From IMG/VR virus record IMGVR_UViG_3300013126_001527, positions 26,896-90,895 of that record: 64,000 bases of DNA; one strand, 5' to 3'. The notes under the pieces were generated by a model. It searched no databases, was not told the origin of the DNA, and worked only from the letters and a program-made list of their open reading frames with translations. This stretch comes from a virus. The position numbers were made by a program, and so were the translations under genes. Of this stretch, positions 1 through 64,000 are shown piece by piece. Each line of letters begins with the position of its first letter. Positions within the stretch are counted from its first letter, which is position 1.

Positions 1-267
1 ACTGCTAGTGCTAATGTTAATGTTACTAACAACATTGTATCCGGAAACGTATATGCACAGGGATTTTTCTTATCAGATGGTAGTTTACCTCTTGACAGCT
101 ACACCGAAGATGCCAATTTTACAGGCAATGTGACTGTAGCTAACGTATATGTTCCAACTTCAAATAGCAGTGCAGGCAGCGCAGGTCAAATTGTGTGGGA
201 CACAGATTACCTTTATGTGTGTATTGCAACAGATACATGGAAACGTGCCAATTTGGCAACATGGTAA
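1..267 (+). CDS. Tail fibre or structural protein, C-terminal fragment (5' partial)
   Basis: The reading frame is open from the first base of the window and stops at TAA 265-267, so only the last 88 residues are visible. They are rich in Asn, Thr, Ser and Val and end with SAGQIVWDTDYLYVCIATDT followed by WKRANLATW. That GQIVWD-x-LYVCI-x-WKR pattern is typical of C-terminal repeats in phage tail fibre and other virion surface proteins. The next gene, an Ig-repeat structural protein, starts 11 bp downstream, which fits a tail/baseplate gene block. The identity of the whole protein cannot be judged from this fragment. Confidence 0.6.
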   Translation, partial: TASANVNVTNNIVSGNVYAQGFFLSDGSLPLDSYTEDANFTGNVTVANVYVPTSNSSAGSAGQIVWDTDYLYVCIATDTWKRANLATW

Positions 268-278
268 TAGGATAAATT

Positions 279-3200
279 ATGGCTTTACCTAAGTGGTTAA
301 CTCCAGCTGGCGTTCTTGGGATTATACCTGAAACTGAGTATTACGAATTTCCGCTAGATGCCTACGATGCTAGTGGTGGTACACTAACCTATCGTTTAGT
401 GTCTGGCAGACTCCCTCCAGGGATACAATTAATTTCAACAGGCCGACTACAGGGCATCCCTATTAGTGAGTTAGGCACAGACATTAACATTGAGTATCGA
501 TTTACTATACGAGTACAAAATAGCTCAACCGGTGGGTTGTCTGACAGAACATTTAGTATTACAATCACTAATGTATTTCCTCCGACTATTATACCAAGAA
601 ATGTTGATTTAGGTCTTTATCTTGATGGTACTGTAGTAGATCTGACCTTAGAGGCCATTGAGTTTACACCAGGCGCTGCACTAACATGGCGATTAGTTGA
701 AGGAGAATTGCCTCCAGGGTTGTCTATTACTACCAGTGGCGTTATACAGGGGTACATAGAACCTATCCCAGAAACAGCAATTAGAACAATATCAGGCAAC
801 GACGAAGGTGGAAATGTCCTATCTTTAACAGGCTGGGGGGTTCACTACTGGAACGAGACAGTTTATTATCCAGATGATTCTAGTGTTGCAATCGGTTGGG
901 CGCCAACTACTCGCGCAGTAAGTAAAAGATTTACCTTTTCAATTGAAGTGTCCGATGGGGTTAACTACGATCGCACAGACTATACATTAGATGTGTTTCC
1001 TCGCAGTAGTTTAACCGCTGACAATGATACACTAACCGTAGATACTACAACAATACAGTCTACATACGCACTGCAAATTGATAGCGGCGCCAAACACGAC
1101 CCAATTATTCTTACCACACAAGACGATCTTGTACCAGTTCGGCAAGGTAGTTTCTTCAGTTTTAACGTAGATGCGCTTGACTTGGATGGTGATAATTTAG
1201 AATATACATTACCAATTGTAGCTAGCGGTGCGTTTGATGAGCAAGATTTTACCAGCACATCTTCGTTAAATTATGTGCCAACTAGTCCTTTGTCTGGTGT
1301 TATATCAGCAGGGGTGTTTCCTAAAACTAGTATATCAAACACACTAGCAACTATTAATTTATATACTGGATATTCTATATCTGCTAACGTAGGAGATTAT
1401 ATTACACAGGCAATCACTGGTGCAAACGCACAAGTTCGTGCCAATGTGATAAACAGTAATCAAGTCACTGTGACTATTTTAAATAGCGGTTTTGCTGAAA
1501 CTAAAGGCAATCTAGCGGTCAATGGGACCGAACTAGTGGTCTCAAGCTACACTAGTGCAACTGCAACGTGGGCAAATGTAGGGGTGATTCCTGAAACTGT
1601 TACCACAGGAGAACCGGAAATTATCGTTGATCGCACTAGCCCGGGATTGTCTCCGGGAGATGCTATTAAAATCCTTGGTTCTAGCGATTTTTGGTACTCT
1701 GCAACTGTAACATCCGACACATCTGTAAAATTATTAGGGAATACTAAAGTAGCAGGCAATGTAGGCGACACATTAACGCAGGCAATCAGTGGCGTAGATG
1801 CTAGTATAAACAGTATCAGTGATACCACTGGGACGCTAACCATCGGTGGCGCCATTTTAGTAGGTACTATTCAAATATTAGGAAATTTAGTTACAGCCAA
1901 TGTGGGAGATTTTGTAACGCAAAATGGATCTTTGGCAAACGCACAGGTTACTAGTAATGTAGTCGACGGCAATAATATTTCCGTAAGATATCTAGTAGGA
2001 TCATTTACTACTGGGTCTGGTAATTTAAAAATTAACGGTGCAAATGTAGCATCGTATCCTGCTTCAATAGTTAGATACTCAAGTACAGTTGGGCTAACTG
2101 CTAACGTAGGTGATTTTATTACCCAACCATCTACAGGAGCAAATGCTCAGATTACTGCCAACATAATTTCAGGGTTAACTGCTCAAGTAGAACTAGTTAG
2201 TGGTGCATTTACCCTAGGATCAGGAAATATCCAACTCAATGGAGCAAACATTAATGCGTATCCAAGTAATGTTACGGCAACCACTGACATTGAGGTTACC
2301 TACAACACCAGTGACGTATTTTACTTAAATTCCACCGAAAGCACTGCAAAAATATTCATAGCAAATACTTCTACAAACAGTACCCCTATTAGTATTAACA
2401 GCGTTGGAATAACTGTTGGAAGTTTAGCAATAGAAGGCACTACGGGATTTGATGAAGGCAAATTTGATCAAGGTACCCTAGCGTTGCCACCCGGGTTGAG
2501 CATCAACCCCGATACTGGGTGGATGACTGGACAACTACCGGCTCAAACAATTAATCAGATTGATTACGATTTTGAAATCTTAGTTAGAAAATCAGATGAT
2601 CCGACATATGAATCAAGTAAACTGTACACACTAACTGTACTTGGTGATTTAAATAATCGAATTAATTGGATCACCCCGAGCAATCTTGGGACTATACAAA
2701 ATGGCAAGGTTAGCGACCTATTTGTAAAAGCATTGTCGACTAAAGGAAAGCCTTTAGTATATTCATTAAAGACCGCTGGAAGTCACAGACTTCCGCAAGG
2801 TCTATCGGTAACGACTAGTGGGTTAATTTCAGGGCGTGTAAGTTTTCAATTATTTGGATTAGATCAAGGGTCAACATCTATCGACGGCGGTGACACTACG
2901 TTTGACAATACTTATACCTTTACCGTGGTTGCAAGTGACATTGATCGCACAGTGTCTGCTGAAAGAACATTTACTATACAAGTAATTAATAGAAACATCA
3001 AACCATACGAGAATCTGTACCTTAAAGCTCTAACCTCTTACGATCAACGACAATATTTTGATAGTATTGTGCAGAATCGTACAGTATTCCCACAAGAACT
3101 TATATACAGAGGTGAAGATCCGTGGTTTGGTATTGCTAGAGATATCAAAACATTATTTTTGGCGGGCTTAGAACCAAGTACATTAGAAGAATATATACAG

Positions 3201-4409
3201 GCCGCAGATACTAACCACTTCACAAAACGATTAACATTTGGTGATGTAAAAACTGCGCAAGCACTTGATGAGAATTTTAATGTAAAGTATGAGGTTGTAT
3301 ACCTAGAGATTTTTGACGAGAATACAAATGCAGAGGGAAGTGGCCCTGCAGATGTTATAGATTTAACAGGTCGACTTGAAACTCCATATTACGATGAACA
3401 AGGCAACGATTATACTATTGCTTACCCTAATTCATTTACTAACATGAGTTCTGTTATAGTGGCTGGTTTGGGCTATGCTAACAAAGGCGCCTTGCCAGAC
3501 TGGATGACTAGTCGGCAACCCAATGGTCGACAACTTGGATTTGTAAGATCAGTTGTTCTAGCATATACAGTGCCAGGGGCTAGCGATCTGATTGCATACC
3601 GTTTTAGAGAACAAAATTATCAACTAAACTCCATTGATTTTTCAGTAGATCGTTATCAAGTTGATAATAGTTATAGTGAAAATTTTGACATTAGTGCTGG
3701 CGCATTTTTGACTAGTACAGAGACAACATTTGATCGATATCCAGCACTTTCTAATGTTTTTGCTGACAAAGGTGTTGTCGATTATGCAAGCCCTCTATCT
3801 TTTGAAGACATCAATAATCGTAGCTTAACAAGTATCAGAAGTCTTGGTGGAATCGACGGTATTAACAACATTAAAACCGGTGATCGATTAGTGTTTGGAT
3901 CACAAGAATTTCGCAAGGGGCAAAATGATATTGGGGATTATAACCAGGGATGGAGTAGAGTAGAAACCCTCTGGGATGGTGAAATTTGGGATAACAGTCA
4001 AGGAACCAGTACTACTAGTGACGATTTAGGTTGGGATGCGGCTAGCTATGTCTCTGGTTACAACGAACACAATCTTGATCTAACAGTTAATAATGAACGT
4101 ATTGGCATTTGGGAAGTTTTGATAACTGATCAGATTGTCACATTATCGTTTGTTGAAACTATGGAATTTTATGATAAAGTCTATGTCAGAAACGGTCTGA
4201 CCTATGGGGGTACTAATATATACTACGATCCTGTTATCAAACAAGGTAATCTGATTCCGAATTATAGTATTATACCTCAACAAATTAAAACAACGTACAC
4301 TAGCTTTGATGGTAACGGTACTCGATTCTTTGACTATCGAGATGAATACACCGAACCTGAAAGCGGTGATAAATACATTAAATTTCCCAAACTCGGAGTG
4401 TTTAATTAA
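279..4409 (+). CDS. Large Ig-like repeat tail/baseplate structural protein
   Basis: A 1376-residue beta-rich protein. Putative Ig (He_PIG-like) modules with the LPPGL...G-x-I-x-G signature occur near residues 10-105, 106-250, 730-790 and 800-910. Between about residues 365 and 690 there are four diverged copies of another module built around ANVGDFITQ...GANAQV, each ending near a GSGNIQLNGANI-like stretch. The C-terminal 400 residues are not repetitive and contain WFGIARDIKTLFLAGL, a segment reminiscent of baseplate-associated structural proteins of marine T4-like phages. No signal peptide or catalytic motif was seen. It is followed after 2 bp by another structural gene. Most likely a virion surface or baseplate protein; the exact role is unknown. 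Confidence 0.7.
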   Translation: MALPKWLTPAGVLGIIPETEYYEFPLDAYDASGGTLTYRLVSGRLPPGIQLISTGRLQGIPISELGTDINIEYRFTIRVQNSSTGGLSDRTFSITITNVFPPTIIPRNVDLGLYLDGTVVDLTLEAIEFTPGAALTWRLVEGELPPGLSITTSGVIQGYIEPIPETAIRTISGNDEGGNVLSLTGWGVHYWNETVYYPDDSSVAIGWAPTTRAVSKRFTFSIEVSDGVNYDRTDYTLDVFPRSSLTADNDTLTVDTTTIQSTYALQIDSGAKHDPIILTTQDDLVPVRQGSFFSFNVDALDLDGDNLEYTLPIVASGAFDEQDFTSTSSLNYVPTSPLSGVISAGVFPKTSISNTLATINLYTGYSISANVGDYITQAITGANAQVRANVINSNQVTVTILNSGFAETKGNLAVNGTELVVSSYTSATATWANVGVIPETVTTGEPEIIVDRTSPGLSPGDAIKILGSSDFWYSATVTSDTSVKLLGNTKVAGNVGDTLTQAISGVDASINSISDTTGTLTIGGAILVGTIQILGNLVTANVGDFVTQNGSLANAQVTSNVVDGNNISVRYLVGSFTTGSGNLKINGANVASYPASIVRYSSTVGLTANVGDFITQPSTGANAQITANIISGLTAQVELVSGAFTLGSGNIQLNGANINAYPSNVTATTDIEVTYNTSDVFYLNSTESTAKIFIANTSTNSTPISINSVGITVGSLAIEGTTGFDEGKFDQGTLALPPGLSINPDTGWMTGQLPAQTINQIDYDFEILVRKSDDPTYESSKLYTLTVLGDLNNRINWITPSNLGTIQNGKVSDLFVKALSTKGKPLVYSLKTAGSHRLPQGLSVTTSGLISGRVSFQLFGLDQGSTSIDGGDTTFDNTYTFTVVASDIDRTVSAERTFTIQVINRNIKPYENLYLKALTSYDQRQYFDSIVQNRTVFPQELIYRGEDPWFGIARDIKTLFLAGLEPSTLEEYIQAADTNHFTKRLTFGDVKTAQALDENFNVKYEVVYLEIFDENTNAEGSGPADVIDLTGRLETPYYDEQGNDYTIAYPNSFTNMSSVIVAGLGYANKGALPDWMTSRQPNGRQLGFVRSVVLAYTVPGASDLIAYRFREQNYQLNSIDFSVDRYQVDNSYSENFDISAGAFLTSTETTFDRYPALSNVFADKGVVDYASPLSFEDINNRSLTSIRSLGGIDGINNIKTGDRLVFGSQEFRKGQNDIGDYNQGWSRVETLWDGEIWDNSQGTSTTSDDLGWDAASYVSGYNEHNLDLTVNNERIGIWEVLITDQIVTLSFVETMEFYDKVYVRNGLTYGGTNIYYDPVIKQGNLIPNYSIIPQQIKTTYTSFDGNGTRFFDYRDEYTEPESGDKYIKFPKLGVFN
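1381..2272 (+). repeat. Four diverged tandem coding repeats (ANVGDFITQ module)
   Basis: Within the large Ig-like protein, four copies of a module start near 1381, 1751, 1890 and 2096. Each opens with (T/S)ANVGD(F/Y)(I/V)TQ or a close variant, continues through GANAQV-type sequence and ends in GSGNLKINGAN-type sequence; the second copy is shorter. The copies are diverged at DNA level, so they are old protein repeats and not a recent DNA duplication. Confidence 0.7.
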
Positions 4410-4411
4410 TT

Positions 4412-5299
4412 ATGTCATCAATTAACCCAAATAACATCAACGGCGGCTACCCTATTGCCGGTCAAGACAACGACAGCCAAGGCTTCCGTGATAATTTTAC
4501 GAATATTAAAAACAACTTAACATTCGCTAAAACAGAGATCGAAGATCTACAAAATAATGCTATATTAAAGAGTGCATTAGCTGGTACTGTCTTAGATAAC
4601 AATTTAAATAACAGCATTCTTAAAGGTGCCCAGCTTCTTAAAACAACTGAAACTATCAACGATCTAGGTTCACTAAGCGGAACAGTTGAAGTTAGTTGGA
4701 ACGATGCACATTTCCAACTAGTAACGTTAACCGGCAGTATCACTGCATTAACGCTTGCAGATTGGCCTACTAGTGGTTTTTGGACCAAATTAAGATTAGC
4801 GGTTGTAATCAACAATACCGCACACACACTAACACTAGATTCAAGCTCAACTACCTATTTAGGACTTAGTGACATCCAAGGAGCGAGTGGGTATACTATC
4901 ACTTTCCCAAAGACTGGTACATACGTTTTTGAGTTTAGTACTTACAACAATGGTACTGATGTCTTAGTACAAGAACTTACTCGCAATCGTAGCGTTCGAG
5001 TAACTGACTATCAGTATTTGACGCCAGCAAATGCAAGTATCGCAAATGTAAGTCCAACTGTATCTACAGTTATTATCGAACCTGCCACTGTTATTGATGA
5101 AGCAAATATTCGCATGCCAGGGAATACTCAAGTTATCGATGGACAAACTATTAGTTTTGCTTTTGGTAATACAATCACCGCAGTTACACACTACGGAAAT
5201 GGTGCAACTATACTTGGTGGACTGACTAGTGCTAGCACTTCCACTGAAGCAAAATATGTATTCAAATCATCAACAAATTCTTGGTACCGAATGGGTTAA
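4412..5299 (+). CDS. Virion structural protein, beta-rich
   Basis: A 295-residue protein starting 2 bp after the previous stop. The N-terminus (INGGYPIAGQDNDSQGFRDN followed by FTNIKNNL) is of a type seen in structural proteins of T4-like marine phages, where it precedes a short coiled-coil-like stretch (residues 35-60). The rest is Thr/Ser/Val-rich with alternating hydrophobic residues, as expected for beta-structured fibre or surface proteins. The C-terminus ends in KSSTNSWYRMG. No enzyme motif is visible. It is the last gene of the tail block before a host-type promoter and the mazG-like gene. Confidence 0.6.
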   Translation: MSSINPNNINGGYPIAGQDNDSQGFRDNFTNIKNNLTFAKTEIEDLQNNAILKSALAGTVLDNNLNNSILKGAQLLKTTETINDLGSLSGTVEVSWNDAHFQLVTLTGSITALTLADWPTSGFWTKLRLAVVINNTAHTLTLDSSSTTYLGLSDIQGASGYTITFPKTGTYVFEFSTYNNGTDVLVQELTRNRSVRVTDYQYLTPANASIANVSPTVSTVIIEPATVIDEANIRMPGNTQVIDGQTISFAFGNTITAVTHYGNGATILGGLTSASTSTEAKYVFKSSTNSWYRMG

Positions 5300-5320
5300 T
5301 GATTAATTAAACCAAAACGA

Positions 5321-5349
5321 TTGACTCCTTATTTGTATTGTTTTATTAT
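5321..5349 (+). promoter_or_regulatory. Candidate sigma70-type promoter for the mazG-like gene
   Basis: TTGACT at 5321-5326 and TATTAT at 5344-5349 are separated by 17 bp; an overlapping TATAAT lies at 5347-5352. It sits in the only gap between the structural genes and the MazG-like gene, and AAGGAG at 5358-5363 follows. Confidence 0.6.
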
Positions 5350-5372
5350 AATACTATAAGGAGTTTTCTTTT

Positions 5373-5780
5373 ATGCAAATCGATTTAAACAAATATCAAG
5401 AATTCGTAGAAGCAGTTACATCCGGCGAATCCAATCATCCGGGACAATTTATCAACCAAATTCAACATATTCGCTCTAGTACAAATGTTAATCCAAGCCT
5501 ATTACTCACAGCCGCAATTGGACTAGCTGCAGAAACAGGCGAATTTGCCGAAATACCTAAAAAAATCTTGTTTCAAGGCAAACCAGTAAACGAAGAAAGC
5601 CTATTCCACATGAAGCGCGAACTAGGCGACATTATGTGGTACTGGGTTAATGCTTGTCGTGCGCTCAATCTAGATCCAAATGATGTTATTGCTGAAAATG
5701 TGCGTAAGTTAGAAGCTCGGTATCCGGGCGGTGCATTTGACCCATACTACAGCGAGAATAGGAAACAAGGAGATTTGTAA
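5373..5780 (+). CDS. mazG: MazG-like nucleotide pyrophosphohydrolase
   Basis: A 135-residue all-alpha NTP pyrophosphohydrolase of the MazG superfamily. The metal-binding pattern is visible as LAAETGEFAE (residues 50-59) and KRELGDIMWYW (85-95), which matches the family's E-x-x-E ... E-x-x-D arrangement. Family members hydrolyse (d)NTPs to NMP and pyrophosphate, or act on unusual nucleotides, and phage versions are thought to adjust nucleotide pools or alarmone levels. The start ATG follows AAGGAG by 9 bp. The stop overlaps the next start (TAATG). Substrate cannot be predicted from sequence. Confidence 0.85.
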   Translation: MQIDLNKYQEFVEAVTSGESNHPGQFINQIQHIRSSTNVNPSLLLTAAIGLAAETGEFAEIPKKILFQGKPVNEESLFHMKRELGDIMWYWVNACRALNLDPNDVIAENVRKLEARYPGGAFDPYYSENRKQGDL

Positions 5781-6019
5781 TGCATCCACTGGCTCCAGAT
5801 TTATCTAAATTAACTGAAGACGAATTGCACCAGAAACGTGCCGAGTTAAACAATAGACTAATGTTTGCATATCGAATGGGGCAAGGAGACATGATTGGTC
5901 AAATACAAATGCTGGTAAATGATTACGACATGGAAATACAAAAGCGTAATCAAAAGATTCTCGACGATTTGAGCAAAAACAACAAAAATTTTAACGACAA
6001 GATCAATATTGGGCGATGA
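5780..6019 (+). CDS. Small conserved phage protein, helical
   Basis: A 79-residue protein, charged and predicted mostly helical (LTEDELHQKRAELNNRLMFA and a Lys/Asn-rich tail). It starts in a TAATG overlap with the mazG-like gene and overlaps the next gene by 4 bp, so translation of the three is probably coupled. No known domain is recognised. Confidence 0.65.
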   Translation: MHPLAPDLSKLTEDELHQKRAELNNRLMFAYRMGQGDMIGQIQMLVNDYDMEIQKRNQKILDDLSKNNKNFNDKINIGR

Positions 6020-6528
6020 AATACGATCAATACGGCCGTGCCTATACGGAAAGTAGCGAACTGTGTAACTTACTGTATAGAAACCCTGACTTAGATTTAA
6101 GTCTATTTCAGGTTGAAGATCCGCAAGAATATAACAAAAGCCGCAGTGAGTTACATGCAGAAATGCCATATTTACGAGGGTATGTTGAGTTAGGTGAAAC
6201 AGTTAGTTTTTTTGATAACCGTTGGCAAAGTAAGTGGCACATGCCTGAAGAATATAAGCAATTAGATATTGCTGAATATGTCTTAGGCTTGTGTAAAGAA
6301 GATTATGAACTACAGCGTGTAGGTGAAGAATTGTTGCTATTTCAAGAACGTGATTTATTCAATCTACTACGATACTTAAAATATCTAGTAGACACTCTAC
6401 GCAAACATAATGTTGTTTGGGGTGTAGGTCGTGGTAGTAGTGTAGCAAGCTATGTGTTATTCCTAATAGGAGTACATAAAATTGATTCACTGTTCTATAA
6501 TCTTGATATCAGAGAATTTCTCAAATAA
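6016..6528 (+). CDS. Orphan C-family DNA polymerase palm-like fragment (DnaE-like)
   Basis: A 170-residue protein. Its last 40 residues (VWGVGRGSSVASYVLFLIGV followed by HKIDSLFYNLDIREFLK) match the conserved palm segment of bacterial Pol III alpha, where GPGRGSAAGSLVAY...DP.....LFERFL occurs. The protein stops just before the position of the catalytic P-D-x-D-x-D aspartates, and the PHP, fingers and OB domains are absent. The N-terminal 120 residues resemble the helical linker region preceding the palm in DnaE. The phage also has its own family B polymerase at 42269-44932, so this is not the replicative enzyme. It may be a truncated remnant or a protein that reuses the GRGS fold. Stop/start overlap (ATGA) with the upstream gene argues that it is translated. 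Confidence 0.6.
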   Translation: MKYDQYGRAYTESSELCNLLYRNPDLDLSLFQVEDPQEYNKSRSELHAEMPYLRGYVELGETVSFFDNRWQSKWHMPEEYKQLDIAEYVLGLCKEDYELQRVGEELLLFQERDLFNLLRYLKYLVDTLRKHNVVWGVGRGSSVASYVLFLIGVHKIDSLFYNLDIREFLK

Positions 6529-6531
6529 ATA
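6524..6531 (+). promoter_or_regulatory. Late-promoter-like box AATAAATA
   Basis: AATAAATA, one mismatch to the T4 late consensus TATAAATA, overlaps the end of the DnaE-like gene. The next gene starts 23 bp further on, after AGGAG. Confidence 0.5.
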
Positions 6532-6554
6532 TACGCATATAATAGGAGATTATT

Positions 6555-6968
6555 ATGTCTAAAATGTACAGATCGGCAATGGGCAAACCCATTGATCTTG
6601 ATATGATTCGTCTAGCAAACGAAGATGTTATTGCAGTAGGCAATATGCGAGTTAATGCTCGCGGTGACGAATTAGGTCCAGGTGGCAAGGTTGTAAAAAC
6701 TCGATCTCAAGCTATGAGAGAATTTCACAAACTAAACACACCTGTTGCAGCAGATGATGAAATCTTAACCAGCGCACCAAAAATACAAAAACCTGCTGGG
6801 AAAATGGTTGCTCCTGTAGCAGAAGATACTCCGGTAGTAACGTCGTCAAATAAACCTCGAGGCAGCTTTGCTGAGTCTATTGCTACTGAGACTGAGGTAA
6901 CTACAGAGCTACTAGATCCAGCCCCGTTACTAGGCAGCAACAAAGACCAAGGTGTTCAACGTATTTAA
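6555..6968 (+). CDS. Conserved hypothetical phage protein
   Basis: A 137-residue protein. The N-terminal 55 residues contain a conserved-looking block (MGKPIDLDMIRLANEDVIAV and NARGDELGPGGKVVKTR), followed by a low-complexity Ala/Pro/Thr-rich tail. It is preceded by AGGAG and a late-promoter-like box and followed by the cochaperonin gene after 8 bp. The gene family looks familiar from aquatic T4-like phages, but no function is known to me. A virion or assembly role is possible given the late box. Confidence 0.55.
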   Translation: MSKMYRSAMGKPIDLDMIRLANEDVIAVGNMRVNARGDELGPGGKVVKTRSQAMREFHKLNTPVAADDEILTSAPKIQKPAGKMVAPVAEDTPVVTSSNKPRGSFAESIATETEVTTELLDPAPLLGSNKDQGVQRI

Positions 6969-6976
6969 AGGTATAT

Positions 6977-7327
6977 ATGAGTTTCGATCCAGTAAAAATC
7001 AAATCAATTCGTGCTATAAAAGATCATATTATTGTAACAGATATGAACTTTGATCAAAAAATCAGTCACGGTGGCATTATTATTCCTACGGGTGACGGTA
7101 AACTAGAAGGGGTGCATCCTCGTTGGGCCCAAGTGTACGCCATTGGCCCAACCCAAAAAGATATACGTGTAGGACAATACGTTTGTGTTAAACATGGGCG
7201 TTGGACTCGAGGTCTTGACATTGAAGACCCGTCTGGCAGTTATACTATCAGACGAGTTGATCCAAAAGATATTCTATTGGTTAGTAATGATCCAATGTCT
7301 GATGAAACTATCGGTCGAGGATTATAA
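6977..7327 (+). CDS. GroES/gp31-like cochaperonin
   Basis: A 116-residue beta protein of the chaperonin-10 fold. The start (IRAIKDHIIVTDMNFD), the mobile-loop-like segment with GGIIIP (residues 33-38) and the end (SYTIRRVDPKDILLV) match GroES-type proteins. T4 gp31 replaces host GroES so that GroEL can fold the major capsid protein; the same role is inferred here. The IIIP tripeptide region corresponds to the hydrophobic edge that binds GroEL. It sits in an operon-like run with the clamp loader. Confidence 0.75.
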   Translation: MSFDPVKIKSIRAIKDHIIVTDMNFDQKISHGGIIIPTGDGKLEGVHPRWAQVYAIGPTQKDIRVGQYVCVKHGRWTRGLDIEDPSGSYTIRRVDPKDILLVSNDPMSDETIGRGL

Positions 7328-7579
7328 TTGAACGATAGTGATAATATCACTGATTTAACCAATCTTAGTTCCGATGGTGCACAAGTAGCAAGGTTTATTC
7401 ATGATCTTGCTAATATGTGTCGTAGCCCTTATACTGATGCATTTACCCAATGCCATTGTAAACATCAACTTTATCTGTTAAAATGTTTTATAGAAGATCA
7501 GTTCAAAGATCTGCCCGAATTTCCACAACAGGAAAAAGAGTGGGAACAAGAACGTTTAATTGAGGTATTAAAGAAATGA
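7328..7579 (+). CDS. Small hypothetical protein, TTG start
   Basis: An 83-residue protein. The only start at the expected place is TTG, directly after the cochaperonin stop. It contains CRSPYTDAFTQCHCKH, a Cys/His cluster that might bind metal, and a charged C-terminus. Size and position near clamp and clamp-loader genes would allow a role such as the late-transcription coactivator gp33, but no diagnostic motif was seen and this is only a guess. The stop overlaps the ATG of the next small gene (ATGA). Confidence 0.5.
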   Translation: MNDSDNITDLTNLSSDGAQVARFIHDLANMCRSPYTDAFTQCHCKHQLYLLKCFIEDQFKDLPEFPQQEKEWEQERLIEVLKK

Positions 7580-7734
7580 ATCATCCAGATCCAATTTGGC
7601 ATCGTAATATTAGTTTTATAAAAAGTGCCTTGCGCATTTTAGCAGGGTTTGTGTTATGTTTTAATGCGTATATTAGCGCAGGTGTATTATTAATTTTAGC
7701 AGAAATTTTAGGAATTGTAGAGGAGTTAGTGTGA
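7576..7734 (+). CDS. Small membrane protein upstream of the clamp loader
   Basis: A 52-residue reading frame starting at ATG 7576 (ATGA overlap with the upstream stop) and ending at TGA 7732-7734, which overlaps the GTG start of the clamp-loader gene. Residues about 19-47 (ALRILAGFVLCFNAYISAGV and LLILAEILGIV) form one long or two short membrane segments. The overlaps at both ends strongly suggest a real, translationally coupled gene. Function unknown. Confidence 0.65.
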   Translation: MNHPDPIWHRNISFIKSALRILAGFVLCFNAYISAGVLLILAEILGIVEELV

Positions 7735-8657
7735 AACAACTTTGGGTAGAACAGTATAGACCAAAAACTGTAGACGGGTATGTGTTCCAAGACGATAGTA
7801 TGAAGGAGCAGGTACAAAGTTGGATTAAAGCAGGCATGATTCCGCACCTATTACTACATGGCGGCCCAGGTACCGGTAAAACAACATTAGCACGTATGCT
7901 GATTAACGAACTGGGGGTTGATGAATATGATGTTATGTTTGCTAATGGTAGTAAAGAGGCACGTAAAGTAGAATGGGTAGACAAATTAATTAGTTTCTGT
8001 CAGACTATGCCATTTGGCACCTTCAAGGTTGTGTTAATTGACGAAGCTGATTATATGAATCCGGTAAGTGTTCAACCAGCATTACGTAACCTAATGGAAG
8101 AGTACAGCGACAGTGTTCGATTCATTCTTACCTGCAACTATCCAAATAAAATCTTGCCACCAATACATAGTCGTTGTCAAAGTATCCATGTAAACAAAGC
8201 TGACCACACAGAGTTCACAGCACGTGTAGCCACTGTATTAGTTGAGGAAGGCATAGAGTTTGACCTAGACACACTAGACAACTATGTTCGTGCTACCTAT
8301 CCAGATCTGCGTAAGTGTTTAAATCTTGTACAGCAAAACTCTACAGACAATAAATTACGCAGTCCTAAAGAAGGTGACAAAGCTGTAGGTGACTGGAAAC
8401 TTGACTGCGTATCATTATTTAAAGCAGGTAAAATTCGTGAGGCACGTAAACTCTTATGTGAGCAAGCAGAAGCAGAAGAGATGGATGGTGTTTTTCGTTG
8501 GATGTACGATAACTTAGATCTATGGAGTAAAACCGAAGAAGGTCAAGATGAAGCAATTACTATCATTCGCAAAGGCCTAGTGAATCATAGTATGGTAGCA
8601 GATGCTGAGATCAATTTAAGTGCTACACTTGTTGAACTAAGTCAAATAGGATCCTAA
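7731..8657 (+). CDS. 44: Clamp loader large subunit (T4 gp44-like AAA+ ATPase)
   Basis: A 308-residue AAA+ ATPase that opens and loads the sliding clamp on primer-template DNA. Walker A GGPGTGKTTLA lies near residues 44-54, Walker B VVLIDEADYM near 101-110, sensor 1 FILTCNY near 132-138 and the clamp-loader SRC motif (HSRCQS) near 146-151. The length is close to that of T4 gp44 (319 residues). Translation starts at GTG within the end of the small membrane protein gene. The cognate clamp is encoded at 45926-46657. Confidence 0.92.
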   Translation: MKQLWVEQYRPKTVDGYVFQDDSMKEQVQSWIKAGMIPHLLLHGGPGTGKTTLARMLINELGVDEYDVMFANGSKEARKVEWVDKLISFCQTMPFGTFKVVLIDEADYMNPVSVQPALRNLMEEYSDSVRFILTCNYPNKILPPIHSRCQSIHVNKADHTEFTARVATVLVEEGIEFDLDTLDNYVRATYPDLRKCLNLVQQNSTDNKLRSPKEGDKAVGDWKLDCVSLFKAGKIREARKLLCEQAEAEEMDGVFRWMYDNLDLWSKTEEGQDEAITIIRKGLVNHSMVADAEINLSATLVELSQIGS

Positions 8658-8658
8658 T

Positions 8659-8973
8659 ATGGCAGATTTAAACATTTATCTATTAGCAAAATACTCAGGT
8701 CAACCTAAAGACCCTAAACGCACTGCACAGCCAGGTTACATGAGCAATCCAGACAATATTCACTATGAAGAGCAAGTATATTTGGCTCGTGGGTTGAAGC
8801 AAAAAGACCTCCAAAATCAGGTTGTTTTGAACCTAACTGAGCAAAAAATAGTCAAAAATAACTTCAATCCTGGCAAAAACTTTGAGGAAATTTTTACTCA
8901 CTACTATGAAGCTTATCCAACATATATCGATGACTGTGTAAATCAATTAAATGAAGCGTACCAAATTAAGTGA
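8659..8973 (+). CDS. Hypothetical protein downstream of the clamp loader
   Basis: A 104-residue protein starting 1 bp after the gp44-like gene. Position suggests a clamp-loader small subunit (gp62), which follows gene 44 in T4, but the sequence (NIYLLAKYSGQPKDPKRTAQ, then a helical C-terminus) does not show recognisable gp62 features and the protein is shorter than T4 gp62 (187 residues). It overlaps the cupin gene by 23 bp. Confidence 0.5.
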   Translation: MADLNIYLLAKYSGQPKDPKRTAQPGYMSNPDNIHYEEQVYLARGLKQKDLQNQVVLNLTEQKIVKNNFNPGKNFEEIFTHYYEAYPTYIDDCVNQLNEAYQIK

Positions 8974-9271
8974 TTGCGGCAGTCGCGGGTGGTTTATAGG
9001 TGATTTTGCAGGAAGTGTATGGCCTACTAAAGATTTTGAAATATGCTATCAAAAGAATTCCCGTAGTCAAACAGCTAGCCATATTCATAAAATTGCCCAC
9101 GAAATTACCCTAGTAATCAGTGGGCGACAGATCTGCAATGGCGAAATGTTTACCGCCGGGGATATTTGTATATTAGAGCCCGGCGATATTAGTCAAATTG
9201 AATATCTAGAGGAAACTGAAGTGGTTACTATTAAAGTACCGAGTGTTCCCTCTGACAAGCATTATCTATAA
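8951..9271 (+). CDS. Small cupin-domain protein
   Basis: A 106-residue single-domain cupin. The first metal motif is visible as SHIHKIAHEITLVISG (H-x-H, then E, near residues 42-57) and the second conserved stretch as GDICILEPGDI near 73-83. Cupins of this size are often metal-binding sugar isomerases/epimerases or regulatory binding proteins; the substrate here is unknown. It ends 1 bp from the stop of the convergent phoH gene. Confidence 0.7.
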   Translation: MKRTKLSDCGSRGWFIGDFAGSVWPTKDFEICYQKNSRSQTASHIHKIAHEITLVISGRQICNGEMFTAGDICILEPGDISQIEYLEETEVVTIKVPSVPSDKHYL

Positions 9272-10015
9272 TTAAACTTCTCCGTAAATATGTAACACCT
9301 CCTTTACTGCGGGATGACGCATAATATCTCTATTTGCAAATTCAACACCGGCTACATACTTACTATGTTGGTATGCGGCAACAAGACCTTTAAAGTCCAG
9401 TAACCCGTTGTCGTCTTCTCTACGGTCTGCCTGACGTGTATCGCCTGTAACAACTATCTTGGAGTTTTCACCGAGTCGCGTTAGGAGCATCTTCATCTGT
9501 CCAGGAGTGGCGTTTTGCATTTCATCTGCTACTATCCAACTATCCTTAAAAGTGCGACCTCTCATGAATGCTAGTGGAGCTATCTCTATTATTTGTTCGT
9601 CTATCATTCTGGCTACTTCTTTTGGGCTATAATACTCTGCAAATACATCAAACAGAGGTCTAGTCCAAGGTTCCATTTTAGCGTTAATATCACCTGGTAG
9701 GAAACCATGCTTCTCATCATCCACTCCTACCGCCGGACGAGTCATTACAATTTTCTTCACCTCCCCTTCTTTATATGCTTTAATGCCGGCTAATACGGCT
9801 AACATGGTTTTACCCGTACCGGCAGGACCTGTAGCAAAAACAATACTCTTGCTATCGTCCGATAATAATTCAATGTATGCTTCTTGATTTAGACTTTTTG
9901 GGATTAATGTTACTGATTTGCGTTGTTGTACATAATTGTTAAAACTTATCACGGTATTATCTACTACAAATGCTTGGGTGTTATTACTACGACTACTTCT
10001 GCGATGTCTTGGCAT
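9272..10015 (-). CDS. phoH: PhoH-like ATPase
   Basis: A 247-residue P-loop ATPase of the PhoH family, common in marine and other environmental phages. Walker A is ATGPAGTGKTMLA, followed by MTRPAVGVDD, the acidic Walker B stretch IVADEMQN and the sensor-like VVTGDTRQ, all in PhoH order. The start at 10015 is preferred over an upstream ATG at 10054 because AGAGGAG stands 4 bp before it; the longer form would add 13 residues not typical of the family. It is one of only four minus-strand genes in this window. Proposed roles include RNA metabolism; the phage function is not known. Confidence 0.9.
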   Translation of the reverse strand: MPRHRRSSRSNNTQAFVVDNTVISFNNYVQQRKSVTLIPKSLNQEAYIELLSDDSKSIVFATGPAGTGKTMLAVLAGIKAYKEGEVKKIVMTRPAVGVDDEKHGFLPGDINAKMEPWTRPLFDVFAEYYSPKEVARMIDEQIIEIAPLAFMRGRTFKDSWIVADEMQNATPGQMKMLLTRLGENSKIVVTGDTRQADRREDDNGLLDFKGLVAAYQHSKYVAGVEFANRDIMRHPAVKEVLHIYGEV

Positions 10016-10174
10016 ACTGCTCCTCTTTCTCGTTGAAATGTAGATTAAAGGCATCTACACAGATATTTAAGAATCCATAGCAAGAAGTAAAGTTAACAGT
10101 TAAATCTAAATTCTCATGGCTAAATATTAAGCTCTTGTAAGAATCCTTTCTGCAATACTCATTTACTATTCTGA

Positions 10175-10182
10175 TATAAATA
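10175..10182 (+). promoter_or_regulatory. T4-type late promoter, perfect TATAAATA
   Basis: A perfect TATAAATA octamer in the divergent gap between phoH and the next plus-strand gene (ATG 10204). Start of transcription is expected near 10188. Confidence 0.7.
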
Positions 10183-10203
10183 CTTAAAACGAGTTGAATA
10201 ACC

Positions 10204-10734
10204 ATGGCTAGAGCAATTAAAGACGTTATCGAAAACACCAAAGAAATATTCATGACCGACAGCAGTCTGACTACTTTGTTAGACTTTGAACGTGTGCTTG
10301 ACGAGCTTGATCTTTATGTTTTTAAAAATTGGAAACAAGGCGAATTGGTAGAAGGCCCAATATATGAAAAATATTTTGTGTCTTGTACATTTATGTGGCC
10401 TAGAGCAATGATGCCAGATCCTCGGGGTGGCGAGCGACTATTGGATTACGATTGCGAAGTTTATTACAGTAAAGATTATGTAGAGTTTCCTGTAGATATT
10501 AAGAGCCCAAACGATTTTGAACCAGGTACCAAAATGCCAAAAATGGCTAAAAATCCAGTTTGGCTAGTCACAATAGTGATGCCAAAAAGATTGATGCAAG
10601 AAATACAGCAAGGCAGCTTAGAGCTTGAGAGTGCCACGTTAGATCTTGAAGATATTGAACAAGCATACGAAGAAGGCAACGATCAAACTGTTGACCAAAC
10701 TACTCAATCGGATCTAGACAATGCTACATTCTAA
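10204..10734 (+). CDS. Conserved hypothetical phage protein
   Basis: A 176-residue soluble protein with a mixed N-terminal domain (YEKYFVSCTFMWPRAMMPDP, and GERLLDYDCEVYYSK) and an acidic Gln/Thr-rich C-terminal tail (residues 145-176). A perfect late-promoter octamer stands 21 bp upstream of the ATG, so late expression and a virion-related role are plausible. The 3' end overlaps the next gene by 14 bp. No family recognised. Confidence 0.6.
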   Translation: MARAIKDVIENTKEIFMTDSSLTTLLDFERVLDELDLYVFKNWKQGELVEGPIYEKYFVSCTFMWPRAMMPDPRGGERLLDYDCEVYYSKDYVEFPVDIKSPNDFEPGTKMPKMAKNPVWLVTIVMPKRLMQEIQQGSLELESATLDLEDIEQAYEEGNDQTVDQTTQSDLDNATF

Positions 10735-11281
10735 CCAGTTAAACGAAAATTTAGAAATAGGCGATTTGAAACGCTTAATTCACAATGAACTACACATTGA
10801 TGAATACAAGAGTAAAATGGGCGATGATAGCGATATCTGTGTGTTGAGTTTTAAAGTTTCTGGTAAAGAGCCTAGCACAGATTTAGTTAACTTCATTGAA
10901 AAAGGGTACAATTATGTACTCGATGCCGATGTTAGTTCGGGCGAAAAAGAGGGCGGAGACTACTTAGTATTTGTTGAGCTTGATCGTACCTCCAAACTGC
11001 CAGAGCAGATAACGGCAATAATTAATGATATTTTAAATTTAACTGAGCAATCAATAAATGAGTGGCGATTTAAATATCGAAAAAGTACAAAAGAACACCC
11101 GTTAACAGTCGACACACTAGCTAACACTATACCGCTGTCTCCAGAAGACTATCAAAAACGTTTTAAACAAGAGCAGGATGAAATTGATGCTCTTAAGGCG
11201 GCCGCCGGAGTTGAAGTGGATACAGTGGCTCCTACAAATGAATACACAGAAAGTTTGAGGATTGCCGCCGGCATTAGATAA
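10721..11281 (+). CDS. Hypothetical protein ending in an LRIAAGIR tail
   Basis: A 186-residue acidic protein, mostly alpha/beta (DICVLSFKVSGKEPSTDLVN, DYLVFVELDRTSKLPEQIT). It ends in ESLRIAAGIR, strikingly similar to the last residues of the large protein at 33651-36581 (INQLRKLAGIK), so the short L-R-x-x-A-G-I tail is shared by two phage proteins. Function unknown. Confidence 0.55.
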   Translation: MLHSNQLNENLEIGDLKRLIHNELHIDEYKSKMGDDSDICVLSFKVSGKEPSTDLVNFIEKGYNYVLDADVSSGEKEGGDYLVFVELDRTSKLPEQITAIINDILNLTEQSINEWRFKYRKSTKEHPLTVDTLANTIPLSPEDYQKRFKQEQDEIDALKAAAGVEVDTVAPTNEYTESLRIAAGIR

Positions 11282-11305
11282 GCATTTCAATAAAGGACAT
11301 CAACG

Positions 11306-12142
11306 ATGCAAATTACAGCAGAACATATTCAATCATTATTTCCAAAATACAAATACCCAGCAGACCTAGCAGAAGCACTAACAGAATCATTTGACAAGTA
11401 TGATATTAATACTGTTAATCGTGCCGCTGGTTTCTTGGCACAGTGCGGACATGAAAGTGCAGGGTTTACAGTATTGCAAGAAAACCTAAACTATTCAGCC
11501 GACGGGTTGAACAAAATCTTTAAGAAGTATTTTCCAACAGTGGCAGATGCACAACCATATGCTCGTAATCCAGAAAAGATTGCTAACAAGGTATATGGTG
11601 GGCGTATGGGCAATGGTCCAGAATCTAGCGGTGATGGTTACAAATTCCGTGGCCGTGGCGCTATCCAATTAACTGGTCGTGACAACTATACACAGTTTGC
11701 CAAGGCAGTAGGCCTAACCGTTGACGAAGCAGTAGCAGACTTAGAAACACTTGACGGTGCTATTGAATCGGCATGTTGGTTCTGGCAGAAAAACGGACTT
11801 AACGCTATCTGTGATGCAGACGACGTTGTTAAAATGACCAAACGTATCAATGGTGGAACCATCGGCTTAGAAGATCGCAAGAAACACTACGAACATGCTA
11901 AACATGTATTAGGTGGCAGTCATGTAGAAGAATCACACGGTGTTAGTGTAACCACATACGAAACAGTACGTGTTGGCTCTAAAGGTGAAACAGTCAAAGC
12001 TGTGCAGGCTGCACTGGGGCTAACAGCAGATGGCGCATTTGGGCATGGCACAGAAAAAGCAGTTAAAGCATGGCAAACTAAAAATGGCCTTACAGCAGAC
12101 GGCGTAATGGGTCCTAAGAGCCTACAAAAACTATTAGGATAA
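11306..12142 (+). CDS. Endolysin: GH19 chitinase-like lysozyme with peptidoglycan-binding domain
   Basis: A 278-residue lysis enzyme. Residues 1-205 form a glycoside hydrolase 19-type domain: catalytic Glu in CGHESAGF (near 49-56), then YKFRGRGAIQLTGRDNY and the ESACWFWQ helix. Residues about 220-278 form a PG_binding_1 domain (VGSKGETVKAVQAALGL ... DGVMGPKSLQKLL). Phage enzymes of this type cleave the glycan strand of peptidoglycan. No signal peptide is present, so export through the holin encoded downstream is expected. RBS is AAAGGAC. It opens the lysis cassette. Confidence 0.88.
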   Translation: MQITAEHIQSLFPKYKYPADLAEALTESFDKYDINTVNRAAGFLAQCGHESAGFTVLQENLNYSADGLNKIFKKYFPTVADAQPYARNPEKIANKVYGGRMGNGPESSGDGYKFRGRGAIQLTGRDNYTQFAKAVGLTVDEAVADLETLDGAIESACWFWQKNGLNAICDADDVVKMTKRINGGTIGLEDRKKHYEHAKHVLGGSHVEESHGVSVTTYETVRVGSKGETVKAVQAALGLTADGAFGHGTEKAVKAWQTKNGLTADGVMGPKSLQKLLG

Positions 12143-12145
12143 TCT

Positions 12146-12601
12146 ATGTTCTTACTACATTTTTTACCGGATAGTTTCTTACAAACAGTAATCAACATTG
12201 TACTTTTCTCAGGGTTAGGGTTAACTGTAGTGGGTTTTTTCCTAGCAGGATGGATTCCAGGTGCACGCAATTATAAGTCACTTATTCAAATCTTAGGTGT
12301 TACACTATTAGCCGCTGGTATCTACTGGAAGGGTGGCTACGGTGTTGAAATGGAATGGCGTGGCCGAGTAGCTGAACTTGAGGCTAAACTAAAAACAGCA
12401 GAAGAAAAATCACAACAGGTCAATACCGTGATTGAAACCAAAGTAGTTACACAGGTTAAACATATCAAAGATACACAGGTTAAGATACAAAAACAAATTG
12501 TCGAACGAGAAAAGATTATCAACGGTGAATGTGAAGTTCCAGCAGAGGCTATTGAGTTGCTAAACAAAGCTGCTGAACGTCCAACAGGAGAAAACAAATG
12601 A
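12146..12601 (+). CDS. Inner-membrane spanin-like protein
   Basis: A 151-residue protein with two hydrophobic segments (residues 10-35 and 45-65), then a long charged coiled-coil region (EWRGRVAELEAKLKTAEEKS onward) and a short C-terminus with INGECEVPAEAIELLNKAA, which is typical of Rz-type inner spanins and related lysis proteins. Spanins disrupt the outer membrane at the end of lysis. It lies between the endolysin and an Rz1-like lipoprotein. Confidence 0.65.
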   Translation: MFLLHFLPDSFLQTVINIVLFSGLGLTVVGFFLAGWIPGARNYKSLIQILGVTLLAAGIYWKGGYGVEMEWRGRVAELEAKLKTAEEKSQQVNTVIETKVVTQVKHIKDTQVKIQKQIVEREKIINGECEVPAEAIELLNKAAERPTGENK

Positions 12602-12993
12602 GTAATTCAATTAACAAATATATCAAACTATTCGAAGAAGAATTAGCAGGACTGCGTGCTGTTGGCGTATCAGAGCCAGAGGATTCAGAAGAGTCTTCAT
12701 TGCCCGAAGTCAACATTTCATTCCAGCATGATACGGATAATAGCCCTAAAAAATCCGTAATGGTCAACGCAGGTGGAATATACACCGGTGATGCCAACGA
12801 TCTGCGTGATATACTACACGACATGAACGTTCCAATCCCCGACGAAGATGCTCAACCAAACGATTCGGGTGTTTGGGTCAGCGTAGATGAAAACGGTAAG
12901 AGAATCACAGCAATGGCAGATAATGAAAAAGGTGACGAACTGTTAGCTATGTTAAAGAACGCCGGCTTATATAAAGGTGGGCCAGATGCGTAG
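12598..12993 (+). CDS. Hypothetical protein in the lysis cassette
   Basis: A 131-residue acidic soluble protein that overlaps the spanin-like gene by 4 bp (ATGA) and the lipoprotein gene by 8 bp. The middle carries SVMVNAGGIYTGDANDLRDI and WVSVDENGKRITAM. No known domain. Overlaps at both ends show it belongs to the same translational unit. Confidence 0.6.
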   Translation: MSNSINKYIKLFEEELAGLRAVGVSEPEDSEESSLPEVNISFQHDTDNSPKKSVMVNAGGIYTGDANDLRDILHDMNVPIPDEDAQPNDSGVWVSVDENGKRITAMADNEKGDELLAMLKNAGLYKGGPDA

Positions 12994-13243
12994 TTTATTA
13001 CTGGTCTTGCTACTTTCAGGTTGTTCAACGCTAGTTCCTGTTAAGGCTAAGTTTCCGGAACTACCCAAAGAGTTGGCTATTGAATGTCCAGACCTAAAAC
13101 AACTACCACCAGATACTAAAAAGCTAAGTGATGTAGTCAGCAACGTAAGTGAAAACTACGGTACCTACTATGAATGCCAAGCACGTAAAGAAGCATGGGT
13201 AGAGTGGTACAAGGCACAGAAACAAATCTACGAGAGCAACTAA
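12986..13243 (+). CDS. Rz1-like outer-membrane lipoprotein (o-spanin candidate)
   Basis: An 85-residue lipoprotein. The start at ATG 12986 gives a short signal sequence MRSLLLVLLLSGCS with lipobox LLSGC, and AAGGTGG stands 5 bp upstream; a GTG at 12977 would only add three residues. The mature part has ELAIECPDLKQLPPDTKKLS and a Tyr-containing amphipathic helix with ECQARKEAWVEWYKAQK, which is typical of Rz1-like proteins encoded downstream of phage lysis genes. Together with the inner spanin-like protein it could bridge the envelope and fuse the membranes. Confidence 0.7.
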   Translation: MRSLLLVLLLSGCSTLVPVKAKFPELPKELAIECPDLKQLPPDTKKLSDVVSNVSENYGTYYECQARKEAWVEWYKAQKQIYESN

Positions 13244-13650
13244 TGAAAAAATTTATTCTTATAGCAGTAGCGACGTTGGCATTAAATGGCTGTGCCATTG
13301 TTGATATCTACAAGCAAGCACGGTGGGATAACAATGAATACAGTCTAGTAAATGAAGTACAAACATCAGCTGCATTAGGTATTGATGTTTGTGCTTATCC
13401 TAAAGATGTTGTTTACTACGTAGATCATATCTATAGTAAAAGTTTAGAGTTTAGAAACTATACTGCAGAAATTGATCGTAACCAAGAAGCAAACAAAATG
13501 GCTGAAAGTTTATTAGCCATTACTAAAGGTTTAAAAGAACGCTACCACAGCGGCGATGAGCCTACACAAAAATACTGTGAACTAAAAATGACAACTATAC
13601 AAACCAGTTCCAGTACTATCAAGCGAGCACTAGGAGCTAAACCAAGATGA
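13243..13650 (+). CDS. Second small lipoprotein in the lysis cassette
   Basis: A 135-residue protein starting at ATG 13243 (TAATG overlap). MKKFILIAVATLALNGCAIV is a lipoprotein signal with lipobox LNGC. The mature part is helical, with a conserved-looking core (DVCAYPKDVVYYVDHIYS). It is not obviously a spanin. It may be an outer-membrane lipoprotein used in lysis or in superinfection exclusion; the latter is a guess from its position and lipid anchor only. Confidence 0.6.
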   Translation: MKKFILIAVATLALNGCAIVDIYKQARWDNNEYSLVNEVQTSAALGIDVCAYPKDVVYYVDHIYSKSLEFRNYTAEIDRNQEANKMAESLLAITKGLKERYHSGDEPTQKYCELKMTTIQTSSSTIKRALGAKPR

Positions 13651-13853
13651 CAACCAGAAACGATGTAGTAGCAGAAGCACAAACATTAGAAAACGAATTT
13701 AAAGCCGGGCGTCTCTCGGCAAGTGAATTAAAAGAATTATTAGAAGATTTAAAGCACAGCAAAGCTATTGTAGCTGCCGCAGGCGACTTAGAAGTTAAAG
13801 CTCAGCTGTTTGAGTTAATTGACGGCATCATCTGTGCTGCTGGCGCTATCTAA
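13647..13853 (+). CDS. Small helical protein
   Basis: A 68-residue protein predicted as two helices (ASELKELLEDLKHSKAIVAA and LFELIDGIICAAGAI). It overlaps the upstream lipoprotein gene by 4 bp (ATGA). Unknown function; placement just before the holin suggests a lysis-related regulator, which is not proven. Confidence 0.6.
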   Translation: MTTRNDVVAEAQTLENEFKAGRLSASELKELLEDLKHSKAIVAAAGDLEVKAQLFELIDGIICAAGAI

Positions 13854-13859
13854 TAAATA
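13852..13859 (+). promoter_or_regulatory. Late-promoter-like box AATAAATA before the holin
   Basis: AATAAATA overlaps the previous stop and stands 30 bp before the holin ATG, with AAGGAG in between. Confidence 0.5.
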
Positions 13860-13889
13860 TTATTATAATAATCAACAAGGAGTAAGACA

Positions 13890-14180
13890 ATGGCAAAAAC
13901 AGCAGAAGAACGCACATCAGATTGGATGACCACCAAGTGGCGTCCGTTAATGGCAATCACATACATGGCAACAATTTGGTTTGATTTTATTCTTGGACCA
14001 GTTGTTTTTAACGTATTACAATATTGGAATCCGGGTCAGGCGATTACTAGTTGGACAGCACTAACACTACAAGGTGGTGGTTTATATCACATCTCTATGG
14101 GTGCTATTCTAGGTATTGCGGCTTGGACACGTGGCAAGGAAAAAGTAGCTGAATTAGAAAACGGTGGCGCGGGAAAATAG
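13890..14180 (+). CDS. Holin, three-helix type
   Basis: A 96-residue membrane protein. Three hydrophobic stretches are visible near residues 20-45, 50-65 and 68-85 (ITYMATIWFDFILGPVVFNV, ITSWTALTLQ, YHISMGAILGIAAW), which matches the 3TM holin family found in phages and gene-transfer agents. It would form membrane lesions that release the GH19 endolysin. The last sense codons are GGA AAA before TAG; with the preceding G they make the heptamer GGGAAAA, a classical -1 slippery site, and the -1 frame stays open for 80 more codons (see separate entry). Confidence 0.75.
   Translation: MAKTAEERTSDWMTTKWRPLMAITYMATIWFDFILGPVVFNVLQYWNPGQAITSWTALTLQGGGLYHISMGAILGIAAWTRGKEKVAELENGGAGK
14171..14177 (+). 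promoter_or_regulatory. Candidate -1 ribosomal frameshift site GGGAAAA
   Basis: The heptamer is phased G GGA AAA in the holin frame, exactly as required for tandem -1 slippage, and the holin TAG is the very next codon. A 5-bp stem (CAGGG 14181-14185 with CCCTG 14197-14201) can form just downstream. Confidence 0.5.
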
Positions 14181-14422
14181 CAGGGTACGAAACAGCCCCT
14201 GAGCAAAATGTTTCAACAGAACCGCAATGGATTGTTACAGATAGCAGCCCAGCGGACAATGTGTCAGTGACTGCACCTGTTGAAGCTGCTGAATCAGAGG
14301 TTGAAGTTCCTGAGGTAGCTGAAACACAAGAATTGTATGACGCACCTGAGGTAGCTGAAACTCCTCAACAGCCCAAAATAGCAGAAGATCCAAATCGTCC
14401 AAAAAGACGTAAAAAATCTTAA
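14177..14422 (+). CDS. Candidate frameshift-encoded C-terminal extension of the holin
   Basis: In the -1 frame relative to the holin, translation would continue past the holin stop with ATA GCA GGG TAC and run 80 codons from 14180 to TAA at 14420-14422. The product tail is Pro/Glu/Val/Ala-rich with two near-identical units (VPEVAETQE and APEVAETPQ) and ends in a basic cluster PNRPKRRKKS. The upstream part of this frame has no ATG; a stop in the frame at 14150-14152 and the lack of a good start make a separate gene unlikely, although an internal GTG exists. A roughly 177-residue holin fusion, made by frameshifting at GGGAAAA, is the best explanation. This is inference from sequence only. Confidence 0.45.
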   Translation: MAGYETAPEQNVSTEPQWIVTDSSPADNVSVTAPVEAAESEVEVPEVAETQELYDAPEVAETPQQPKIAEDPNRPKRRKKS

Positions 14423-14450
14423 TCTGGTAGAAAAACAGTAGTAAATAAAA

Positions 14451-14480
14451 GGGTAAGCATTGACGCTTACCCTTTTTTAT
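14451..14480 (+). terminator. Rho-independent terminator after the lysis cassette
   Basis: GGGTAAGC (14451-14458) pairs perfectly with GCTTACCC (14465-14472) around a 6-nt loop and is followed by six T. The loop and the start of the 3' arm contain the TTGACG of the next promoter. Confidence 0.8.
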
Positions 14481-14488
14481 TATATAAT
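14460..14488 (+). promoter_or_regulatory. Sigma70-type promoter of the dnaJ-like gene, nested in a terminator
   Basis: TTGACG (14460-14465), a 17-bp spacer and TATAAT (14483-14488). The start of transcription should fall about 3 nt before the ATG at 14498, so the mRNA would have almost no leader. Confidence 0.7.
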
Positions 14489-14497
14489 ATACTTACT

Positions 14498-15340
14498 ATG
14501 GCAAATGCGTATGAAACATTGGGTGTGCCTAAAGGGGCATCCGAAGAAGAAATTAAAAAGGCTTACCGCAGACTAGCGGCTAAGCATCATCCCGATCGCG
14601 GTGGAGATACTGCTAAGTTCCAAGAGATACAGGGTGCTTATGAAACTCTTACAGATCCACAAAAACGTGCGGCTCATGACAATCCGGGTTTTAATCATGG
14701 CTCTGGCGGATTTGAGTTTCACTTTGGTTCTGGTATGGATCCTAATGATATCTTTGGTCAATTTTTTAATCAACAACAAGGATTTAATCCGTTTCACCAA
14801 CAACGCCAGCAACAACAGCGTAGAAATAAAGATCTACGCATAAACATCAACATCTCTTTAAAAAGCACATTAAATTCTCAAACTAAAACAGTTAGTGTAC
14901 AAACCACCAAAGGTGACAGATTTACTGTAGATGTTCAGATTCCTCGAGGTGTAACTAACGGAACTACTATTAAGTATTCTCGTATGGGGGACAACTTTTT
15001 TGAATCATTGACACGCGGCGACTTATATGTTATAATCAACATACAAACTGATGGTCGATTTGAAATCTATGGGCACAATGTTGTTACTAACTTAACTATT
15101 AACAGTGTTGAGGCAATGTTAGGCACAGAAAAAGAAATACAAGGCGTAGAAGATAATACATTTTTAGTTAAAATACCGCCAGGAACACAGTCGGGTTCAA
15201 AATTTGGTCTTCAAGGTCAAGGATTGTATGACCCTAGGGGCGTAATGCGTGGGGATTTAATTGTTACACTTACAATTAATACTCTTATTCCAACCGAGGA
15301 ACAAATTATCAAATTGAGAGAAATTTGGCCCAATCTATAA
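14498..15340 (+). CDS. dnaJ: DnaJ-like cochaperone without zinc finger
   Basis: A 280-residue J-domain protein that would stimulate ATP hydrolysis by DnaK. J domain: residues 1-65 with HPD in KHHPDRGGD (near 29-37). A Gly/Phe-rich linker ([13 protein letters not shown] ... [12 protein letters not shown]) follows, then two beta-rich C-terminal substrate-binding domains ([20 protein letters not shown] ... [19 protein letters not shown]-like). The Cys-rich zinc finger of classical DnaJ is missing, as in CbpA-type proteins. The next gene is a ClpA-like unfoldase, so a phage-encoded proteostasis pair is present. Confidence 0.88.
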
Positions 15341-15343
15341 ATA
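15336..15343 (+). promoter_or_regulatory. T4-type late promoter, perfect TATAAATA
   Basis: TATAAATA overlaps the dnaJ stop codon and stands 24 bp before the ATG of the ClpA-like gene, with AAGG in the leader. Confidence 0.65.
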
Positions 15344-15367
15344 TTTTTAATAACATAAGGTACCTAT

Positions 15368-17665
15368 ATGATTAACAATCCAATAATTGATGCTATTATT
15401 GACCATGCTACTAATTTTGCTAAGGAAAACAAACATAGTTATGTTACACTTGAGCATCTTTTGTATGCTCTAGTCAACAGCGAAGATTTTGGAACTTTAT
15501 TGGACGATTTTGGAGTTGATGTATCAGGGTTAGAAGAAGATATTCATGAATATGTTATTAAACAAACTCATTTAGTTGATGGGTTTAACCAAGAAGTAGC
15601 CCCAAAACGTACACACAGTTTAGAACGTGTATTCAATCGTGCGTTTACTCAGGTGCTGTTCACAGCACGAGAACGAATGGAACCAATTGATTTATTCTTA
15701 AGTATTACACAAGAAACTAACAGTCATGCTGCATATTTCTTAATCAAATGGGGAGCGACTCGTAAACAGATAGTTGAGTTCTATACAAAACTTGTAGGAC
15801 AAACAGCAAACTCAGAGCGTAAAGAAAAGTCTAAAAAACCAGATGCTATTGATCGCATTTTAGATGAACATTGTACTAATTTAAACAAACAGGTGGCAGA
15901 AGGTAAGATTGATCCTGTAATTGGTCGTGAATATGAGTTAGAAGAAATAGCACAGGTACTAGCACGTAGACACAAATCAAATGTGTTAATGATAGGTGAT
16001 CCTGGTGTAGGTAAAACTGCAATCGCCGAAGGATTAGCATATAAGATTGTTAACAATCAAGTTCCTGCGTACCTAAACGATTATATCGTATATAATTTGG
16101 AAATTGGTAGTTTATTGGCCGGTAGCAAATACCGCGGTGAGTTTGAAGAAAAACTCAAAGACGTATTATATGCCCTCAATCAAAAGGGCAAAACAATTTT
16201 GTTTATCGACGAAGCACACCAAATGCATGGTGCTGGTGCAGGAAGTTCTAGTTCTGTTGATTTTGCTAACATGATCAAACCAGCACTGAGTCGAGGTAAT
16301 ATCAAAGTTATTGCCAGCACAACCTTTGAAGAATATACTAAATCTTTTGAAAAAGATCGTGCATTGATGCGTAGATTCTATAAATTATCAATCGATGAAC
16401 CTAGTCCGGCTGTGGCAAAAGAAATCTTGTTTGGGCTGCGTGGGCATTTTGAAGAGTTTCATGGTGGTGTAATAAGCGACGATGCCATTGAATCTGCTGT
16501 TGATTTAAGTGTTCGATATCAGACTGATCGTAGACTTCCGGACAAAGCCATCGATCTTATTGACATGAGTTGTGCTCGTTTGAAGATCAAGTTTGACGAG
16601 TGGGTTGTGGATAAGGAAGAAATTGTTGAGACTATTAGCAAAGCTACTAAGATCCCAATGGAGAATCTTGACAACAAAGAGTCTACCAAAACACTAACTT
16701 CATTGGATGCTAGCGTTAAAGATCGTCTATTCGGGCAAGACTCGGCAGTAGATCAAGTTTTAGAAAAAATCTATATTGCTAAAGCGGGATTAAAATCTCC
16801 AACTAAACCTGTAGGTAGTTTCTTATTTTTAGGTCCAACAGGTACTGGTAAAACAGAACTATGTAAGTTACTAAGTGAAAACCTAAGTATGAAACTAATT
16901 CGCTTTGATATGAGTGAATACCAAGAGAAACACAGTGTAGCTAAACTTATTGGTGCACCTCCGGGATATGTGGGTTACGAAGACGGTAATCTAGGTGGCG
17001 GTTTATTAATCAGCGAAGTTGAACGCAACCCACACTCAATTATCTTGTTAGATGAGATTGAGAAGGCCCACCCAGATGTAAGTAATATTCTATTGAGTAT
17101 CATGGACGAAGGCATGGTTACCAGTTCAAATGGTAAGAAAGCAGATTGCCGGCATGCTATTGTTATTATGACATCAAATTTGGGTGCTGCCGATAATGAA
17201 CGTAATAATATTGGATTTGGACGAAGCTTATCTAAAGACGGGCAAGATGATGATGCTGTTAAGAAATTCTTTAAACCAGAGTTCCGCAATCGGTTAGATG
17301 CAGTGATTAAATTTAATAAACTTGATCAGATGTCAATGAAGAAAATTGTTGTTAAATTTATCAACGAACTTAACGATCTATTGGGAGAACGTCATGTTAA
17401 AATTAATGCAACTGAATCTTTAGTAGATTATCTAGTAGAGGTTGGATTTGATTCTGCAATGGGTGCGAGACCGTTGAATCGAAAGATCAATGAATTAATT
17501 AAAGTCCCCTTAAGTAAAAAGATTCTTTTTGAAAATGTAGAACCGGGTAGCACTGTAACTGTAGATTATTTAGATAGTAATATTGTGTTTACAGTTAGCT
17601 CTCCAACTGTTAATCTATTAGAAAATAAAACAGTTGACGAACATGGTTACATTGTAGTAGAATAA
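15368..17665 (+). CDS. clpA: ClpA-like double AAA+ unfoldase with IGF loop
   Basis: A 765-residue hexameric unfoldase. Order: Clp N domain (residues 1-140), NBD1 with Walker A GDPGVGKTA near 209-217 and Walker B ILFIDEAH, NBD2 with Walker A GPTGTGKTE near 488-496 and Walker B IILLDEIEKAHP, then the D2-small domain. The ClpB middle coiled coil is absent and the length is close to that of E. coli ClpA (758). Before FFKPEFRNRLD the protein carries IGF (NNIGFGRSL, near 614), the loop by which ClpA and ClpX dock on ClpP. No ClpP gene is in this window, so use of host ClpP is inferred. Confidence 0.9.
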   Translation: MINNPIIDAIIDHATNFAKENKHSYVTLEHLLYALVNSEDFGTLLDDFGVDVSGLEEDIHEYVIKQTHLVDGFNQEVAPKRTHSLERVFNRAFTQVLFTARERMEPIDLFLSITQETNSHAAYFLIKWGATRKQIVEFYTKLVGQTANSERKEKSKKPDAIDRILDEHCTNLNKQVAEGKIDPVIGREYELEEIAQVLARRHKSNVLMIGDPGVGKTAIAEGLAYKIVNNQVPAYLNDYIVYNLEIGSLLAGSKYRGEFEEKLKDVLYALNQKGKTILFIDEAHQMHGAGAGSSSSVDFANMIKPALSRGNIKVIASTTFEEYTKSFEKDRALMRRFYKLSIDEPSPAVAKEILFGLRGHFEEFHGGVISDDAIESAVDLSVRYQTDRRLPDKAIDLIDMSCARLKIKFDEWVVDKEEIVETISKATKIPMENLDNKESTKTLTSLDASVKDRLFGQDSAVDQVLEKIYIAKAGLKSPTKPVGSFLFLGPTGTGKTELCKLLSENLSMKLIRFDMSEYQEKHSVAKLIGAPPGYVGYEDGNLGGGLLISEVERNPHSIILLDEIEKAHPDVSNILLSIMDEGMVTSSNGKKADCRHAIVIMTSNLGAADNERNNIGFGRSLSKDGQDDDAVKKFFKPEFRNRLDAVIKFNKLDQMSMKKIVVKFINELNDLLGERHVKINATESLVDYLVEVGFDSAMGARPLNRKINELIKVPLSKKILFENVEPGSTVTVDYLDSNIVFTVSSPTVNLLENKTVDEHGYIVVE

Positions 17666-17680
17666 TTTTATTAGATGTCA

Positions 17681-17719
17681 GGGCTCCGATAAATAAACAT
17701 AGTATATTATTAGGAGCCC
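17681..17719 (+). promoter_or_regulatory. RBS-sequestering hairpin with an internal late promoter
   Basis: GGGCTCC (17681-17687) can pair with GGAGCCC (17713-17719), which contains most of the AGGAG ribosome binding site of the next gene (ATG 17723). The late-promoter-like box GATAAATA (17688-17695) lies in the loop, so late mRNA starting near 17701 would lack the 5' arm and leave the site free, while readthrough mRNA from clpA could fold and block it. This is the logic known for T4 gene e and a few others. Confidence 0.6.
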
Positions 17720-17722
17720 GAA

Positions 17723-17887
17723 ATGGCAAAGTTACAAGAAGAAGTTTTAGTTATCAAAGTTAGCAAAATGTTAAAAGACAATGATGCTGAAAAAGTAATT
17801 CTAACCGCAGAAACTGTAGCAAGTTTAGAAGCAGTGGTACAAGAACTAGCAGGTGCTCACACCCTAGTTGAAATTCAAGTAGCATAA
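17723..17887 (+). CDS. Small late protein
   Basis: A 54-residue protein (MAKLQEEVLVIKVSKMLKDN, then AEKVILTAETVASLEAVVQE and a hydrophobic C-terminus). AGGAG stands 6 bp before the ATG inside a hairpin arm. The regular beta-alpha-beta look suggests a small folded domain, but the family is unknown. Confidence 0.65.
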   Translation: MAKLQEEVLVIKVSKMLKDNDAEKVILTAETVASLEAVVQELAGAHTLVEIQVA

Positions 17888-17913
17888 TTTAATTCAATAA
17901 AGAGAGATTTTCA

Positions 17914-18702
17914 ATGGCAAAGCGTATTAAACCCAACGCACCTCAGATGGTGCAAAATCAAACTGCTCCTGCACAACAGCAACAATTTGACTTTAGTAAA
18001 GTACATATTCACTTTGGTATCCCATGCTACGGTGGACAAATTACAGAACCTTGTTTTACCAGTTTCTTACGTTTTATCTTACTAGCAAGCCGTGTAGGAT
18101 TACAATGGTCGTTAGACACTATGGTTAACGAGTCACTGGTAACACGTGCTCGTAATAACTTAATGGCTAAAATGATGACCAATGACAAGGCCACACATTT
18201 TATGTTTATTGACGCAGATATTCGTTTTCAACCAGAAAGTATCCTGCAGATGATTGCCACAGACAAAGATGTAATTGGCGGATTGTATCCTAAGAAAGCC
18301 TTGCCAATTAGCTATGTAATTAACGTACAGCCCGGTACACAAATTATCAACGATCTGTTTAAGGTTGACACTATGGGCACTGGTTTTATGATGTTTAAAC
18401 GTCACGTCTACGAAAAACTAATTGCTGCGCACCCAGAATGTAAATATGTTGATGATGTGGGATTAGGCAAGCAGTTTGAACCAATGATGTATTCAATCTT
18501 TGACACGGCAATTGACGAAAAGGGACATTACCTGTCAGAAGATTGGTTGTTCTGTAGACGTTGGGCTGCACTAGGCGGCGAAATCTATGCCCACAGTAAG
18601 GTACTGTTAAATCACAGTGGTCATTATGAATTTGCTGGCGACCTAGACGTGTTAATTGGCAAGAAAAAAGCAGAGCATCCGAATCCAAATCAACCTAAGT
18701 AA
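17914..18702 (+). CDS. Glycosyltransferase, family 2-like (GT-A)
   Basis: A 262-residue enzyme with a GT-A-like layout: VHIHFGIPCYGGQITEPCFT at the nucleotide-binding start, RARNNLMAKMM, and the metal-binding D-x-D in THFMFIDADIRF (near 90-101), then GGLYPKKALP and a possible catalytic acidic stretch LSEDWLFCRRW (near 210). Phage relatives are thought to modify DNA, capsid or host surface sugars; the acceptor is unknown. A Gln/Pro-rich 28-residue leader precedes the domain. AGAGAG precedes the ATG. Confidence 0.75.
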   Translation: MAKRIKPNAPQMVQNQTAPAQQQQFDFSKVHIHFGIPCYGGQITEPCFTSFLRFILLASRVGLQWSLDTMVNESLVTRARNNLMAKMMTNDKATHFMFIDADIRFQPESILQMIATDKDVIGGLYPKKALPISYVINVQPGTQIINDLFKVDTMGTGFMMFKRHVYEKLIAAHPECKYVDDVGLGKQFEPMMYSIFDTAIDEKGHYLSEDWLFCRRWAALGGEIYAHSKVLLNHSGHYEFAGDLDVLIGKKKAEHPNPNQPK

Positions 18703-19148
18703 TGCCTTCCGAACTATTAAGTTTTCAAATTAAACTAAGCGGAACTTACTGGGATAAACTTCCAGAATTTTCCGTTTGGTTAGATGACCAAAAGATTGAT
18801 CAAAATATTCTTTCTTCCAAGGACTGCGTTGTTAATTTTGAGCAAGAACTCTGCCAAGGTGATCACTTTCTCAAAATTCGATTAGAAAATAAAGACCAAC
18901 GTACAGATACCATAGTTGAAGATGGTGCAATAATCAAAGATCTTTTACTTAATATTGAAGATATCATTATAGATGACATTAGCATAGGCGGCCTATTGTG
19001 GACTGCTGAATATCTATTAGACGAACCGCAAGAATATCAAGGAAAAACAATTTCTCAGCTCAATCATTGCGTAAATTTAGGGTGGAATGGTACTTATATT
19101 TTAAAATTTAGTAGTCCATTTTATCGATGGCTATTAGAAAAACTCTAA
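18702..19148 (+). CDS. Hypothetical beta-rich protein (possible sugar-binding fold)
   Basis: A 148-residue protein starting in a TAATG overlap with the glycosyltransferase. Alternating hydrophobic residues and a pattern of the type FSVWLDDQKI...HFLKIRLENK suggest a beta sandwich like carbohydrate-binding modules. A second protein of similar style lies at 20201-20539, also starting MP and ending in a beta strand. Function unknown; a sugar-binding role is only suggested by the neighbour. Confidence 0.5.
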   Translation: MPSELLSFQIKLSGTYWDKLPEFSVWLDDQKIDQNILSSKDCVVNFEQELCQGDHFLKIRLENKDQRTDTIVEDGAIIKDLLLNIEDIIIDDISIGGLLWTAEYLLDEPQEYQGKTISQLNHCVNLGWNGTYILKFSSPFYRWLLEKL

Positions 19149-19156
19149 ACTAAATA
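19149..19156 (+). promoter_or_regulatory. Late-promoter-like box ACTAAATA
   Basis: TAAATA core just after the previous stop, 22 bp before the ATG at 19179; AAAGG lies in the leader. Confidence 0.45.
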
Positions 19157-19178
19157 TAGTATAAACTAAAGGTTTACT

Positions 19179-20201
19179 ATGTTTTTACAGCAATTATTTG
19201 AAGCAATAGATAAAAGGCATGCGGCATTCTGTTTTGGTCGTATGAATCCACCTACTATAGGCCATGCACAATTAATCAACACCGTAGCTAAAAGTGCTGC
19301 AGGTGGCGATTACTTTATCTTTACTAGCCAAAGTCATGATGCTAAGAAAAATCCCTTAGACTACAGTACAAAAGTTAAATTCCTTAAAGCCCTATTCCCA
19401 GAATCAGCAGGTCATATTGTACAAGATGCCGGTTTAAAAACTATCATACAAGTAGCGCATTGGTTGTATGCTAAAGGTTATCGTAGTGTTACCTTTGTAG
19501 CTGGTAGCGATCGCCTAGCAGACTTTAAAGAGTTGCTAGAGAAATACAACGGAGTACAAGGTCCAAATGGTTTTTATCAATTTGACGCTATTAATTTTGT
19601 TAGTAGTGGGGATCGCGATCCTGACGGAGAAGGATTGGCCGGAGTAAGTGCTAGTGCTGCACGTGCCGCTGCTAAAGCGGGTGATGAACAGGCATTTGCA
19701 CAAGCAACTGGCGCAGGCGAATTAACTAATCAACTATATCATGCTGTACGTAAAGGTATGAACGTAACTAAAGACTTAAATGAATTTGCCACGGATGGTT
19801 TCAACGGTGGTGATGACGAGGGTTTTAGTCCAGCTATAGCAAAAATGGCAGAAGAAGATGGATTTACCAAAGGTGTTGGGCTAGCTGATGTTGCTACACT
19901 AGCACGAGCGATGGCTATAAACGCTTGGGATACGCAACACGGTGGATTGTACAAACAATATTTCGCTAAAGGGTTTAAGGAAGGTCGCTCAAATAAAGTA
20001 CAGCACGACAATAAACGTTATAATCTCAACTTAACAGTAAACAAGGATGGCTCTATCAGTCAAAGCGTAGCAGAAGATGCCAGCGGCTACATTCCAAAGA
20101 ATAAACGAGAAGCCAAAGACCCACGTTGGTCAAATGCGCTCACTGTAGACGTACACCCAGATACACCTCGTAAGAACATGAAGGCACTTGGTTTGATCTA
20201 A
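19179..20201 (+). CDS. Nucleotidyltransferase of the cytidylyltransferase-like (HIGH) superfamily
   Basis: A 340-residue protein. Residues 13-175 form a nucleotidylyltransferase domain: FGRMNPPTIGHAQLI holds the T/H-x-G-H motif, VTFVAGSDRL the central strand, and VSASAARAAAKAGDE the I-S-S/T-x-x-R-like motif. Such enzymes couple NTP to a phosphorylated substrate (for example nicotinamide mononucleotide or sugar and lipid headgroups); the substrate is unknown. The C-terminal 165 residues are unrelated and include DASGYIPKNKREAKDPRWSN. The N-terminus MFLQQLFEAID resembles a head-targeting peptide only loosely. A late box precedes it. Confidence 0.75.
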   Translation: MFLQQLFEAIDKRHAAFCFGRMNPPTIGHAQLINTVAKSAAGGDYFIFTSQSHDAKKNPLDYSTKVKFLKALFPESAGHIVQDAGLKTIIQVAHWLYAKGYRSVTFVAGSDRLADFKELLEKYNGVQGPNGFYQFDAINFVSSGDRDPDGEGLAGVSASAARAAAKAGDEQAFAQATGAGELTNQLYHAVRKGMNVTKDLNEFATDGFNGGDDEGFSPAIAKMAEEDGFTKGVGLADVATLARAMAINAWDTQHGGLYKQYFAKGFKEGRSNKVQHDNKRYNLNLTVNKDGSISQSVAEDASGYIPKNKREAKDPRWSNALTVDVHPDTPRKNMKALGLI

Positions 20202-20539
20202 TGCCGTTTGTAAATTTACAAGTAGAAGTACATTGCCAACAGCCTAACTGGGTTTCTCGTCCCCATAATTTAAAATATCAAAATCCTATATATAGAATTT
20301 ATCTAAATGGTGACTTATTTACTGAACGCACATGGATATGGGATAGTAAAAGGATCTTTATTAGCGAAGATATATGGGCTCAGTTAGGAAAAAATATATC
20401 TTATACAATCAAATTGGTTCCAGTTTTAAAGAATTCCGCTCAGGCTAAATTTAAACTAACCAATTTAGAGGTCAACGACGTTGAAGAGGTAGTATTTGAT
20501 TCTGTCAATGACTGCCAGTTAACATTTAAAATACGATAA
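20201..20539 (+). CDS. Hypothetical beta-rich protein
   Basis: A 112-residue protein in a TAATG overlap with the nucleotidyltransferase. It is beta-rich (YRIYLNGDLFTERTWIWDSK, then ISYTIKLVPVLK) and resembles the 148-residue protein at 18702 in layout. No family recognised. Confidence 0.5.
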   Translation: MPFVNLQVEVHCQQPNWVSRPHNLKYQNPIYRIYLNGDLFTERTWIWDSKRIFISEDIWAQLGKNISYTIKLVPVLKNSAQAKFKLTNLEVNDVEEVVFDSVNDCQLTFKIR

Positions 20540-20542
20540 ATA
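20535..20542 (+). promoter_or_regulatory. Late-promoter-like box GATAAATA, 6 nt before an ATG
   Basis: GATAAATA overlaps the previous stop; the next ATG (20549) follows after 6 nt with no Shine-Dalgarno sequence, so the late transcript would begin at or next to the start codon. Confidence 0.55.
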
Positions 20543-20548
20543 GATTAT

Positions 20549-20707
20549 ATGAAAATCTTTGAAGTAATTACTATTAAAGAAAATGCTAGCATAGGCTCAA
20601 CTGCTTCGGGCGGTGTTGCTACAAGCATGGGCGGCGGTGCTGGTTTTGGTACTAGTATTTTTATGCGCAGAATTCCAAAGAAAACTAAAAAGAGTAAACA
20701 AAAATGA
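20549..20707 (+). CDS. Small Gly/Ser-rich protein with targeting-like N-terminus
   Basis: A 52-residue protein: MKIFEVITIKENASIGSTAS, a Gly-rich middle (MGGGAGFGTS) and a basic end (MRRIPKKTKKSKQK). The I-x-x-I-K-E start resembles the T4 capsid-targeting peptide with an IxE cleavage site, and a basic tail would suit a DNA-associated internal head protein; both points are inference. It ends in an ATGA overlap with the next, very large gene. Confidence 0.55.
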   Translation: MKIFEVITIKENASIGSTASGGVATSMGGGAGFGTSIFMRRIPKKTKKSKQK

Positions 20708-23619
20708 ATATGAAATCCCTATTAGAAAAGATGATGAAGTTTGCCGGAGAACCTGATCAAACAGCTGGTGATCAAGTGCGCAGTTCCGAAAAGGTCAAAA
20801 AAAGTGGCAAAGACCATCCATTCAAAGGTCGATTAGTTGGCGACAGCATAGAACCGCAGACTAATATGTTAGAAGAACTTAGCCAAGAATCTAAAGACAA
20901 AAACATCGAATGGGCCTTATCAGAGGCATGGGCAGAATTTAAAGAAGCTGCATTTAAAGATACCGCAGAAAAGCGCACTACACGTAAAGGCAGTCGTCCT
21001 AGTCGAGGTCATGAGCCTGTAGCTCGTTATAAAAAAGTAGAAGAAGCCACCCAAGAAGAAATTTGGCAAGGTTGGAAAATTCGCTACGAAACCACGCCTC
21101 AAATTAAAGGACAACCACTACGTTGGATGGTATGGCACACTAAACGAGGCACAGAAAGTGCGCACGAAGGACAGGCAAATACCCCGCAAGAAGCTATCGA
21201 AGCTGCAAAAGCATGGATTCAAAGTGGTGGTAATGCTAAGGAAATCACTACTAGTACAGTAACCATCGACTTTAATGTGAAATTTGCCAACGAAATTGTC
21301 AACGGCAATGATTTTTATGCTAAAATCGTACAAGGACCAACTCTACTAGTTTCAGGTGACGCAAAACCGGGATTCAAACGTAGTCATATTCGTACACAAA
21401 AGAGTAAAGCCACACAAGACACTACGCTATTGCCAATGATTAGCCTGTCAAATTCTGAAGCAACATCTGCAGGATTAAAGGCCCACGGTCGTTATATCTT
21501 AGGCGACACACAACAAATGGAAGATGGTACACTAGCATATCCGTTAATTTATCAAAGCACAGTACAGGCCAAAGGCGATATAATGCGGTTGGGTAAACCT
21601 GGATTGACTGTAGCGATGAACCGAGAAGTTAGTGGCTTAGAAGAAACAGACCAGGGCATCAGTAAAGCTAAGGAAACTGAGTTTCATACTAAATTAGATA
21701 CCCTAGTACACGATACATTTGGTCGCCGTAAAGAAGAAATGAAAGAAGGTTGGGGTCGTGGTCATGACCGCGTTAGCCTACCAGATGAGCCAAGCACATA
21801 TTGGTCAGGTAAAGGCCAACTACAAAAAGAATACGAAGCACTGTACGATCAACTAGTCCCAGCATCAGGTGCGGCAGATACTATTGAAGGTGAAGTACTA
21901 CGTGCGGCCAGTAAGATTGTTTATCGTCACTACAACGATGGTGATGAATTTAATGCTCCAAGTTTTGGCCAACTTGAAGAATTTATTGGCAAGGTTACTA
22001 GTTACGATGACCTAGCACACAAGGCCACAGAATTCGCTCTAAAAGCCAACGGCAACTATCATCCTAACCACGGTTGGGACAGCCTAGACGTTATGGAATA
22101 CGGTCCTGAAGACAACAGTGATGACTATGATGAAGATGACGGCTGGGATGAAGAGGAAGAAGATACTAGCTGGGACCAAGATGACAATGACGAAGATTTA
22201 GATGAAAGCGATAAAGAAGAGTTCAAATCAACTTATAAAAAGTTCAACGACAAAGTTAAACAACAAAAAGAAAAAGGTGTAGCAGAAAGCTACTACAAAT
22301 ATTCTGTAAAAAATCCAGATGGTAAGGGTGGAGTATACCACAAAGCAGAACCTGGTTACACAGACCAAATTATTGCTAAAGATATTGCTAAAGCTAAAAG
22401 AGATAACCCTCGGGCTACTATTCAAGCAACTAAAGATGGTAAACCATTTGACTGGGAAGCTGTATTAGGTGAAGGTATTGTTGATAAAGTTCGTGGTGCT
22501 AATTATAAACGTCTAGCAAAACGTTCATTTGATAAAGCATACGATGCGCATCAAGACTCTATAGACGCACCAAAAACACCAGCAGAAAGAAGATCAGCAC
22601 GTGCTGAATTTAACAAACAATATGACAAAGGTGTTGCTCGTGAAAAACTTGCTAAAGAATTAGGTGAAGGTTGGGAAAGTGGTCCTGAAGAACGTGCCCC
22701 GCGTGAACGTGATCCAGATTGGGAATACGATCAACGTCGCCAAGAGAAGATGGACATTGAAGCTGAGAAAGCTCAAGCACAACGCCCACAAGAACAATAC
22801 TATACTTTAGTAGGTCGTGGTCCTAACTATGAAGCAAACTATGCGTTCCCTGGTGAATATGCTACGCAAGATGAAGCTGTGGCAGCACGTGCTCGTCTAA
22901 TGGCTGATCCTAGTACACCAAACCCACGTGACATAGGTATTAGTAAACGTACACGTTACTTAGACATTAAAGAAGGTCGTGAAACTCCTCTACGTGATAA
23001 AGAAGATTACGCTGCTAAGAAGAAAGCCTTGCAAGACATCCAGTCTGATCCAAGCACAGCGCAAGATTTAGAACTATCAGTAGAAGTTATGCGTAGACTA
23101 GCTGGCTTAAAACAACAGGCTAAAGCTATGGGCCTAGACGAAAGCCGTGCTCACAAGATTTTGGCTCGTAAATTAGCTGACATTGAACGTAAACCTACTG
23201 CTGCCGATACAGACGATGATGCAGCCCGTGCAGAGAAAGCTAAAGCTGATTATGCAAAATATGTAGCTAAGATGAAAAAAGAAAATCCTAATTTTATTCC
23301 TATGTTCAAAATAGATGAATATGGTGCAGATGCTACTACCTCTGCAACTTCGTCAACTATTGATAAAACCAAGGTAAAAGATATAGCGCAGGCAAGCCAA
23401 GCACTAAAGGCCGCAACTGGCAGTACTGCACCTGCACAAAATATTGTAAAAGCAATCGATGCTGCTAGCCAAGGAAAACCAGTTGGACAGCAGGATATGA
23501 AGGCTATAGAACCCCTAATGAAAGACATTGCTACTGTAGCTAGTGCACCTAAATTAGCAGGTCAATTTAGATCTTTAATGCAACAGGTAGATAGAGAACA
23601 AAAACTTCAAGGAAAATAA
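20704..23619 (+). CDS. Very large charged phage protein, unknown
   Basis: A 971-residue hydrophilic protein. Visible parts: a Lys/Glu-rich start, a possible small domain near residues 118-165 (WQGWKIRYETTPQ ... GQANTPQEAIEAAKAWIQ), a middle with SNSEATSAGLKAHGRYILGD, an extremely acidic stretch near 462-500 (DDYDEDDGWDEEEEDTSWD), and helical Ala/Lys/Arg-rich repeats to the end. No catalytic motif was recognised. Coupled by ATGA to the small basic protein and followed by a strong terminator. Composition fits a protein stored in the head or a large scaffold, but there is no direct evidence. Confidence 0.6.
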   Translation: MNMKSLLEKMMKFAGEPDQTAGDQVRSSEKVKKSGKDHPFKGRLVGDSIEPQTNMLEELSQESKDKNIEWALSEAWAEFKEAAFKDTAEKRTTRKGSRPSRGHEPVARYKKVEEATQEEIWQGWKIRYETTPQIKGQPLRWMVWHTKRGTESAHEGQANTPQEAIEAAKAWIQSGGNAKEITTSTVTIDFNVKFANEIVNGNDFYAKIVQGPTLLVSGDAKPGFKRSHIRTQKSKATQDTTLLPMISLSNSEATSAGLKAHGRYILGDTQQMEDGTLAYPLIYQSTVQAKGDIMRLGKPGLTVAMNREVSGLEETDQGISKAKETEFHTKLDTLVHDTFGRRKEEMKEGWGRGHDRVSLPDEPSTYWSGKGQLQKEYEALYDQLVPASGAADTIEGEVLRAASKIVYRHYNDGDEFNAPSFGQLEEFIGKVTSYDDLAHKATEFALKANGNYHPNHGWDSLDVMEYGPEDNSDDYDEDDGWDEEEEDTSWDQDDNDEDLDESDKEEFKSTYKKFNDKVKQQKEKGVAESYYKYSVKNPDGKGGVYHKAEPGYTDQIIAKDIAKAKRDNPRATIQATKDGKPFDWEAVLGEGIVDKVRGANYKRLAKRSFDKAYDAHQDSIDAPKTPAERRSARAEFNKQYDKGVAREKLAKELGEGWESGPEERAPRERDPDWEYDQRRQEKMDIEAEKAQAQRPQEQYYTLVGRGPNYEANYAFPGEYATQDEAVAARARLMADPSTPNPRDIGISKRTRYLDIKEGRETPLRDKEDYAAKKKALQDIQSDPSTAQDLELSVEVMRRLAGLKQQAKAMGLDESRAHKILARKLADIERKPTAADTDDDAARAEKAKADYAKYVAKMKKENPNFIPMFKIDEYGADATTSATSSTIDKTKVKDIAQASQALKAATGSTAPAQNIVKAIDAASQGKPVGQQDMKAIEPLMKDIATVASAPKLAGQFRSLMQQVDREQKLQGK

Positions 23620-23636
23620 CAATAATACGTCAATTA

Positions 23637-23661
23637 AAAAGGGCCCAATTTGGGCCCTTTT
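23637..23661 (+). terminator. Bidirectional rho-independent terminator between convergent genes
   Basis: AAAAGGGCCC pairs perfectly with GGGCCCTTTT around the loop AATTT, with T-rich sequence after it on the plus strand and A-rich sequence before it, so it can stop both convergent transcripts. Confidence 0.85.
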
Positions 23662-23667
23662 GTTTTT

Positions 23668-24105
23668 TTAATCATCAAAATTTTCTGGTTCTATGGCTTC
23701 TTGTTGTAACTCTCTATCCAATCGTTTGAGATAGGTCTTAGCTGATGTGAGCTTTTTAAACATGCGTGTTGCCCGTTTTTTATTCAAATATAAACAGAAC
23801 ATACCACTTTCATCTTTTTTAACTTCTGCCAGAGTATCACGTTTAAATCCAATATGTACATTATACACCGGATCAGATTGTAATAGTGTGTCAAATCCAA
23901 GAAGTATGCTATCGCCTTTTTGCCCCACTTTAACTAATTTATCATCAAATACCGCACTGATGTTGGCTTTTCGCATGATTAATGCCGCAGTTCGTGGGTC
24001 TTGAACTTGTATATAACCTTGTTCATCGACCCAAAAATCTACACCTTCTTCAAATCCATTAAATGGATCTGATATAAGATCTAATAATTCGTCAATTTGT
24101 GTCAT
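23668..24105 (-). CDS. Hypothetical protein with its own host-type promoter
   Basis: A 145-residue acidic protein (MTQIDELLDLISDPFNGFEE, later NVHIGFKRDTLAEVKKD and a basic helix KKRATRMFKKLTSAKTYLKR). The start ATG 24105 is chosen because the perfect sigma70 promoter at 24144-24172 would begin transcription near 24137, excluding the upstream in-frame start at 24141. It is an isolated minus-strand gene closed by a bidirectional terminator, an arrangement typical of an inserted single-gene unit. Function unknown. Confidence 0.6.
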   Translation of the reverse strand: MTQIDELLDLISDPFNGFEEGVDFWVDEQGYIQVQDPRTAALIMRKANISAVFDDKLVKVGQKGDSILLGFDTLLQSDPVYNVHIGFKRDTLAEVKKDESGMFCLYLNKKRATRMFKKLTSAKTYLKRLDRELQQEAIEPENFDD

Positions 24106-24143
24106 GATGTAAAATACCCATTGAGTTGTTGATAATAGCAAAC

Positions 24144-24172
24144 ATTATACATTCAAATCTAGAGTTTGTCAA
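24144..24172 (-). promoter_or_regulatory. Sigma70-type promoter, perfect consensus
   Basis: On the minus strand TTGACA (24172-24167), 17-bp spacer, TATAAT (24149-24144). Confidence 0.8.
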
Positions 24173-24185
24173 GTCTTTTTGTTTT

Positions 24186-24193
24186 GATAAATA
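24186..24193 (+). promoter_or_regulatory. Late-promoter-like box GATAAATA
   Basis: GATAAATA, 16 bp before the ATG at 24210. Confidence 0.5.
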
Positions 24194-24209
24194 TCATATA
24201 AGCACAAGT

Positions 24210-24614
24210 ATGGACAATATTATGTTATTAACGGAATTCTTTGAAACCTCGGAGGGCAACTCGTATGCAAAGCCTACGACAGCGTCGAGCGTTAAAGAAA
24301 CTAAACGCAAAATTACAGCAAAAAATGATCCCTGCTGGAAGGGTTACCACATGGTGGGCACAAAGTCTAAAGATAGCAAAGAAGTGCCTAACTGCGTTTC
24401 GGGAGAAAAAGGGTCAATGAATGAAACAGCCGATTTGAGTCATATAATTCAAGCACGCCAATTAGCACATCAAGCCATGACAGATACTAGTAAGCGTCAT
24501 GAATATTTTGATTTTATGAAACATTTACGTGACAAACACGGTAAAGAATACAGTATAAAAATCCATCAAAATGCTACTAAATTAGACAGCATCAAAGAAA
24601 GTATCAAGGAATAA
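24210..24614 (+). CDS. Small protein with CWKGY motif and targeting-like N-terminus
   Basis: A 134-residue protein. The start at 24210 fits a late transcript from the box at 24186; ATG 24222 (MLLTEFFETSEG) is also possible and would give a peptide resembling the T4 head-targeting sequence with an LTE cleavage site. Residues about 35-60 contain NDPCWKGYHMVGTKSKDSKE followed by VPNCV, a Cys-x(~22)-Cys module that is repeated in the protein at 39537 (CWKGYRKQGTKMKGDTRVNNCV). A helical C-terminus follows (FDFMKHLRDKHGKEYSIKIH). Function unknown. Confidence 0.6.
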   Translation: MDNIMLLTEFFETSEGNSYAKPTTASSVKETKRKITAKNDPCWKGYHMVGTKSKDSKEVPNCVSGEKGSMNETADLSHIIQARQLAHQAMTDTSKRHEYFDFMKHLRDKHGKEYSIKIHQNATKLDSIKESIKE

Positions 24615-24617
24615 TAA

Positions 24618-26897
24618 ATGGCAGATTTACAATATATCTACACCGTTGACCGTCCGGGACCAAGAGCATTTACTATGCCTGATGGTTTTGAAGAAACAGT
24701 TGAAGTTCATTTATGGGGTGCAGGTGGTGGTACCGGATATGGGGGTGCACCAGGGGGTGGTGGCGGTTATGTTAAATCTACTTTAACCATACAATCTGGT
24801 GATATCATTGAAATTGGTATCGGATTACAAGGAAGCCCTGCACAAAGTGCAACCGCTGGAGGTGGTGGCGGTAATAGCGGCATTGGTTCTAGATATAGTG
24901 GCGGTATTGGCGGAGGTAGAGGTTACTGGTGCGGTAACTCAGGCGGACCGTTCCCAAGCGGTGGTGGTGGTGGGGCAACTGCCGTATTAGTCAATGGTGT
25001 TGCTCAGGCAGTGGCTGCTGGCGGTGGTGGTGGCGGTGGCTACGGCCACAGAGGTGCCAAATATGCTGGGTTACCGGGTGGTTCATATAGATCGCTCACT
25101 GGAAATACCCAAGGTGGTGCTGCAAGTTATGGTGGCGGTGGTGGTGGTGGATATCTTGGGGGTGCTGCTGGATATAGTTCAGGACATGCTGTAGTTGGTG
25201 GTAGCGGCGGACAAAATTATGGCACTACAGCAGAAGCAGGCAATGGAGCCACGGCTGGCGGTAGAAATACCATATATGCACCGGTTGCATCTTATGGTAA
25301 CTCTGGTTATCACGGATATGCTGTATTGGTGTTTACTAGAAGATTCCAAATTTTTAATAAAGATAGCAGTGAATGGAAACGTGTTTTAAATGCTTGGGTT
25401 AAGACACCGCAAGTGTTTATCCCCGTAACAGTTCCGCACACACCTCAAACAGTTACATTTTCTTCTGAAGGCACACATACATTTACAGTCCCTACTGGAA
25501 TTACGTCAATTAACGTAACTGCCATTGGTGGTGGTGGTGGTGGCGGTGGCGCTGATGGCGCCGCATCGGGCGGATATCCGGGCGGCGGATACCCTGGAAG
25601 TAAAATAGTCACAACATTATCTGTTACCCCCGGACAAACATTAACTATCGTTCCGGGCGGTGGTGGTGGCGCTGGTGTAGGTAGAGCTAGCAGTGCAAGA
25701 CCTGGTAGTGGTGGGGTTGGATATTACCCTGGTGGCCGCGGTGGGTATGCAGGACCTTCTGGTAGCTCTGGAGCAGGTGGTGGTGGCGGTGGCGCAACTG
25801 TAATCCTGTCAGGAGCTTCTCCTGTGTTGGTAGCAGGTGGTGGTGCTGGTGCAGGTGGTTCCGGTAACGGTAACTATGGAGTAGAATCCATTGGGACTTT
25901 TAATTCTAGTACCTCGGGTGCTGCAGGCCAAGACAAGTCCGGTGACGGGGGCGGTGGTGGTGGTGGCGGTGGTGGCTACCCATATGGTGGTGCTGGTGGC
26001 CCAACTCGCAGTGGGGATGCAGGAGCATATTCTGGTACAACTGGACAAAGTTTAGTGCCCGCGGGAGGACAACTAGGCACTGGATCAAACGGCGGCAGTT
26101 ATGCAAGTGGCACGGGCGGACGAGGCAGCGTAGAAATAACATATACACAACCCGATGAAACTATTTTAGTTGAAGAGGGCGGATGGAAAGGAATACAACA
26201 AATATATACAAAACACAACGGTGAGTGGAAACAACTAATTAGTACCGATACAGTAAATGATGGACGTACAGAGAAATTTCTTGTACAAGGATCGTATATA
26301 TGGACAGCACCGGATGATATTATACGTGTTAAAGTATTAGTATACGGTGCTGGCGGTAGTGGTACTGGCGGTGGTGGTGGTGCAGGCGGATATGCTGAAA
26401 AATATCTAACAGTAACTCCTGGAAGTTCGTATAGTGTCGTTGTAGGAGCAGGCGGTATAGGTAGCCAAGATGGGCAATCAAGTAGTTTTAATGCAAATAT
26501 CATAGCCTATGGAGGTTCTGCTGGTACTGCAGCAACTACAGGTACAGATGCAGGTGGTGCTGGTGGCACAGCAACAGGTGGGGACACTAACTTAACTGGT
26601 GCTGCAGGATCTGCCGGTAAGGCGATTTACCACTACTACTATTGGTGGTGGGGTTGGGGTGGTTACTGGGGTTGGGGTGGGTATAATACCTATTCCTATG
26701 GATTTGGTTCATATAACTACGGGTATAATTACAACTACTGGGGCGGTTACTGGGGTTGGGGTTGGCCTCGATCACATTATGCAGGGTATGAATACGGTGT
26801 TCCTGGTGTAGGGTATGACAGTATTGGTAGCGGAGCAGTTGGTCGTGCTGCAGATTCTCCTACTGGAGCAACTGGGGCAGTGTTTGTAATTTATTAA
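24618..26897 (+). CDS. Glycine-rich adhesin-like tail fibre tip protein
   Basis: A 759-residue protein built of three related units (about residues 1-240, 250-520 and 545-759). Each begins with a beta segment (VEVHLWGAGGG, SINVTAIGGGGG, IRVKVLVYGAGG) and continues with long poly-Gly stretches, the pattern of Gly-rich phage adhesins whose glycines pack as polyglycine-II helices. Near the C-terminus lies an aromatic Gly/Tyr/Trp tract (YYYWWWGWGGYWGWGGYN, nt 26629-26790). Between units are linkers FNKDSSEWKRVLNAWVK and IYTKHNGEWKQLIS. Host-receptor binding is inferred. Confidence 0.7.
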   Translation: MADLQYIYTVDRPGPRAFTMPDGFEETVEVHLWGAGGGTGYGGAPGGGGGYVKSTLTIQSGDIIEIGIGLQGSPAQSATAGGGGGNSGIGSRYSGGIGGGRGYWCGNSGGPFPSGGGGGATAVLVNGVAQAVAAGGGGGGGYGHRGAKYAGLPGGSYRSLTGNTQGGAASYGGGGGGGYLGGAAGYSSGHAVVGGSGGQNYGTTAEAGNGATAGGRNTIYAPVASYGNSGYHGYAVLVFTRRFQIFNKDSSEWKRVLNAWVKTPQVFIPVTVPHTPQTVTFSSEGTHTFTVPTGITSINVTAIGGGGGGGGADGAASGGYPGGGYPGSKIVTTLSVTPGQTLTIVPGGGGGAGVGRASSARPGSGGVGYYPGGRGGYAGPSGSSGAGGGGGGATVILSGASPVLVAGGGAGAGGSGNGNYGVESIGTFNSSTSGAAGQDKSGDGGGGGGGGGGYPYGGAGGPTRSGDAGAYSGTTGQSLVPAGGQLGTGSNGGSYASGTGGRGSVEITYTQPDETILVEEGGWKGIQQIYTKHNGEWKQLISTDTVNDGRTEKFLVQGSYIWTAPDDIIRVKVLVYGAGGSGTGGGGGAGGYAEKYLTVTPGSSYSVVVGAGGIGSQDGQSSSFNANIIAYGGSAGTAATTGTDAGGAGGTATGGDTNLTGAAGSAGKAIYHYYYWWWGWGGYWGWGGYNTYSYGFGSYNYGYNYNYWGGYWGWGWPRSHYAGYEYGVPGVGYDSIGSGAVGRAADSPTGATGAVFVIY

Positions 26898-26919
26898 AAT
26901 TTTTTAAAAGGTGATTTCA

Positions 26920-27723
26920 ATGAAACGTGTATTATCAATCTTATTACTATTAGTATCGGCGCAGGCCTGGGCATGGACACAGACACCTCCCAAACCTCTA
27001 GCAAGTTGTTCAGCAGAAGCTCCATATGGTTTTCCTATTGCAAGCAAAGCAGGATTGGCACAATGTCGATTGGCATTTGCCACAGTATATGACCCAGCAA
27101 GTAAGTTGCCCATGTGGACAACATGGACTATTACACCAACTGAGGCAATAGGATGTATTCCTCGTACTAACGCATTTGTAGCAGATGAAAGTTTACCAAA
27201 AGATCAACGGGCCACTCCAGACGATTATGCAGGAACAGGGTACGACAAGGGGCATGTAGCCCCCGATGGTGATTTGAGTTTTGACCAGCAGGTAGAATAC
27301 GAAAGTTTCTTAATGACCAATATGATGCCACAAAGCGGTGGATTAAATCGAGGAATTTGGAAACTGTTAGAAACCTATACCAGAGGTTATGCTGTGCAAC
27401 GTAATACTACTGTTACAATTTATGCAGGTCCAATTTACAGTATGAGTAACCCAACCATCGGTAAAAACAAAGTAGTTGTTCCGCACGCTTTTTACAAAAT
27501 ATTAATTGACAACAAAACTAAAGAAGTTCTAGCATTTATATTCCCGCACAAAGGCGGTCAAGGTAATAATCTAGATGTAGCATTGAGCACAGTTACAGAA
27601 ATTGAAAGACAAACTGGTATAAAATTTCCTCTACCCCAAGGTGCAGTATTAAATAAAAAGACTAAGGATTTTCCGGTAGACTTTGGTGCGTTAACCAACG
27701 CCAAACGAGCTAAATGTAAATAA
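26920..27723 (+). CDS. Secreted DNA/RNA non-specific endonuclease (NUC family)
   Basis: A 267-residue nuclease with a cleavable signal peptide (MKRVLSILLLLVSAQAWA, residues 1-18). The beta-beta-alpha-metal active site is visible as GYDKGHVAPDGDL (DKGH, near 108-120) and MTNMMPQSGGLNRGIW (the metal-binding Asn region, near 132-147), as in Serratia-type nucleases. Four or more Cys residues fit an oxidising compartment. Start ATG 26920 has AAAAGGTG upstream; a GTG at 26911 is less likely. Export to the periplasm or outside is inferred, where it could cut DNA of other phages or host debris. Confidence 0.85.
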   Translation: MKRVLSILLLLVSAQAWAWTQTPPKPLASCSAEAPYGFPIASKAGLAQCRLAFATVYDPASKLPMWTTWTITPTEAIGCIPRTNAFVADESLPKDQRATPDDYAGTGYDKGHVAPDGDLSFDQQVEYESFLMTNMMPQSGGLNRGIWKLLETYTRGYAVQRNTTVTIYAGPIYSMSNPTIGKNKVVVPHAFYKILIDNKTKEVLAFIFPHKGGQGNNLDVALSTVTEIERQTGIKFPLPQGAVLNKKTKDFPVDFGALTNAKRAKCK

Positions 27724-27738
27724 TCAAGGACAACTAAA

Positions 27739-28188
27739 ATGGTAGACGAAGTATTTGACGACGAAGTGACCACAGTTCCGCAAGAAACTGTACAAATTGA
27801 AGTTCCAGCACCTATAACTACAGCCCCATGGGGATTTCATGCTATAATGGACTGTAATAATGTTGAATTAGACAAAATTCAAAGCGAATCAAATATTAAA
27901 AATTGGCTTAGTGATTTGTTAATTAAAATTGATATGACCCCAATTGGTGATCCAATTGTTACCAAAACTGGTGTAGGTATGCCCGATAAAGAGGGATTTA
28001 CCGCAGTGCAGATTATTGTTACTAGTAACATTATAGCACATTTTATCGACCAAGATCGACACATTTACATTGATGTGTTTAGTTGTAAAGAGTTTAATCC
28101 AACTCTTGTCGAAGAATCAATTAAACAGTTTTTTGGTGCCAACACAGCAATTAAAAAAATATTATTGCCCAGAAACGCGGCTATTTGA
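27739..28188 (+). CDS. SpeD-like (AdoMet decarboxylase fold) protein with altered active site
   Basis: A 149-residue protein. After a 30-residue acidic lead it follows the small prokaryotic AdoMet decarboxylase pattern: APWGFHAIMDC (29-39), EGFTAVQIIVTSN (85-97), and HIYIDVFSCKEFNP (108-121). The would-be pyruvoyl-forming Ser96 and Cys116 are present, but the usual E-S-H around the Ser is T-S-N and H-T-x-P-E is HFIDQ. SpeD-like proteins with changed motifs can act on other amino acids or be inactive, so polyamine synthesis is uncertain. The 3' end overlaps the convergent desaturase gene by 27 bp. Confidence 0.65.
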   Translation: MVDEVFDDEVTTVPQETVQIEVPAPITTAPWGFHAIMDCNNVELDKIQSESNIKNWLSDLLIKIDMTPIGDPIVTKTGVGMPDKEGFTAVQIIVTSNIIAHFIDQDRHIYIDVFSCKEFNPTLVEESIKQFFGANTAIKKILLPRNAAI

Positions 28189-29292
28189 TTTAAAAAATAT
28201 TATTGCAAAATAATATTGAGGATTGACAAACTTAACCCAACTTGGGCCCATAAAAAGGTCTCCCACAGAGTTGGGTATTTTTTTGAATCGTTTGTGATGC
28301 TCATAATGCCAGCTTTGATTAAGAGCTATTGGAAACAACCAAGGGTAATTCCTTTCACCAAATCTAGACAAATACCAATCATGCTGAAAATTTAACACAT
28401 TAACCAAGGTATAAGGTAATAAGAATAAAAATACGACTCCCGATATACCAATGGTCCAGGCTAGTATTATCAAACACAGTATTTTTATCTCTACTAGATA
28501 ATTGGTGGTTTTAGGTTTTCTTATTAGGCTAATATCGTAGTCTTTTAGTCCTGGCACCAATTCTTGCTCAACACGTTTAGTAAATAAGTCTTGTTCAGTT
28601 TTCCAAAGTCGATGATGTGTTTGATGATAACTAACCACCCCATCTTGGTCATGGTGTGTACTAGGCACTAATATCTGAATATATGTTTCTATTAAGAATC
28701 TAACTATTTTATTTTTAGGTATAATGTAACCATGTTCAACGTATTCGTGTCTGATTACATCTGCAGGCATCCACAACAAAAATCCCAAACACAATCCATA
28801 GATAAACAACTGAAGATCAAAAAATGCACAGACTAACAAAAAATAGAATATTAGAGTCTTGTACTCTAGTAAAAAATAAAAATTTTTTAGATTAATTGTA
28901 CTCAGTAACTGATCAACCACACTGTAGTTAAACCGTTTTGCTATAGAAATTTTATGAGTAATTTTTATAAAATCAATATTATTAGTTGGCCATTGGTCAG
29001 CCCCTTGTACCTCAATGCCTGCAGATCGTAAGTTATATTGCAATTTTGCCTCATCTACCAATGTTAGCGATTCCCATGAAAATTTATCAACAGGATTGGA
29101 AATAGATTTAGTTATACTAGTGAGCAGGCTTGTTGGGGTTACTTTGTGAAAAAAATAACTTAATGCTTCACGCAACTCCCATAGTTGACATTCTTCTAAA
29201 GATTTGTTAGTATACGTGTGTTGATTGAACCAGTCTACAAATCGTTCATAGTCCGGTAAATTTTTTTGAATTTCTTGAGTGAATATAGTCAT
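28162..29292 (-). CDS. Membrane fatty-acid desaturase/hydroxylase with long N-terminal extension
   Basis: A 376-residue membrane enzyme. Three histidine boxes expected to hold the di-iron centre are visible: HEYVEH, HQTHH and HYEHH, separated by hydrophobic stretches (FYFLLEYKTLIFYFLLVCAF, IFGLCLGFLLW-like and VVFLFLLPYTLVNVL). The first 120 residues are a soluble extension (YERFVDWFNQHTYTNKSLEE) not usual in the family. The start is taken at ATG 29292; a TTG two codons upstream is possible. A perfect minus-strand TATAAATA ends 7 nt before the ATG. It is inserted antisense to its neighbours. Substrate unknown: lipid acyl chains, fatty alcohol or carotenoid. Confidence 0.8.
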   Translation of the reverse strand: MTIFTQEIQKNLPDYERFVDWFNQHTYTNKSLEECQLWELREALSYFFHKVTPTSLLTSITKSISNPVDKFSWESLTLVDEAKLQYNLRSAGIEVQGADQWPTNNIDFIKITHKISIAKRFNYSVVDQLLSTINLKNFYFLLEYKTLIFYFLLVCAFFDLQLFIYGLCLGFLLWMPADVIRHEYVEHGYIIPKNKIVRFLIETYIQILVPSTHHDQDGVVSYHQTHHRLWKTEQDLFTKRVEQELVPGLKDYDISLIRKPKTTNYLVEIKILCLIILAWTIGISGVVFLFLLPYTLVNVLNFQHDWYLSRFGERNYPWLFPIALNQSWHYEHHKRFKKIPNSVGDLFMGPSWVKFVNPQYYFAIIFFKSNSRVSGQ

Positions 29293-29299
29293 TTCCAAT

Positions 29300-29307
29300 T
29301 ATTTATA
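29300..29307 (-). promoter_or_regulatory. T4-type late promoter, perfect TATAAATA (minus strand)
   Basis: Ends 7 nt before the desaturase ATG at 29292. Confidence 0.65.
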
Positions 29308-29320
29308 ACATACATTTTAC

Positions 29321-29328
29321 GCTAAATA
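29321..29328 (+). promoter_or_regulatory. Late-promoter-like box GCTAAATA, 5 nt before an ATG
   Basis: Box ends 5 nt before ATG 29334. Together with the minus-strand TATAAATA at 29300-29307 this is a divergent late-promoter pair 14 bp apart. Confidence 0.5.
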
Positions 29329-29333
29329 CATAA

Positions 29334-29873
29334 ATGAAAGCACAAGAATTAATTAGAGCAACAGCAAACACCAAAATCTACTTGGACATGGATGGCGTTC
29401 TTGCTGACTTCTTTGCAGAATACGCAAAACTGGCCGGAGTTAAGTCTGGCAAATACCGAGATATTCCACCTGCTAGTCAAGACCCAACATTAAACAAGAT
29501 GGTTGGCACAGACTTTTTCTATAGATTACCAAAGTTCAGCACTGCTGACAATTTAATTCAGCTGGTCTTAAGTTATGCACCAACATACAACATTTGCAGT
29601 AGTCCCCTGCGTGGCGATCATGCTAACAGTGAGCAGTGGAAACGCGAGTGGATTAAAAAGCACTTAAGTCCGCAACCTAAAGAAATAATTATTACAGGTA
29701 TGAAAGAACGCCATGCTGTTAACGCTGGTGGCAGCCCTAATATCTTAATCGATGATCGAGGCAGTAATATTCTTAAATGGCAAGCTCGCGGAGGTATTGG
29801 TATCAAATATCAAGCAGACGAAGATAGTCTAGACAAAGTAGCAAAAGGATTAATGTTAGCATATGGTTACTAA
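29334..29873 (+). CDS. HAD-family 5'(3')-deoxyribonucleotidase-like phosphatase
   Basis: A 179-residue HAD hydrolase. Motif I is IYLDMDGVLADFF (residues 16-28), motif II the strand ending NICSSP, and motif IV ILIDDRGSNI. Size and the DGVLADF signature match the small 5'-nucleotidase (NT5C-like) group, which dephosphorylates (deoxy)nucleoside monophosphates. The N-terminus MKAQELIRATA resembles the targeting-like peptides of its downstream neighbours, though it lacks the LxE site. It overlaps the next gene by 11 bp. Confidence 0.8.
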   Translation: MKAQELIRATANTKIYLDMDGVLADFFAEYAKLAGVKSGKYRDIPPASQDPTLNKMVGTDFFYRLPKFSTADNLIQLVLSYAPTYNICSSPLRGDHANSEQWKREWIKKHLSPQPKEIIITGMKERHAVNAGGSPNILIDDRGSNILKWQARGGIGIKYQADEDSLDKVAKGLMLAYGY

Positions 29874-30597
29874 ACTATTAGAAGGTGGTAATATTTTTAA
29901 AACAGCAGATGGTCAACCTGCCACTACACGTATTGCTCGAGATAATGTTGTACCCACAGTGCAATGGTTAGAACAACTCACTGGATTAAATCTTGTAGAC
30001 AATATGCTAGGATCAACTAGTCGCAAAGAAACAAGTGGTGACTTAGACCTAGGTGTAGATAGTACTAAAATTTCTAAAGAAGTATTAATACAGCAACTAC
30101 TTCGTCAAGGTATTCCGCAGACAGATATACGTAAAACAGGTGACAGCGTGCATCTAAAAACTCCTATCTTAGGTGATCCAAGTAACGGATATGTACAAAC
30201 TGACTTTATGTTCAGCGACAACCCACAGTTCCAAAGTTTTAGCTATGCTGGCACTGGCGCAGGCGAGTTCAAAGGTGTGCATCGTAACATCTTGCTGGCC
30301 AGCATTGCCAAAGCACTAGACATGAAATGGAGCCCAAAATTTGGTTTGGTCAACCGAGAAACTAACGAAGTAATTAGCAACAATCCTCAAGAAATAGCTA
30401 AAACTTTAGTCAACGGTACTGTGCAGGATTTGGCATCAGTTGAAACTATAGTAAATAAGATAAAGAACCAAGCAAACTACGAACAACTTGTAGCAGACGC
30501 AAGGGAATATTTTGCTCGTGATAATTTAGTATTGCCAGAGTCGGCACCATTACCAGGCACCGGTGCCTGGTTTAGATTGTGGAAGGATCAACTATGA
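29863..30597 (+). CDS. Nucleotidyltransferase-like protein
   Basis: A 244-residue protein. MLGSTSRKETSGDLDLGVD (residues 45-63) gives the G-S ... D-x-D signature of the Pol-beta-type nucleotidyltransferase superfamily, and VQTDFMFSD (near 110) could give the third acidic residue. The remaining sequence has GEFKGVHRNILLASIAKAL. Targets of such enzymes include tRNA, antibiotics and proteins; none can be assigned. Its stop overlaps the next start (ATGA). Confidence 0.65.
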   Translation: MVTKLLEGGNIFKTADGQPATTRIARDNVVPTVQWLEQLTGLNLVDNMLGSTSRKETSGDLDLGVDSTKISKEVLIQQLLRQGIPQTDIRKTGDSVHLKTPILGDPSNGYVQTDFMFSDNPQFQSFSYAGTGAGEFKGVHRNILLASIAKALDMKWSPKFGLVNRETNEVISNNPQEIAKTLVNGTVQDLASVETIVNKIKNQANYEQLVADAREYFARDNLVLPESAPLPGTGAWFRLWKDQL

Positions 30598-31934
30598 GAG
30601 CACGTCAGTTTATATTAGAATACAGCAGAGAAAAGACTGCCACGGTCTTTGGTAATAAACTCGTCGCTGCTGTAAGCAAAGATAAAAGTCATGATACCGC
30701 TATAGGTAAAATACGTGCTTTTATTGATCAAAAGACCAAAGTTGGCAGCGGTATTGAGCCAGAACAGCGTCAACAGATCTTAGATCAGGTCATGGCCATG
30801 TTAGAGTCAGCTGATCCTACCGCTAATAAAGAATATGTACAATGGTTAGCCAAAGTCTACGCCAACGAAGGCGTTATGATGGAAGACCTTGTGAGTAAGA
30901 CTACAGAATGGTTACAAAAGTACGACCTGTACAAAAAGAAAAAGTTCTTTAAAGACAGCGATGCTAAATTGGCCAACATCATGAACTTGTCGTGGCGGGA
31001 CCTATGGGACATCAGTATACGTGCTGACTTTCAAATGCGTGTCCAACAAGCAGAAGAAAAAGCCATGCCCAAGGGCAACGCTGAGCAGGTCTACGAAAAC
31101 GATAAGGTTCGCATTATTATTCCTAAAGATAAAGAAGCTGCCTGCTACTATGGACAGGGTACCACATGGTGTACAGCCAGTACACAAAGTACTAACTATT
31201 TTAACAGCTACAGCAAAGACGGTCCCTTGTATATTCTACTGCCTAAACAGCCCCAGTATGAAGGTGAGAAGTATCAACTACACTTCCCTAGTGGCCAGTT
31301 CATGGATGAGCAGGATCGCAACGTAGATGATATTATAGAACTATTAGACATGCGTTTTGGCAATCTAGTAGACTTCTTCCGTGAGCGTGAACCGCAGATC
31401 AACGATTGGCTGGTGTTTACTCCAGATGAAATACTAGAACCTTTGATCGCTAAGATTAAAACCGCAGTCAACGATCATGTACATGAAAAGGTCAACGAAT
31501 GGGAAGTAGAAGACGACTACTGGTGGGAGTATTTACGTAAACAAGGTTACGTATACCCAGAAGGGCATGAAGAAGAAGGTGGCATTGATTGGGATGCCGT
31601 AGCAGATGCTGACGAAAGTTATACCAGTTGGAACTACGAAGCCAGTGACTACATTAGTAGAATAGTTGGTGCTGTGGATCTATCTCCACAGGAAGTACGC
31701 AATCTAGCAGAGGAAGTAGGTCGTGAATGGGGTGCTGATACCCAGGGCATTGATGACCTAGATAAAATTATGGCCTATGCTATTGAACAGACTAACAACC
31801 GCAACGAGGGTGATGGTGGCGTAGCAGAGTGGATCAATGATCACATCTACATTAAGAAACGTGACGGCCAATGGGATGTCAGCTTGTTGTACACAAACAA
31901 AGACGGCAAGCGTACAGAGTACCCAATACATTAA
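30594..31934 (+). CDS. Unknown protein with GTTWCTA motif and targeting-like N-terminus
   Basis: A 446-residue protein starting at ATG 30594 (MRARQFILEYSREK; the ILE could be a head-protease site). A conserved-looking core near residues 183-230 reads YYGQGTTWCTASTQSTNYFN, then SKDGPLYILL and YQLHFPSGQFMDEQD. The G-T-x-W-C-T-A...Y-F-x-x-Y...G-P-L-Y-x-x motif occurs in several large phage proteins of unknown function. The C-terminal part is acidic with repeated Trp. A perfectly paired start/stop overlap with the upstream gene supports the start. Confidence 0.6.
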   Translation: MRARQFILEYSREKTATVFGNKLVAAVSKDKSHDTAIGKIRAFIDQKTKVGSGIEPEQRQQILDQVMAMLESADPTANKEYVQWLAKVYANEGVMMEDLVSKTTEWLQKYDLYKKKKFFKDSDAKLANIMNLSWRDLWDISIRADFQMRVQQAEEKAMPKGNAEQVYENDKVRIIIPKDKEAACYYGQGTTWCTASTQSTNYFNSYSKDGPLYILLPKQPQYEGEKYQLHFPSGQFMDEQDRNVDDIIELLDMRFGNLVDFFREREPQINDWLVFTPDEILEPLIAKIKTAVNDHVHEKVNEWEVEDDYWWEYLRKQGYVYPEGHEEEGGIDWDAVADADESYTSWNYEASDYISRIVGAVDLSPQEVRNLAEEVGREWGADTQGIDDLDKIMAYAIEQTNNRNEGDGGVAEWINDHIYIKKRDGQWDVSLLYTNKDGKRTEYPIH

Positions 31935-31935
31935 T

Positions 31936-32385
31936 ATGAGAGCTGAAGAGTTTAATACAAGCAAATTTAATTGGGCAGACTACGCTGATATGCCTACTAA
32001 AGATAAACTTGAACTAATCGAAAGTCTGTACTCGGGATCGAAAAATTTATTTGAGTCCAACGACGCTGAACAAGTTGATTATTTTTTTAATTTACGGGCC
32101 ATGTCTGATCCTGTTGAATTAGACCAAACCTATATTGTAAACTTTCTAGGTTTAATAAACAATCGTGTTTTAACATTACAAGATCCGTTTGTAGGCAAAG
32201 TATTACAACAAGTTGAAGATCAGTTTGAGATTGAATTACCTGACGGTAGAACTGCTATGTTCCCAGACAAATCACTCAGCGATAAGATGGCTACTTCTAT
32301 GTTTTTCTTTGCTGGAAATGTATCGTACGACAAATTTAGAACAACAGTTAAATTAAAATTTAGCAAGGATTTACCAAAGATTTAA
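31936..32385 (+). CDS. Hypothetical protein with MRAEEF start
   Basis: A 149-residue protein; the start at 31936 directly follows the previous stop and gives MRAEEFNTSKFNWADYADMP, aligned in style with neighbouring MRAxxF starts. The rest is alpha-helical with an FEIELPDGRTAMFPDK strand pair. After its stop, the -1 frame remains open over 32364-32462 and reads like coding sequence (GPVIRNGTVLAAAAMEG), so the gene may once have been longer. Function unknown. Confidence 0.6.
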   Translation: MRAEEFNTSKFNWADYADMPTKDKLELIESLYSGSKNLFESNDAEQVDYFFNLRAMSDPVELDQTYIVNFLGLINNRVLTLQDPFVGKVLQQVEDQFEIELPDGRTAMFPDKSLSDKMATSMFFFAGNVSYDKFRTTVKLKFSKDLPKI

Positions 32386-32474
32386 AGAACACCACCTTAG
32401 GACCTGTTATTCGTAACGGTACGGTGTTGGCGGCTGCTGCCATGGAGGGATGCCAAAAGTGAGCACAGGATATT

Positions 32475-33641
32475 ATGAGAGCACGTGATTTTATTAAAGA
32501 ACTAAGACGAAATCCAGAACAAAATGTTCGCGTGTCTGGTTGGGATCAATTTGTTCAAATATACAATCAACACAAACAACAAGGCAACCCCAGCAACTTA
32601 TATATCAGCCTAACTGAATTAGAAAAGTTGGGCATTAATCCATTAAGTGAACACGAAACACCAAATGGTGTTTATGCTTATCCTGCAGACTATGTAATCA
32701 AAACTAAAAGTTTTGAGGACTTGCCCTATGCTGGTGATCAAAAATGGGTAAATGTGTTTACAGTTACTCCAGAAGCTAATATTCTTAAAGTTGATACCGT
32801 GGGTTCAGATGAAGTTAAAGAATACTTAAAACGATTAGTCACTGCATACCCAGAACGAGCAGATGAAATTAAACAATTTGCTAAATCAGCTCCTAAGGAA
32901 GCATTTGCCAACGATGGATGGGATGATATTCCTAATCGCAAAAAACTCAAAAAACTGCCTGGTGCTCAACTATGGTATATAACCTTTGAGTTGAGCGAAT
33001 ATGACTCCAATCTTTGGAACAAACTGTTTAGAGTTATGGGCATTGATGGCGTAGCGGATTCTGGCATGGGCATTATCCATCATATGGAACCTGTTCAAGC
33101 CGTGTTCTTTAATCCTAAGGCAATTAAGATGATTGGCAGATTCCCAAACTCTGCCGCTCCAACAGAAAAGTCTATAACTAACCGTCGCAAAGAAGGGCAA
33201 CAGCAAACTCAGACTAAACGAAATCTTAACTCAATGAGCGAACGAGATCAAATTGAGTGGATGAATAGAAACCACTACCACGAACACTTTAGATATATCA
33301 GAAACCCATCACCTAAAGTCCAAAAAGCAGCTATTAAATTAGACCCAAGAAATATTTTATGGATTAAAAATCCAAGCCCAGAGTTATTAATGTATGCTGT
33401 TAAGAAGGAACCGCATCTATTAGATCATTTCAAAAATCAAACATTTGAATTACAGATGGCTGCTATAGGTAAAGATTGGTCTAACATTGAATACTTAGAT
33501 CATCCTTTGCCGCAGACAGTTCAACAGGTTATGAGCATGATACCTCGCAAAGAGTTAGAACAACTATATCAAGATCAAATTGAATATATTGAAAACGGGT
33601 GGGGAAATCCTCCTTATTCTTGGTTACCTCCTCTTAGATAA
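32475..33641 (+). CDS. Candidate head-targeted protein with ART-PolyVal-like segment
   Basis: A 388-residue protein starting MRARDFIKELRRN (targeting-like peptide with an IKE site). Residues about 20-220 read NGVYAYPADYVIKTK, QLWYITFELSEYDS, GIDGVADSGMGIIHHMEPVQ and AVFFNPKAIKMIG. That DGV...QAVFF-x-P-x-x-I-K ending resembles the end of small ADP-ribosyltransferase-like (ART-PolyVal) domains in mobile elements; the catalytic residues are not certain. The C-terminal part has short helical repeats (RNPSPKVQKAAIKLDPRNIL, KNPSPELLMYAVKKEP). Capsid-borne ADP-ribosylation, as by T4 Alt, is a hypothesis. Confidence 0.5.
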   Translation: MRARDFIKELRRNPEQNVRVSGWDQFVQIYNQHKQQGNPSNLYISLTELEKLGINPLSEHETPNGVYAYPADYVIKTKSFEDLPYAGDQKWVNVFTVTPEANILKVDTVGSDEVKEYLKRLVTAYPERADEIKQFAKSAPKEAFANDGWDDIPNRKKLKKLPGAQLWYITFELSEYDSNLWNKLFRVMGIDGVADSGMGIIHHMEPVQAVFFNPKAIKMIGRFPNSAAPTEKSITNRRKEGQQQTQTKRNLNSMSERDQIEWMNRNHYHEHFRYIRNPSPKVQKAAIKLDPRNILWIKNPSPELLMYAVKKEPHLLDHFKNQTFELQMAAIGKDWSNIEYLDHPLPQTVQQVMSMIPRKELEQLYQDQIEYIENGWGNPPYSWLPPLR

Positions 33642-33644
33642 ATA
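33637..33644 (+). promoter_or_regulatory. Late-promoter-like box GATAAATA, 6 nt before an ATG
   Basis: Overlaps the previous stop and ends 6 nt before ATG 33651; no Shine-Dalgarno sequence lies between. Confidence 0.55.
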
Positions 33645-33650
33645 CTAATT

Positions 33651-36581
33651 ATGCGATACGAACAAATCAAACCCCTATTAGACGAAGCTGTACTTGACGA
33701 AGTCAAGATGAGCCCTAGTGCTCTACAAAAATTTGCCAACAGTCCAGAAGCAGAAGGTATGCTTATGGGTATAGAATTTGAAATGTGCGTGCCAAATGTT
33801 GCTGTAGATGACGACAGTGGCGACGGCGAATATGACTATGACATGGACGAACGTTGTTACAGCATAGATGATATTATAGAATTCTTCCGTAACGGTGAAA
33901 TGTCAAACTTAGGTTCCAGCAGTGCTCAACGCCTACGCGAAAAGATGTGGGACGAATACCTAGACTGGACTAGTGATAAAATTGCAGACAATCTAGACAC
34001 AGACGAATTGAATGAACGTGTTCGTAATCGTTTACGTGATGACATAGACTGGGAAGATTACGTTGATGATGCTCGTGAAGAACTAGGCGACGAAGTTCCT
34101 GACGATAAAGTAGAAGAACGGGCTAAAGAACTAGCAGAAGAAGCATTAGATAATGAAATGAGTGATGCTAGTAGTCGCAACTACCAATATTACTACGACG
34201 AAATACGCCAAGAGATGGAAGATGAAATGCGTGAAGATGCGGACTACGATCAAGAAGCGTGGTTGCGTGACATTGGCGTAGATTACATGAGCGACGCAGA
34301 ACGTGAATGGAGCTTAGATTGGCCACACTGGAGTTACTATGGTAGCGACGGTGAAATGGATGTAGAAAGTGTAGGTGACGAGTTTGGTCGTAGTATGGGC
34401 TTAGAATACGTAAACACATCAAACAACTACCACGGTGCTCGTCGTGATGGTAAAAACTGGATTGTAGAGCCAGATAGTTCAATTGACGCAGATTCAGGCG
34501 ATGGTGGTTTAGAGTTTGTTAGTCCTCCTATGCCAATCAAAGACGGTTTAGAAATGCTACAAAAAATGTACAAGTGGGCCAAGGATAACGGTTGTTATAC
34601 TAACAAGTCAACTGGCCTACACATGAACATTAGCGTTCCAGATATGACCATTGAAAAACTGGACTATGTTAAACTAGCCCTGTTCATGGGCGACGAACAT
34701 GTGCTTAAACAGTTTGGTCGTCAATATAACAGCTATGCTAAGAGTGCTATGAGTAAGATTAAGGACCGTATTCGTCCAGAAGATGTTCCGCACGTACTAG
34801 CACAAATGAAGCAACACCTAAACAGTCTAGCCAGTAAAACCATACACAGTGGTATTACAGACAAATACACTAGTATCAACACCAAAGACAACTATGTAGA
34901 ATTCCGCGGCCCAGGTGGCGACTACTTGGATATGAATCCATTTGAGGTTACTAACACAGTCCTACGTCTGGCTATGAGCCTGCGTATTGCTACCAATCCA
35001 GAAGCATACAAACAAGAGTATGCTAAGAAACTATACAAATTAGTAGAACAAGACGGTGACTGGACTGACCCCAATAACTCAGTGGCTCTATTCAGTCGTT
35101 ATGCTCTAGGCGAAATTAACAAAGACGAATTAGTCAGTAATGTACGTCAGGCACAGGTAGCACGTAAAGAGAAGAAAGGCGAAGAACTACAGTTCTGGGT
35201 CATGAACAAAGACGGCACGGGCGGCAAGCAGTTAGTGTTTGCTCAAAGTGAAACAGAAGCCATTATCAAAGGTGGCAAGCAGATGGGCATGAACCGTGAG
35301 AAGAGTATTAGCACGCTCAAAGCTGAGGTAAAATCTGCGCCTATTGATTTAGAAGGCATGAGCAAGGAAGAGTACTATCGTCAGGTCAACGATTTACCTA
35401 CATACACATTAGAACAATTTGTCAATGAGATTAAAAAACGAGAACTCAGTACATTAGAAAAAGCTCTAGACACTGTTAAGAATCGTAGCATGAGTGGCGA
35501 CTTAAGTGCTACTAACTACGAGTTCCTACAGGCAGTTATTGAGCGTGAAATTGCTCGTCGCAGTCTACCAGTTGATGACGGTGAGATGACACAGTGGAGA
35601 GTACATATTACTCAAGGACCACACGCAGGTGTATCTACAATTATCAACGCACCAACACCACGTAATGCCAAGGTAGCGGCACAGGCTATATTCCGTAGTC
35701 AATTAAATGACGCATTTATAGATTACGACTATTTAGAAGCAAGAGAATATACTTTAGCAAGTAGATTACAAGTAGGTACACCAGAACCAGCAAATGCTCA
35801 AGAAATATACGACAGTTTACCTAACACTTATAAAGCATGGTTAGATGGGTTAGAAGCAGGCGAATCCAGTGTAATACAAACTGTAATAGACAGTGTTGCC
35901 AACGATACAGGGGCAAATGCTCAGGCATTAAACATAGAACAACGTGATTTAATTATCAGTAGAGCGCAGGCAGAACTACGTCGTCGTGGGCAAGCAACTC
36001 AAAGTAGCGAAGAAGAAATGACCCGCCCATGGCACGTATGGTTAGCAAATATACAGGATCATACAGATGATCAACTGCGTAATGCTCGACATGTCATGGC
36101 AGTTGGCCGAAATGAACCAGGTGCTCGTGGTGCTAGACTAACTGATCGTCAACGTCAGGCTATTGTAGATGAGATTGATGATGAGTTCCGCCGCAGATTA
36201 GCTAGAAGTATTGAACGCGGTGAACAAGCTCGTGCGGCACAGCAAGGTGATATTATAGCACCAGGACTAGGCGAGGTGGACCCGTTGGCGGCACAACAAG
36301 CAGAATTAATCAACCGTGATGATCCTGTTACATCAAACGATCCTGAAGCTGATAGTCCATTAGAGGTGCCAGGACAAGGTACGCAAGAGTTTCAGATTGT
36401 AAATCCACACACAGGATCTATTGTAGCAGTAATACGTCAGGCTACCCTAGATCACGCTGTAAGTAAAGCACGTCAATGGGAACAAGACCTAGGCTTATCA
36501 GCAGGTGACTTAGAAGTTCGTCAAATTGGCGAAACTAACGAAAGTATTAATCAATTACGCAAATTAGCAGGCATTAAATAA
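33651..36581 (+). CDS. Large amidoligase-like protein
   Basis: A 976-residue protein. Motifs of the putative amidoligase (COOH-NH2 ligase) family appear in order: MGIEFEMCV near 39-47, GGLEFVSPPMPIKDG near 285-299, STGLHMNISVPD near 319-330 and YVEFRGPGGDYLDMN near 415-429. Such enzymes form amide bonds using ATP. A very acidic insert separates the first and second motifs (residues 50-220). The C-terminal 450 residues hold other domains (QWRVHITQGPHAGVSTIINA) and end INQLRKLAGIK, like the end of the 10721 protein. The N-terminus contains LLDEA, a possible head-protease site. Confidence 0.6.
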   Translation: MRYEQIKPLLDEAVLDEVKMSPSALQKFANSPEAEGMLMGIEFEMCVPNVAVDDDSGDGEYDYDMDERCYSIDDIIEFFRNGEMSNLGSSSAQRLREKMWDEYLDWTSDKIADNLDTDELNERVRNRLRDDIDWEDYVDDAREELGDEVPDDKVEERAKELAEEALDNEMSDASSRNYQYYYDEIRQEMEDEMREDADYDQEAWLRDIGVDYMSDAEREWSLDWPHWSYYGSDGEMDVESVGDEFGRSMGLEYVNTSNNYHGARRDGKNWIVEPDSSIDADSGDGGLEFVSPPMPIKDGLEMLQKMYKWAKDNGCYTNKSTGLHMNISVPDMTIEKLDYVKLALFMGDEHVLKQFGRQYNSYAKSAMSKIKDRIRPEDVPHVLAQMKQHLNSLASKTIHSGITDKYTSINTKDNYVEFRGPGGDYLDMNPFEVTNTVLRLAMSLRIATNPEAYKQEYAKKLYKLVEQDGDWTDPNNSVALFSRYALGEINKDELVSNVRQAQVARKEKKGEELQFWVMNKDGTGGKQLVFAQSETEAIIKGGKQMGMNREKSISTLKAEVKSAPIDLEGMSKEEYYRQVNDLPTYTLEQFVNEIKKRELSTLEKALDTVKNRSMSGDLSATNYEFLQAVIEREIARRSLPVDDGEMTQWRVHITQGPHAGVSTIINAPTPRNAKVAAQAIFRSQLNDAFIDYDYLEAREYTLASRLQVGTPEPANAQEIYDSLPNTYKAWLDGLEAGESSVIQTVIDSVANDTGANAQALNIEQRDLIISRAQAELRRRGQATQSSEEEMTRPWHVWLANIQDHTDDQLRNARHVMAVGRNEPGARGARLTDRQRQAIVDEIDDEFRRRLARSIERGEQARAAQQGDIIAPGLGEVDPLAAQQAELINRDDPVTSNDPEADSPLEVPGQGTQEFQIVNPHTGSIVAVIRQATLDHAVSKARQWEQDLGLSAGDLEVRQIGETNESINQLRKLAGIK

Positions 36582-38329
36582 TGGCAAATACATTTTTAAG
36601 AAAAGTAAGCAGTAACGTTAGCACTGTAGAAACAGCCATTGGTAACTATACCGTTGGATCTAATGTTGGTGCGGTAGTAGTTGGTTTAAGTATTTCTAAT
36701 ACCAATTTATCCCAAGTTTATGCAAATGTTCTTATTAGTAATGGTATTACCGGACATCACATCATTAAAAATGGTACTATACCTGCACAGGGTGCGTTAA
36801 TAGTAGTTGGTGGAAGCCAAAAAATTATCCTACAAGAAGGGGATAGTATACAAGTATCTGCAACTGCAAATGTTGATGCAATTATGAATATCATGGAGAC
36901 TGATTCCATTGGAGTGAGTACTGATCCCGTTAGTTACTCCGTGACTGCAAACGTAAATGGAGTCAATGAAAATCAAGCCATTGGATATACTATCTCTACA
37001 CAAAATATAGCCAACAGCACAACATTATATTGGCAGTTAATTGGAAACGTAGTAGCTGCAGATTTCAGTGACAGTGTGACGTCTGGGATCGTTACTATTA
37101 GTAATAGTAGTGCAACTGTAGTGCGTCCGCTATACGAAGATTTGACCACAGAAGGCCCAGAGTGGGTACAACTGAAAGTGTACACTGATGCATCTTATGT
37201 AAATTTAGTTGCTAGTTCAGGTAACGTAACAGTTACAGATTCATCAACCAACCCACCACCATTGACTGAAGCTTATTATGCTGGTGCTTATTTCCCAGGA
37301 ATAACATCTAGCACTCCGGCCAATTCACAGAAAAATTCTTTTACACTATTGTCAAACATAGCTACAATATCTGCTAACGTAGGTGCATCAAGTGCTAGCT
37401 CTTATCATTTCACTTATATTAAAGACGATGATCAGTCATGGCGATACTATGCTCCAAACGGGCTAACCATCGGTACCACTGGCAATTATACTGTAGTGCA
37501 AGTTGGTTCCGGAACCTGGGACTATGTACATGTAGCATTTGATAGCGGACATATGTTTGGCATTAACACATCGGGAGAGTTGTATGCCTGCGGAGACAAC
37601 AATAACGGTCAATTGGGGCTTGGTGATACTACTAATAGAAATTACTCATCTGTCGCTAAAGTAGGTTCAGCAACTAACTGGACCAAAGTATGTGGAGCAA
37701 AATACGCTTCAATAGGGCTACGCAGCGATGGCACAATCTGGACGTGGGGTTTAAATTCAGGAGACCAAGCTGGACAATTAGGTGTTGGGGGTTCAACTGA
37801 CGTGACATCTCCAACTCAGGTAGGATCAGCGACCCATTGGGTTGATATCGCAGCTGCACCTAGTTACGGTACAGTATTCTATGCTCTTAAAAACGATGGT
37901 ACGTTATGGTATTGGGGAGATGCTAGTTATGGTGGCGGCCTAGGTCAAGGTGATATATTAGTTACTACACCTACACAAATTGGTAGTGCATCTAACTGGG
38001 CAAAAATTTATGGATCATACAGAAGTCTACGTGCTATTAAAACCAATGGTACATTATGGGGCGGATACAATGCAAGTAGCCCTTATGGCGGTTCATTCCA
38101 GCAAGTAGGTTCGGATACAGATTGGTCTATCACTGCTGGAGCAACATTCAATTGGCACGCTATTAAAACCAACGGAACCTTGTGGGCAATAAGCGTTTAT
38201 AACTTCTACGGGGCAGCAGGTACAGGCAATACCACTGATGTTCTAACTCCAACACAAATAGGCAGCGACACCAATTGGCGCAATCTTGCTCCAACTAGTC
38301 AATACTATGGCACTGTAGCTATTAAATAA
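36581..38329 (+). CDS. Virion protein with RCC1-like propeller repeats
   Basis: A 582-residue protein starting in a TAATG overlap. Residues 1-230 are Asn/Val/Ser-rich beta sequence typical of phage fibres. From about residue 310 onward there are five or more RCC1-type blades: HMFGINTSGELYACGDNNNG, LRSDGTIWTWGLNSGDQAGQ, ALKNDGTLWYWGDASYGGGL, AIKTNGTLWGG, AIKTNGTLWAIS, each followed by T(P/N)-x-Q-(I/V)GS. RCC1 folds make seven-bladed propellers that bind proteins or sugars. A receptor-binding or decoration role on the virion is likely. Confidence 0.7.
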   Translation: MANTFLRKVSSNVSTVETAIGNYTVGSNVGAVVVGLSISNTNLSQVYANVLISNGITGHHIIKNGTIPAQGALIVVGGSQKIILQEGDSIQVSATANVDAIMNIMETDSIGVSTDPVSYSVTANVNGVNENQAIGYTISTQNIANSTTLYWQLIGNVVAADFSDSVTSGIVTISNSSATVVRPLYEDLTTEGPEWVQLKVYTDASYVNLVASSGNVTVTDSSTNPPPLTEAYYAGAYFPGITSSTPANSQKNSFTLLSNIATISANVGASSASSYHFTYIKDDDQSWRYYAPNGLTIGTTGNYTVVQVGSGTWDYVHVAFDSGHMFGINTSGELYACGDNNNGQLGLGDTTNRNYSSVAKVGSATNWTKVCGAKYASIGLRSDGTIWTWGLNSGDQAGQLGVGGSTDVTSPTQVGSATHWVDIAAAPSYGTVFYALKNDGTLWYWGDASYGGGLGQGDILVTTPTQIGSASNWAKIYGSYRSLRAIKTNGTLWGGYNASSPYGGSFQQVGSDTDWSITAGATFNWHAIKTNGTLWAISVYNFYGAAGTGNTTDVLTPTQIGSDTNWRNLAPTSQYYGTVAIK

Positions 38330-38332
38330 ATA
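38325..38332 (+). promoter_or_regulatory. Late-promoter-like box AATAAATA, 5 nt before an ATG
   Basis: Overlaps the previous stop; ends exactly 5 nt before ATG 38338, so transcription would start at the A of the ATG if the T4 spacing holds. Confidence 0.55.
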
Positions 38333-38337
38333 CTATC

Positions 38338-39540
38338 ATGAACTTATACGAAATGTTTGAACCTCAGAAAGAATTGACCTTAGTAGATGCGCTACGTGAC
38401 TTCTTGCCATTAGCTATGTTAGAACTAAATATCACTACATTGCCAAAAATAACATTTCAAAAAGATATACAATCTATAGAGCATCCAACCTTTGGACGTT
38501 TTACCAATGAAGGCAATTTAATCTATGTAGATATTGAAAATCGCCATCCCAACGATATATTACGCACGTTGGCGCATGAACTAACACACTTTGCACAGAA
38601 TGAACGTGGCGAATTAGATCAGCATAGTGGGGACACTGGTAGTAATGCTGAAAATGAAGCTAATGCAGTAGCTGGTGTAATCATGCGCAATTTTAATGCA
38701 GAATATCCGCAATATTTAAAATTAGCTCCAGTAACATTTAATAATCAAATAAACGAAAAACGTAAGCGCAAACAAAAACGTCAAACTGGTTACTACGGAT
38801 ACTATTGGGGCGGAGTTAACTACGCCGACCAATCAGGTGATGGCGGTAGCGATGGTGGCGAGAGTGTACAAGAAGGCATAGGTAATTCTGCCCTAGTGGG
38901 CGCATTAGCTGCTGCATTATCAATGTCACCAAATGCTGCCAATGCAGAGTCATCCGACGCAGCAAATGCCTTGCGTATCTATAGAACTATCCATCAGTAT
39001 AAGAATTACGATGATGCAGCATTTAAAGCAGAAGCACAACAAGAACTAATGAATATTCTACGCACGTTACAAGGGCACCCAAACCAAAGTCAAATTTTGT
39101 CCATTGTTAAAAAAATGGCTGACTCAGAAGAAACAACTACCGAGTTACCCCCATTAACTAACGAGCCTGTTAACGAAAAGTGGAGTGAAAAATACAAACG
39201 CAGTATTGACTGCTCCAATCCCAAAGGATTTAGTCAACGTGCGCACTGTCAAGGTCGTAAAAAGTCCAACGAAGGTACTTGTGAAACTCATAAGAGTCCT
39301 AGCGGACGCATGACTAATATGTGCCCAGACGATGACGACTATGAGATAAACTATGGCAAGCAAGCCAATGAAAATTTTGCCGACGGTAAAAAGCCAGGAC
39401 GTAAAGGACTTGCTAAACGCAGTGGTGTGAATTGTACACAGTCAGTGACGAAATTGAGAAGCATCGCTAAGAATTCCAGCGGTGAAAAGCAACGTATGGC
39501 ACACTGGTGTGCAAATATGAAATCAGGAAAAGCAAAATGA
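38338..39540 (+). CDS. Zinc metallopeptidase-like protein with Cys-rich tail
   Basis: A 400-residue protein. Residues 40-110 form a minimal gluzincin-like domain with HELTHFAQNE (HExxH, near 80) and a downstream ENEANAVAG acidic stretch that may give the third zinc ligand. The middle (residues 180-205) is Ala-rich and hydrophobic (ALVGALAAALSMSPNAANAE). The C-terminus carries KRSIDCSNPKGFSQRAHCQG, a Cys-Asn-Pro module, and a basic end. The related Cys-Asn-Pro module in the next protein links the two. Possibly a virion-associated protease; substrates unknown. Confidence 0.65.
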   Translation: MNLYEMFEPQKELTLVDALRDFLPLAMLELNITTLPKITFQKDIQSIEHPTFGRFTNEGNLIYVDIENRHPNDILRTLAHELTHFAQNERGELDQHSGDTGSNAENEANAVAGVIMRNFNAEYPQYLKLAPVTFNNQINEKRKRKQKRQTGYYGYYWGGVNYADQSGDGGSDGGESVQEGIGNSALVGALAAALSMSPNAANAESSDAANALRIYRTIHQYKNYDDAAFKAEAQQELMNILRTLQGHPNQSQILSIVKKMADSEETTTELPPLTNEPVNEKWSEKYKRSIDCSNPKGFSQRAHCQGRKKSNEGTCETHKSPSGRMTNMCPDDDDYEINYGKQANENFADGKKPGRKGLAKRSGVNCTQSVTKLRSIAKNSSGEKQRMAHWCANMKSGKAK

Positions 39541-40184
39541 AAGCTAGTGATTTTTTAAATGAAGCAAAACAACGATTAGATGCCAAGTGTTGGAAGGGCT
39601 ATCGCAAACAAGGCACCAAGATGAAAGGTGACACTCGCGTCAACAACTGTGTTAAAGTCAACGAAGAAATTGATCCAGCAGACGTAGGTGAATACGACCG
39701 CGAAGGTGAAATGGCTATCGATCAGTTGGAAACTGCTGCAGAAGCTGCTAACGAACTACGCAGTATCTTAGATGCTGATGAAAACTTACCCGAATGGGTA
39801 CAAAGTAAAATTACCAAAGCACTTGATTACTTAGACACTAGCCGTGACTACATGAAATCCAAAGGCAATAACACAGATGAAGAAACTTATGAAGGTGACG
39901 AGTTCTACGAAGCTTACGGTATTATGTGCGAAAGCCTAGAAGAAGCAGAATACCGTGGACGCAAAGTACCCTTAGGTAAACCTATGCGCGGCGATGTTAA
40001 AAAATTCAAAGTCTATGTTAAAGATCCTAAGACTGGAAATATCAAAAAAGTAAACTTTGGCGACCCTAACATGCGTATTAAGAAATCAAATCCTAAACGC
40101 AGAAAATCATTCCGTGCTCGTCATAACTGCGCTAACCCTGGTCCACGCACTAAAGCACGTTATTGGTCATGCCGTAAGTGGTAA
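39537..40184 (+). CDS. CWKGY-motif protein with basic C-terminal Cys module
   Basis: A 215-residue protein starting at ATG 39537 (ATGA overlap). Order: targeting-like peptide MKASDFLNEAKQ with an LNE site, CWKGYRKQGTKMKGDTRVNN then CV (shared with the 24210 protein), an acidic helical middle, and a very basic C-terminus (GRKVPLGKPMRGDVKKFKVY ... RARHNCANPGPRTKARYWSC). The C-terminal module looks familiar from conserved phage proteins, and its basic, Cys-paired nature suits a DNA- or head-associated protein. Function unknown. Confidence 0.65.
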   Translation: MKASDFLNEAKQRLDAKCWKGYRKQGTKMKGDTRVNNCVKVNEEIDPADVGEYDREGEMAIDQLETAAEAANELRSILDADENLPEWVQSKITKALDYLDTSRDYMKSKGNNTDEETYEGDEFYEAYGIMCESLEEAEYRGRKVPLGKPMRGDVKKFKVYVKDPKTGNIKKVNFGDPNMRIKKSNPKRRKSFRARHNCANPGPRTKARYWSCRKW

Positions 40185-40187
40185 GTC

Positions 40188-40721
40188 ATGCGAGCCCAAG
40201 ACTTTTTAACAGAATCTAAAGAAAAACTTAAGCTAATAGATTTGCCTTATAGCCGAGCAGCTCTTGCGCCTGTAATGAGCAAAAGTACTCTAGACAATCA
40301 CTATGGTAAATTAGCTAAAGGTTATGTAGATCGATACAACAAAGGTGAAGGTGACAAGACTTTCAATGCTGCTGGTGCATACCTACACAACTTATTCTTT
40401 CCACAACTACGTGCGCCGCGTTCCAATAATAAACCAACCGGAGCAATTAAGAATTTAATAGATCGTAAGTTTGGTTCTTACGATGAATTCAAAGAAGAGA
40501 TGGTCAAAAAAGCTATGAAACTGCAAGGCAGTCATTGGATCTATCTAAGTAAAACTGGCGCTATCAAAACTATACCCAATCACCAAAAGCGTACAGATAT
40601 AGTGCTGTTGATTGACTGGTGGGAACACGCTTGGACCATTGACTATGGTGCAGATAAAGCCAAATACTTAAAAAATATCTGGCGCATAATTAATTGGGAT
40701 ATCGTAAATCAAAGGCTATGA
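40188..40721 (+). CDS. Fe/Mn superoxide dismutase with head-targeting-like N-terminus
   Basis: A 177-residue enzyme that would convert superoxide to oxygen and hydrogen peroxide. All four metal ligands of Fe/Mn SOD are in place: His38 (LDNHYGK), His67 (YLHNLFF), Asp143 and His147 (DWWEHAW), plus Tyr46 (GYV). FGSYDEFKEEMVKKAMKLQG and YLKNIWRIINWDIVNQRL match the C-terminal domain. Unusually it starts MRAQDFLTESKEKLK, a peptide shared with neighbours that resembles the T4 capsid-targeting sequence with an LTE protease site. It ends in ATGA with the next gene. Confidence 0.85.
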   Translation: MRAQDFLTESKEKLKLIDLPYSRAALAPVMSKSTLDNHYGKLAKGYVDRYNKGEGDKTFNAAGAYLHNLFFPQLRAPRSNNKPTGAIKNLIDRKFGSYDEFKEEMVKKAMKLQGSHWIYLSKTGAIKTIPNHQKRTDIVLLIDWWEHAWTIDYGADKAKYLKNIWRIINWDIVNQRL

Positions 40722-41137
40722 GCAACTGGGAAGTTTATGTTCGCGAAAGCTACGAGCTCATTAAAGAAGCCGAGCATAAACTTACTGTCAATCTTGATCA
40801 CAACGTTGAAGCCTACATAGTACACCTGTTTGCACACTTCATCGACAAACCTAAAATAAACACCGAGCCTTTAGGTATTAAACTACTGTCTAGTAATCAA
40901 TTACCCGTAAAACAACGTAAAACTGTGTTAAAAGAAGTAGGCGACGAGTGTCTATTAATCAATGCTATGGAATGGGGTAAAAGTCGTTGGCCTAGCAGTA
41001 GCTATTACCAACAACTCGGACAAACCGCATATCAGAGTAGGGCATGGATAACACAGCCTGTAGAAGAAGTATTTGATGATCTTGCAGTCGATTTTGATAC
41101 TGCTACAAAGATATTACGAACCTGCAGAATTTCTTAA
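40718..41137 (+). CDS. Hypothetical protein
   Basis: A 139-residue soluble protein starting at ATG 40718, overlapping the sod stop. It has an internal AEHKLTVNLDHNVEAYIVHL helix region and a YYQQLGQTAYQSRAW segment. Its 3' end overlaps the convergent desaturase gene by 24 bp. No family recognised. Confidence 0.55.
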   Translation: MSNWEVYVRESYELIKEAEHKLTVNLDHNVEAYIVHLFAHFIDKPKINTEPLGIKLLSSNQLPVKQRKTVLKEVGDECLLINAMEWGKSRWPSSSYYQQLGQTAYQSRAWITQPVEEVFDDLAVDFDTATKILRTCRIS

Positions 41138-41860
41138 TCGCATCAGTCCTAATTTTATTAAAATCTTACTGTAAACCCATCCTAGATCGATTTCAAACCA
41201 TCTACGTCTGAAATTAGGATTGCTAGTATCGTTATGATGATTCGCATGTAACTCTTCCCCTGCACTAAACAACCCCCACGGAAATAAAATTCTACTGCGA
41301 TCGCTTCCTAGATTACCAGCGTATTTAAATCCAACTTTGTGAAAAGAATAGTTGCCTATTAGTAGAAACATGTAAGCTAGTAAAAAACAATTGAATGCAC
41401 CAATAACAAATCCCCAACCACCAAACAGATATGTTAGCAACACCCAAAAAAGCACTTGGCCTAACCAAGGATATCGATTATATACTTTCCTTTGTATCGT
41501 ATCGGTGGAACTAACAATATCTGGAGCATACTGTTCAATTTCTTTCATCGAAATGTAATTTGCACGTCCAGGACTATTATGTTTAAAATCAAATAATTTA
41601 GCTAAGGAATAGTAATGCGGGCTATGAGGATCTTGATAGGTATCACTGTGCTTGTGATGTTTTCGGTGCTTTGCAGCATAGTGTTTTTGCCAATTTGGCC
41701 AGCTTAATCCAACAATAAACCATAGTATAAATCTAAATATATGTTCCAAAGGTTTAGAAAATTCAAAATAGTGATGCCCTATGCCTCTATGTACATATAT
41801 GCTAAATGCTGCGCTGGCTATATGTACTAATAAAAGATAAAAAATTATTGCAGATGTCAT
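41114..41860 (-). CDS. Delta-9-type fatty-acid desaturase
   Basis: A 248-residue membrane enzyme. His boxes: HRGIGHH, HRKHHKH and HANHH, the order and spacing of acyl-lipid/acyl-CoA desaturases, with hydrophobic spans at residues 4-20, 42-55 and 130-165 or so. It would introduce a double bond into membrane acyl chains using di-iron chemistry and a host electron donor. Start ATG 41860 is preferred because a minus-strand AATAAATA ends 5 nt before it; an upstream start at 41902 would add 14 residues not typical of the family. Inserted antisense, like the desaturase at 28162. Confidence 0.85.
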   Translation of the reverse strand: MTSAIIFYLLLVHIASAAFSIYVHRGIGHHYFEFSKPLEHIFRFILWFIVGLSWPNWQKHYAAKHRKHHKHSDTYQDPHSPHYYSLAKLFDFKHNSPGRANYISMKEIEQYAPDIVSSTDTIQRKVYNRYPWLGQVLFWVLLTYLFGGWGFVIGAFNCFLLAYMFLLIGNYSFHKVGFKYAGNLGSDRSRILFPWGLFSAGEELHANHHNDTSNPNFRRRWFEIDLGWVYSKILIKLGLMRLRNSAGS

Positions 41861-41865
41861 CAAAA

Positions 41866-41873
41866 TATTTATT
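41866..41873 (-). promoter_or_regulatory. Late-promoter-like box AATAAATA (minus strand), 5 nt before an ATG
   Basis: Ends exactly 5 nt before the desaturase ATG at 41860. Confidence 0.55.
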
Positions 41874-41878
41874 AGATG

Positions 41879-41907
41879 TTGACTCTGCCGAGTAAATATC
41901 ATATACT
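41879..41907 (+). promoter_or_regulatory. Sigma70-type promoter
   Basis: TTGACT (41879-41884), 17-bp spacer, TATACT (41902-41907); it faces the DsbA-like and polymerase genes and is back-to-back with the minus-strand late box. Confidence 0.7.
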
Positions 41908-41932
41908 ATATTTTTACCAACAAGGAGTGACT

Positions 41933-42193
41933 ATGTCATCACGTATGTTCTCAGCAGAACAAAAAGCTAAACTAACACAAATGGTTAACGAAGGTATTCA
42001 AGTTCTACAAGAAGTAGAGGACTTGAACGCTGGACTTAGCGATACTATTAAAGCAGTAGCAGAAGAATTAGAAATTAAACCTGCTATCCTTAAAAAAGCT
42101 ATTAAAATTGCACAGAAAGCTAAATTTGGTGAAACTAACCAAGACCACGAAACACTTCAAGATATTTTGGAAACTGTTGGTCGCACACTATAA
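41933..42193 (+). CDS. dsbA: DsbA-like small dsDNA-binding protein
   Basis: An 86-residue helical protein starting at ATG 41933 after AAGGAG. The C-terminal half (NAGLSDTIKAVAEELEIKPA, then ILKKAIKIAQK, and LQDILETVG) follows the pattern of T4 DsbA, a double-stranded DNA-binding protein that affects late transcription. The length also fits (89 in T4). A short protein of simple composition leaves room for doubt. Confidence 0.55.
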   Translation: MSSRMFSAEQKAKLTQMVNEGIQVLQEVEDLNAGLSDTIKAVAEELEIKPAILKKAIKIAQKAKFGETNQDHETLQDILETVGRTL

Positions 42194-42196
42194 ATA
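42189..42196 (+). promoter_or_regulatory. T4-type late promoter-like perfect TATAAATA
   Basis: Overlaps the stop of the DsbA-like gene, 72 bp before the polymerase ATG. Confidence 0.5.
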
Positions 42197-42212
42197 CTGT
42201 CACAACGGATTC

Positions 42213-42249
42213 GCACCCCTAAGGTGCATGTATCATAGCAGGCCTGCTA
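42213..42249 (+). promoter_or_regulatory. Structured leader of the DNA polymerase gene
   Basis: Two possible RNA hairpins: GCACC (42213-42217)/GGTGC (42223-42227) around CCTAA, and a perfect 14-bp palindrome TAGCAGGCCTGCTA at 42236-42249. T4 gp43 represses its own translation by binding a leader hairpin, so these are candidates for an equivalent operator. Confidence 0.45.
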
Positions 42250-42268
42250 AAAGAGGCGAAGGGAAAAG

Positions 42269-44932
42269 ATGAGTTATGTAGACGCACTTTACGATCGTGC
42301 TAAAGATCGTATACACGTTGTTGAGCGTGTTAATGCTCGCAGAGAATATAGAGAATATCCAGCAAATTATGTATTCTATTACGATGACCCTAAGGGCAAA
42401 TTTCGCACCATATACGATACGCCTGTTAGTAGATTTAGCAGTCGTATAGGCAAAGAATATCATAAAGAACTTAAAATGCACTCAGGTAAACGTCTGTGGG
42501 AAAGTGATATTAACCCTGTGTTTCGTTGTCTTGCCGACAACTACCTAGGCGCTGAGTCTCCCAAACTACAAACAGCGTTTTTTGATATTGAGGTTGACTT
42601 TGACCCTACACGCGGTTATAGTCGACCCGAAGATCCATTCAATCCAATTACCGCAATATCGGTTTATCTAGACTGGCTAGACAAATTAGTCACACTAGTA
42701 TTACCGCCTAAAAGCTATTCATGGGAAACTGCTCAGGAAATTTGTGACAAATACGATAACTGCTTTTTATTTGATCGCGAAGAGGATCTATTAGATACAT
42801 TTCTTAATCTAATAGATGACGCAGACATTTTAAGCGGATGGAACAGTGAAGGCTTTGATATTCCGTATACTGTTATGCGAGTCAATCGTGTACTAAGCAA
42901 AGACGACACTAGACGTTTTTGTTTGTGGGGTCAATATCCTAAACAACGTGACTTTGAACGTTTTGGCGCCACTAACATGACGTTTGACCTAATAGGTCGT
43001 GTGCACCTAGACTATATGCAATTATATCGCAAGTACACATATGAAGAACGTCACAGTTACAGTTTAGATGCTATTGGTGAATATGAGCTAGATGAACGTA
43101 AAGTTGCTTACGAAGGCACATTGGATCAGTTATATAACAAAGACTTTCCTAAGTTTATTGATTATAATCGTCAAGATACTATGTTGTTGGCTAAACTAGA
43201 CAAGAAACTACGCTTTTTAGACTTGGCTAACGAATTAGCGCACGACAACACTGTACTGTTACAAACAACTATGGGTGCAGTGGCAGTTACTGAACAGGCC
43301 ATTATTAATCAAGCACACGATCAGGGTTTAGTGGTACCTAATCGAAAAGGACGTGAAGATCAAGGTGATACCCAAGCAGCAGGTGCGTATGTGGCGCATC
43401 CTAAACGAGGAATGCATGATTACATTGGGGCTGTTGATATTAACAGTCTGTATCCAAGTGCTATTCGCGCACTTAACATGGGGCCAGAAACTATTATAGG
43501 GCAACTGCGTCCTATTATGACTGATCACTATATCAATCAAAAAATGGCAGGAGGCTCGTCATTTGCTGACGCATGGGAAGGATTGTTTGGTACCTTAGAG
43601 TACGCAGCAGTTATGGAAATGCAACCTGGCACAGAAATTACTATCGACTGGGAAGCATCAGGTGAAAGCACCGTACACAGTGCCCAAGAAGTTTGGCAGT
43701 TGGTGTTTAACAGTAATCAACCTTGGATACTAAGTGCCAATGGCACTATCTTTAGTTTTGCTAAAGAAGCTATTGTGCCTAGCTTGTTAAAACGTTGGTA
43801 TGCTGAACGTAAAGAACTACAGGCCAAAAAGAAAGAAGCCTCAACTCCAGAAGATATTGCGTTCTGGGACAAACGTCAGTTGGTTAAGAAGATTAACTTG
43901 AACAGTTTATATGGTGCGTTACTTAATCCAGGTTGTCGGTTTTTTGACAAACGCATTGGGCAGTCAACTACCCTCACTGGTCGTACTATTGCTAAACATA
44001 TGGATGCATTTATTAACGAATGCATCACCGGCGAGTATGATCACGTAGGTGAAGCAATTATCTATGGAGATACAGATAGTTGCTATTTTACTGCGTGGCC
44101 TGCTGTTAAGGATGATGTAGCTGCTGGTCGTATGGAATGGTCTAAAGATATTGCCGTGGCTTTATATGACAATATCGCAGATCAAGTTAACGAAAGTTTT
44201 CCAGCCATGATGGAACGTGCATTCCACTGTCCACGTGACATGGGTGCTACAATCAAAGGCGGGCGTGAGCTAGTAGCAGAAAAAGGACTATTCATTAAGA
44301 AGAAACGTTATGCTGTGTTGATCTATGATCTAGAAGGCAAGCGTTTAGACACCCATGACAAACCAGGTAAAGTTAAGGCCATGGGCTTAGATTTGAAGCG
44401 TAGTGATACTCCAAAAGTCGTACAAGATTTCCTCAGCGATATTCTATTAGATGTACTAACCGGCAAGGGGCGAGAACATATCTATGATAAAGTTCGTGAT
44501 TTTAAGATTGCGTTTCAAGAACGTCCAGCATGGGAGAAAGGTACTCCTAAACGTGTTAATAATTTAACTAAGTTTACCAAAGCAGAAGAACGCGAAGGTA
44601 AAACTAATATGCCAGGACATGTGCGTGCGGCTATGAATTGGAATAACCTCAAACGTATGCATGGTGATAACTATTCAAGTAGCATTGTCGACGGTATGAA
44701 AACTATTGTGTGTAAACTAAAGGACAACCCGCTTGGACTTAAGAGTGTAGGATATCCAACAGATGAAGCACACTTACCTGACTGGTTTAAAGAACTACCT
44801 TTTGATGATGGCGAAATGGAGTCAACTATTGTAGATCAAAAAGTAGATAACTTACTTGGTGTGTTAGACTGGGATATTGCAGCACACACTGATATTAAAA
44901 CAACATTTGATACCTTATTCAGTTTTGAATGA
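42269..44932 (+). CDS. 43: Family B DNA polymerase (T4 gp43-like)
   Basis: An 887-residue replicative polymerase with 3'-5' exonuclease. Exo I is FFDIEVDFD near 104-112, Exo II region SGWNSEGFDIPY near 189-200 and Exo III YNRQDTMLL near 297. Polymerase motif A is DINSLYPSAIRALNMGPE near 390, motif B KKINLNSLYGALLN near 544, and motif C YGDTDSCYF near 599. A KKRYA-type stretch follows. Length is close to T4 gp43 (898). The ATG follows a purine-rich region in a structured leader. Its stop overlaps the next start (ATGATG). Confidence 0.95.
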   Translation: MSYVDALYDRAKDRIHVVERVNARREYREYPANYVFYYDDPKGKFRTIYDTPVSRFSSRIGKEYHKELKMHSGKRLWESDINPVFRCLADNYLGAESPKLQTAFFDIEVDFDPTRGYSRPEDPFNPITAISVYLDWLDKLVTLVLPPKSYSWETAQEICDKYDNCFLFDREEDLLDTFLNLIDDADILSGWNSEGFDIPYTVMRVNRVLSKDDTRRFCLWGQYPKQRDFERFGATNMTFDLIGRVHLDYMQLYRKYTYEERHSYSLDAIGEYELDERKVAYEGTLDQLYNKDFPKFIDYNRQDTMLLAKLDKKLRFLDLANELAHDNTVLLQTTMGAVAVTEQAIINQAHDQGLVVPNRKGREDQGDTQAAGAYVAHPKRGMHDYIGAVDINSLYPSAIRALNMGPETIIGQLRPIMTDHYINQKMAGGSSFADAWEGLFGTLEYAAVMEMQPGTEITIDWEASGESTVHSAQEVWQLVFNSNQPWILSANGTIFSFAKEAIVPSLLKRWYAERKELQAKKKEASTPEDIAFWDKRQLVKKINLNSLYGALLNPGCRFFDKRIGQSTTLTGRTIAKHMDAFINECITGEYDHVGEAIIYGDTDSCYFTAWPAVKDDVAAGRMEWSKDIAVALYDNIADQVNESFPAMMERAFHCPRDMGATIKGGRELVAEKGLFIKKKRYAVLIYDLEGKRLDTHDKPGKVKAMGLDLKRSDTPKVVQDFLSDILLDVLTGKGREHIYDKVRDFKIAFQERPAWEKGTPKRVNNLTKFTKAEEREGKTNMPGHVRAAMNWNNLKRMHGDNYSSSIVDGMKTIVCKLKDNPLGLKSVGYPTDEAHLPDWFKELPFDDGEMESTIVDQKVDNLLGVLDWDIAAHTDIKTTFDTLFSFE

Positions 44933-45858
44933 TGCTGCGCAATCTAGTCAAATTTCGTAATGATCTTAGAGAATTTGCTGACCAACTATCAGTTACTGCC
45001 GAGACCTTGAATAAAATAGATACGTTGACTCATATTAAAAGTAATAATCCCAATGTGCAGTATACCTTTGAAGATACCATTGGGCATTATCAAAACATAT
45101 TAACTCTTAGCAATTCTGTTGCTATTAGTATCAAAGAACAGCTGGACCAAGTTGAGAAGGATATAGAGTTAGCTGGTGGAAATTTAACCAATCATACGTT
45201 CGATTTAAATTGTATCAATCCTGCGCACAGGATTCCTATAGAAAGTTACACTGAGAAGTTATTTGAACGGGTAACAACAAGGATCAAAACGTATTGTGAT
45301 TGGCATTATCCAGCTCTGCAACTTGAATGTCGAGAAAAAATTTGGGCCGATTGTATGGTCACTGCTGATCCTTTTTACCTAGCATCGGTGACTGAAGATT
45401 TTGTAGAATCAATAGTTCAATCGTATCCACCTGAATATCAAAGACGGCTTCGGGTATACAATATTACTAAAGATTCATTGTCGACTTTTCTTCCAATAAA
45501 CCAATATAATTTTATACTAAGTTGGAATGTGCTCGAATATGCTAGTGCCAACGATATTGAATTGGTAATAAAACAAGCATGGGAATTATTACGTCCGGGT
45601 GGCACTTTTATGTTTAGTTACAATAACTGTGACTTAGAGCAATCAGCACGATTGGCTGAAGTATATGCTATGAGTTTTACTCATCAGCGCAGAATAAAAG
45701 CCTTTGCTGAATCTATAGGTTTTACAGTTTCCGCAGTAGAAAATCACACACTTGAACACGAACTCTATCAAAATATTAGTTGGATTGAAATTAAAAAACC
45801 TGGCAAATTGATCACCAGTAAAGGACATCAGGTTTTGGGGAAAATTCTGCACAAATAA
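44929..45858 (+). CDS. Methyltransferase-like protein with long helical N-terminus
   Basis: A 309-residue protein. The C-terminal half has YNFILSWNVLEYASANDIEL and AWELLRPGGTFMFSYN, matching motifs IV-VI of class I AdoMet methyltransferases. The N-terminal 90 residues are helical. The classical glycine-rich motif I is not evident; RRLRVYNI near residue 178 is the best counterpart of motif II. It may therefore bind AdoMet poorly or not at all. Position directly after the polymerase and before the clamp is notable, and MetK is encoded in the same window. Confidence 0.6.
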   Translation: MMLRNLVKFRNDLREFADQLSVTAETLNKIDTLTHIKSNNPNVQYTFEDTIGHYQNILTLSNSVAISIKEQLDQVEKDIELAGGNLTNHTFDLNCINPAHRIPIESYTEKLFERVTTRIKTYCDWHYPALQLECREKIWADCMVTADPFYLASVTEDFVESIVQSYPPEYQRRLRVYNITKDSLSTFLPINQYNFILSWNVLEYASANDIELVIKQAWELLRPGGTFMFSYNNCDLEQSARLAEVYAMSFTHQRRIKAFAESIGFTVSAVENHTLEHELYQNISWIEIKKPGKLITSKGHQVLGKILHK

Positions 45859-45881
45859 ATTTTACCAATACTATTGAATTT

Positions 45882-45889
45882 TCTAAATA
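45882..45889 (+). promoter_or_regulatory. Late-promoter-like box TCTAAATA
   Basis: TAAATA core 36 bp before the clamp ATG; a weak TTGAAT-N17-TACACT pair overlaps it, so middle or early expression is also possible. Confidence 0.35.
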
Positions 45890-45925
45890 CATCATATACA
45901 CTAACTTATCAACAAGGAGAAACAC

Positions 45926-46657
45926 ATGAGAGACCATCTATTAGACATCGTTAAAAACACTTATGGCTTAGGAAATATTGACTTAGTTAAGATTGTAGGC
46001 ACAGCAGAAGAAACAGGCATTGAAGCATTAGCCGAAGATCGTAGTGTTATTGTACAAGGTAAATTAAACGGCCCTGTAGCAGAGTTTGTAGGCACATTTG
46101 GTATGCCAAATTTAGGTAAACTGAACACTATCTTAGGTATTCCAGAATACAAAGAAAATGCTAAGATTACATTAAACACACAAGATCGTAACGGTGAAAC
46201 AGTCCCAACAGGATTGCATTTTGAAAATGCCGCTGGTGACTTTAAAAACGACTATCGTTTTATGAGCCAAGAAATTATTTCAGACAAACTTAAATCAGTT
46301 AAAATGCGAGCTGTTAATTGGGGTGTAGAGTTTGAACCAAGTGTAGCCAGCATTCAAAGACTTAAATTTATGGCTAGTGCTAACTCAGAAGAAACTGTGT
46401 TTACAGTTAAAAAGGAAGGTGATGACCTAAAATTCTTCTTTGGTGATCATTCAACACACGCAGGTAACTTTGTGTTCCAAGCAGGTGCTAGCGGTAACTT
46501 AACTAAAGCATTGAGTTTTCCAGTGGCCGCTGTGATTAGTATCTTAAACCTAGCAGGCGACAAAAAGTTCAGTTTAAGTGACGACGGTGTTGCACAGATT
46601 ACTGTGAACACTGGTATTGCTACCTACAACTTCTTACTTCCAGCACAAACTAAGTAA
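45926..46657 (+). CDS. 45: DNA sliding clamp (T4 gp45-like)
   Basis: A 243-residue clamp protein. The VRGPVAEF-like ligand of the T4 family appears as GKLNGPVAEFVGTFGMPNLG near 48-67 with LNTILGIPEY, and the second half repeats the fold (VTVKKEGDDLKFFFGDH, AISILNLAGD-like). The trimeric ring tethers the polymerase and, in T4, also activates late promoters with gp55 and gp33. In this genome the many TAAATA boxes would depend on that activity. AAGGAG precedes the ATG. The loader gp44 lies at 7731. Confidence 0.8.
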   Translation: MRDHLLDIVKNTYGLGNIDLVKIVGTAEETGIEALAEDRSVIVQGKLNGPVAEFVGTFGMPNLGKLNTILGIPEYKENAKITLNTQDRNGETVPTGLHFENAAGDFKNDYRFMSQEIISDKLKSVKMRAVNWGVEFEPSVASIQRLKFMASANSEETVFTVKKEGDDLKFFFGDHSTHAGNFVFQAGASGNLTKALSFPVAAVISILNLAGDKKFSLSDDGVAQITVNTGIATYNFLLPAQTK

Positions 46658-46995
46658 TGATTAAAAACATAATTAGCAGTAGCACCTACGTGACTATTTC
46701 CAATCCCCCAACACCGGCCATATACAATAATGGTCAGTTAAATGTTGGGCAGACCCGTTACAATCCAACCACACAAAACATGGAAGTGTTTGACGGTAAT
46801 ATGTGGCAGATTATGAGCAGTGGTGCTACTATCGGGTTGAGTTGGGACGCCGACAATGCTATTCGGTGGGCCATACAAAAGCAAAAAGACGAAGCCGATC
46901 TTAAACAGCGCATGGAACAGCATCCTGGACTTAAAGACGCATACGAGAAGTTCCAAATGATGGACATCCTCACCAAGGAAACCGATGAGTCTTAG
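46657..46995 (+). CDS. Small structural-like protein
   Basis: A 112-residue protein in a TAATG overlap with the clamp gene. VGQTRYNPTTQNMEVFDGNM followed by WQ is the short YN-x-x-T-x-x-M-E-V-F-D-G-x-x-W motif common in tail fibre proteins; the C-terminal half is helical (AIQKQKDEADLKQRMEQHPG). Possibly a small virion protein. It overlaps the next small gene by 11 bp. Confidence 0.55.
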   Translation: MIKNIISSSTYVTISNPPTPAIYNNGQLNVGQTRYNPTTQNMEVFDGNMWQIMSSGATIGLSWDADNAIRWAIQKQKDEADLKQRMEQHPGLKDAYEKFQMMDILTKETDES

Positions 46996-47161
46996 TGGTC
47001 TCGACAACCTTAAACCAGAATTTGATCAGTACAAGCTAGTAGCGCAAAAGTTACAAGAGTGGGAGTGGTTTAACCGCTTCATAAAAATGAACCCAGACAT
47101 TAAACTACGCTGGGAACAACACAAAACATACGAGATATTAAAAGATGAGCAGTTAAAATAA
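46985..47161 (+). CDS. Small hypothetical protein
   Basis: A 58-residue protein (MSLSGLDNLKPEFDQYKLVA, then QKLQEWEWFNRFIKMNP). It starts inside the end of the previous gene and ends before the perfect late box at 47183. Helical, Trp-rich, no known family. Confidence 0.55.
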   Translation: MSLSGLDNLKPEFDQYKLVAQKLQEWEWFNRFIKMNPDIKLRWEQHKTYEILKDEQLK

Positions 47162-47182
47162 AAGGCTAATAGAGCAAGTAAG

Positions 47183-47190
47183 TATAAATA
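47183..47190 (+). promoter_or_regulatory. T4-type late promoter, perfect TATAAATA
   Basis: 20 bp before the homing endonuclease ATG at 47210, with AGGAG at 47197-47201. Confidence 0.65.
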
Positions 47191-47209
47191 AACATATAGG
47201 AGAACTGTT

Positions 47210-47911
47210 ATGTTTTATGTATATGCTTACTTGAGAACTAAAGACTTAACCCCGTACTACATTGGAAAGGGTAAAGATGACAGAGCGTGGCAAAAATCAC
47301 ATTCTGTTATTGTTCCTAAGGACCTTAGTAGAATTGTTATGTTAGAATGTAATTTATCAGAGGTGGGGGCCTTTGCTATTGAACGTAGAATGATTCGTTG
47401 GTATGGGCGCAAAGATTTAGGTACAGGTATATTACATAATAGAACAGATGGCGGCGATGGTGTAGCAGGTATTATTCCGTGGAACAAGGATATACAGATT
47501 GGATCATTTTTAACTGACGCAGGACGAAAGAAAATTAGTAAAGCAAACAAAGGCATTAAAAAAGATCACGGTGCTAAAATTTCTGCCGCGTTAAAGGGTA
47601 AAACTAAATCCGAAGAACATAAACAGAAGTTAAGTGATGCTGGTAAAGGAAAGGCTCCGTGGAATAAAGGTCTTACTAAAGATGATAATGAACAAATACA
47701 AAAATATTCAGAGTCACTCAAAGGTCGTTGCTTTACTGCCGAGCATCGTGCTAAACTAAGTGAAGCTCACAAAGGCAGAGCAAATACAGACGAACAGAAG
47801 GCAAAAATAAGTGCGAAGTTAAAAGGAAGAGTTATGTCCAAGGAGACTAAACGAAAAATGTCAGAAGCAAGAAAAAAATTATGGGAAGAAAAGAAAAATG
47901 GAAAGAGATAA
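47210..47911 (+). CDS. GIY-YIG homing endonuclease with NUMOD3 repeats
   Basis: A 233-residue free-standing homing endonuclease of the T4 Seg/I-TevI type. The catalytic domain is at the N-terminus: VYAYLRTKD and [13 protein letters not shown] form the GIY-YIG (here VYA...YIG) motif, with a family Glu near [11 protein letters not shown]. Then come NUMOD3-type DNA-binding repeats ([75 protein letters not shown]). Such genes move into intron-less alleles. Late promoter and RBS are its own. It overlaps the following dpdA-like start by 14 bp. Confidence 0.88.
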
Positions 47912-49472
47912 TTTAACAGCCAAGCAGTTAGGGTCTGATGGGCAAAGCCAATACGCCGTTTTTCTTCCAGCACTTAGTGGCTTCTATGCTACCTATGTAG
48001 GTAAGCAACGTTTTCCAGATGCTAACGGCAACACCTATGTTGAAAGCTCACGTGTACCTACATTGTTTGAACATGGTATAGAAGGTCTCAACTGGCTCAA
48101 TCCAGATGCTGGCTACTTTCAATATCACTGGAGTTTGTACTCAGCAGGTCACGCAGAACTAGACGTAAACAAACACAGTCCAAAAGAAGATATGGTACGT
48201 AATCGCAATCGTAGTACTAGTTTTATCCTAGGCGATTCGGGTGGTTTCCAAATTGGTAAAGGTGTTTGGGAAGGAGATTGGAAAAATCCTAACTGTCCTA
48301 AAGCACAAAAGAAGCGCGAACTAGTTCTTACTTGGATGGACGCATATATGGACTATGGTATGTGTTTAGATATCCCTGCTTGGGTAGCTCGTAGTCCAGC
48401 AGGTCGTGCAGCTACAGGTATTAACACCTATGATGAAGCTGTACAGGGCACTTACATTAACAATGATTGGTTCGTTAACAACCGCACAGGTGCTTGCAAA
48501 TTCTTAAATGTTCTACAAGGTGAGAATCATGCGGATGCTGAAGATTGGTATCAACGCATGAAGAAATACTGTGATCCTAAGCAGTACCCAGGTCGTCATT
48601 TTAATGGTTGGGCCATGGGCGGACAGAATATGTGTGATGTACACTTGGTACTTAAACGTCTGGTGGCTATTCGCTTTGATGGATTACTACAAGAAGGTAT
48701 ACATGATTGGATGCACTTTTTGGGTACTAGTAAACTAGAGTGGGCTGTGTTATTAACAGACATTCAACGTGCTGTTAGAAAATATGTCAACCCAGCATTT
48801 ACCATATCGTTTGACTGTGCAAGTCCATTTCTAGCCTCAGCTAACGGACAGATATACATTCAAACAGAAATTGAAGATCGTAGCAAATGGGTATATCGTA
48901 TGGTTCCTAGCGTCGATGATAAGAAGTATGCACTAGACACACGTAAGTTTAGTGACGCTGTCTTACAAGACAAGGTGTTTGAAAACTTCACAGATAGTCC
49001 TATCAGCAATCGTATCAACATCAATGATGTCTGCTATTATGCCCCAGGTGACCTAAATAAGATTGGCAAAGAGGGTAAGACTAGTTGGGATTCATTTAGT
49101 TATGCTATCCAAATGGGCCATAATGTTTGGAGTCATATTAACTCTGTGCAGGAAGCTAATCGTCAGTATGATCAAGGTGTTGTACCTAAAATGTTAGTAC
49201 AAGAAACATTTGATCGTGTGTACTTTAAAGATGTAGTTGATCAAATCTTTGCTGCAACAACACGTGCGGCTGCAGAACAAATCATCGAAGATAACAGTAA
49301 GTTTTGGATGACGATTATCGGTACACGTGGTGCGACAGGTAAGAAAACTGTTAATGCTAGCACTATGTTTAACAGTTTATTTGAAACAGAAGAACCAGAA
49401 GAGCACCACATCGACGATAGTGGCTTTGACGAAACTAACTTAGATAACTTAGAAGAAGGACTAGGAGAGTAA
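47898..49472 (+). CDS. dpdA: DpdA/TGT-like DNA guanine transglycosylase
   Basis: A 524-residue TIM-barrel enzyme of the tRNA-guanine transglycosylase superfamily. The first catalytic region is [13 protein letters not shown] near 110-122 (as TGT SDSGGFQ), the nucleophile region ISFDCASPF near 303-311 (as TGT FDCVxPTR), and [10 protein letters not shown] near 236-245 the substrate loop. A TGT-like end [19 protein letters not shown] is also visible. The Cys-x-Cys zinc site of tRNA enzymes is not evident. Phage DpdA enzymes put 7-deazaguanines into DNA to evade restriction. FolE, QueE and QueD in this window supply the precursor, supporting that role. Confidence 0.78.
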
Positions 49473-49473
49473 T

Positions 49474-49656
49474 ATGGATCGTATAGCACTAGAAGATGAA
49501 CTATCAGAATTGGAACAACATCATCAAAGACTTGACGAAAACATCAAAAGAGGTTATACTAATTACTTAGATGATGCTAATTTAGGCAAGATGAAGCAAG
49601 AGAAACTACAAATTAAACGATCAATTGAATCCATTAGACGACAACTAGGCTTATGA
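49474..49656 (+). CDS. Small DUF465/YdcH-like coiled-coil protein
   Basis: A 60-residue helical hairpin protein (LEDELSELEQHHQRLDENIK, then KMKQEKLQIKRSIESIRRQL), matching the size and heptad layout of YdcH-type proteins. Starts 1 bp after the dpdA-like stop and overlaps the next gene by 4 bp. Function unknown. Confidence 0.6.
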   Translation: MDRIALEDELSELEQHHQRLDENIKRGYTNYLDDANLGKMKQEKLQIKRSIESIRRQLGL

Positions 49657-50183
49657 AGCGCGAATATACAATAGGTATAACTGAACAACCTGTAAGATTC
49701 TTTACAGGCATTGAAATTGAACGCACACCGGCGCATGGTATGCGTACACTATTTGTAACAGGTGTACAACCTGTTGATGAGATTTTAAAGTTAGCTGCAG
49801 ATAACGATTGTACGCATATCTACTTTGGTGCTAATCAGAGTTTCCCTAATCTTCAAACAGATGATGCTGATGCGTGGCGTCCGTGGGAACGCATGATAGA
49901 TCAATGTTTAGATGCTGGTTATTGGTGTACCTTAGACTTTGATGTTAGCGTAGTGCAAGGTGTACTTGAAATGCCTGTTATTGGGCATAATAGATTTATT
50001 CCGCAGATTTCGGTTAAATTACCATATTTACAACAGCTAGGTTACAATGCTACAATTAAGTTAGACGATTTAGATTTTAATTATTCCAACCCGGGCGTTT
50101 GGTGTCATACCTTACATTCATTAACCACTAGAGAATCTTTTACCAATTGGGATCAATATGGTAAAGATGAAATTATTAAATGA
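49653..50183 (+). CDS. Conserved protein downstream of the DpdA-like gene
   Basis: A 176-residue protein. Readable segments are GIEIERTPAHGMRTLFVTGV, CTHIYFGANQSF, DAGYWCTLDFDVSV and TIKLDDLDFNYSNPGVWCHT. It is alpha/beta in look with several Cys and His. No known family is recognised. Tight coupling (ATGA overlaps) to the dpdA-like gene on one side and to a T-fold-like protein on the other suggests a role in the same base-modification pathway, which is inference from context only. Confidence 0.55.
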   Translation: MKREYTIGITEQPVRFFTGIEIERTPAHGMRTLFVTGVQPVDEILKLAADNDCTHIYFGANQSFPNLQTDDADAWRPWERMIDQCLDAGYWCTLDFDVSVVQGVLEMPVIGHNRFIPQISVKLPYLQQLGYNATIKLDDLDFNYSNPGVWCHTLHSLTTRESFTNWDQYGKDEIIK

Positions 50184-50620
50184 TACAAGCAGAACGTGAA
50201 CAAATAGAACGCATCAAAGATGCCGCACGCAGACAAATCTGGGTGACTTTCCGTCGTGAAGGTGTTCACTGTTATCCAGATGCTGCTGTTAACCCACAAC
50301 TTAAAACTGGAGATCAGTATGATGTATCGTTTCTTGCTAGCCCTCATCGCCACATTTTTCATTTCCGGGTGTCAATCGACGTGTTCCACAACAACAGAGA
50401 CATCGAGTTCATCCAATTCAAACGATGGCTTGAGGCCCTGTATGTGGGCACTTTAGAACTAAACTATAAGTCATGCGAGATGATTGCAGACGATTTATAT
50501 GAGCAAATAGCAGGTCGCTACCCAGGTAGAGATGTTGCTATTGAAGTTTCAGAGGATGGTGAAAACGGGTGCACCATTGTCTATAATCAAACCCGTCCTT
50601 ATCAATCAGTCACTGTTTAG
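50180..50620 (+). CDS. Possible degenerate QueD-like T-fold protein
   Basis: A 146-residue protein. Residues 50-140 follow the 6-pyruvoyl-tetrahydropterin synthase layout loosely: FLASPHRHIFHFRVSIDVFH (H-x-H in a strand), REIEFI-type start of a helix (DIEFIQFKRWLEALY), a second helix SCEMIADDLYEQIAG in the place of PT-x-E-N-L-A, and a final strand VAIEVSEDGENGCTIVY. The true QueD is at 60079, so this would be a second, diverged member. The match is by pattern only and needs structure comparison; it could equally be an unrelated fold. Confidence 0.4.
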   Translation: MIQAEREQIERIKDAARRQIWVTFRREGVHCYPDAAVNPQLKTGDQYDVSFLASPHRHIFHFRVSIDVFHNNRDIEFIQFKRWLEALYVGTLELNYKSCEMIADDLYEQIAGRYPGRDVAIEVSEDGENGCTIVYNQTRPYQSVTV

Positions 50621-50630
50621 GAGATATATT

Positions 50631-50819
50631 GTGGCAAAGCTAGCTAAATTAGCAAAAGTAAATGACTCGTTCACTATTAATCGTTATGATAACGGTTGGA
50701 TGGTGGAAGTTGGTGGTCGTGATAAAAAAGAAGATTGGAAAACTACTAAGTTTTTATGTAACACAGAAGCAGAGTTGTTTGAACTAATCAAAGAATACAA
50801 CACAATGGAAATTGAATAA
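50631..50819 (+). CDS. Small conserved-looking protein, GTG start
   Basis: A 62-residue protein (MAKLAKLAKVNDSFTINRYD, then NGWMVEVGGRDKKEDWKTTK and LFELIKEY). GTG 50631 is preferred because TAGGAGAT stands 7 bp upstream and no better start exists. Beta-sheet plus terminal helix; function unknown. Confidence 0.6.
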   Translation: MAKLAKLAKVNDSFTINRYDNGWMVEVGGRDKKEDWKTTKFLCNTEAELFELIKEYNTMEIE

Positions 50820-50829
50820 GGAGAGAGTA

Positions 50830-51063
50830 ATGGCTTCACAACCAAAATGGCTTCCAAAATACCTACGTATGAGCCCAGAAGTAACCAAGATCTACAATGA
50901 CTTGGACGCATGGTTGAACTACTGTCGTTTCCGCATGATCAAATTTGACGAAGCGGATTTGTACCGTAGTCCAGAGTATAAAGAGTGGCAAGAACGCCGC
51001 AAGAAACGCCAGCAATGGCAACAACGTAATGGCCAGACTGGTGGCTATCAGGGGCGTCGCTAA
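50830..51063 (+). CDS. Small basic protein
   Basis: A 77-residue protein starting at ATG 50830 after AAGGAGAG. It has a helical middle (MSPEVTKIYNDLDAWLNYCR) and a Lys/Arg/Gln-rich tail (KEWQERRKKRQQWQQRNGQT). The end overlaps the glycosyltransferase start (TAATG). Possibly nucleic-acid binding by composition; unproven. Confidence 0.55.
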   Translation: MASQPKWLPKYLRMSPEVTKIYNDLDAWLNYCRFRMIKFDEADLYRSPEYKEWQERRKKRQQWQQRNGQTGGYQGRR

Positions 51064-52148
51064 TGGCCAAGGTCTTTTTAGTAGACCTTGAATCGGTCGA
51101 GACAAGGTACACAGCTCAATGGAAGAGTCATGTGCCCAATCTCTTAGAGGAACACGGACATGAAGTGTACGTTATTTCAGGGCCGCACGATATTCCAGCG
51201 GCTACAACTCCTGGCGCTTTTCTTAACTTTGGCGGCACGAACATTTATAAAGCGGCACAAGTCGAACGAATGGCTAGACTCTTTACACAAGGAGGGGTTA
51301 AAGCCGGAGATCATTTCATTTTTACAGATGCTTGGCACCCTGGAATTATCAATCTTAAGTATATGTCTGAGTTGCTTGGTATTCCTGTTGTGATTCACGC
51401 ACTCTGGCATGCTGGTAGTTATGACCCGCAGGACTTTTTAGGTCGCTTAATCGGTGATGCTCCTTGGGTGCGCTACAGTGAAAAAGCATTCTTTAGTGCT
51501 ATAGACCATAACTATTTTGCCACAGACTTTCACATTAATATGTTTGTTAAAAACCTATTAGAAGTACCAGATGGTAGAATTACTAATGTGGCAGGTAGTC
51601 TAATGCGCGAAGATAAAATTTTGCGCACAGGTTGGCCTATGGAGTATATGCCTAGTGTATTATCTCATTATAAGAATCAACCTAAACGAGACTTAATCTT
51701 ATTTCCGCACCGCATCGCGCCAGAAAAGCAATTAGAAATATTTAAAGATCTCGCTGAAAAATTACCGCAGTATGAATGGGTAGTGTGCCAGGAACAAAAC
51801 CTAACTAAAGAAGAATACCACAGTTTATTGAGTAAAGCTAAAATTGTTTTTAGTGCAAATCTACAAGAAACACTAGGTATTAGCATGTATGAAGGTGCAT
51901 TAGTTGATGCAATTCCTTTGGTTCCAAGTAGGCTAAGTTATATGGAAATGTACGATTATCAATTCCAATATCCTGGAGAATGGACAGAAAGCTGGGCAAA
52001 TTATCAACAGCACACTGATAAAATGATTGAAAAGATAGTTGACTCTGTCGAATCATATGATACTATCAGACCATCAATAGAACGTCAAGCGCAACGATTG
52101 ACTGAACAGTTTTTTTCAGCACAGGCCCTCTTAGAAAATATTCAATGA
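51063..52148 (+). CDS. GT-B (GT4-like) glycosyltransferase
   Basis: A 361-residue glycosyltransferase. N-terminal acceptor domain starts KVFLVDLESVETRYTAQWKS; the C-terminal donor domain has LILFPHRIAPEKQLEIFKDL, then AKIVFSANLQETLGISMYEG near 262-281, which matches the conserved E-x(7)-E-like donor-binding region of GT4 enzymes. It is flanked by the dpdA-like block and a DegT-like gene and overlaps the latter by 4 bp. It may glycosylate a modified base or a surface sugar; neither can be shown here. Confidence 0.75.
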   Translation: MAKVFLVDLESVETRYTAQWKSHVPNLLEEHGHEVYVISGPHDIPAATTPGAFLNFGGTNIYKAAQVERMARLFTQGGVKAGDHFIFTDAWHPGIINLKYMSELLGIPVVIHALWHAGSYDPQDFLGRLIGDAPWVRYSEKAFFSAIDHNYFATDFHINMFVKNLLEVPDGRITNVAGSLMREDKILRTGWPMEYMPSVLSHYKNQPKRDLILFPHRIAPEKQLEIFKDLAEKLPQYEWVVCQEQNLTKEEYHSLLSKAKIVFSANLQETLGISMYEGALVDAIPLVPSRLSYMEMYDYQFQYPGEWTESWANYQQHTDKMIEKIVDSVESYDTIRPSIERQAQRLTEQFFSAQALLENIQ

Positions 52149-52723
52149 CCTTTGATAAAATTCTAAAGTTTGAACAGGCATTGGGCGCATTTACAGGTGC
52201 GCCTTTTGTCGTCATGACTGATTGCTGCACACATGCCTTAGAGTTATGTTTACGTTACGAAAAGCCTATTAACTGTGCATTTACAGCATACACGTATCTG
52301 AGTGTGCCTATGACCATGCGCAAGTTAGATATTGAATACAGACTAATTCCAGAAGAATGGACTGGTGAATATCAACTACACGGTACCCGTATCTGGGATA
52401 GCGCACGTAAGCTACAGTTAGGTATGTATCGCAAAGGTCAGATGCAGTGCTTAAGTTTTGGGCACGACAAACCGTTGAGCATTGGTCACGGCGGTGCTAT
52501 TTTATTAGATGATGAGCGGGCATACCGTACACTAATACGTCAGCGGTATGACGGGCGTGACTTGTCTATAAGCCCATGGCAAAATCAACAGGTGTTTGAA
52601 GTGGGCTATCACTATCGTCCGACCATTGAAGATGCAGAACGTGGATTAGAATTATTAGCTACCGTAGACCAAAAACCTAAATACAAACAATATCCCGACT
52701 TGCGTGAAATTATTTTCAAATAG
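52145..52723 (+). CDS. Short DegT/DnrJ-type aminotransferase-like protein
   Basis: A 192-residue protein corresponding to the large PLP-binding domain of DegT-family sugar aminotransferases, which are usually about 370 residues. FTGAPFVVMTDCCTHALELC is the cofactor phosphate-binding start, TYLSVPMTMRKLDIEYRLI the next segment, and LSFGHDKPLSIGHGGAILLD the Lys region that forms the Schiff base. The C-terminal domain is missing, so activity is doubtful; it could bind PLP or a sugar nucleotide. Same operon as the GT4-like gene. Confidence 0.65.
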   Translation: MTFDKILKFEQALGAFTGAPFVVMTDCCTHALELCLRYEKPINCAFTAYTYLSVPMTMRKLDIEYRLIPEEWTGEYQLHGTRIWDSARKLQLGMYRKGQMQCLSFGHDKPLSIGHGGAILLDDERAYRTLIRQRYDGRDLSISPWQNQQVFEVGYHYRPTIEDAERGLELLATVDQKPKYKQYPDLREIIFK

Positions 52724-52724
52724 T

Positions 52725-52754
52725 TTGACAACGGTCTAAATAAACCTATATACT
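52725..52754 (+). promoter_or_regulatory. Sigma70-type promoter for folE
   Basis: TTGACA (52725-52730), 18-bp spacer, TATACT (52749-52754). A TCTAAATA late-like box (52735-52742) lies inside the spacer. Confidence 0.75.
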
Positions 52755-52797
52755 ATTATTAACTATCCCAATCCACTGGGTAAACATCGGAGTAGAA

Positions 52798-53493
52798 ATG
52801 ACAAAATATACAGTAAGTGAATCAATTCGTAATAATCTACGAGCAAATAACAAACGTTTCTGGGCAGGCGACAACATCTCAGAATACATTACAGAAGAGC
52901 AGAAACAACTATTAATCGACGAAGCAACACTAGCGTTTGAAGGTGTGCTGGATACACTATTAATTGATCGCGAAACAGATCCTAACAGTTACGGCACGGC
53001 TAGACGTTTAGCTAAGATGTACTTTAACGAAATTATGGCAGGTAGATATGATCCAGCACCTGATGCTACAGCTTTCCCAAATGATAGTGAAGATAGATAC
53101 GAAGGTATGCTTGTGGTTCGTAGCGAGTTACGTAGTATGTGCTCACACCACCATCAACCTGTCAGCGGAGTCGCTTATATTGGAATTATTGCCGCTAACA
53201 AACTTATTGGCCTATCTAAATACACTCGGATTGCTCAGTGGTGTGCTCGCCGTGGTACACTACAAGAAGAGCTTGCGAATGATATCACGCGAGAGATTAG
53301 TCGAGCGACTGGCAGCAATAACGTAGCAGTATATATTCAAGCAACGCACGGTTGCTGTGAGAATCGTGGCATTATGGCACATTCAAGTTTAACTCAAACT
53401 ACAGTATTAACAGGTGCATTTAAAACTGACCCCAATACTAAGAAAGAGTTCTTTGACAACATTAAACTACAACAGGAGTTTGCTCCAAGATGA
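52798..53493 (+). CDS. folE: GTP cyclohydrolase I
   Basis: A 231-residue FolE type IA enzyme that converts GTP to dihydroneopterin triphosphate, the first step to folate and to 7-deazaguanines. Zinc ligands are seen as RSMCSHHHQPVSG (Cys and His near 114-117) and ATHGCCENRGI (Cys near 186). KLIGLSKYTRIAQWCARRGTLQE is the substrate-pocket signature. GGAGTAG precedes the ATG and a sigma70 promoter stands upstream. In phage 7-deazaguanine systems FolE, QueD and QueE feed QueC and DpdA; all but QueC are present in this window. Confidence 0.93.
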   Translation: MTKYTVSESIRNNLRANNKRFWAGDNISEYITEEQKQLLIDEATLAFEGVLDTLLIDRETDPNSYGTARRLAKMYFNEIMAGRYDPAPDATAFPNDSEDRYEGMLVVRSELRSMCSHHHQPVSGVAYIGIIAANKLIGLSKYTRIAQWCARRGTLQEELANDITREISRATGSNNVAVYIQATHGCCENRGIMAHSSLTQTTVLTGAFKTDPNTKKEFFDNIKLQQEFAPR

Positions 53494-53819
53494 AATGGTT
53501 AGATAGTTGGATTCAACGTTGTTACAATCGCGCACGCAGCCGTGACGAAGCTCAAAGTATTATGTTAGATGAGAATCCTAGACGTGGTCGTGGAAGAATT
53601 AGCCCTGTATCTAGTAGCACAAGTAGAGTTGAACATAACTACGATGACCGTAGTGTAATTACTTTTAAGGTATTTGGTGCCAACGGCGGTATGATTGTAG
53701 AGACCAATCGTTATGATGAAAAGCGTGATACTGAAGCCATTGGCAGATATGTTATCAGTGACGATGCTGACCTAGTAGAAAGCCTAGGCAAGATTGTTAG
53801 CATGGAATACCTACGCTAA
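53490..53819 (+). CDS. Small hypothetical protein
   Basis: A 109-residue protein overlapping folE by 4 bp. A basic N-terminus (WIQRCYNRARSRDEAQS, NPRRGRGRISPVSSS) precedes a small beta domain (SVITFKVFGANGGMIVETNR). No family recognised. Confidence 0.55.
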   Translation: MKWLDSWIQRCYNRARSRDEAQSIMLDENPRRGRGRISPVSSSTSRVEHNYDDRSVITFKVFGANGGMIVETNRYDEKRDTEAIGRYVISDDADLVESLGKIVSMEYLR

Positions 53820-54145
53820 TGATACATTTGCCGCCAGGGGTTACCATCAACCGTAATGCTAGAATTGTCGTTTGGGCAGTTACTCCAGAAATGATCGATT
53901 GGTGGCAACATGTTGGTGGAAATATCAGTGTAGAATCTTGGTATGATGCTAAAGGTAGAGAACAGCAGACTACAGTATTACAATTTGGGCGAGCTAAACC
54001 AAGTTACAAAATGCAAACAGGCACCGGTGAAGTTATTATTAATTTCAATCAAGAAGATTCAAATACAGCCTTAATGTTTATTATGAAGTTCAGTGATGAA
54101 ATCAACACACACAATTTAAGAGAGTACACAGACTATGTCTATTGA
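53819..54145 (+). CDS. Small hypothetical protein
   Basis: A 108-residue beta-rich protein in a TAATG overlap with the previous gene (IVVWAVTPEMIDWWQHVGGN, YKMQTGTGEVIINFNQED). It overlaps the phosphoribosyltransferase gene by 11 bp. Unknown function. Confidence 0.55.
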   Translation: MIHLPPGVTINRNARIVVWAVTPEMIDWWQHVGGNISVESWYDAKGREQQTTVLQFGRAKPSYKMQTGTGEVIINFNQEDSNTALMFIMKFSDEINTHNLREYTDYVY

Positions 54146-54671
54146 AAAAGTATATTACGATTATATCAAAATCCAAGAATGGGTAAACAAAATCTCATTC
54201 CAAATGTTTAAAGATAAGTGGCGCCCAGATTACATTGTGGGCTTAACACGCGGTGGTCTAATTCCTGCGGTTATGATGAGTCACGCATTAGATGTTCCTA
54301 TGCACACGTTAGAAGTTAAACTACGTGATCATGAGAATACAGAAAGCAACTTATGGATGGCAGAGGATGCTTATGGGTACGGTGGTAGTTTTGATGGCAG
54401 ACCTATTCACGATGAATACAAGCAAAAGAACATTCTTATCTTAGATGATATCAATGACACAGGTGCTACATTAGATTGGATTATTCAAGACTGGCAAGCA
54501 AGTTGCTTACCAAACAGCGAACGGTGGGCAGATGTTTGGGGTAACAATGTTCGATTCGCTGTTTTAATTGATAACCTGAGTAGCAAATTTAGTAGAAAGG
54601 TTGATTATTGTGCAAAAGAAATTAACAAAGCAGAACGAGACGTTTGGATCGTCTACCCTTGGGAACGTTAA
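54135..54671 (+). CDS. Purine-type phosphoribosyltransferase
   Basis: A 178-residue PRTase. The PRPP-binding loop is ILILDDINDTGATLDW near 112-127 and YIVGLTRGGLIPAVMMSHAL near 33-52 is the PPi-loop region. Enzymes of this size (hypoxanthine/guanine PRTase or xanthine-guanine PRTase type) join a base to PRPP. It could salvage purines or act on a deazapurine base; the substrate is not predictable. ATGA-like overlaps tie it to the folE operon. Confidence 0.8.
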   Translation: MSIEKVYYDYIKIQEWVNKISFQMFKDKWRPDYIVGLTRGGLIPAVMMSHALDVPMHTLEVKLRDHENTESNLWMAEDAYGYGGSFDGRPIHDEYKQKNILILDDINDTGATLDWIIQDWQASCLPNSERWADVWGNNVRFAVLIDNLSSKFSRKVDYCAKEINKAERDVWIVYPWER

Positions 54672-54765
54672 GATTGACACAAAGACTACTAGTGTGTTAC
54701 AATACTTAGATGGGTATGAAACTACAGACTATCTTGAAAATCAATATAACAGGGCTTATCAATGA
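54610..54765 (+). CDS. Possible small gene between the PRTase and queE, GTG start
   Basis: A 51-residue frame from GTG 54610 (AAAGG 9 bp upstream) ends at TGA 54763-54765, exactly overlapping the queE ATG as ATGA, the pattern seen throughout the genome. The product would read MQKKLTKQNETFGSSTLGNV, then QYLDGYETTDYLENQYNRAY. It overlaps the last 62 bp of the PRTase gene. Amino acid composition looks coding, but no other support exists. Confidence 0.4.
   Translation: MQKKLTKQNETFGSSTLGNVKIDTKTTSVLQYLDGYETTDYLENQYNRAYQ
54674..54703 (+). promoter_or_regulatory. Sigma70-type promoter for queE
   Basis: TTGACA (54674-54679), 18-bp spacer, TACAAT (54698-54703). Confidence 0.65.
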
Positions 54766-55631
54766 AATTAAAAGTTAGTGAAATATTTTATTCAGCACAA
54801 GGTGAGGGTCGTTTTGTTGGCGTACCGAGTGTATTCTTGCGTACATTTGGCTGCAATTTTACGTGCAGCGGTTTTGGTATGCCTAGAGGTACAATTAGCA
54901 CTGAAGCAGACGAAGTTGCTAAAACTGTTACACTATACAAAACATACGAAGACCTACCATTAGTCAACACAGGGTGCGATAGCTATGCGTCATGGCATCC
55001 TAAGTTTAAAAGTTTAAGCCCAACCTATGACACATCTGAAGTTATTAGTAAGATGTTGGCCTTGACCCCAAATAATCGTTGGGCGCAGGACAATGGCAAT
55101 GATGTACACTTGGTTATCACAGGTGGCGAGCCATTGTTAGGTTGGCAAAAAGTATACCCTGAGATGTTAGAAGCAATTGAAATGCGTGACCTAAAGAACA
55201 TTACATTTGAAACTAACGGTACTCAAGAACTTAGCGAGGACTTTAGACAATACTTAGATCAGTGGCAGTATGGTGACTCAAGTGGTGGCGAACGTGAAAT
55301 TACATTTAGTGTAAGTGCCAAACTAAGTCCAAGTGGAGAGAAGTGGGAAGATGCTATCAAACCAGAGATTGTAACAAGCTATCAAGAGTTTGGTACTACA
55401 TATCTTAAGTTTGTAGTTGAGCGTCCAGAAGACTTTGAAGAAGTTGAAGCGGCGGTATTTCAATATCGCATAGCTGGGTTTACTGGAGCAGTGTACATCA
55501 TGCCAGTGGGTGGGGTTGTTAGCGTTTACGATGGCAATAAATTTAATGTAGCTGATGAAGCTATGCGTCGTGGCTATTATTACAGTCCACGTCTACATGT
55601 AGACTTATGGGGTAATTCGTGGGGCAAATGA
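54762..55631 (+). CDS. queE: 7-carboxy-7-deazaguanine synthase, QueE, with stretched cluster motif
   Basis: A 289-residue radical AdoMet enzyme that makes the 7-deazaguanine ring from 6-carboxy-tetrahydropterin. SAQGEGRFVGVPSVFLR (residues 11-27) is the QueE start and LVITGGEPLL near 125 the AdoMet-binding GGE motif. The [4Fe-4S] ligands are unusual: Cys31 and Cys35 are normal (GCNFTC), but the third is probably Cys72 (TGCDSYASW), giving C-x3-C-x36-C instead of C-x3-C-x2-C. Variants of the motif are known in other QueE groups. The start is coupled (ATGA) to a possible small gene. Confidence 0.9.
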   Translation: MKLKVSEIFYSAQGEGRFVGVPSVFLRTFGCNFTCSGFGMPRGTISTEADEVAKTVTLYKTYEDLPLVNTGCDSYASWHPKFKSLSPTYDTSEVISKMLALTPNNRWAQDNGNDVHLVITGGEPLLGWQKVYPEMLEAIEMRDLKNITFETNGTQELSEDFRQYLDQWQYGDSSGGEREITFSVSAKLSPSGEKWEDAIKPEIVTSYQEFGTTYLKFVVERPEDFEEVEAAVFQYRIAGFTGAVYIMPVGGVVSVYDGNKFNVADEAMRRGYYYSPRLHVDLWGNSWGK

Positions 55632-55978
55632 CCTTAGAGCAAGTAGTATACGCAACACTAATATGGTCATTGCTGATTTCCGTCTCTTATAGTCATAGCG
55701 GACTTAAAAAAATCAAAAATTGCTATGGCATGTGGTTCCGCCAAAGCTATTGGACAAACTATAACATTGTTGAGTTTGCTAGTTGGCTAGCCAAGGCAGT
55801 GATTATTGTCCCTGGGCTAATTTTTAGCGTACAAATTTGGTGGCTGTATTTCGTTACATTAGTTACTAGCTTGTCACTTATTTGGGCTAGTAATAAAAAA
55901 CTACTTCCTACCTTAGTTGGATTTAACACTGTTTGGGTTTGGATCAGTTGTATGGTATTGTCGCAGCACATTTTTTAA
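55628..55978 (+). CDS. Membrane protein, 3-4 helices
   Basis: A 116-residue protein starting at ATG 55628 (ATGA with queE). Hydrophobic segments near residues 6-25, 50-75 and 77-115 (TLIWSLLISVSYSH-like, AVIIVPGLIFSVQIWWLYFV, VGFNTVWVWISCMVLSQ). A loop holds YGMWFRQSYWTNYNI. Possibly a transporter or channel for a precursor; no family recognised. Confidence 0.6.
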   Translation: MTLEQVVYATLIWSLLISVSYSHSGLKKIKNCYGMWFRQSYWTNYNIVEFASWLAKAVIIVPGLIFSVQIWWLYFVTLVTSLSLIWASNKKLLPTLVGFNTVWVWISCMVLSQHIF

Positions 55979-55987
55979 AAGGAACAT

Positions 55988-57103
55988 ATGGGTTATTATT
56001 TTACAAGCGAGAGTGTCAGTGAAGGGCATCCAGATAAAGTAGCAGACGCTATTAGCGATGCTGTTTTAGATCTAATAATGCGTGACGGTGATCGTGCAAA
56101 ACGTTGTGCCTGTGAAACACTTGTAACTACCAACCGTGTTGTGTTGGCGGGTGAGTATAAAGGTATTTTACATGCAGAAGAAGTTGAAAGTGCTACACGT
56201 AAAGTTATCAAAGACATTGGGTATGAGCAGACTGGATTTGATTGGCGCACTGTTGATATTACTAATCTATTACATGGACAAAGTGCTGATATTGCTCTTG
56301 GTACTGACCATTTTGGCGCAGGTGACCAAGGCCTAATGTTTGGCTACGCTATTAACGAAACGCCAGACCTAATGCCAAGTGCTATCTATTATAGTCACTT
56401 AATTGTTAAAGAACTAACACGCCAACGTAAAGGTGGGCAAGCATGGCTAGGTCCAGATGCTAAATCACAGGTAACTATGGAATACAATGATGACGGCACA
56501 GTAAAGCGTATTGCTAAAATTGTTTGCTCAACACAACATGCCGATGATGTTGACATTGAAAATGTTCGCAGAATGGTTAAAGAATACATTACTGCAATTT
56601 TACCTGGAGAACTACTTGATGATAGCACAGAGTATCTTATTAATCCTACTGGTAGGTTTGTTATTGGCGGTCCTGATGGAGATACTGGACTTACCGGGCG
56701 TAAAATTATTGTCGACACTTACGGCGGTTATAGCCCTCACGGTGGCGGTGCTTTTAGCGGCAAAGATCCCACTAAAGTAGATAGATCATCTGCCTACATG
56801 GCTCGATACCTTGCGAAAAATATTGTAGCTAGTGGACATGCAAAGAAAGCAACTGTACAGATTAGTTATGCTATTGGCGTTAAAGAACCAACTAGCCTAT
56901 ATATTAATACTCACGGACATGGTGATGACGGTTGGTTAACCAATTGGGTTCGTAAAAATATTGATCTAACACCGTTAGGCATTATAAATAGATTTGCTAT
57001 GTTCCGTCCTATCTATAGCGAAACTACTAACTACGGGCACTTTGGTAAAGCTAATTTACCGTGGGAACAAACAGATTTAGTTGACTCACTTAACAAGGAA
57101 TAA
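55988..57103 (+). CDS. metK: S-adenosylmethionine synthetase
   Basis: A 371-residue MetK that makes AdoMet from ATP and methionine. The start YYFTSESVSEGHPDKVADAI holds the His and Asp of the active site; the mid region FGAGDQGLMFGYA matches the family hexapeptide (GAGDQGxMFGYA) and GGGAFSGKDPTKVDRSSAYM the conserved P-loop-like motif. It is a little shorter than the bacterial enzyme (about 384). Consumers in the window are QueE, the methyltransferase-like protein and the SpeD-like protein. AAAAGGAAC precedes the ATG. Confidence 0.95.
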   Translation: MGYYFTSESVSEGHPDKVADAISDAVLDLIMRDGDRAKRCACETLVTTNRVVLAGEYKGILHAEEVESATRKVIKDIGYEQTGFDWRTVDITNLLHGQSADIALGTDHFGAGDQGLMFGYAINETPDLMPSAIYYSHLIVKELTRQRKGGQAWLGPDAKSQVTMEYNDDGTVKRIAKIVCSTQHADDVDIENVRRMVKEYITAILPGELLDDSTEYLINPTGRFVIGGPDGDTGLTGRKIIVDTYGGYSPHGGGAFSGKDPTKVDRSSAYMARYLAKNIVASGHAKKATVQISYAIGVKEPTSLYINTHGHGDDGWLTNWVRKNIDLTPLGIINRFAMFRPIYSETTNYGHFGKANLPWEQTDLVDSLNKE

Positions 57104-57104
57104 T

Positions 57105-57566
57105 ATGGGATTATTTGATAAAATCACAGGAAAAGCACGTCGAACTGAAGAAGCACGATTAAAGGCTGTAGCAGAAGCAGAAGCTATTGCTAAAAAAGAA
57201 CTACAGGCCAAAAAACGTGCCGAAGCAAAAGCTAAAAAGGATGCCATTAAAGCGGCCGAAGCCGATAGCCCCAAGGCACAGGCAACTGCTAAAGGTGAAC
57301 CGTGGGTGTCAATTTTGAACATGGAATTAAATCCTGAAGACCCAGGACAAGGTGCCTTTGAGTTGGATTGGAACGATAAATTTGTAGCTAATTTAGTTCG
57401 CGCAGGCTATCAAGGTAAAACTGATGCTGATATTGTAGACAACTGGTTTCAAACCATCTGTCGAAATGTAGCATTGGAAACTTACGAGCAATACCAAGCA
57501 GATCCTGAACAGCGTAGAAATAACAATCGTCGAGATTTGGGCGACGGAAGAACGGAGATAAGTTAA
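57105..57566 (+). CDS. Conserved phage protein with Lys/Ala helix
   Basis: A 153-residue protein starting at ATG 57105 after AAGGAA. Residues 10-65 are a Lys/Ala/Glu helix (EAIAKKELQAKKRAEAKAKK); residues 72-145 form a compact domain (WVSILNMELNPEDPGQGAFE, NLVRAGYQGKTDADIVDNWF, TICRNVALETYEQY) that looks familiar from T4-like phages of unknown function. Confidence 0.6.
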   Translation: MGLFDKITGKARRTEEARLKAVAEAEAIAKKELQAKKRAEAKAKKDAIKAAEADSPKAQATAKGEPWVSILNMELNPEDPGQGAFELDWNDKFVANLVRAGYQGKTDADIVDNWFQTICRNVALETYEQYQADPEQRRNNNRRDLGDGRTEIS

Positions 57567-57793
57567 TGTCTAAGGAACAAAAAATTAAAGAAATAATTGC
57601 TGCCAGCATTGATAATATTACTTCTGGTGACATTAAAAACGAACAAAGATTGAGCGAACTGGGTGCAGATAGTTTAACTGCTATTGAAATTATTGTAGGG
57701 CTCGAACATGAATATGATGTTGAAGTCCCAGATGATTTTGACCCTAATAGTACTGTTCAAACACTAATAGATTTTATTAATAATAATTCTTGA
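57566..57793 (+). CDS. acpP: Acyl carrier protein
   Basis: A 75-residue four-helix carrier protein. The phosphopantetheine attachment Ser lies in LGADSLTAIEI (DSL, near Ser36). The overall length and acidic composition (IVGLEHEYDVEVPDDFDPNS) match AcpP. It starts in a TAATG overlap with the previous gene. Apo-ACP would need a host phosphopantetheinyl transferase. With three desaturases in the same genome it suggests a lipid-directed programme, although it could also serve another acyl or amino-acyl transfer. Confidence 0.85.
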   Translation: MSKEQKIKEIIAASIDNITSGDIKNEQRLSELGADSLTAIEIIVGLEHEYDVEVPDDFDPNSTVQTLIDFINNNS

Positions 57794-57818
57794 CACTTAT
57801 TAGAAAAGAAAGTATAAT
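57790..57818 (+). promoter_or_regulatory. Sigma70-type promoter, perfect consensus, leaderless
   Basis: TTGACA (57790-57795), 17-bp spacer, TATAAT (57813-57818). The next ATG is 57825, 6 nt after the -10 box, so the transcript should begin at the start codon. Confidence 0.8.
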
Positions 57819-57824
57819 GTTTAC

Positions 57825-58847
57825 ATGAGATACTTACTTGTAGACACAGCAAATACATTTTTTCGTGCAAGACATTCGGCCCATCGCCAAGCAGACACTT
57901 GGGATAAGTTGGGTTTTGCCATTCATGTAACTCTAGCCAGCATCAATAAAGCATGGCGCGAACACAAGGCAGATCATGTGGTATTCTGTCTAGAGGGTCG
58001 TAGCTGGCGCAAAGATTATTACGAGCCTTATAAGAAAAATCGTGCAGTAGCACGTGCTGCACTCACTGAAAAAGAAGCAGAAGAGGATCAGCTATTTTGG
58101 GAAACATTTGATGCCCTCAAAGCATTTATCACTGAAAAAACTAATTGCACAGTACTTCAACACTCTAATCTGGAAGCCGACGATCTTATTGCTGGATTTA
58201 TTCAGTGCCATCCTACTGATCATCATGTTATTATATCTAGCGATACAGATTTTCATCAACTACTAGCTGAGAATGTAACCCAATATAATGGTGTAGCAGA
58301 TGAGTTACATACATTACAAGGTATTTTAGACAAAAAAGGCAATTTAGTAATTGACAAAAAAACCAAGGAACCTAAAAAGATTCCTGATCCAAAGTTTATA
58401 CTTTTTGAAAAGTGTATGCGTGGTGATCCTACTGATAATATTTTTAGTGCTTACCCAGGTGTTCGCACTAAAGGATCAAAAAATAAGGTCGGACTTGAGG
58501 AAGCATTTGCTGACAAAGATAAAAAGGGTTATAACTGGAATAATCTAATGCTACAGCGTTGGGTTGATCATAACGGTGTTGAACATCGTGTTATGGATGA
58601 CTATGAACGCAATCGTACTTTAGTTGACCTGTCAGCACAGCCAGCAGATGTAAAAGATCAAATACACGAAACTATCCGTGCTAACGCTAATGTTAAGAAT
58701 CGCCCGATGGTGGGTGCGCAATTCTTAAAATTTTGTGGTAAGTATGAGCTTAACAAACTCAGTGACAATGCCAGCAACGTAAGTGAATGGCTAGGTGCTA
58801 GCTACCCAGAACAAAGTGTAACTATGTTCCACTTGCAAAATGGTTGA
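57825..58847 (+). CDS. rnh: FEN-type 5' nuclease / RNase H (T4 Rnh-like)
   Basis: A 340-residue 5'-3' nuclease that removes RNA primers and flaps. Acidic sites are seen in order: LLVDTANTFFRAR near 4-16, HVVFCLEGRSWRKDYYEPYK near 51-70, SNLEADDLIAGF near 114-125 and IISSDTDFHQLL near 137-148, then the helix-hairpin region CMRGDPTDNIFSAYPGVRTK. The N-terminus cannot start later because VDTANTFF is catalytic, which confirms ATG 57825 and hence a leaderless transcript from the promoter just upstream. Confidence 0.9.
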   Translation: MRYLLVDTANTFFRARHSAHRQADTWDKLGFAIHVTLASINKAWREHKADHVVFCLEGRSWRKDYYEPYKKNRAVARAALTEKEAEEDQLFWETFDALKAFITEKTNCTVLQHSNLEADDLIAGFIQCHPTDHHVIISSDTDFHQLLAENVTQYNGVADELHTLQGILDKKGNLVIDKKTKEPKKIPDPKFILFEKCMRGDPTDNIFSAYPGVRTKGSKNKVGLEEAFADKDKKGYNWNNLMLQRWVDHNGVEHRVMDDYERNRTLVDLSAQPADVKDQIHETIRANANVKNRPMVGAQFLKFCGKYELNKLSDNASNVSEWLGASYPEQSVTMFHLQNG

Positions 58848-58872
58848 CATTTTGGTTAATTCCATGTATAAT
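58844..58872 (+). promoter_or_regulatory. Sigma70-type promoter, perfect consensus
   Basis: TTGACA (58844-58849), 17-bp spacer, TATAAT (58867-58872), overlapping the end of the nuclease gene. Confidence 0.8.
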
Positions 58873-58902
58873 GCAACTATTAAATGTAAGAAAGGCAGTT
58901 AA

Positions 58903-59238
58903 ATGACATACATTCGCAGATGTATTAAATGCTTCCAACCATGGGACGGTGGTGGTAGCGTAACCTGTGCGCATTGCCGTCAAATTGAAGCAATAAACGA
59001 GCAGACAGAAGCACTTAAACGCAGTCAAGATACTGCCAGATACTCTGCTCCTACGTATGATTATTATACTGGGCGCGAGTATACTGAAGAAGAAAGTGCA
59101 GAGTTACGTAGACAAGTTGCCGCATTGAGTGCATCAAACGTGCAAAAAAGTAAAATTGAAATACTTATTTTGATTCTTATATTCATAGCATTACCGTGGG
59201 TACTTGGTTTTGTTTGGAGATTTATTTGGGGATTATAG
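58903..59238 (+). CDS. Zinc-ribbon membrane protein
   Basis: A 111-residue protein. CIKCFQPWDGGGSVTCAHC (residues 7-25) is a small C-x2-C ... C-x2-C zinc ribbon; a helical linker and one C-terminal membrane span (ILILILIFIALPWVLGFVW) follow. It is the first gene after a perfect host-type promoter, so it is expected early. Function unknown. Confidence 0.6.
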   Translation: MTYIRRCIKCFQPWDGGGSVTCAHCRQIEAINEQTEALKRSQDTARYSAPTYDYYTGREYTEEESAELRRQVAALSASNVQKSKIEILILILIFIALPWVLGFVWRFIWGL

Positions 59239-59823
59239 TTGATAGAACGTAGTCAGAAGTTCCTAGCGTTAGATTTAGAATTAAACCAACCAAGTGGTAA
59301 GATCATTCAGGTTGGCGTTGCTGTGGGCAGTGCTGGGGATCGTCGCGATCAATACATAACTAAGAAATGGTATATCAATCCAAACGAACCGTTGGACCAA
59401 TTCATTATTGACCTAACTGGTATTACCCAATCAGATATAAGTTCATACTGTGTTAGTCACGAAACTGTAGCTAGAGAGCTGAGTGAGTTAATTAAAGAAC
59501 ACAAGTGTTTTGTTAACCCGGTTACATGGGGTGGCGGTGATAGTACAGAACTGCTGGCCGAATTCTGCAAAAATCACGCAGACTTTCCACACTTTGGGCG
59601 ACGCTGGATAGACGTTAAGACTTGGTATACTTTACACATGTTATGCAAGGGTAAAAATCCCTCAGGCGGTCTTGCTAGTGCTATGGGCCAATACAAACTA
59701 CAGTTCAAAGGTCGAGCACATCAAGCAGATATTGATGCCGAAAATACCCTAGCGTTGTTCTTCAAAATCTTAGAACGTCAGCGTAGCATGGAGTTGTTAG
59801 TTGATTCAGCAAAGTCAATCTAG
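59239..59823 (+). CDS. DnaQ-like 3'-5' exonuclease
   Basis: A 194-residue DEDD exonuclease. Exo I is FLALDLELN (near 8-16), Exo II lies in FVNPVTWGGGDSTELLAEFC, and Exo III is GRAHQADIDAENTLALF (near 158-174) with a DEDDh-type His. Phage proteins of this group include DexA-type nucleases. The only start next to the upstream stop is TTG 59239; an ATG start would remove Exo I. Confidence 0.8.
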   Translation: MIERSQKFLALDLELNQPSGKIIQVGVAVGSAGDRRDQYITKKWYINPNEPLDQFIIDLTGITQSDISSYCVSHETVARELSELIKEHKCFVNPVTWGGGDSTELLAEFCKNHADFPHFGRRWIDVKTWYTLHMLCKGKNPSGGLASAMGQYKLQFKGRAHQADIDAENTLALFFKILERQRSMELLVDSAKSI

Positions 59824-60028
59824 ATGCGTACAGTTTGTACCATATGAAGTAGTACATCGTGCCGCATTTGAAATGGTTGAAGAATTTCGTAGATACGAAG
59901 TTTGGCAAGATGAGTTCGAACATGAATACAATGTTAAGTTTGGCACATTAAAAGTAGATGTAGATAGGTACTGTATGATCTTTCCAAGTGATGAAGCATA
60001 CACAATGTTTATGCTAAGATGGGCTTGA
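59801..60028 (+). CDS. Small hypothetical protein, probable TTG start
   Basis: A 75-residue protein (VQFVPYEVVHRAAFEMVEEF, then YEVWQDEFEHEYNVKFGTLK and MIFPSDEAYTMFMLRW). The TTG at 59801 lies inside the exonuclease gene. The sequence is well composed and ends at a perfect promoter for queD. Confidence 0.55.
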   Translation: MIQQSQSRCVQFVPYEVVHRAAFEMVEEFRRYEVWQDEFEHEYNVKFGTLKVDVDRYCMIFPSDEAYTMFMLRWA

Positions 60029-60054
60029 CATTGCCTAAATAATACACATATAAT
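60025..60054 (+). promoter_or_regulatory. Sigma70-type promoter for queD
   Basis: TTGACA (60025-60030), 18-bp spacer, TATAAT (60049-60054); AAGGAAAGG before ATG 60079. Confidence 0.78.
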
Positions 60055-60078
60055 AGTAATATAAGGAAAGGAATAGAT

Positions 60079-60642
60079 ATGAGTTGGATTATTGATAAAA
60101 CATTTGAATTTTGTTATGGACATCGTGTTTGGACACAGATGCTACATGGCGAATACGCAGACGACCTAAAGTGTGCTTGCCGTCACCTACATGGACATGA
60201 AGGCAAAGTACAGGTTTACTTAACTAACAGCACGGACTCAAACAAACTAGATACTACAGGTATGGTAACTGACTTCCGTCATTTAGAATGGTTAAAGAAA
60301 TGGATTAACAAATATATTGACCATCAGTTTGTCATTGATCGCAACGATCCACTATACGATCGATTAGTGGGAAATGACACCCCGTTAGTACCAGTACCAG
60401 TTCCGGGTACAGACTACATCGCAGGGTGGCATATTGATCCAACTTACTATGCGACATTAGATGGCCACGAGTATGAAATGTTTGAAGGGTTCATGGTTGT
60501 GGACTTTGTTCCTACTAGTGAGAATCTAAGTGCTTGGTTGGCTAAATTAGTTGATGTGAAGATGGAGCCATTGGGTGTTAAGGTACATCATCTTGATTGG
60601 TGGGAAACTCCTAAATCACGTAGCGTGTACTACAATGATTAA
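60079..60642 (+). CDS. queD: 6-carboxy-tetrahydropterin synthase, QueD
   Basis: A 187-residue T-fold enzyme that converts dihydroneopterin triphosphate to 6-carboxy-tetrahydropterin, the substrate of QueE. Zinc histidines are seen in FCYGHRVW (near 12-19) and CRHLHGHEGKVQVYL (near 34-48), with the catalytic Cys in KCACRHLHGH. TGMVTDFRHLEWLKKWINKY is the conserved second helix and PTSENLSAWLAKL the C-terminal signature. It is longer than the usual 120 residues because of an insert near residues 100-145. Its promoter is host-like. Confidence 0.92.
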   Translation: MSWIIDKTFEFCYGHRVWTQMLHGEYADDLKCACRHLHGHEGKVQVYLTNSTDSNKLDTTGMVTDFRHLEWLKKWINKYIDHQFVIDRNDPLYDRLVGNDTPLVPVPVPGTDYIAGWHIDPTYYATLDGHEYEMFEGFMVVDFVPTSENLSAWLAKLVDVKMEPLGVKVHHLDWWETPKSRSVYYND

Positions 60643-60790
60643 GCGTCTTAAAAAATGTATTGGTCCCAGTAAAGAGGACCTTGAACTAGCTGATAAAATT
60701 AGAAAACTTTATGAAACACACGATGTAACTATTATTCGTAGTGGGCTTAAGGGATGGCGCATCAGCGTTAGGCGAAAGGAAATCAAATGA
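60635..60790 (+). CDS. Small hypothetical protein
   Basis: A 51-residue protein from ATG 60635, overlapping queD by 8 bp (MIKRLKKCIGPSKEDLELAD, then THDVTIIRSGLKGWRIS). Basic; overlaps the next gene by 4 bp. Confidence 0.55.
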   Translation: MIKRLKKCIGPSKEDLELADKIRKLYETHDVTIIRSGLKGWRISVRRKEIK

Positions 60791-61152
60791 CCTGGGAAGT
60801 ATTTTTACTATTAAGCCTATTCGGTATTAAACACTTTATTGCAGACTTTCCCCTACAGTATCAATACATGATACAAGAAAAAGGAATCTATGGTGCAGGG
60901 GGTGGTGTTCAACATGCAGGTATACATGCTGTAGGCACCTTTATTGTATTAATGCTAGTGGTAACTGTAAGCCCGTGGATATTATTTTTAAGTTTTGTAG
61001 ACGGCATCGTACATTATCACATTGACTGGGCTAAACAGCAATTAAATCGTAATTTAACCATTAAAGATGATCATTGGTGGACTTTAATGGGTTTGGACCA
61101 ATGTCTGCATTACCTAACCTATGTAGGAATTATCTATGTCGTTACTAGCTAA
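60787..61152 (+). CDS. DUF3307-like membrane protein
   Basis: A 121-residue membrane protein with HFIADFPLQYQYMI (near 16-29) and GGVQHAGIHAVGTFIVLMLV (near 39-58), which match the DUF3307 family pattern H-x-x-A-D-F ... H-x-x-x-H. Three hydrophobic segments are visible. The function of DUF3307 is unknown; conserved His residues suggest metal binding. Confidence 0.65.
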   Translation: MTWEVFLLLSLFGIKHFIADFPLQYQYMIQEKGIYGAGGGVQHAGIHAVGTFIVLMLVVTVSPWILFLSFVDGIVHYHIDWAKQQLNRNLTIKDDHWWTLMGLDQCLHYLTYVGIIYVVTS

Positions 61153-61630
61153 AAGCGTTTATAAAAACAAATATTGGATTGTGGAAGAAGAAGGGCGTAG
61201 GGTAGCTAGTATTTTACCCAACCCTACCGGCGTTACTTTGATACACGAAGGCAAACGTTTAAACTTCTCAAATCTTAAAAATCTAAGTGAACGTTATAAT
61301 ATTTTAGTTGATAAAACCAAACCTACAAAAATCAAAACAGAAGCAAACGAAGTCTACGGGTATCCTTGCGAGCACAGAGCGCATAATATACTCTGGGATG
61401 TTAAACATCGTTTACCAATTTTCACAAAAGGTAATAAAAGTAAAAGTTTCTTTTGTGCAGGATACTATATTGTTAAATTTAACAATGGGTGGGTTAAAAG
61501 TTATTGCCCTAAACTAATTACCTTAAACAGATATCCATTTCAAGGACCGTTTAAGACTCAAGAAGAAATGTTATCAAATTTAAGGATCGCCAATGGAAAC
61601 ACAATTAAGTTTACATCTCAAGAAGTTTAA
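61136..61630 (+). CDS. Hypothetical protein
   Basis: A 164-residue protein overlapping the previous gene by 17 bp. Beta-rich start (KNKYWIVEEEGRRVASILPN) and a second half with KSFFCAGYYIVKFNNGWVKS and a Cys-Pro-Lys segment. No family recognised. Confidence 0.55.
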   Translation: MSLLAKSVYKNKYWIVEEEGRRVASILPNPTGVTLIHEGKRLNFSNLKNLSERYNILVDKTKPTKIKTEANEVYGYPCEHRAHNILWDVKHRLPIFTKGNKSKSFFCAGYYIVKFNNGWVKSYCPKLITLNRYPFQGPFKTQEEMLSNLRIANGNTIKFTSQEV

Positions 61631-61811
61631 TGATAGAGTTAAAGTAATGAATCAAACTAATGCCAAGGAAATGACCCTTTCTGCGTTAGAGGCGAGAAAT
61701 TTACATAATGACATTTTTGAACTACTTACACAAATTCAAGCACTTACAGAAATAAAACAGAATCAAGTTGAAGAAGTAATTGAAGTTGGCATGGATGGTG
61801 GTGGTTTTTAA
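61593..61811 (+). CDS. Small helical protein
   Basis: A 72-residue helical protein (METQLSLHLKKFNDRVKVMN, LSALEARNLHNDIFELLTQI) ending in an acidic Gly tail. It overlaps the upstream gene by 38 bp. Confidence 0.55.
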   Translation: METQLSLHLKKFNDRVKVMNQTNAKEMTLSALEARNLHNDIFELLTQIQALTEIKQNQVEEVIEVGMDGGGF

Positions 61812-61831
61812 TTATATGCTCAGATAATTGG

Positions 61832-61839
61832 CATAAATA
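61832..61839 (+). promoter_or_regulatory. Late-promoter-like box CATAAATA, 8 nt before an ATG
   Basis: One mismatch to TATAAATA; ATG 61848 follows after 8 nt without a Shine-Dalgarno sequence. Confidence 0.5.
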
Positions 61840-61847
61840 ATAGTATT

Positions 61848-62135
61848 ATGAGCAGACCTAAACCTACAGTGCTTTTAGAGCACGTTAATAAAACAAATTA
61901 TAAAAGTGATCAGATTCTGAATTCAGAAGGTATTTGGGCGGTGTTTTATGATAATCAACCTATCAATTTAAAAACACAAAATGTCTTAGTGGCCTATCCG
62001 GGCCCTAAGTATAAAAAAGTCAGCTTTAGTAACCCTGGCCATGCTATTAATCTAGCTAAAAAGCTCAACACACTGTTTAAAACAGACAAATTTTCAGTTG
62101 TTCTGCTTAAAGCCGGAGATCAAATATATCCTTAA
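61848..62135 (+). CDS. Hypothetical protein
   Basis: A 95-residue protein with alternating strand/helix look (GIWAVFYDNQPINLKTQNVL, HAINLAKKLNTLFKTDKFSV). Late box upstream. No family recognised. Confidence 0.55.
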   Translation: MSRPKPTVLLEHVNKTNYKSDQILNSEGIWAVFYDNQPINLKTQNVLVAYPGPKYKKVSFSNPGHAINLAKKLNTLFKTDKFSVVLLKAGDQIYP

Positions 62136-62137
62136 CT

Positions 62138-62497
62138 ATGTCCCGTAGTACTGACAGTCTGCAGGCAATTTGGCAGGAAAAACTACAACAAGGCCCAGTC
62201 AAACCACATTATCTAGCAAATCCTGCCAATTTTTGGTGGCATAATCCCACAAACCACAATAGCCTGCGATTAACTAACAGCGCCTACTTAGCTATTAAAA
62301 ATACTATTAAATTCTATAAATTTCAGCTTAGTCATGACATTCGCCCCAAATGCTTTGTGCAGTTAGAAAGATATTTTAAAGAACCATACTATGTACAGAA
62401 TCGCAAAACTATCCATATTATGAGCGATCGCGATGCTATGATGCTGAGTTTACACGCCAACAACCTTCAACAATATTTAGACAATCAAAGTTTATAA
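62138..62497 (+). CDS. Hypothetical protein
   Basis: A 119-residue protein (ANPANFWWHNPTNHNSLRLT, then FYKFQLSHDIRPKCFVQLER and TIHIMSDRDAMMLSLHANNL). It looks like a small alpha/beta domain. Starts 2 bp after the previous stop. Confidence 0.55.
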   Translation: MSRSTDSLQAIWQEKLQQGPVKPHYLANPANFWWHNPTNHNSLRLTNSAYLAIKNTIKFYKFQLSHDIRPKCFVQLERYFKEPYYVQNRKTIHIMSDRDAMMLSLHANNLQQYLDNQSL

Positions 62498-62504
62498 TTA
62501 AATA
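62497..62504 (+). promoter_or_regulatory. Late-promoter-like box ATTAAATA, 5 nt before an ATG
   Basis: Overlaps the previous stop and ends exactly 5 nt before the desaturase ATG at 62510. Confidence 0.5.
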
Positions 62505-62509
62505 CGTAC

Positions 62510-63292
62510 ATGATTAACTCAATACAAAACTACCTTCGGCCATCTCGTGGTTTTACCAGCTTACTGCAACTAACAACCCCATTAGCAATATGGTACGCTG
62601 TTACATTAAATTTAACCATGATATGGTGGGGCGGAGCTATGCTTATCATGTCATTTGTTTATATACTAGTAGGCAACAACATTGGATTACATAGATATTT
62701 TACCCACAAGCACTTTGAAGTTAGTCGACCAATCGAATGGTTCTTTTTATGGTCGGGAGCAATGAGTGGATTAGGAAGCCCGTTGAGTTATGCAATGGTT
62801 CATATTGTGCATCACCGCTACCCTGACAGTAAATTGGATCCCCACGGCCCTATTAGAGGAATTAAAAGTTGGTTGGTTTGGTTTCAAAAACCAGTTGATG
62901 TAACAGAAACTCCGGTGTTTAGCCGACGATTAATAGAGCTTGACCAAAAGTATTGGTGGTTACATCGTTATTATGTACTATTTGTTTTAATTAATGCACT
63001 GATATTCTATGTCATCGATTTTCGTTTATTTCTAATGGGGTGGCTAATTCCAGCAGGACTCACTTGCTGGATAGTTGCCTGGAGTGTTTGGCGACAACAC
63101 ATAGGACTAAAACCAAACAATACCCCAATACATCGGTGGGACATTTTTGCCGAAGGGTTGCATAAAAATCACCATGATTGGCCAATGGCTCCAAACACCG
63201 CAGTGCGCGATAGAGAAATTGATTGGACCTATCAAGCCAGTCGGGTGTTTAAGCCAAGATATAATTGGAAGGGACAACCAAAAAAGATGTAA
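62510..63292 (+). CDS. Delta-9-type fatty-acid desaturase (third copy)
   Basis: A 260-residue membrane enzyme of the same family as the gene at 41114 but clearly diverged. His boxes are HRYFTHKHF (near 62-70), HIVHHRYPD (near 97-105) and HKNHHDW (near 217-223). Hydrophobic spans include LAIWYAVTLNLTMIWWGGAM and ILVGNNIG. It would desaturate membrane acyl chains or a lipid precursor. Preceded by a late-promoter-like box 5 nt from the ATG and with no Shine-Dalgarno sequence. Followed by a perfect sigma70 promoter for the next gene. Confidence 0.88.
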   Translation: MINSIQNYLRPSRGFTSLLQLTTPLAIWYAVTLNLTMIWWGGAMLIMSFVYILVGNNIGLHRYFTHKHFEVSRPIEWFFLWSGAMSGLGSPLSYAMVHIVHHRYPDSKLDPHGPIRGIKSWLVWFQKPVDVTETPVFSRRLIELDQKYWWLHRYYVLFVLINALIFYVIDFRLFLMGWLIPAGLTCWIVAWSVWRQHIGLKPNNTPIHRWDIFAEGLHKNHHDWPMAPNTAVRDREIDWTYQASRVFKPRYNWKGQPKKM

Positions 63293-63299
63293 ATTTTGG

Positions 63300-63328
63300 T
63301 TGACAAATTGGTAAAATGAGCGTATAAT
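63300..63328 (+). promoter_or_regulatory. Sigma70-type promoter, perfect consensus
   Basis: TTGACA (63300-63305), 17-bp spacer, TATAAT (63323-63328); AAGGAG stands before ATG 63361. Confidence 0.8.
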
Positions 63329-63360
63329 TGTCTTTGTTAACTTAATAAGGAGCAAGACAA

Positions 63361-63774
63361 ATGGCTTATATGAACCAAGAAATGAAAGCTTCAATTGCAG
63401 ACCAAGTTAAACCTATTTTCAAAAAATATGGCGTAAAAGGCTCATTAGCGGTACGTCATCATTCAACAATCGTAGTTAATATTAAATCAGGTCCATTAAA
63501 CTTTATTGGCAACTACAACGCAGGGCAAATGCTACGTCAACGTAGAGGCCAAGATGCTCACATCGTAACTCAAAACTATTTAGACGTTAATCCATACTGG
63601 TATCAAGAACATTTTGTAGGCGAGTGTAAAGAATTCTTCGACGAATTGTTTGCTGCTGTAAAATCAGCGGGTTGGTACAACAATTCAGACGCGATGATTG
63701 ATTATTTTGACACAGCTTACTACTTCGATGTTAATGTTGGTCGTTGGAACAAACCATACGAGTGGAAAAAATAA
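63361..63774 (+). CDS. LPD29-like phage protein
   Basis: A 137-residue protein. KYGVKGSLAVRHHSTIVVNI and SGPLNFIGNY resemble the start of the LPD29-type domain found in large polyvalent proteins of mobile elements, and PYWYQEHFVGECKEFFDELF continues a conserved-looking body. AAGGAG and a perfect host-type promoter upstream argue for early expression. Function unknown. Confidence 0.6.
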   Translation: MAYMNQEMKASIADQVKPIFKKYGVKGSLAVRHHSTIVVNIKSGPLNFIGNYNAGQMLRQRRGQDAHIVTQNYLDVNPYWYQEHFVGECKEFFDELFAAVKSAGWYNNSDAMIDYFDTAYYFDVNVGRWNKPYEWKK

Positions 63775-64000
63775 TGGAAGCTCTTAAAGAAGTTACAGTT
63801 TGGGATGTTGATTTCCGTCAGCCCAACCATACCTACTTGTTTGATGGTGAAAAGGCCTTGGCCTACATTCAGTGGCACGAGGGTGAGCCTATTTACTTCA
63901 ATCGACCAACAAAGATTAACCGTCGTGGCCGTAAGTTTGTTAAGGCAGATATTGGTCTGTTCGGACCGGTTCAAACGGAGAGTAACCTAATAGAATTTAC
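63774..64000 (+). CDS. Hypothetical protein, 3' partial
   Basis: Starts in a TAATG overlap at 63774 and stays open to the window edge (75 codons visible). Readable parts are FDGEKALAYIQWHEGEPIYF and TKINRRGRKFVKADIGLFGP. The end of the gene lies outside the window. Unknown function. Confidence 0.55.
   Translation, partial: MEALKEVTVWDVDFRQPNHTYLFDGEKALAYIQWHEGEPIYFNRPTKINRRGRKFVKADIGLFGPVQTESNLIEF

Follow-up and report, generated by a model that had tools for sequence, protein, structure and literature searches.

Why should the superoxide dismutase (SOD) of a phage begin with a peptide that is missing from the bacterial enzymes to which it is compared? The question is raised by a gene in a 64,000-nucleotide stretch of DNA (the window) taken from the IMG/VR virus record IMGVR_UViG_3300013126_001527, which is incomplete at 90,895 bases and is called G000 in our genome-wide tests. 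The gene, located at 40188-40721 on the plus strand, runs from ATG to TGA and encodes an Fe/Mn SOD of 177 amino acids, identified by Pfam and structure matches. We propose that its N-terminus is likely a head-targeting tag, judging from sequence comparisons. This tag closely resembles the cleavable label by which T4 loads proteins into its head, and the SOD is thus probably present in the virus particle.

The phage enzyme and its bacterial counterparts

Pfam assigned residues 83-176 (40434-40715, plus strand) to Sod_Fe_C (2.3e-24; 85.8 bits, cut-off 20.9) and residues 15-52 (40230-40343, plus strand) to the alpha-hairpin domain Sod_Fe_N (5.1e-11; 43.3 bits, cut-off 27), the hairpin being shortened. 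The AlphaFold2 model has a mean pLDDT of 93 and matches SODs in the PDB with a TM score of 0.88 by query length (E 3e-15), the cambialistic SOD of P. gingivalis (1qnn, TM 0.88) being the top fold match. All four metal ligands expected from the original prediction are present on the plus strand and were placed by alignment with phage and solved SODs: His38 (40299-40301), His67 (40386-40388), Asp143 (40614-40616), and His147 (40626-40628). They do not vary across 41 phage SODs and line up with the ligands of solved SODs in HMMER. MAFFT offsets His67 by one column, which mimics a loss of this ligand; since HMMER places the residue correctly, we did not take the shift as a loss. Tyr46 (equivalent to Tyr34), Trp117, Trp145, and Glu146 are likewise invariant throughout a deep phage clade. 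Given the invariance of these residues and of the ligands, catalysis is apparently under selection, and the phage SOD is probably an active enzyme.

Phage SODs had been thought uncommon, which proved wrong for this phage group, as we found 225 loci in IMG/VR. In a tree, the phage SODs formed a single clade separate from 29 gammaproteobacterial SODs with support of 100/100; other bacterial classes entered the comparison through solved structures. When 84,980 genomes of bacteria and archaea were scanned for two conserved motifs, a single relative (L139) was returned; it is situated at the end of an apparently chimeric contig from a metagenome-assembled genome and was therefore not counted as a bacterial member of the clade. 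MW462191 and several other SOD matches from phage collections were also set aside, as they seem to be bacterial genes or contamination. The phage SOD has the fold, the four ligands, Tyr34, the tryptophans, and Glu159 in common with bacterial and archaeal Fe/Mn SODs, but differs from them by the added tag and the shorter helical hairpin. His30 and Tyr163 form an outer-sphere pair across the dimer, which is usual for Fe/Mn SODs but does not define them. In 12 of 12 phage SODs His30 is replaced by Leu and position 163 is not Tyr, whereas His and Tyr occupy these positions in 29 of 29 bacterial SODs, and the active-site Gln of the bacterial enzymes gives way to a Gly63/His132 arrangement.

The N-terminal tag and the head proteins of T4

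The original prediction described an N-terminus that replaces the usual short SOD start and carries an LTE protease site, and both features were borne out. The protein starts with MRAQDFLTE/SKE (a slash marks the known or predicted cut), about 11 residues more than the usual bacterial N-terminus. The alignment with bacterial SODs that had been suggested as a check placed 18 residues of this N-terminus (MRAQDFLTESKE) ahead of the LPY core, compared to about 7 in bacterial SODs, and the extension was missing from all 28 readable starts in our gammaproteobacterial sample. Residues 1-9, MRAQDFLTE (40188-40214, plus strand), are the proposed capsid targeting propeptide, with a predicted cut at E9/S10 (40214/40215). 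They were delimited by the conserved site, low pLDDT, and absence from bacterial SODs.

Conservation in this region is concentrated on the putative cleavage site. When the window SOD was aligned with 40 others, 53-84% identical to it, column 9 was Glu in 39 of the 41 sequences and column 7 was Leu, Ile, or Val in the same number, counts that are not independent since the proteins share ancestry. Positions 3, 4, and 6 are highly variable, and the lengths on either side of the site vary as well, as illustrated by the tags MRELIDLTE, MRDIIDLLE, MRDLLTIIE, MKVNDFLTE, MHSIRNTLTLLE, and MDTLPHLRQTLDLLE in relatives. The retention of Glu9 amid drifting neighbors lifts LTE beyond a chance match to a T4-type prohead protease site. 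Furthermore, residues 1-9 are exactly those with a pLDDT below 50, and no other stretch of the model is; the predicted cut therefore borders the folded domain, and the N-terminal site looks like a protease site and not like a part of the domain. In a second genomic setting, found in another group of phages with tail genes and an Fe-S carrier-like gene nearby, the SOD retains the tag and its neighbors are untagged. The SOD homolog of Vibrio phage 2.275.O lacks an N-terminal tag, though this genome encodes an S77 protease. The same homolog (L085:2995-3564) carries a C-terminal extension with MLDE/SVNIRHLINFISK, which by analogy to T4 Alt might perhaps be a C-terminal propeptide.

The closest parallels to the tag are found in T4. 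The internal proteins IPII and IPIII begin with MKTYQEFIAE/A and share with the SOD the cut motif and the pattern M-[K/R]-x-x-...-[E/D]-F-[L/I]-x-E. Their capsid targeting sequence has 10 residues, compared to 9 in the SOD tag, and the cargo here would be an SOD whose packaging we infer. In T4, the first 10 residues of IPIII are enough for packaging, and foreign proteins provided with this sequence are packaged and delivered (PMC9026906; also PMC10229621); residues 4 and 7 serve targeting, and residues 8 and 10 serve cutting (PMC9026906). Similar sites are found in the shell proteins gp23 and gp24, whereas the SOD would be cargo. A 65-residue propeptide is removed from gp23 at FLTE/A, identical from P4 to P1 to FLTE/S of the SOD, and gp24 is cut at ELLRE/S. 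When a profile built from the SOD tags only was run on T4, ipIII, ipII, and gp24, all substrates of gp21, were among the top 7 proteins; the chance of at least 3 of the 4 known gp21 substrates ranking there is 8e-5.

Tagged neighbors and the prohead protease

IPII, IPIII, and Alt of T4 combine one tag with unrelated protein bodies, and a similar arrangement is seen around the SOD gene, with a gp21-type protease encoded in related phages. Directly upstream on the plus strand, a gene at 39537-40184 encodes a protein with the same tag (MKASDFLNE/AKQ) and a CWKGY..NCV motif. Tag-like starts on the same strand were also found in an amidoligase-domain protein (33651-36581; MRYEQIKPLLDE/AV) and in two ORFs at 32475-33641 (MRARDFIKE/LRR) and 30594-31934 (MRARQFILE/YSR), and a weaker one in a cytidyltransferase-like protein (19179-20201; MFLQQLFE/AID). 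The gene 3' of the SOD (40718-41137) starts with MSNWEVYVRE/SYEL, with VKE/S in relatives, and may be tagged too, despite a start other than M[RK]. A cysteine motif, CWKGY...G.K...NCV, is common to several of the tag-like proteins (39537-40184, 24210-24614, and L004:6808-7563). In window relatives the SOD gene is part of a series of tagged genes, as at locus L004, where the SOD and five adjacent genes are all tagged, in the order MRARDFLIE, MRANEFIIE, MKSNEFLSE, MRELITLIE, MRATEFLTE (SOD), and MRARDFILE; no mutual similarity was detected among these proteins after removal of the tag. In the window-like group, 32 of 80 SOD neighbors at 11 loci match a strict tag rule, a figure that describes the group and is not an independent test, because the loci are related.

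How specific is this signal? A tag profile with fixed start, at a score of 6, matched 4 of 110, 4 of 147, 5 of 430, and 4 of 201 N-termini in G000, G001, G005, and G015, respectively, whereas each genome had 0-1 internal Met windows that reached this score (p 6e-4 to 2e-3), and the SOD itself is among the four matches in G000, G001, and G015. The loose motif [LIVMF]xE within the first 16 residues was not enriched over all N-termini, and its counts were abandoned as a measure since it occurs too often by chance. A position-free version of the profile gave a weak, non-significant result in G000 and in phage PA5oct. Given these null results, we assign the signal to the specific tag together with its position; the motif by itself does not account for it.

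A prohead protease of the matching type is encoded by several of the relatives. Peptidase_S77 and Gp23 occur together on three SOD-bearing contigs (G005, G011, and G015), PA5oct likewise encodes a gp21-type (S77) protease and gp23, and the incomplete 90.9-kb window record gave no match to the gp21 family or S77. In the gp23 proteins, Leu-x-Glu sites directly precede the mature domain: LSE/S in G005, LKE/N in G015, LAE/S in G011, and LVE/N in PA5oct. In addition, G005 (C1:209020-210673), G009, and G010 have small ORFs of 136-157 amino acids, at a distance of a few kilobases to the SOD, that weakly resemble parts of Gp23.

PA5oct (Arenbergviridae) provides a link to mass spectrometry. Its SOD, EST35_0261, annotated as a hypothetical protein, is 44% identical to the window SOD over 93% of the query and has an IAE site at residue 13 (start MNDSIKKYISIAE/AAS), in a tag whose sequence is unlike that of the window SOD. 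The record note on this protein reads ESI-MS/MS. The same note is attached to 93 PA5oct proteins, among them the portal, sheath, and baseplate and all those annotated as "structural protein", and from this selection we read it as particle proteomics. However, ribonucleotide reductase, thymidylate synthase, and ligase bear it too, so that for the SOD it may reflect co-purification; as evidence of an SOD in the virion it lends modest support. The loose motif was not enriched among the MS-detected PA5oct proteins (14/93 versus 34/136), and the papers covered on PA5oct, MIJ3, and Callisto say nothing of an SOD in the virion.

The window encodes further enzymes. One phage record holds three or more genes for fatty acid desaturases (PF00487, 1e-10 to 3e-19), at 41114-41902 on the minus strand, L083:6440-7189, and L083:11793-12536. 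Two more histidine-box proteins have no Pfam match (28162-29298 on the minus strand and 62510-63292), and an acyl carrier protein-like gene (57566-57793; PF00550, 1.8e-11) is present in the same genome as desaturases. Genes for GTP cyclohydrolase I and PTPS/QueD were found together with QueE-like and TGT-like ORFs, the latter two recognized by eye (52798-53493, 54762-55631, 60079-60642, and 47898-49472); a 7-deazaguanine pathway is a possible reading of this set.

The proposed head cargo and its alternatives

The proposal that the peptide targets the SOD to the head is well backed by the conserved site, the tag on unrelated neighbors, the retrieval of T4 substrates, the protease in relatives, and the PA5oct mass-spectrometry note, whereas the broad motif tests gave it no support. 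We envisage that late in infection MRAQDFLTE would steer the SOD into the core of the prohead, as the capsid targeting sequence does for IPII and IPIII, where a gp21-type protease would cleave after Glu9 (LTE/S) and leave a mature SOD of 168 residues in the head with the DNA. The mature enzyme would most likely be ejected with the genome and, in the initial minutes, would clear superoxide ahead of phage gene expression. Packaging and cleavage of the SOD, its ejection, and its role in protection are all steps that we infer, ejection and protection from superoxide being plausible. For the reading as a whole, a head-cargo SOD of a T4-like phage that is targeted by its tag, cut by gp21, ejected with the genome, and active against superoxide, we estimate a probability of about 0.7.

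The SOD could instead be an ordinary intracellular auxiliary enzyme that protects the infected cell, its extension being an uncut feature of the lineage with another role, such as stability, translation, or contact with phage proteins. In putative Microcystis viruses, Fe/Mn SOD has been counted among the auxiliary metabolic genes (PMC12542629), some relatives have the SOD beside an ErpA/IscA-like gene, and clearly non-structural enzymes of PA5oct were detected by mass spectrometry just as the SOD homolog was. We nevertheless consider this unlikely, as it leaves unexplained why Glu at P1 and Leu, Ile, or Val at P3 are the conserved residues of the tag, why the tag recurs on unrelated neighbors, and why its profile retrieves substrates of T4 gp21. 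As for the gene arrangement itself, an A-type iron-sulfur carrier-like gene of the ErpA/IscA kind, recognized by eye, lies directly 3' of the SOD at L012 and L033, and the group with such a gene also includes L013, L016, L020, L050, L060, and L073.

Two further scenarios accept packaging and depart from our reading in what follows it. The SOD might stay in the head or exit passively and guard the DNA or the particle outside the cell, for instance in sunlit water. The packaging evidence fits this equally, since the tag speaks for targeting into the head and not for ejection, and although many T4 internal proteins and Alt are ejected, ejection is a separate property. Yet comparable T4 cargo goes into the cell, a head filled with DNA would hardly admit superoxide, and an SOD moreover makes peroxide; we thus doubt the benefit and regard this scenario as quite improbable. 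Even harder to credit is a tagged SOD that serves as mere filler of the prohead core with vestigial enzyme activity. The replacement of His30 and Tyr163, invariant in the sampled bacterial SODs, in every phage SOD checked would fit such a role, but the constancy of the four ligands, Tyr46, Trp117, Trp145, and Glu146 over a deep phage clade would not.

A packaged SOD had been predicted to be novel. Giant eukaryotic viruses are known to package SOD in their virions, including the Cu,Zn SOD of Megavirus (PMC9405923). The Megavirus enzyme would share with the phage SOD its place in the virion, but belongs to the unrelated Cu,Zn family and to a virus of a eukaryotic host. This precedent restricts the novelty to the phage and Fe/Mn case, which would be new; the literature we covered, largely open-access, contained no report of a virion SOD or a capsid-targeted SOD for phages. 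To our knowledge, no gp21-type tag is known from the packaged SODs of giant viruses.

It is tempting to speculate, though tentatively and at somewhat less than even odds, that uncultured T4-like phages, a large group of them, share a nine-residue label that works as a module and takes a whole set of enzymes into the head. This set would comprise SOD, perhaps the amidoligase, the cytidyltransferase, a ParB-like protein, and others, some encoded by consecutive genes, and would reach the cell at infection as a ready-made antioxidant and takeover kit. If the modular label is real, the injected proteins of unseen phages would be readable from sequence. If the head-cargo reading of the SOD is true, the tag offers a sequence-only route to the probable head cargo of uncultured T4-like phages, and many genes of unknown function become candidates for injected proteins that can be tested. 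A working antioxidant enzyme carried in the head could then deal with superoxide while no phage gene has yet been read, and this would point to oxidative stress as an obstacle during the initial minutes of infection.
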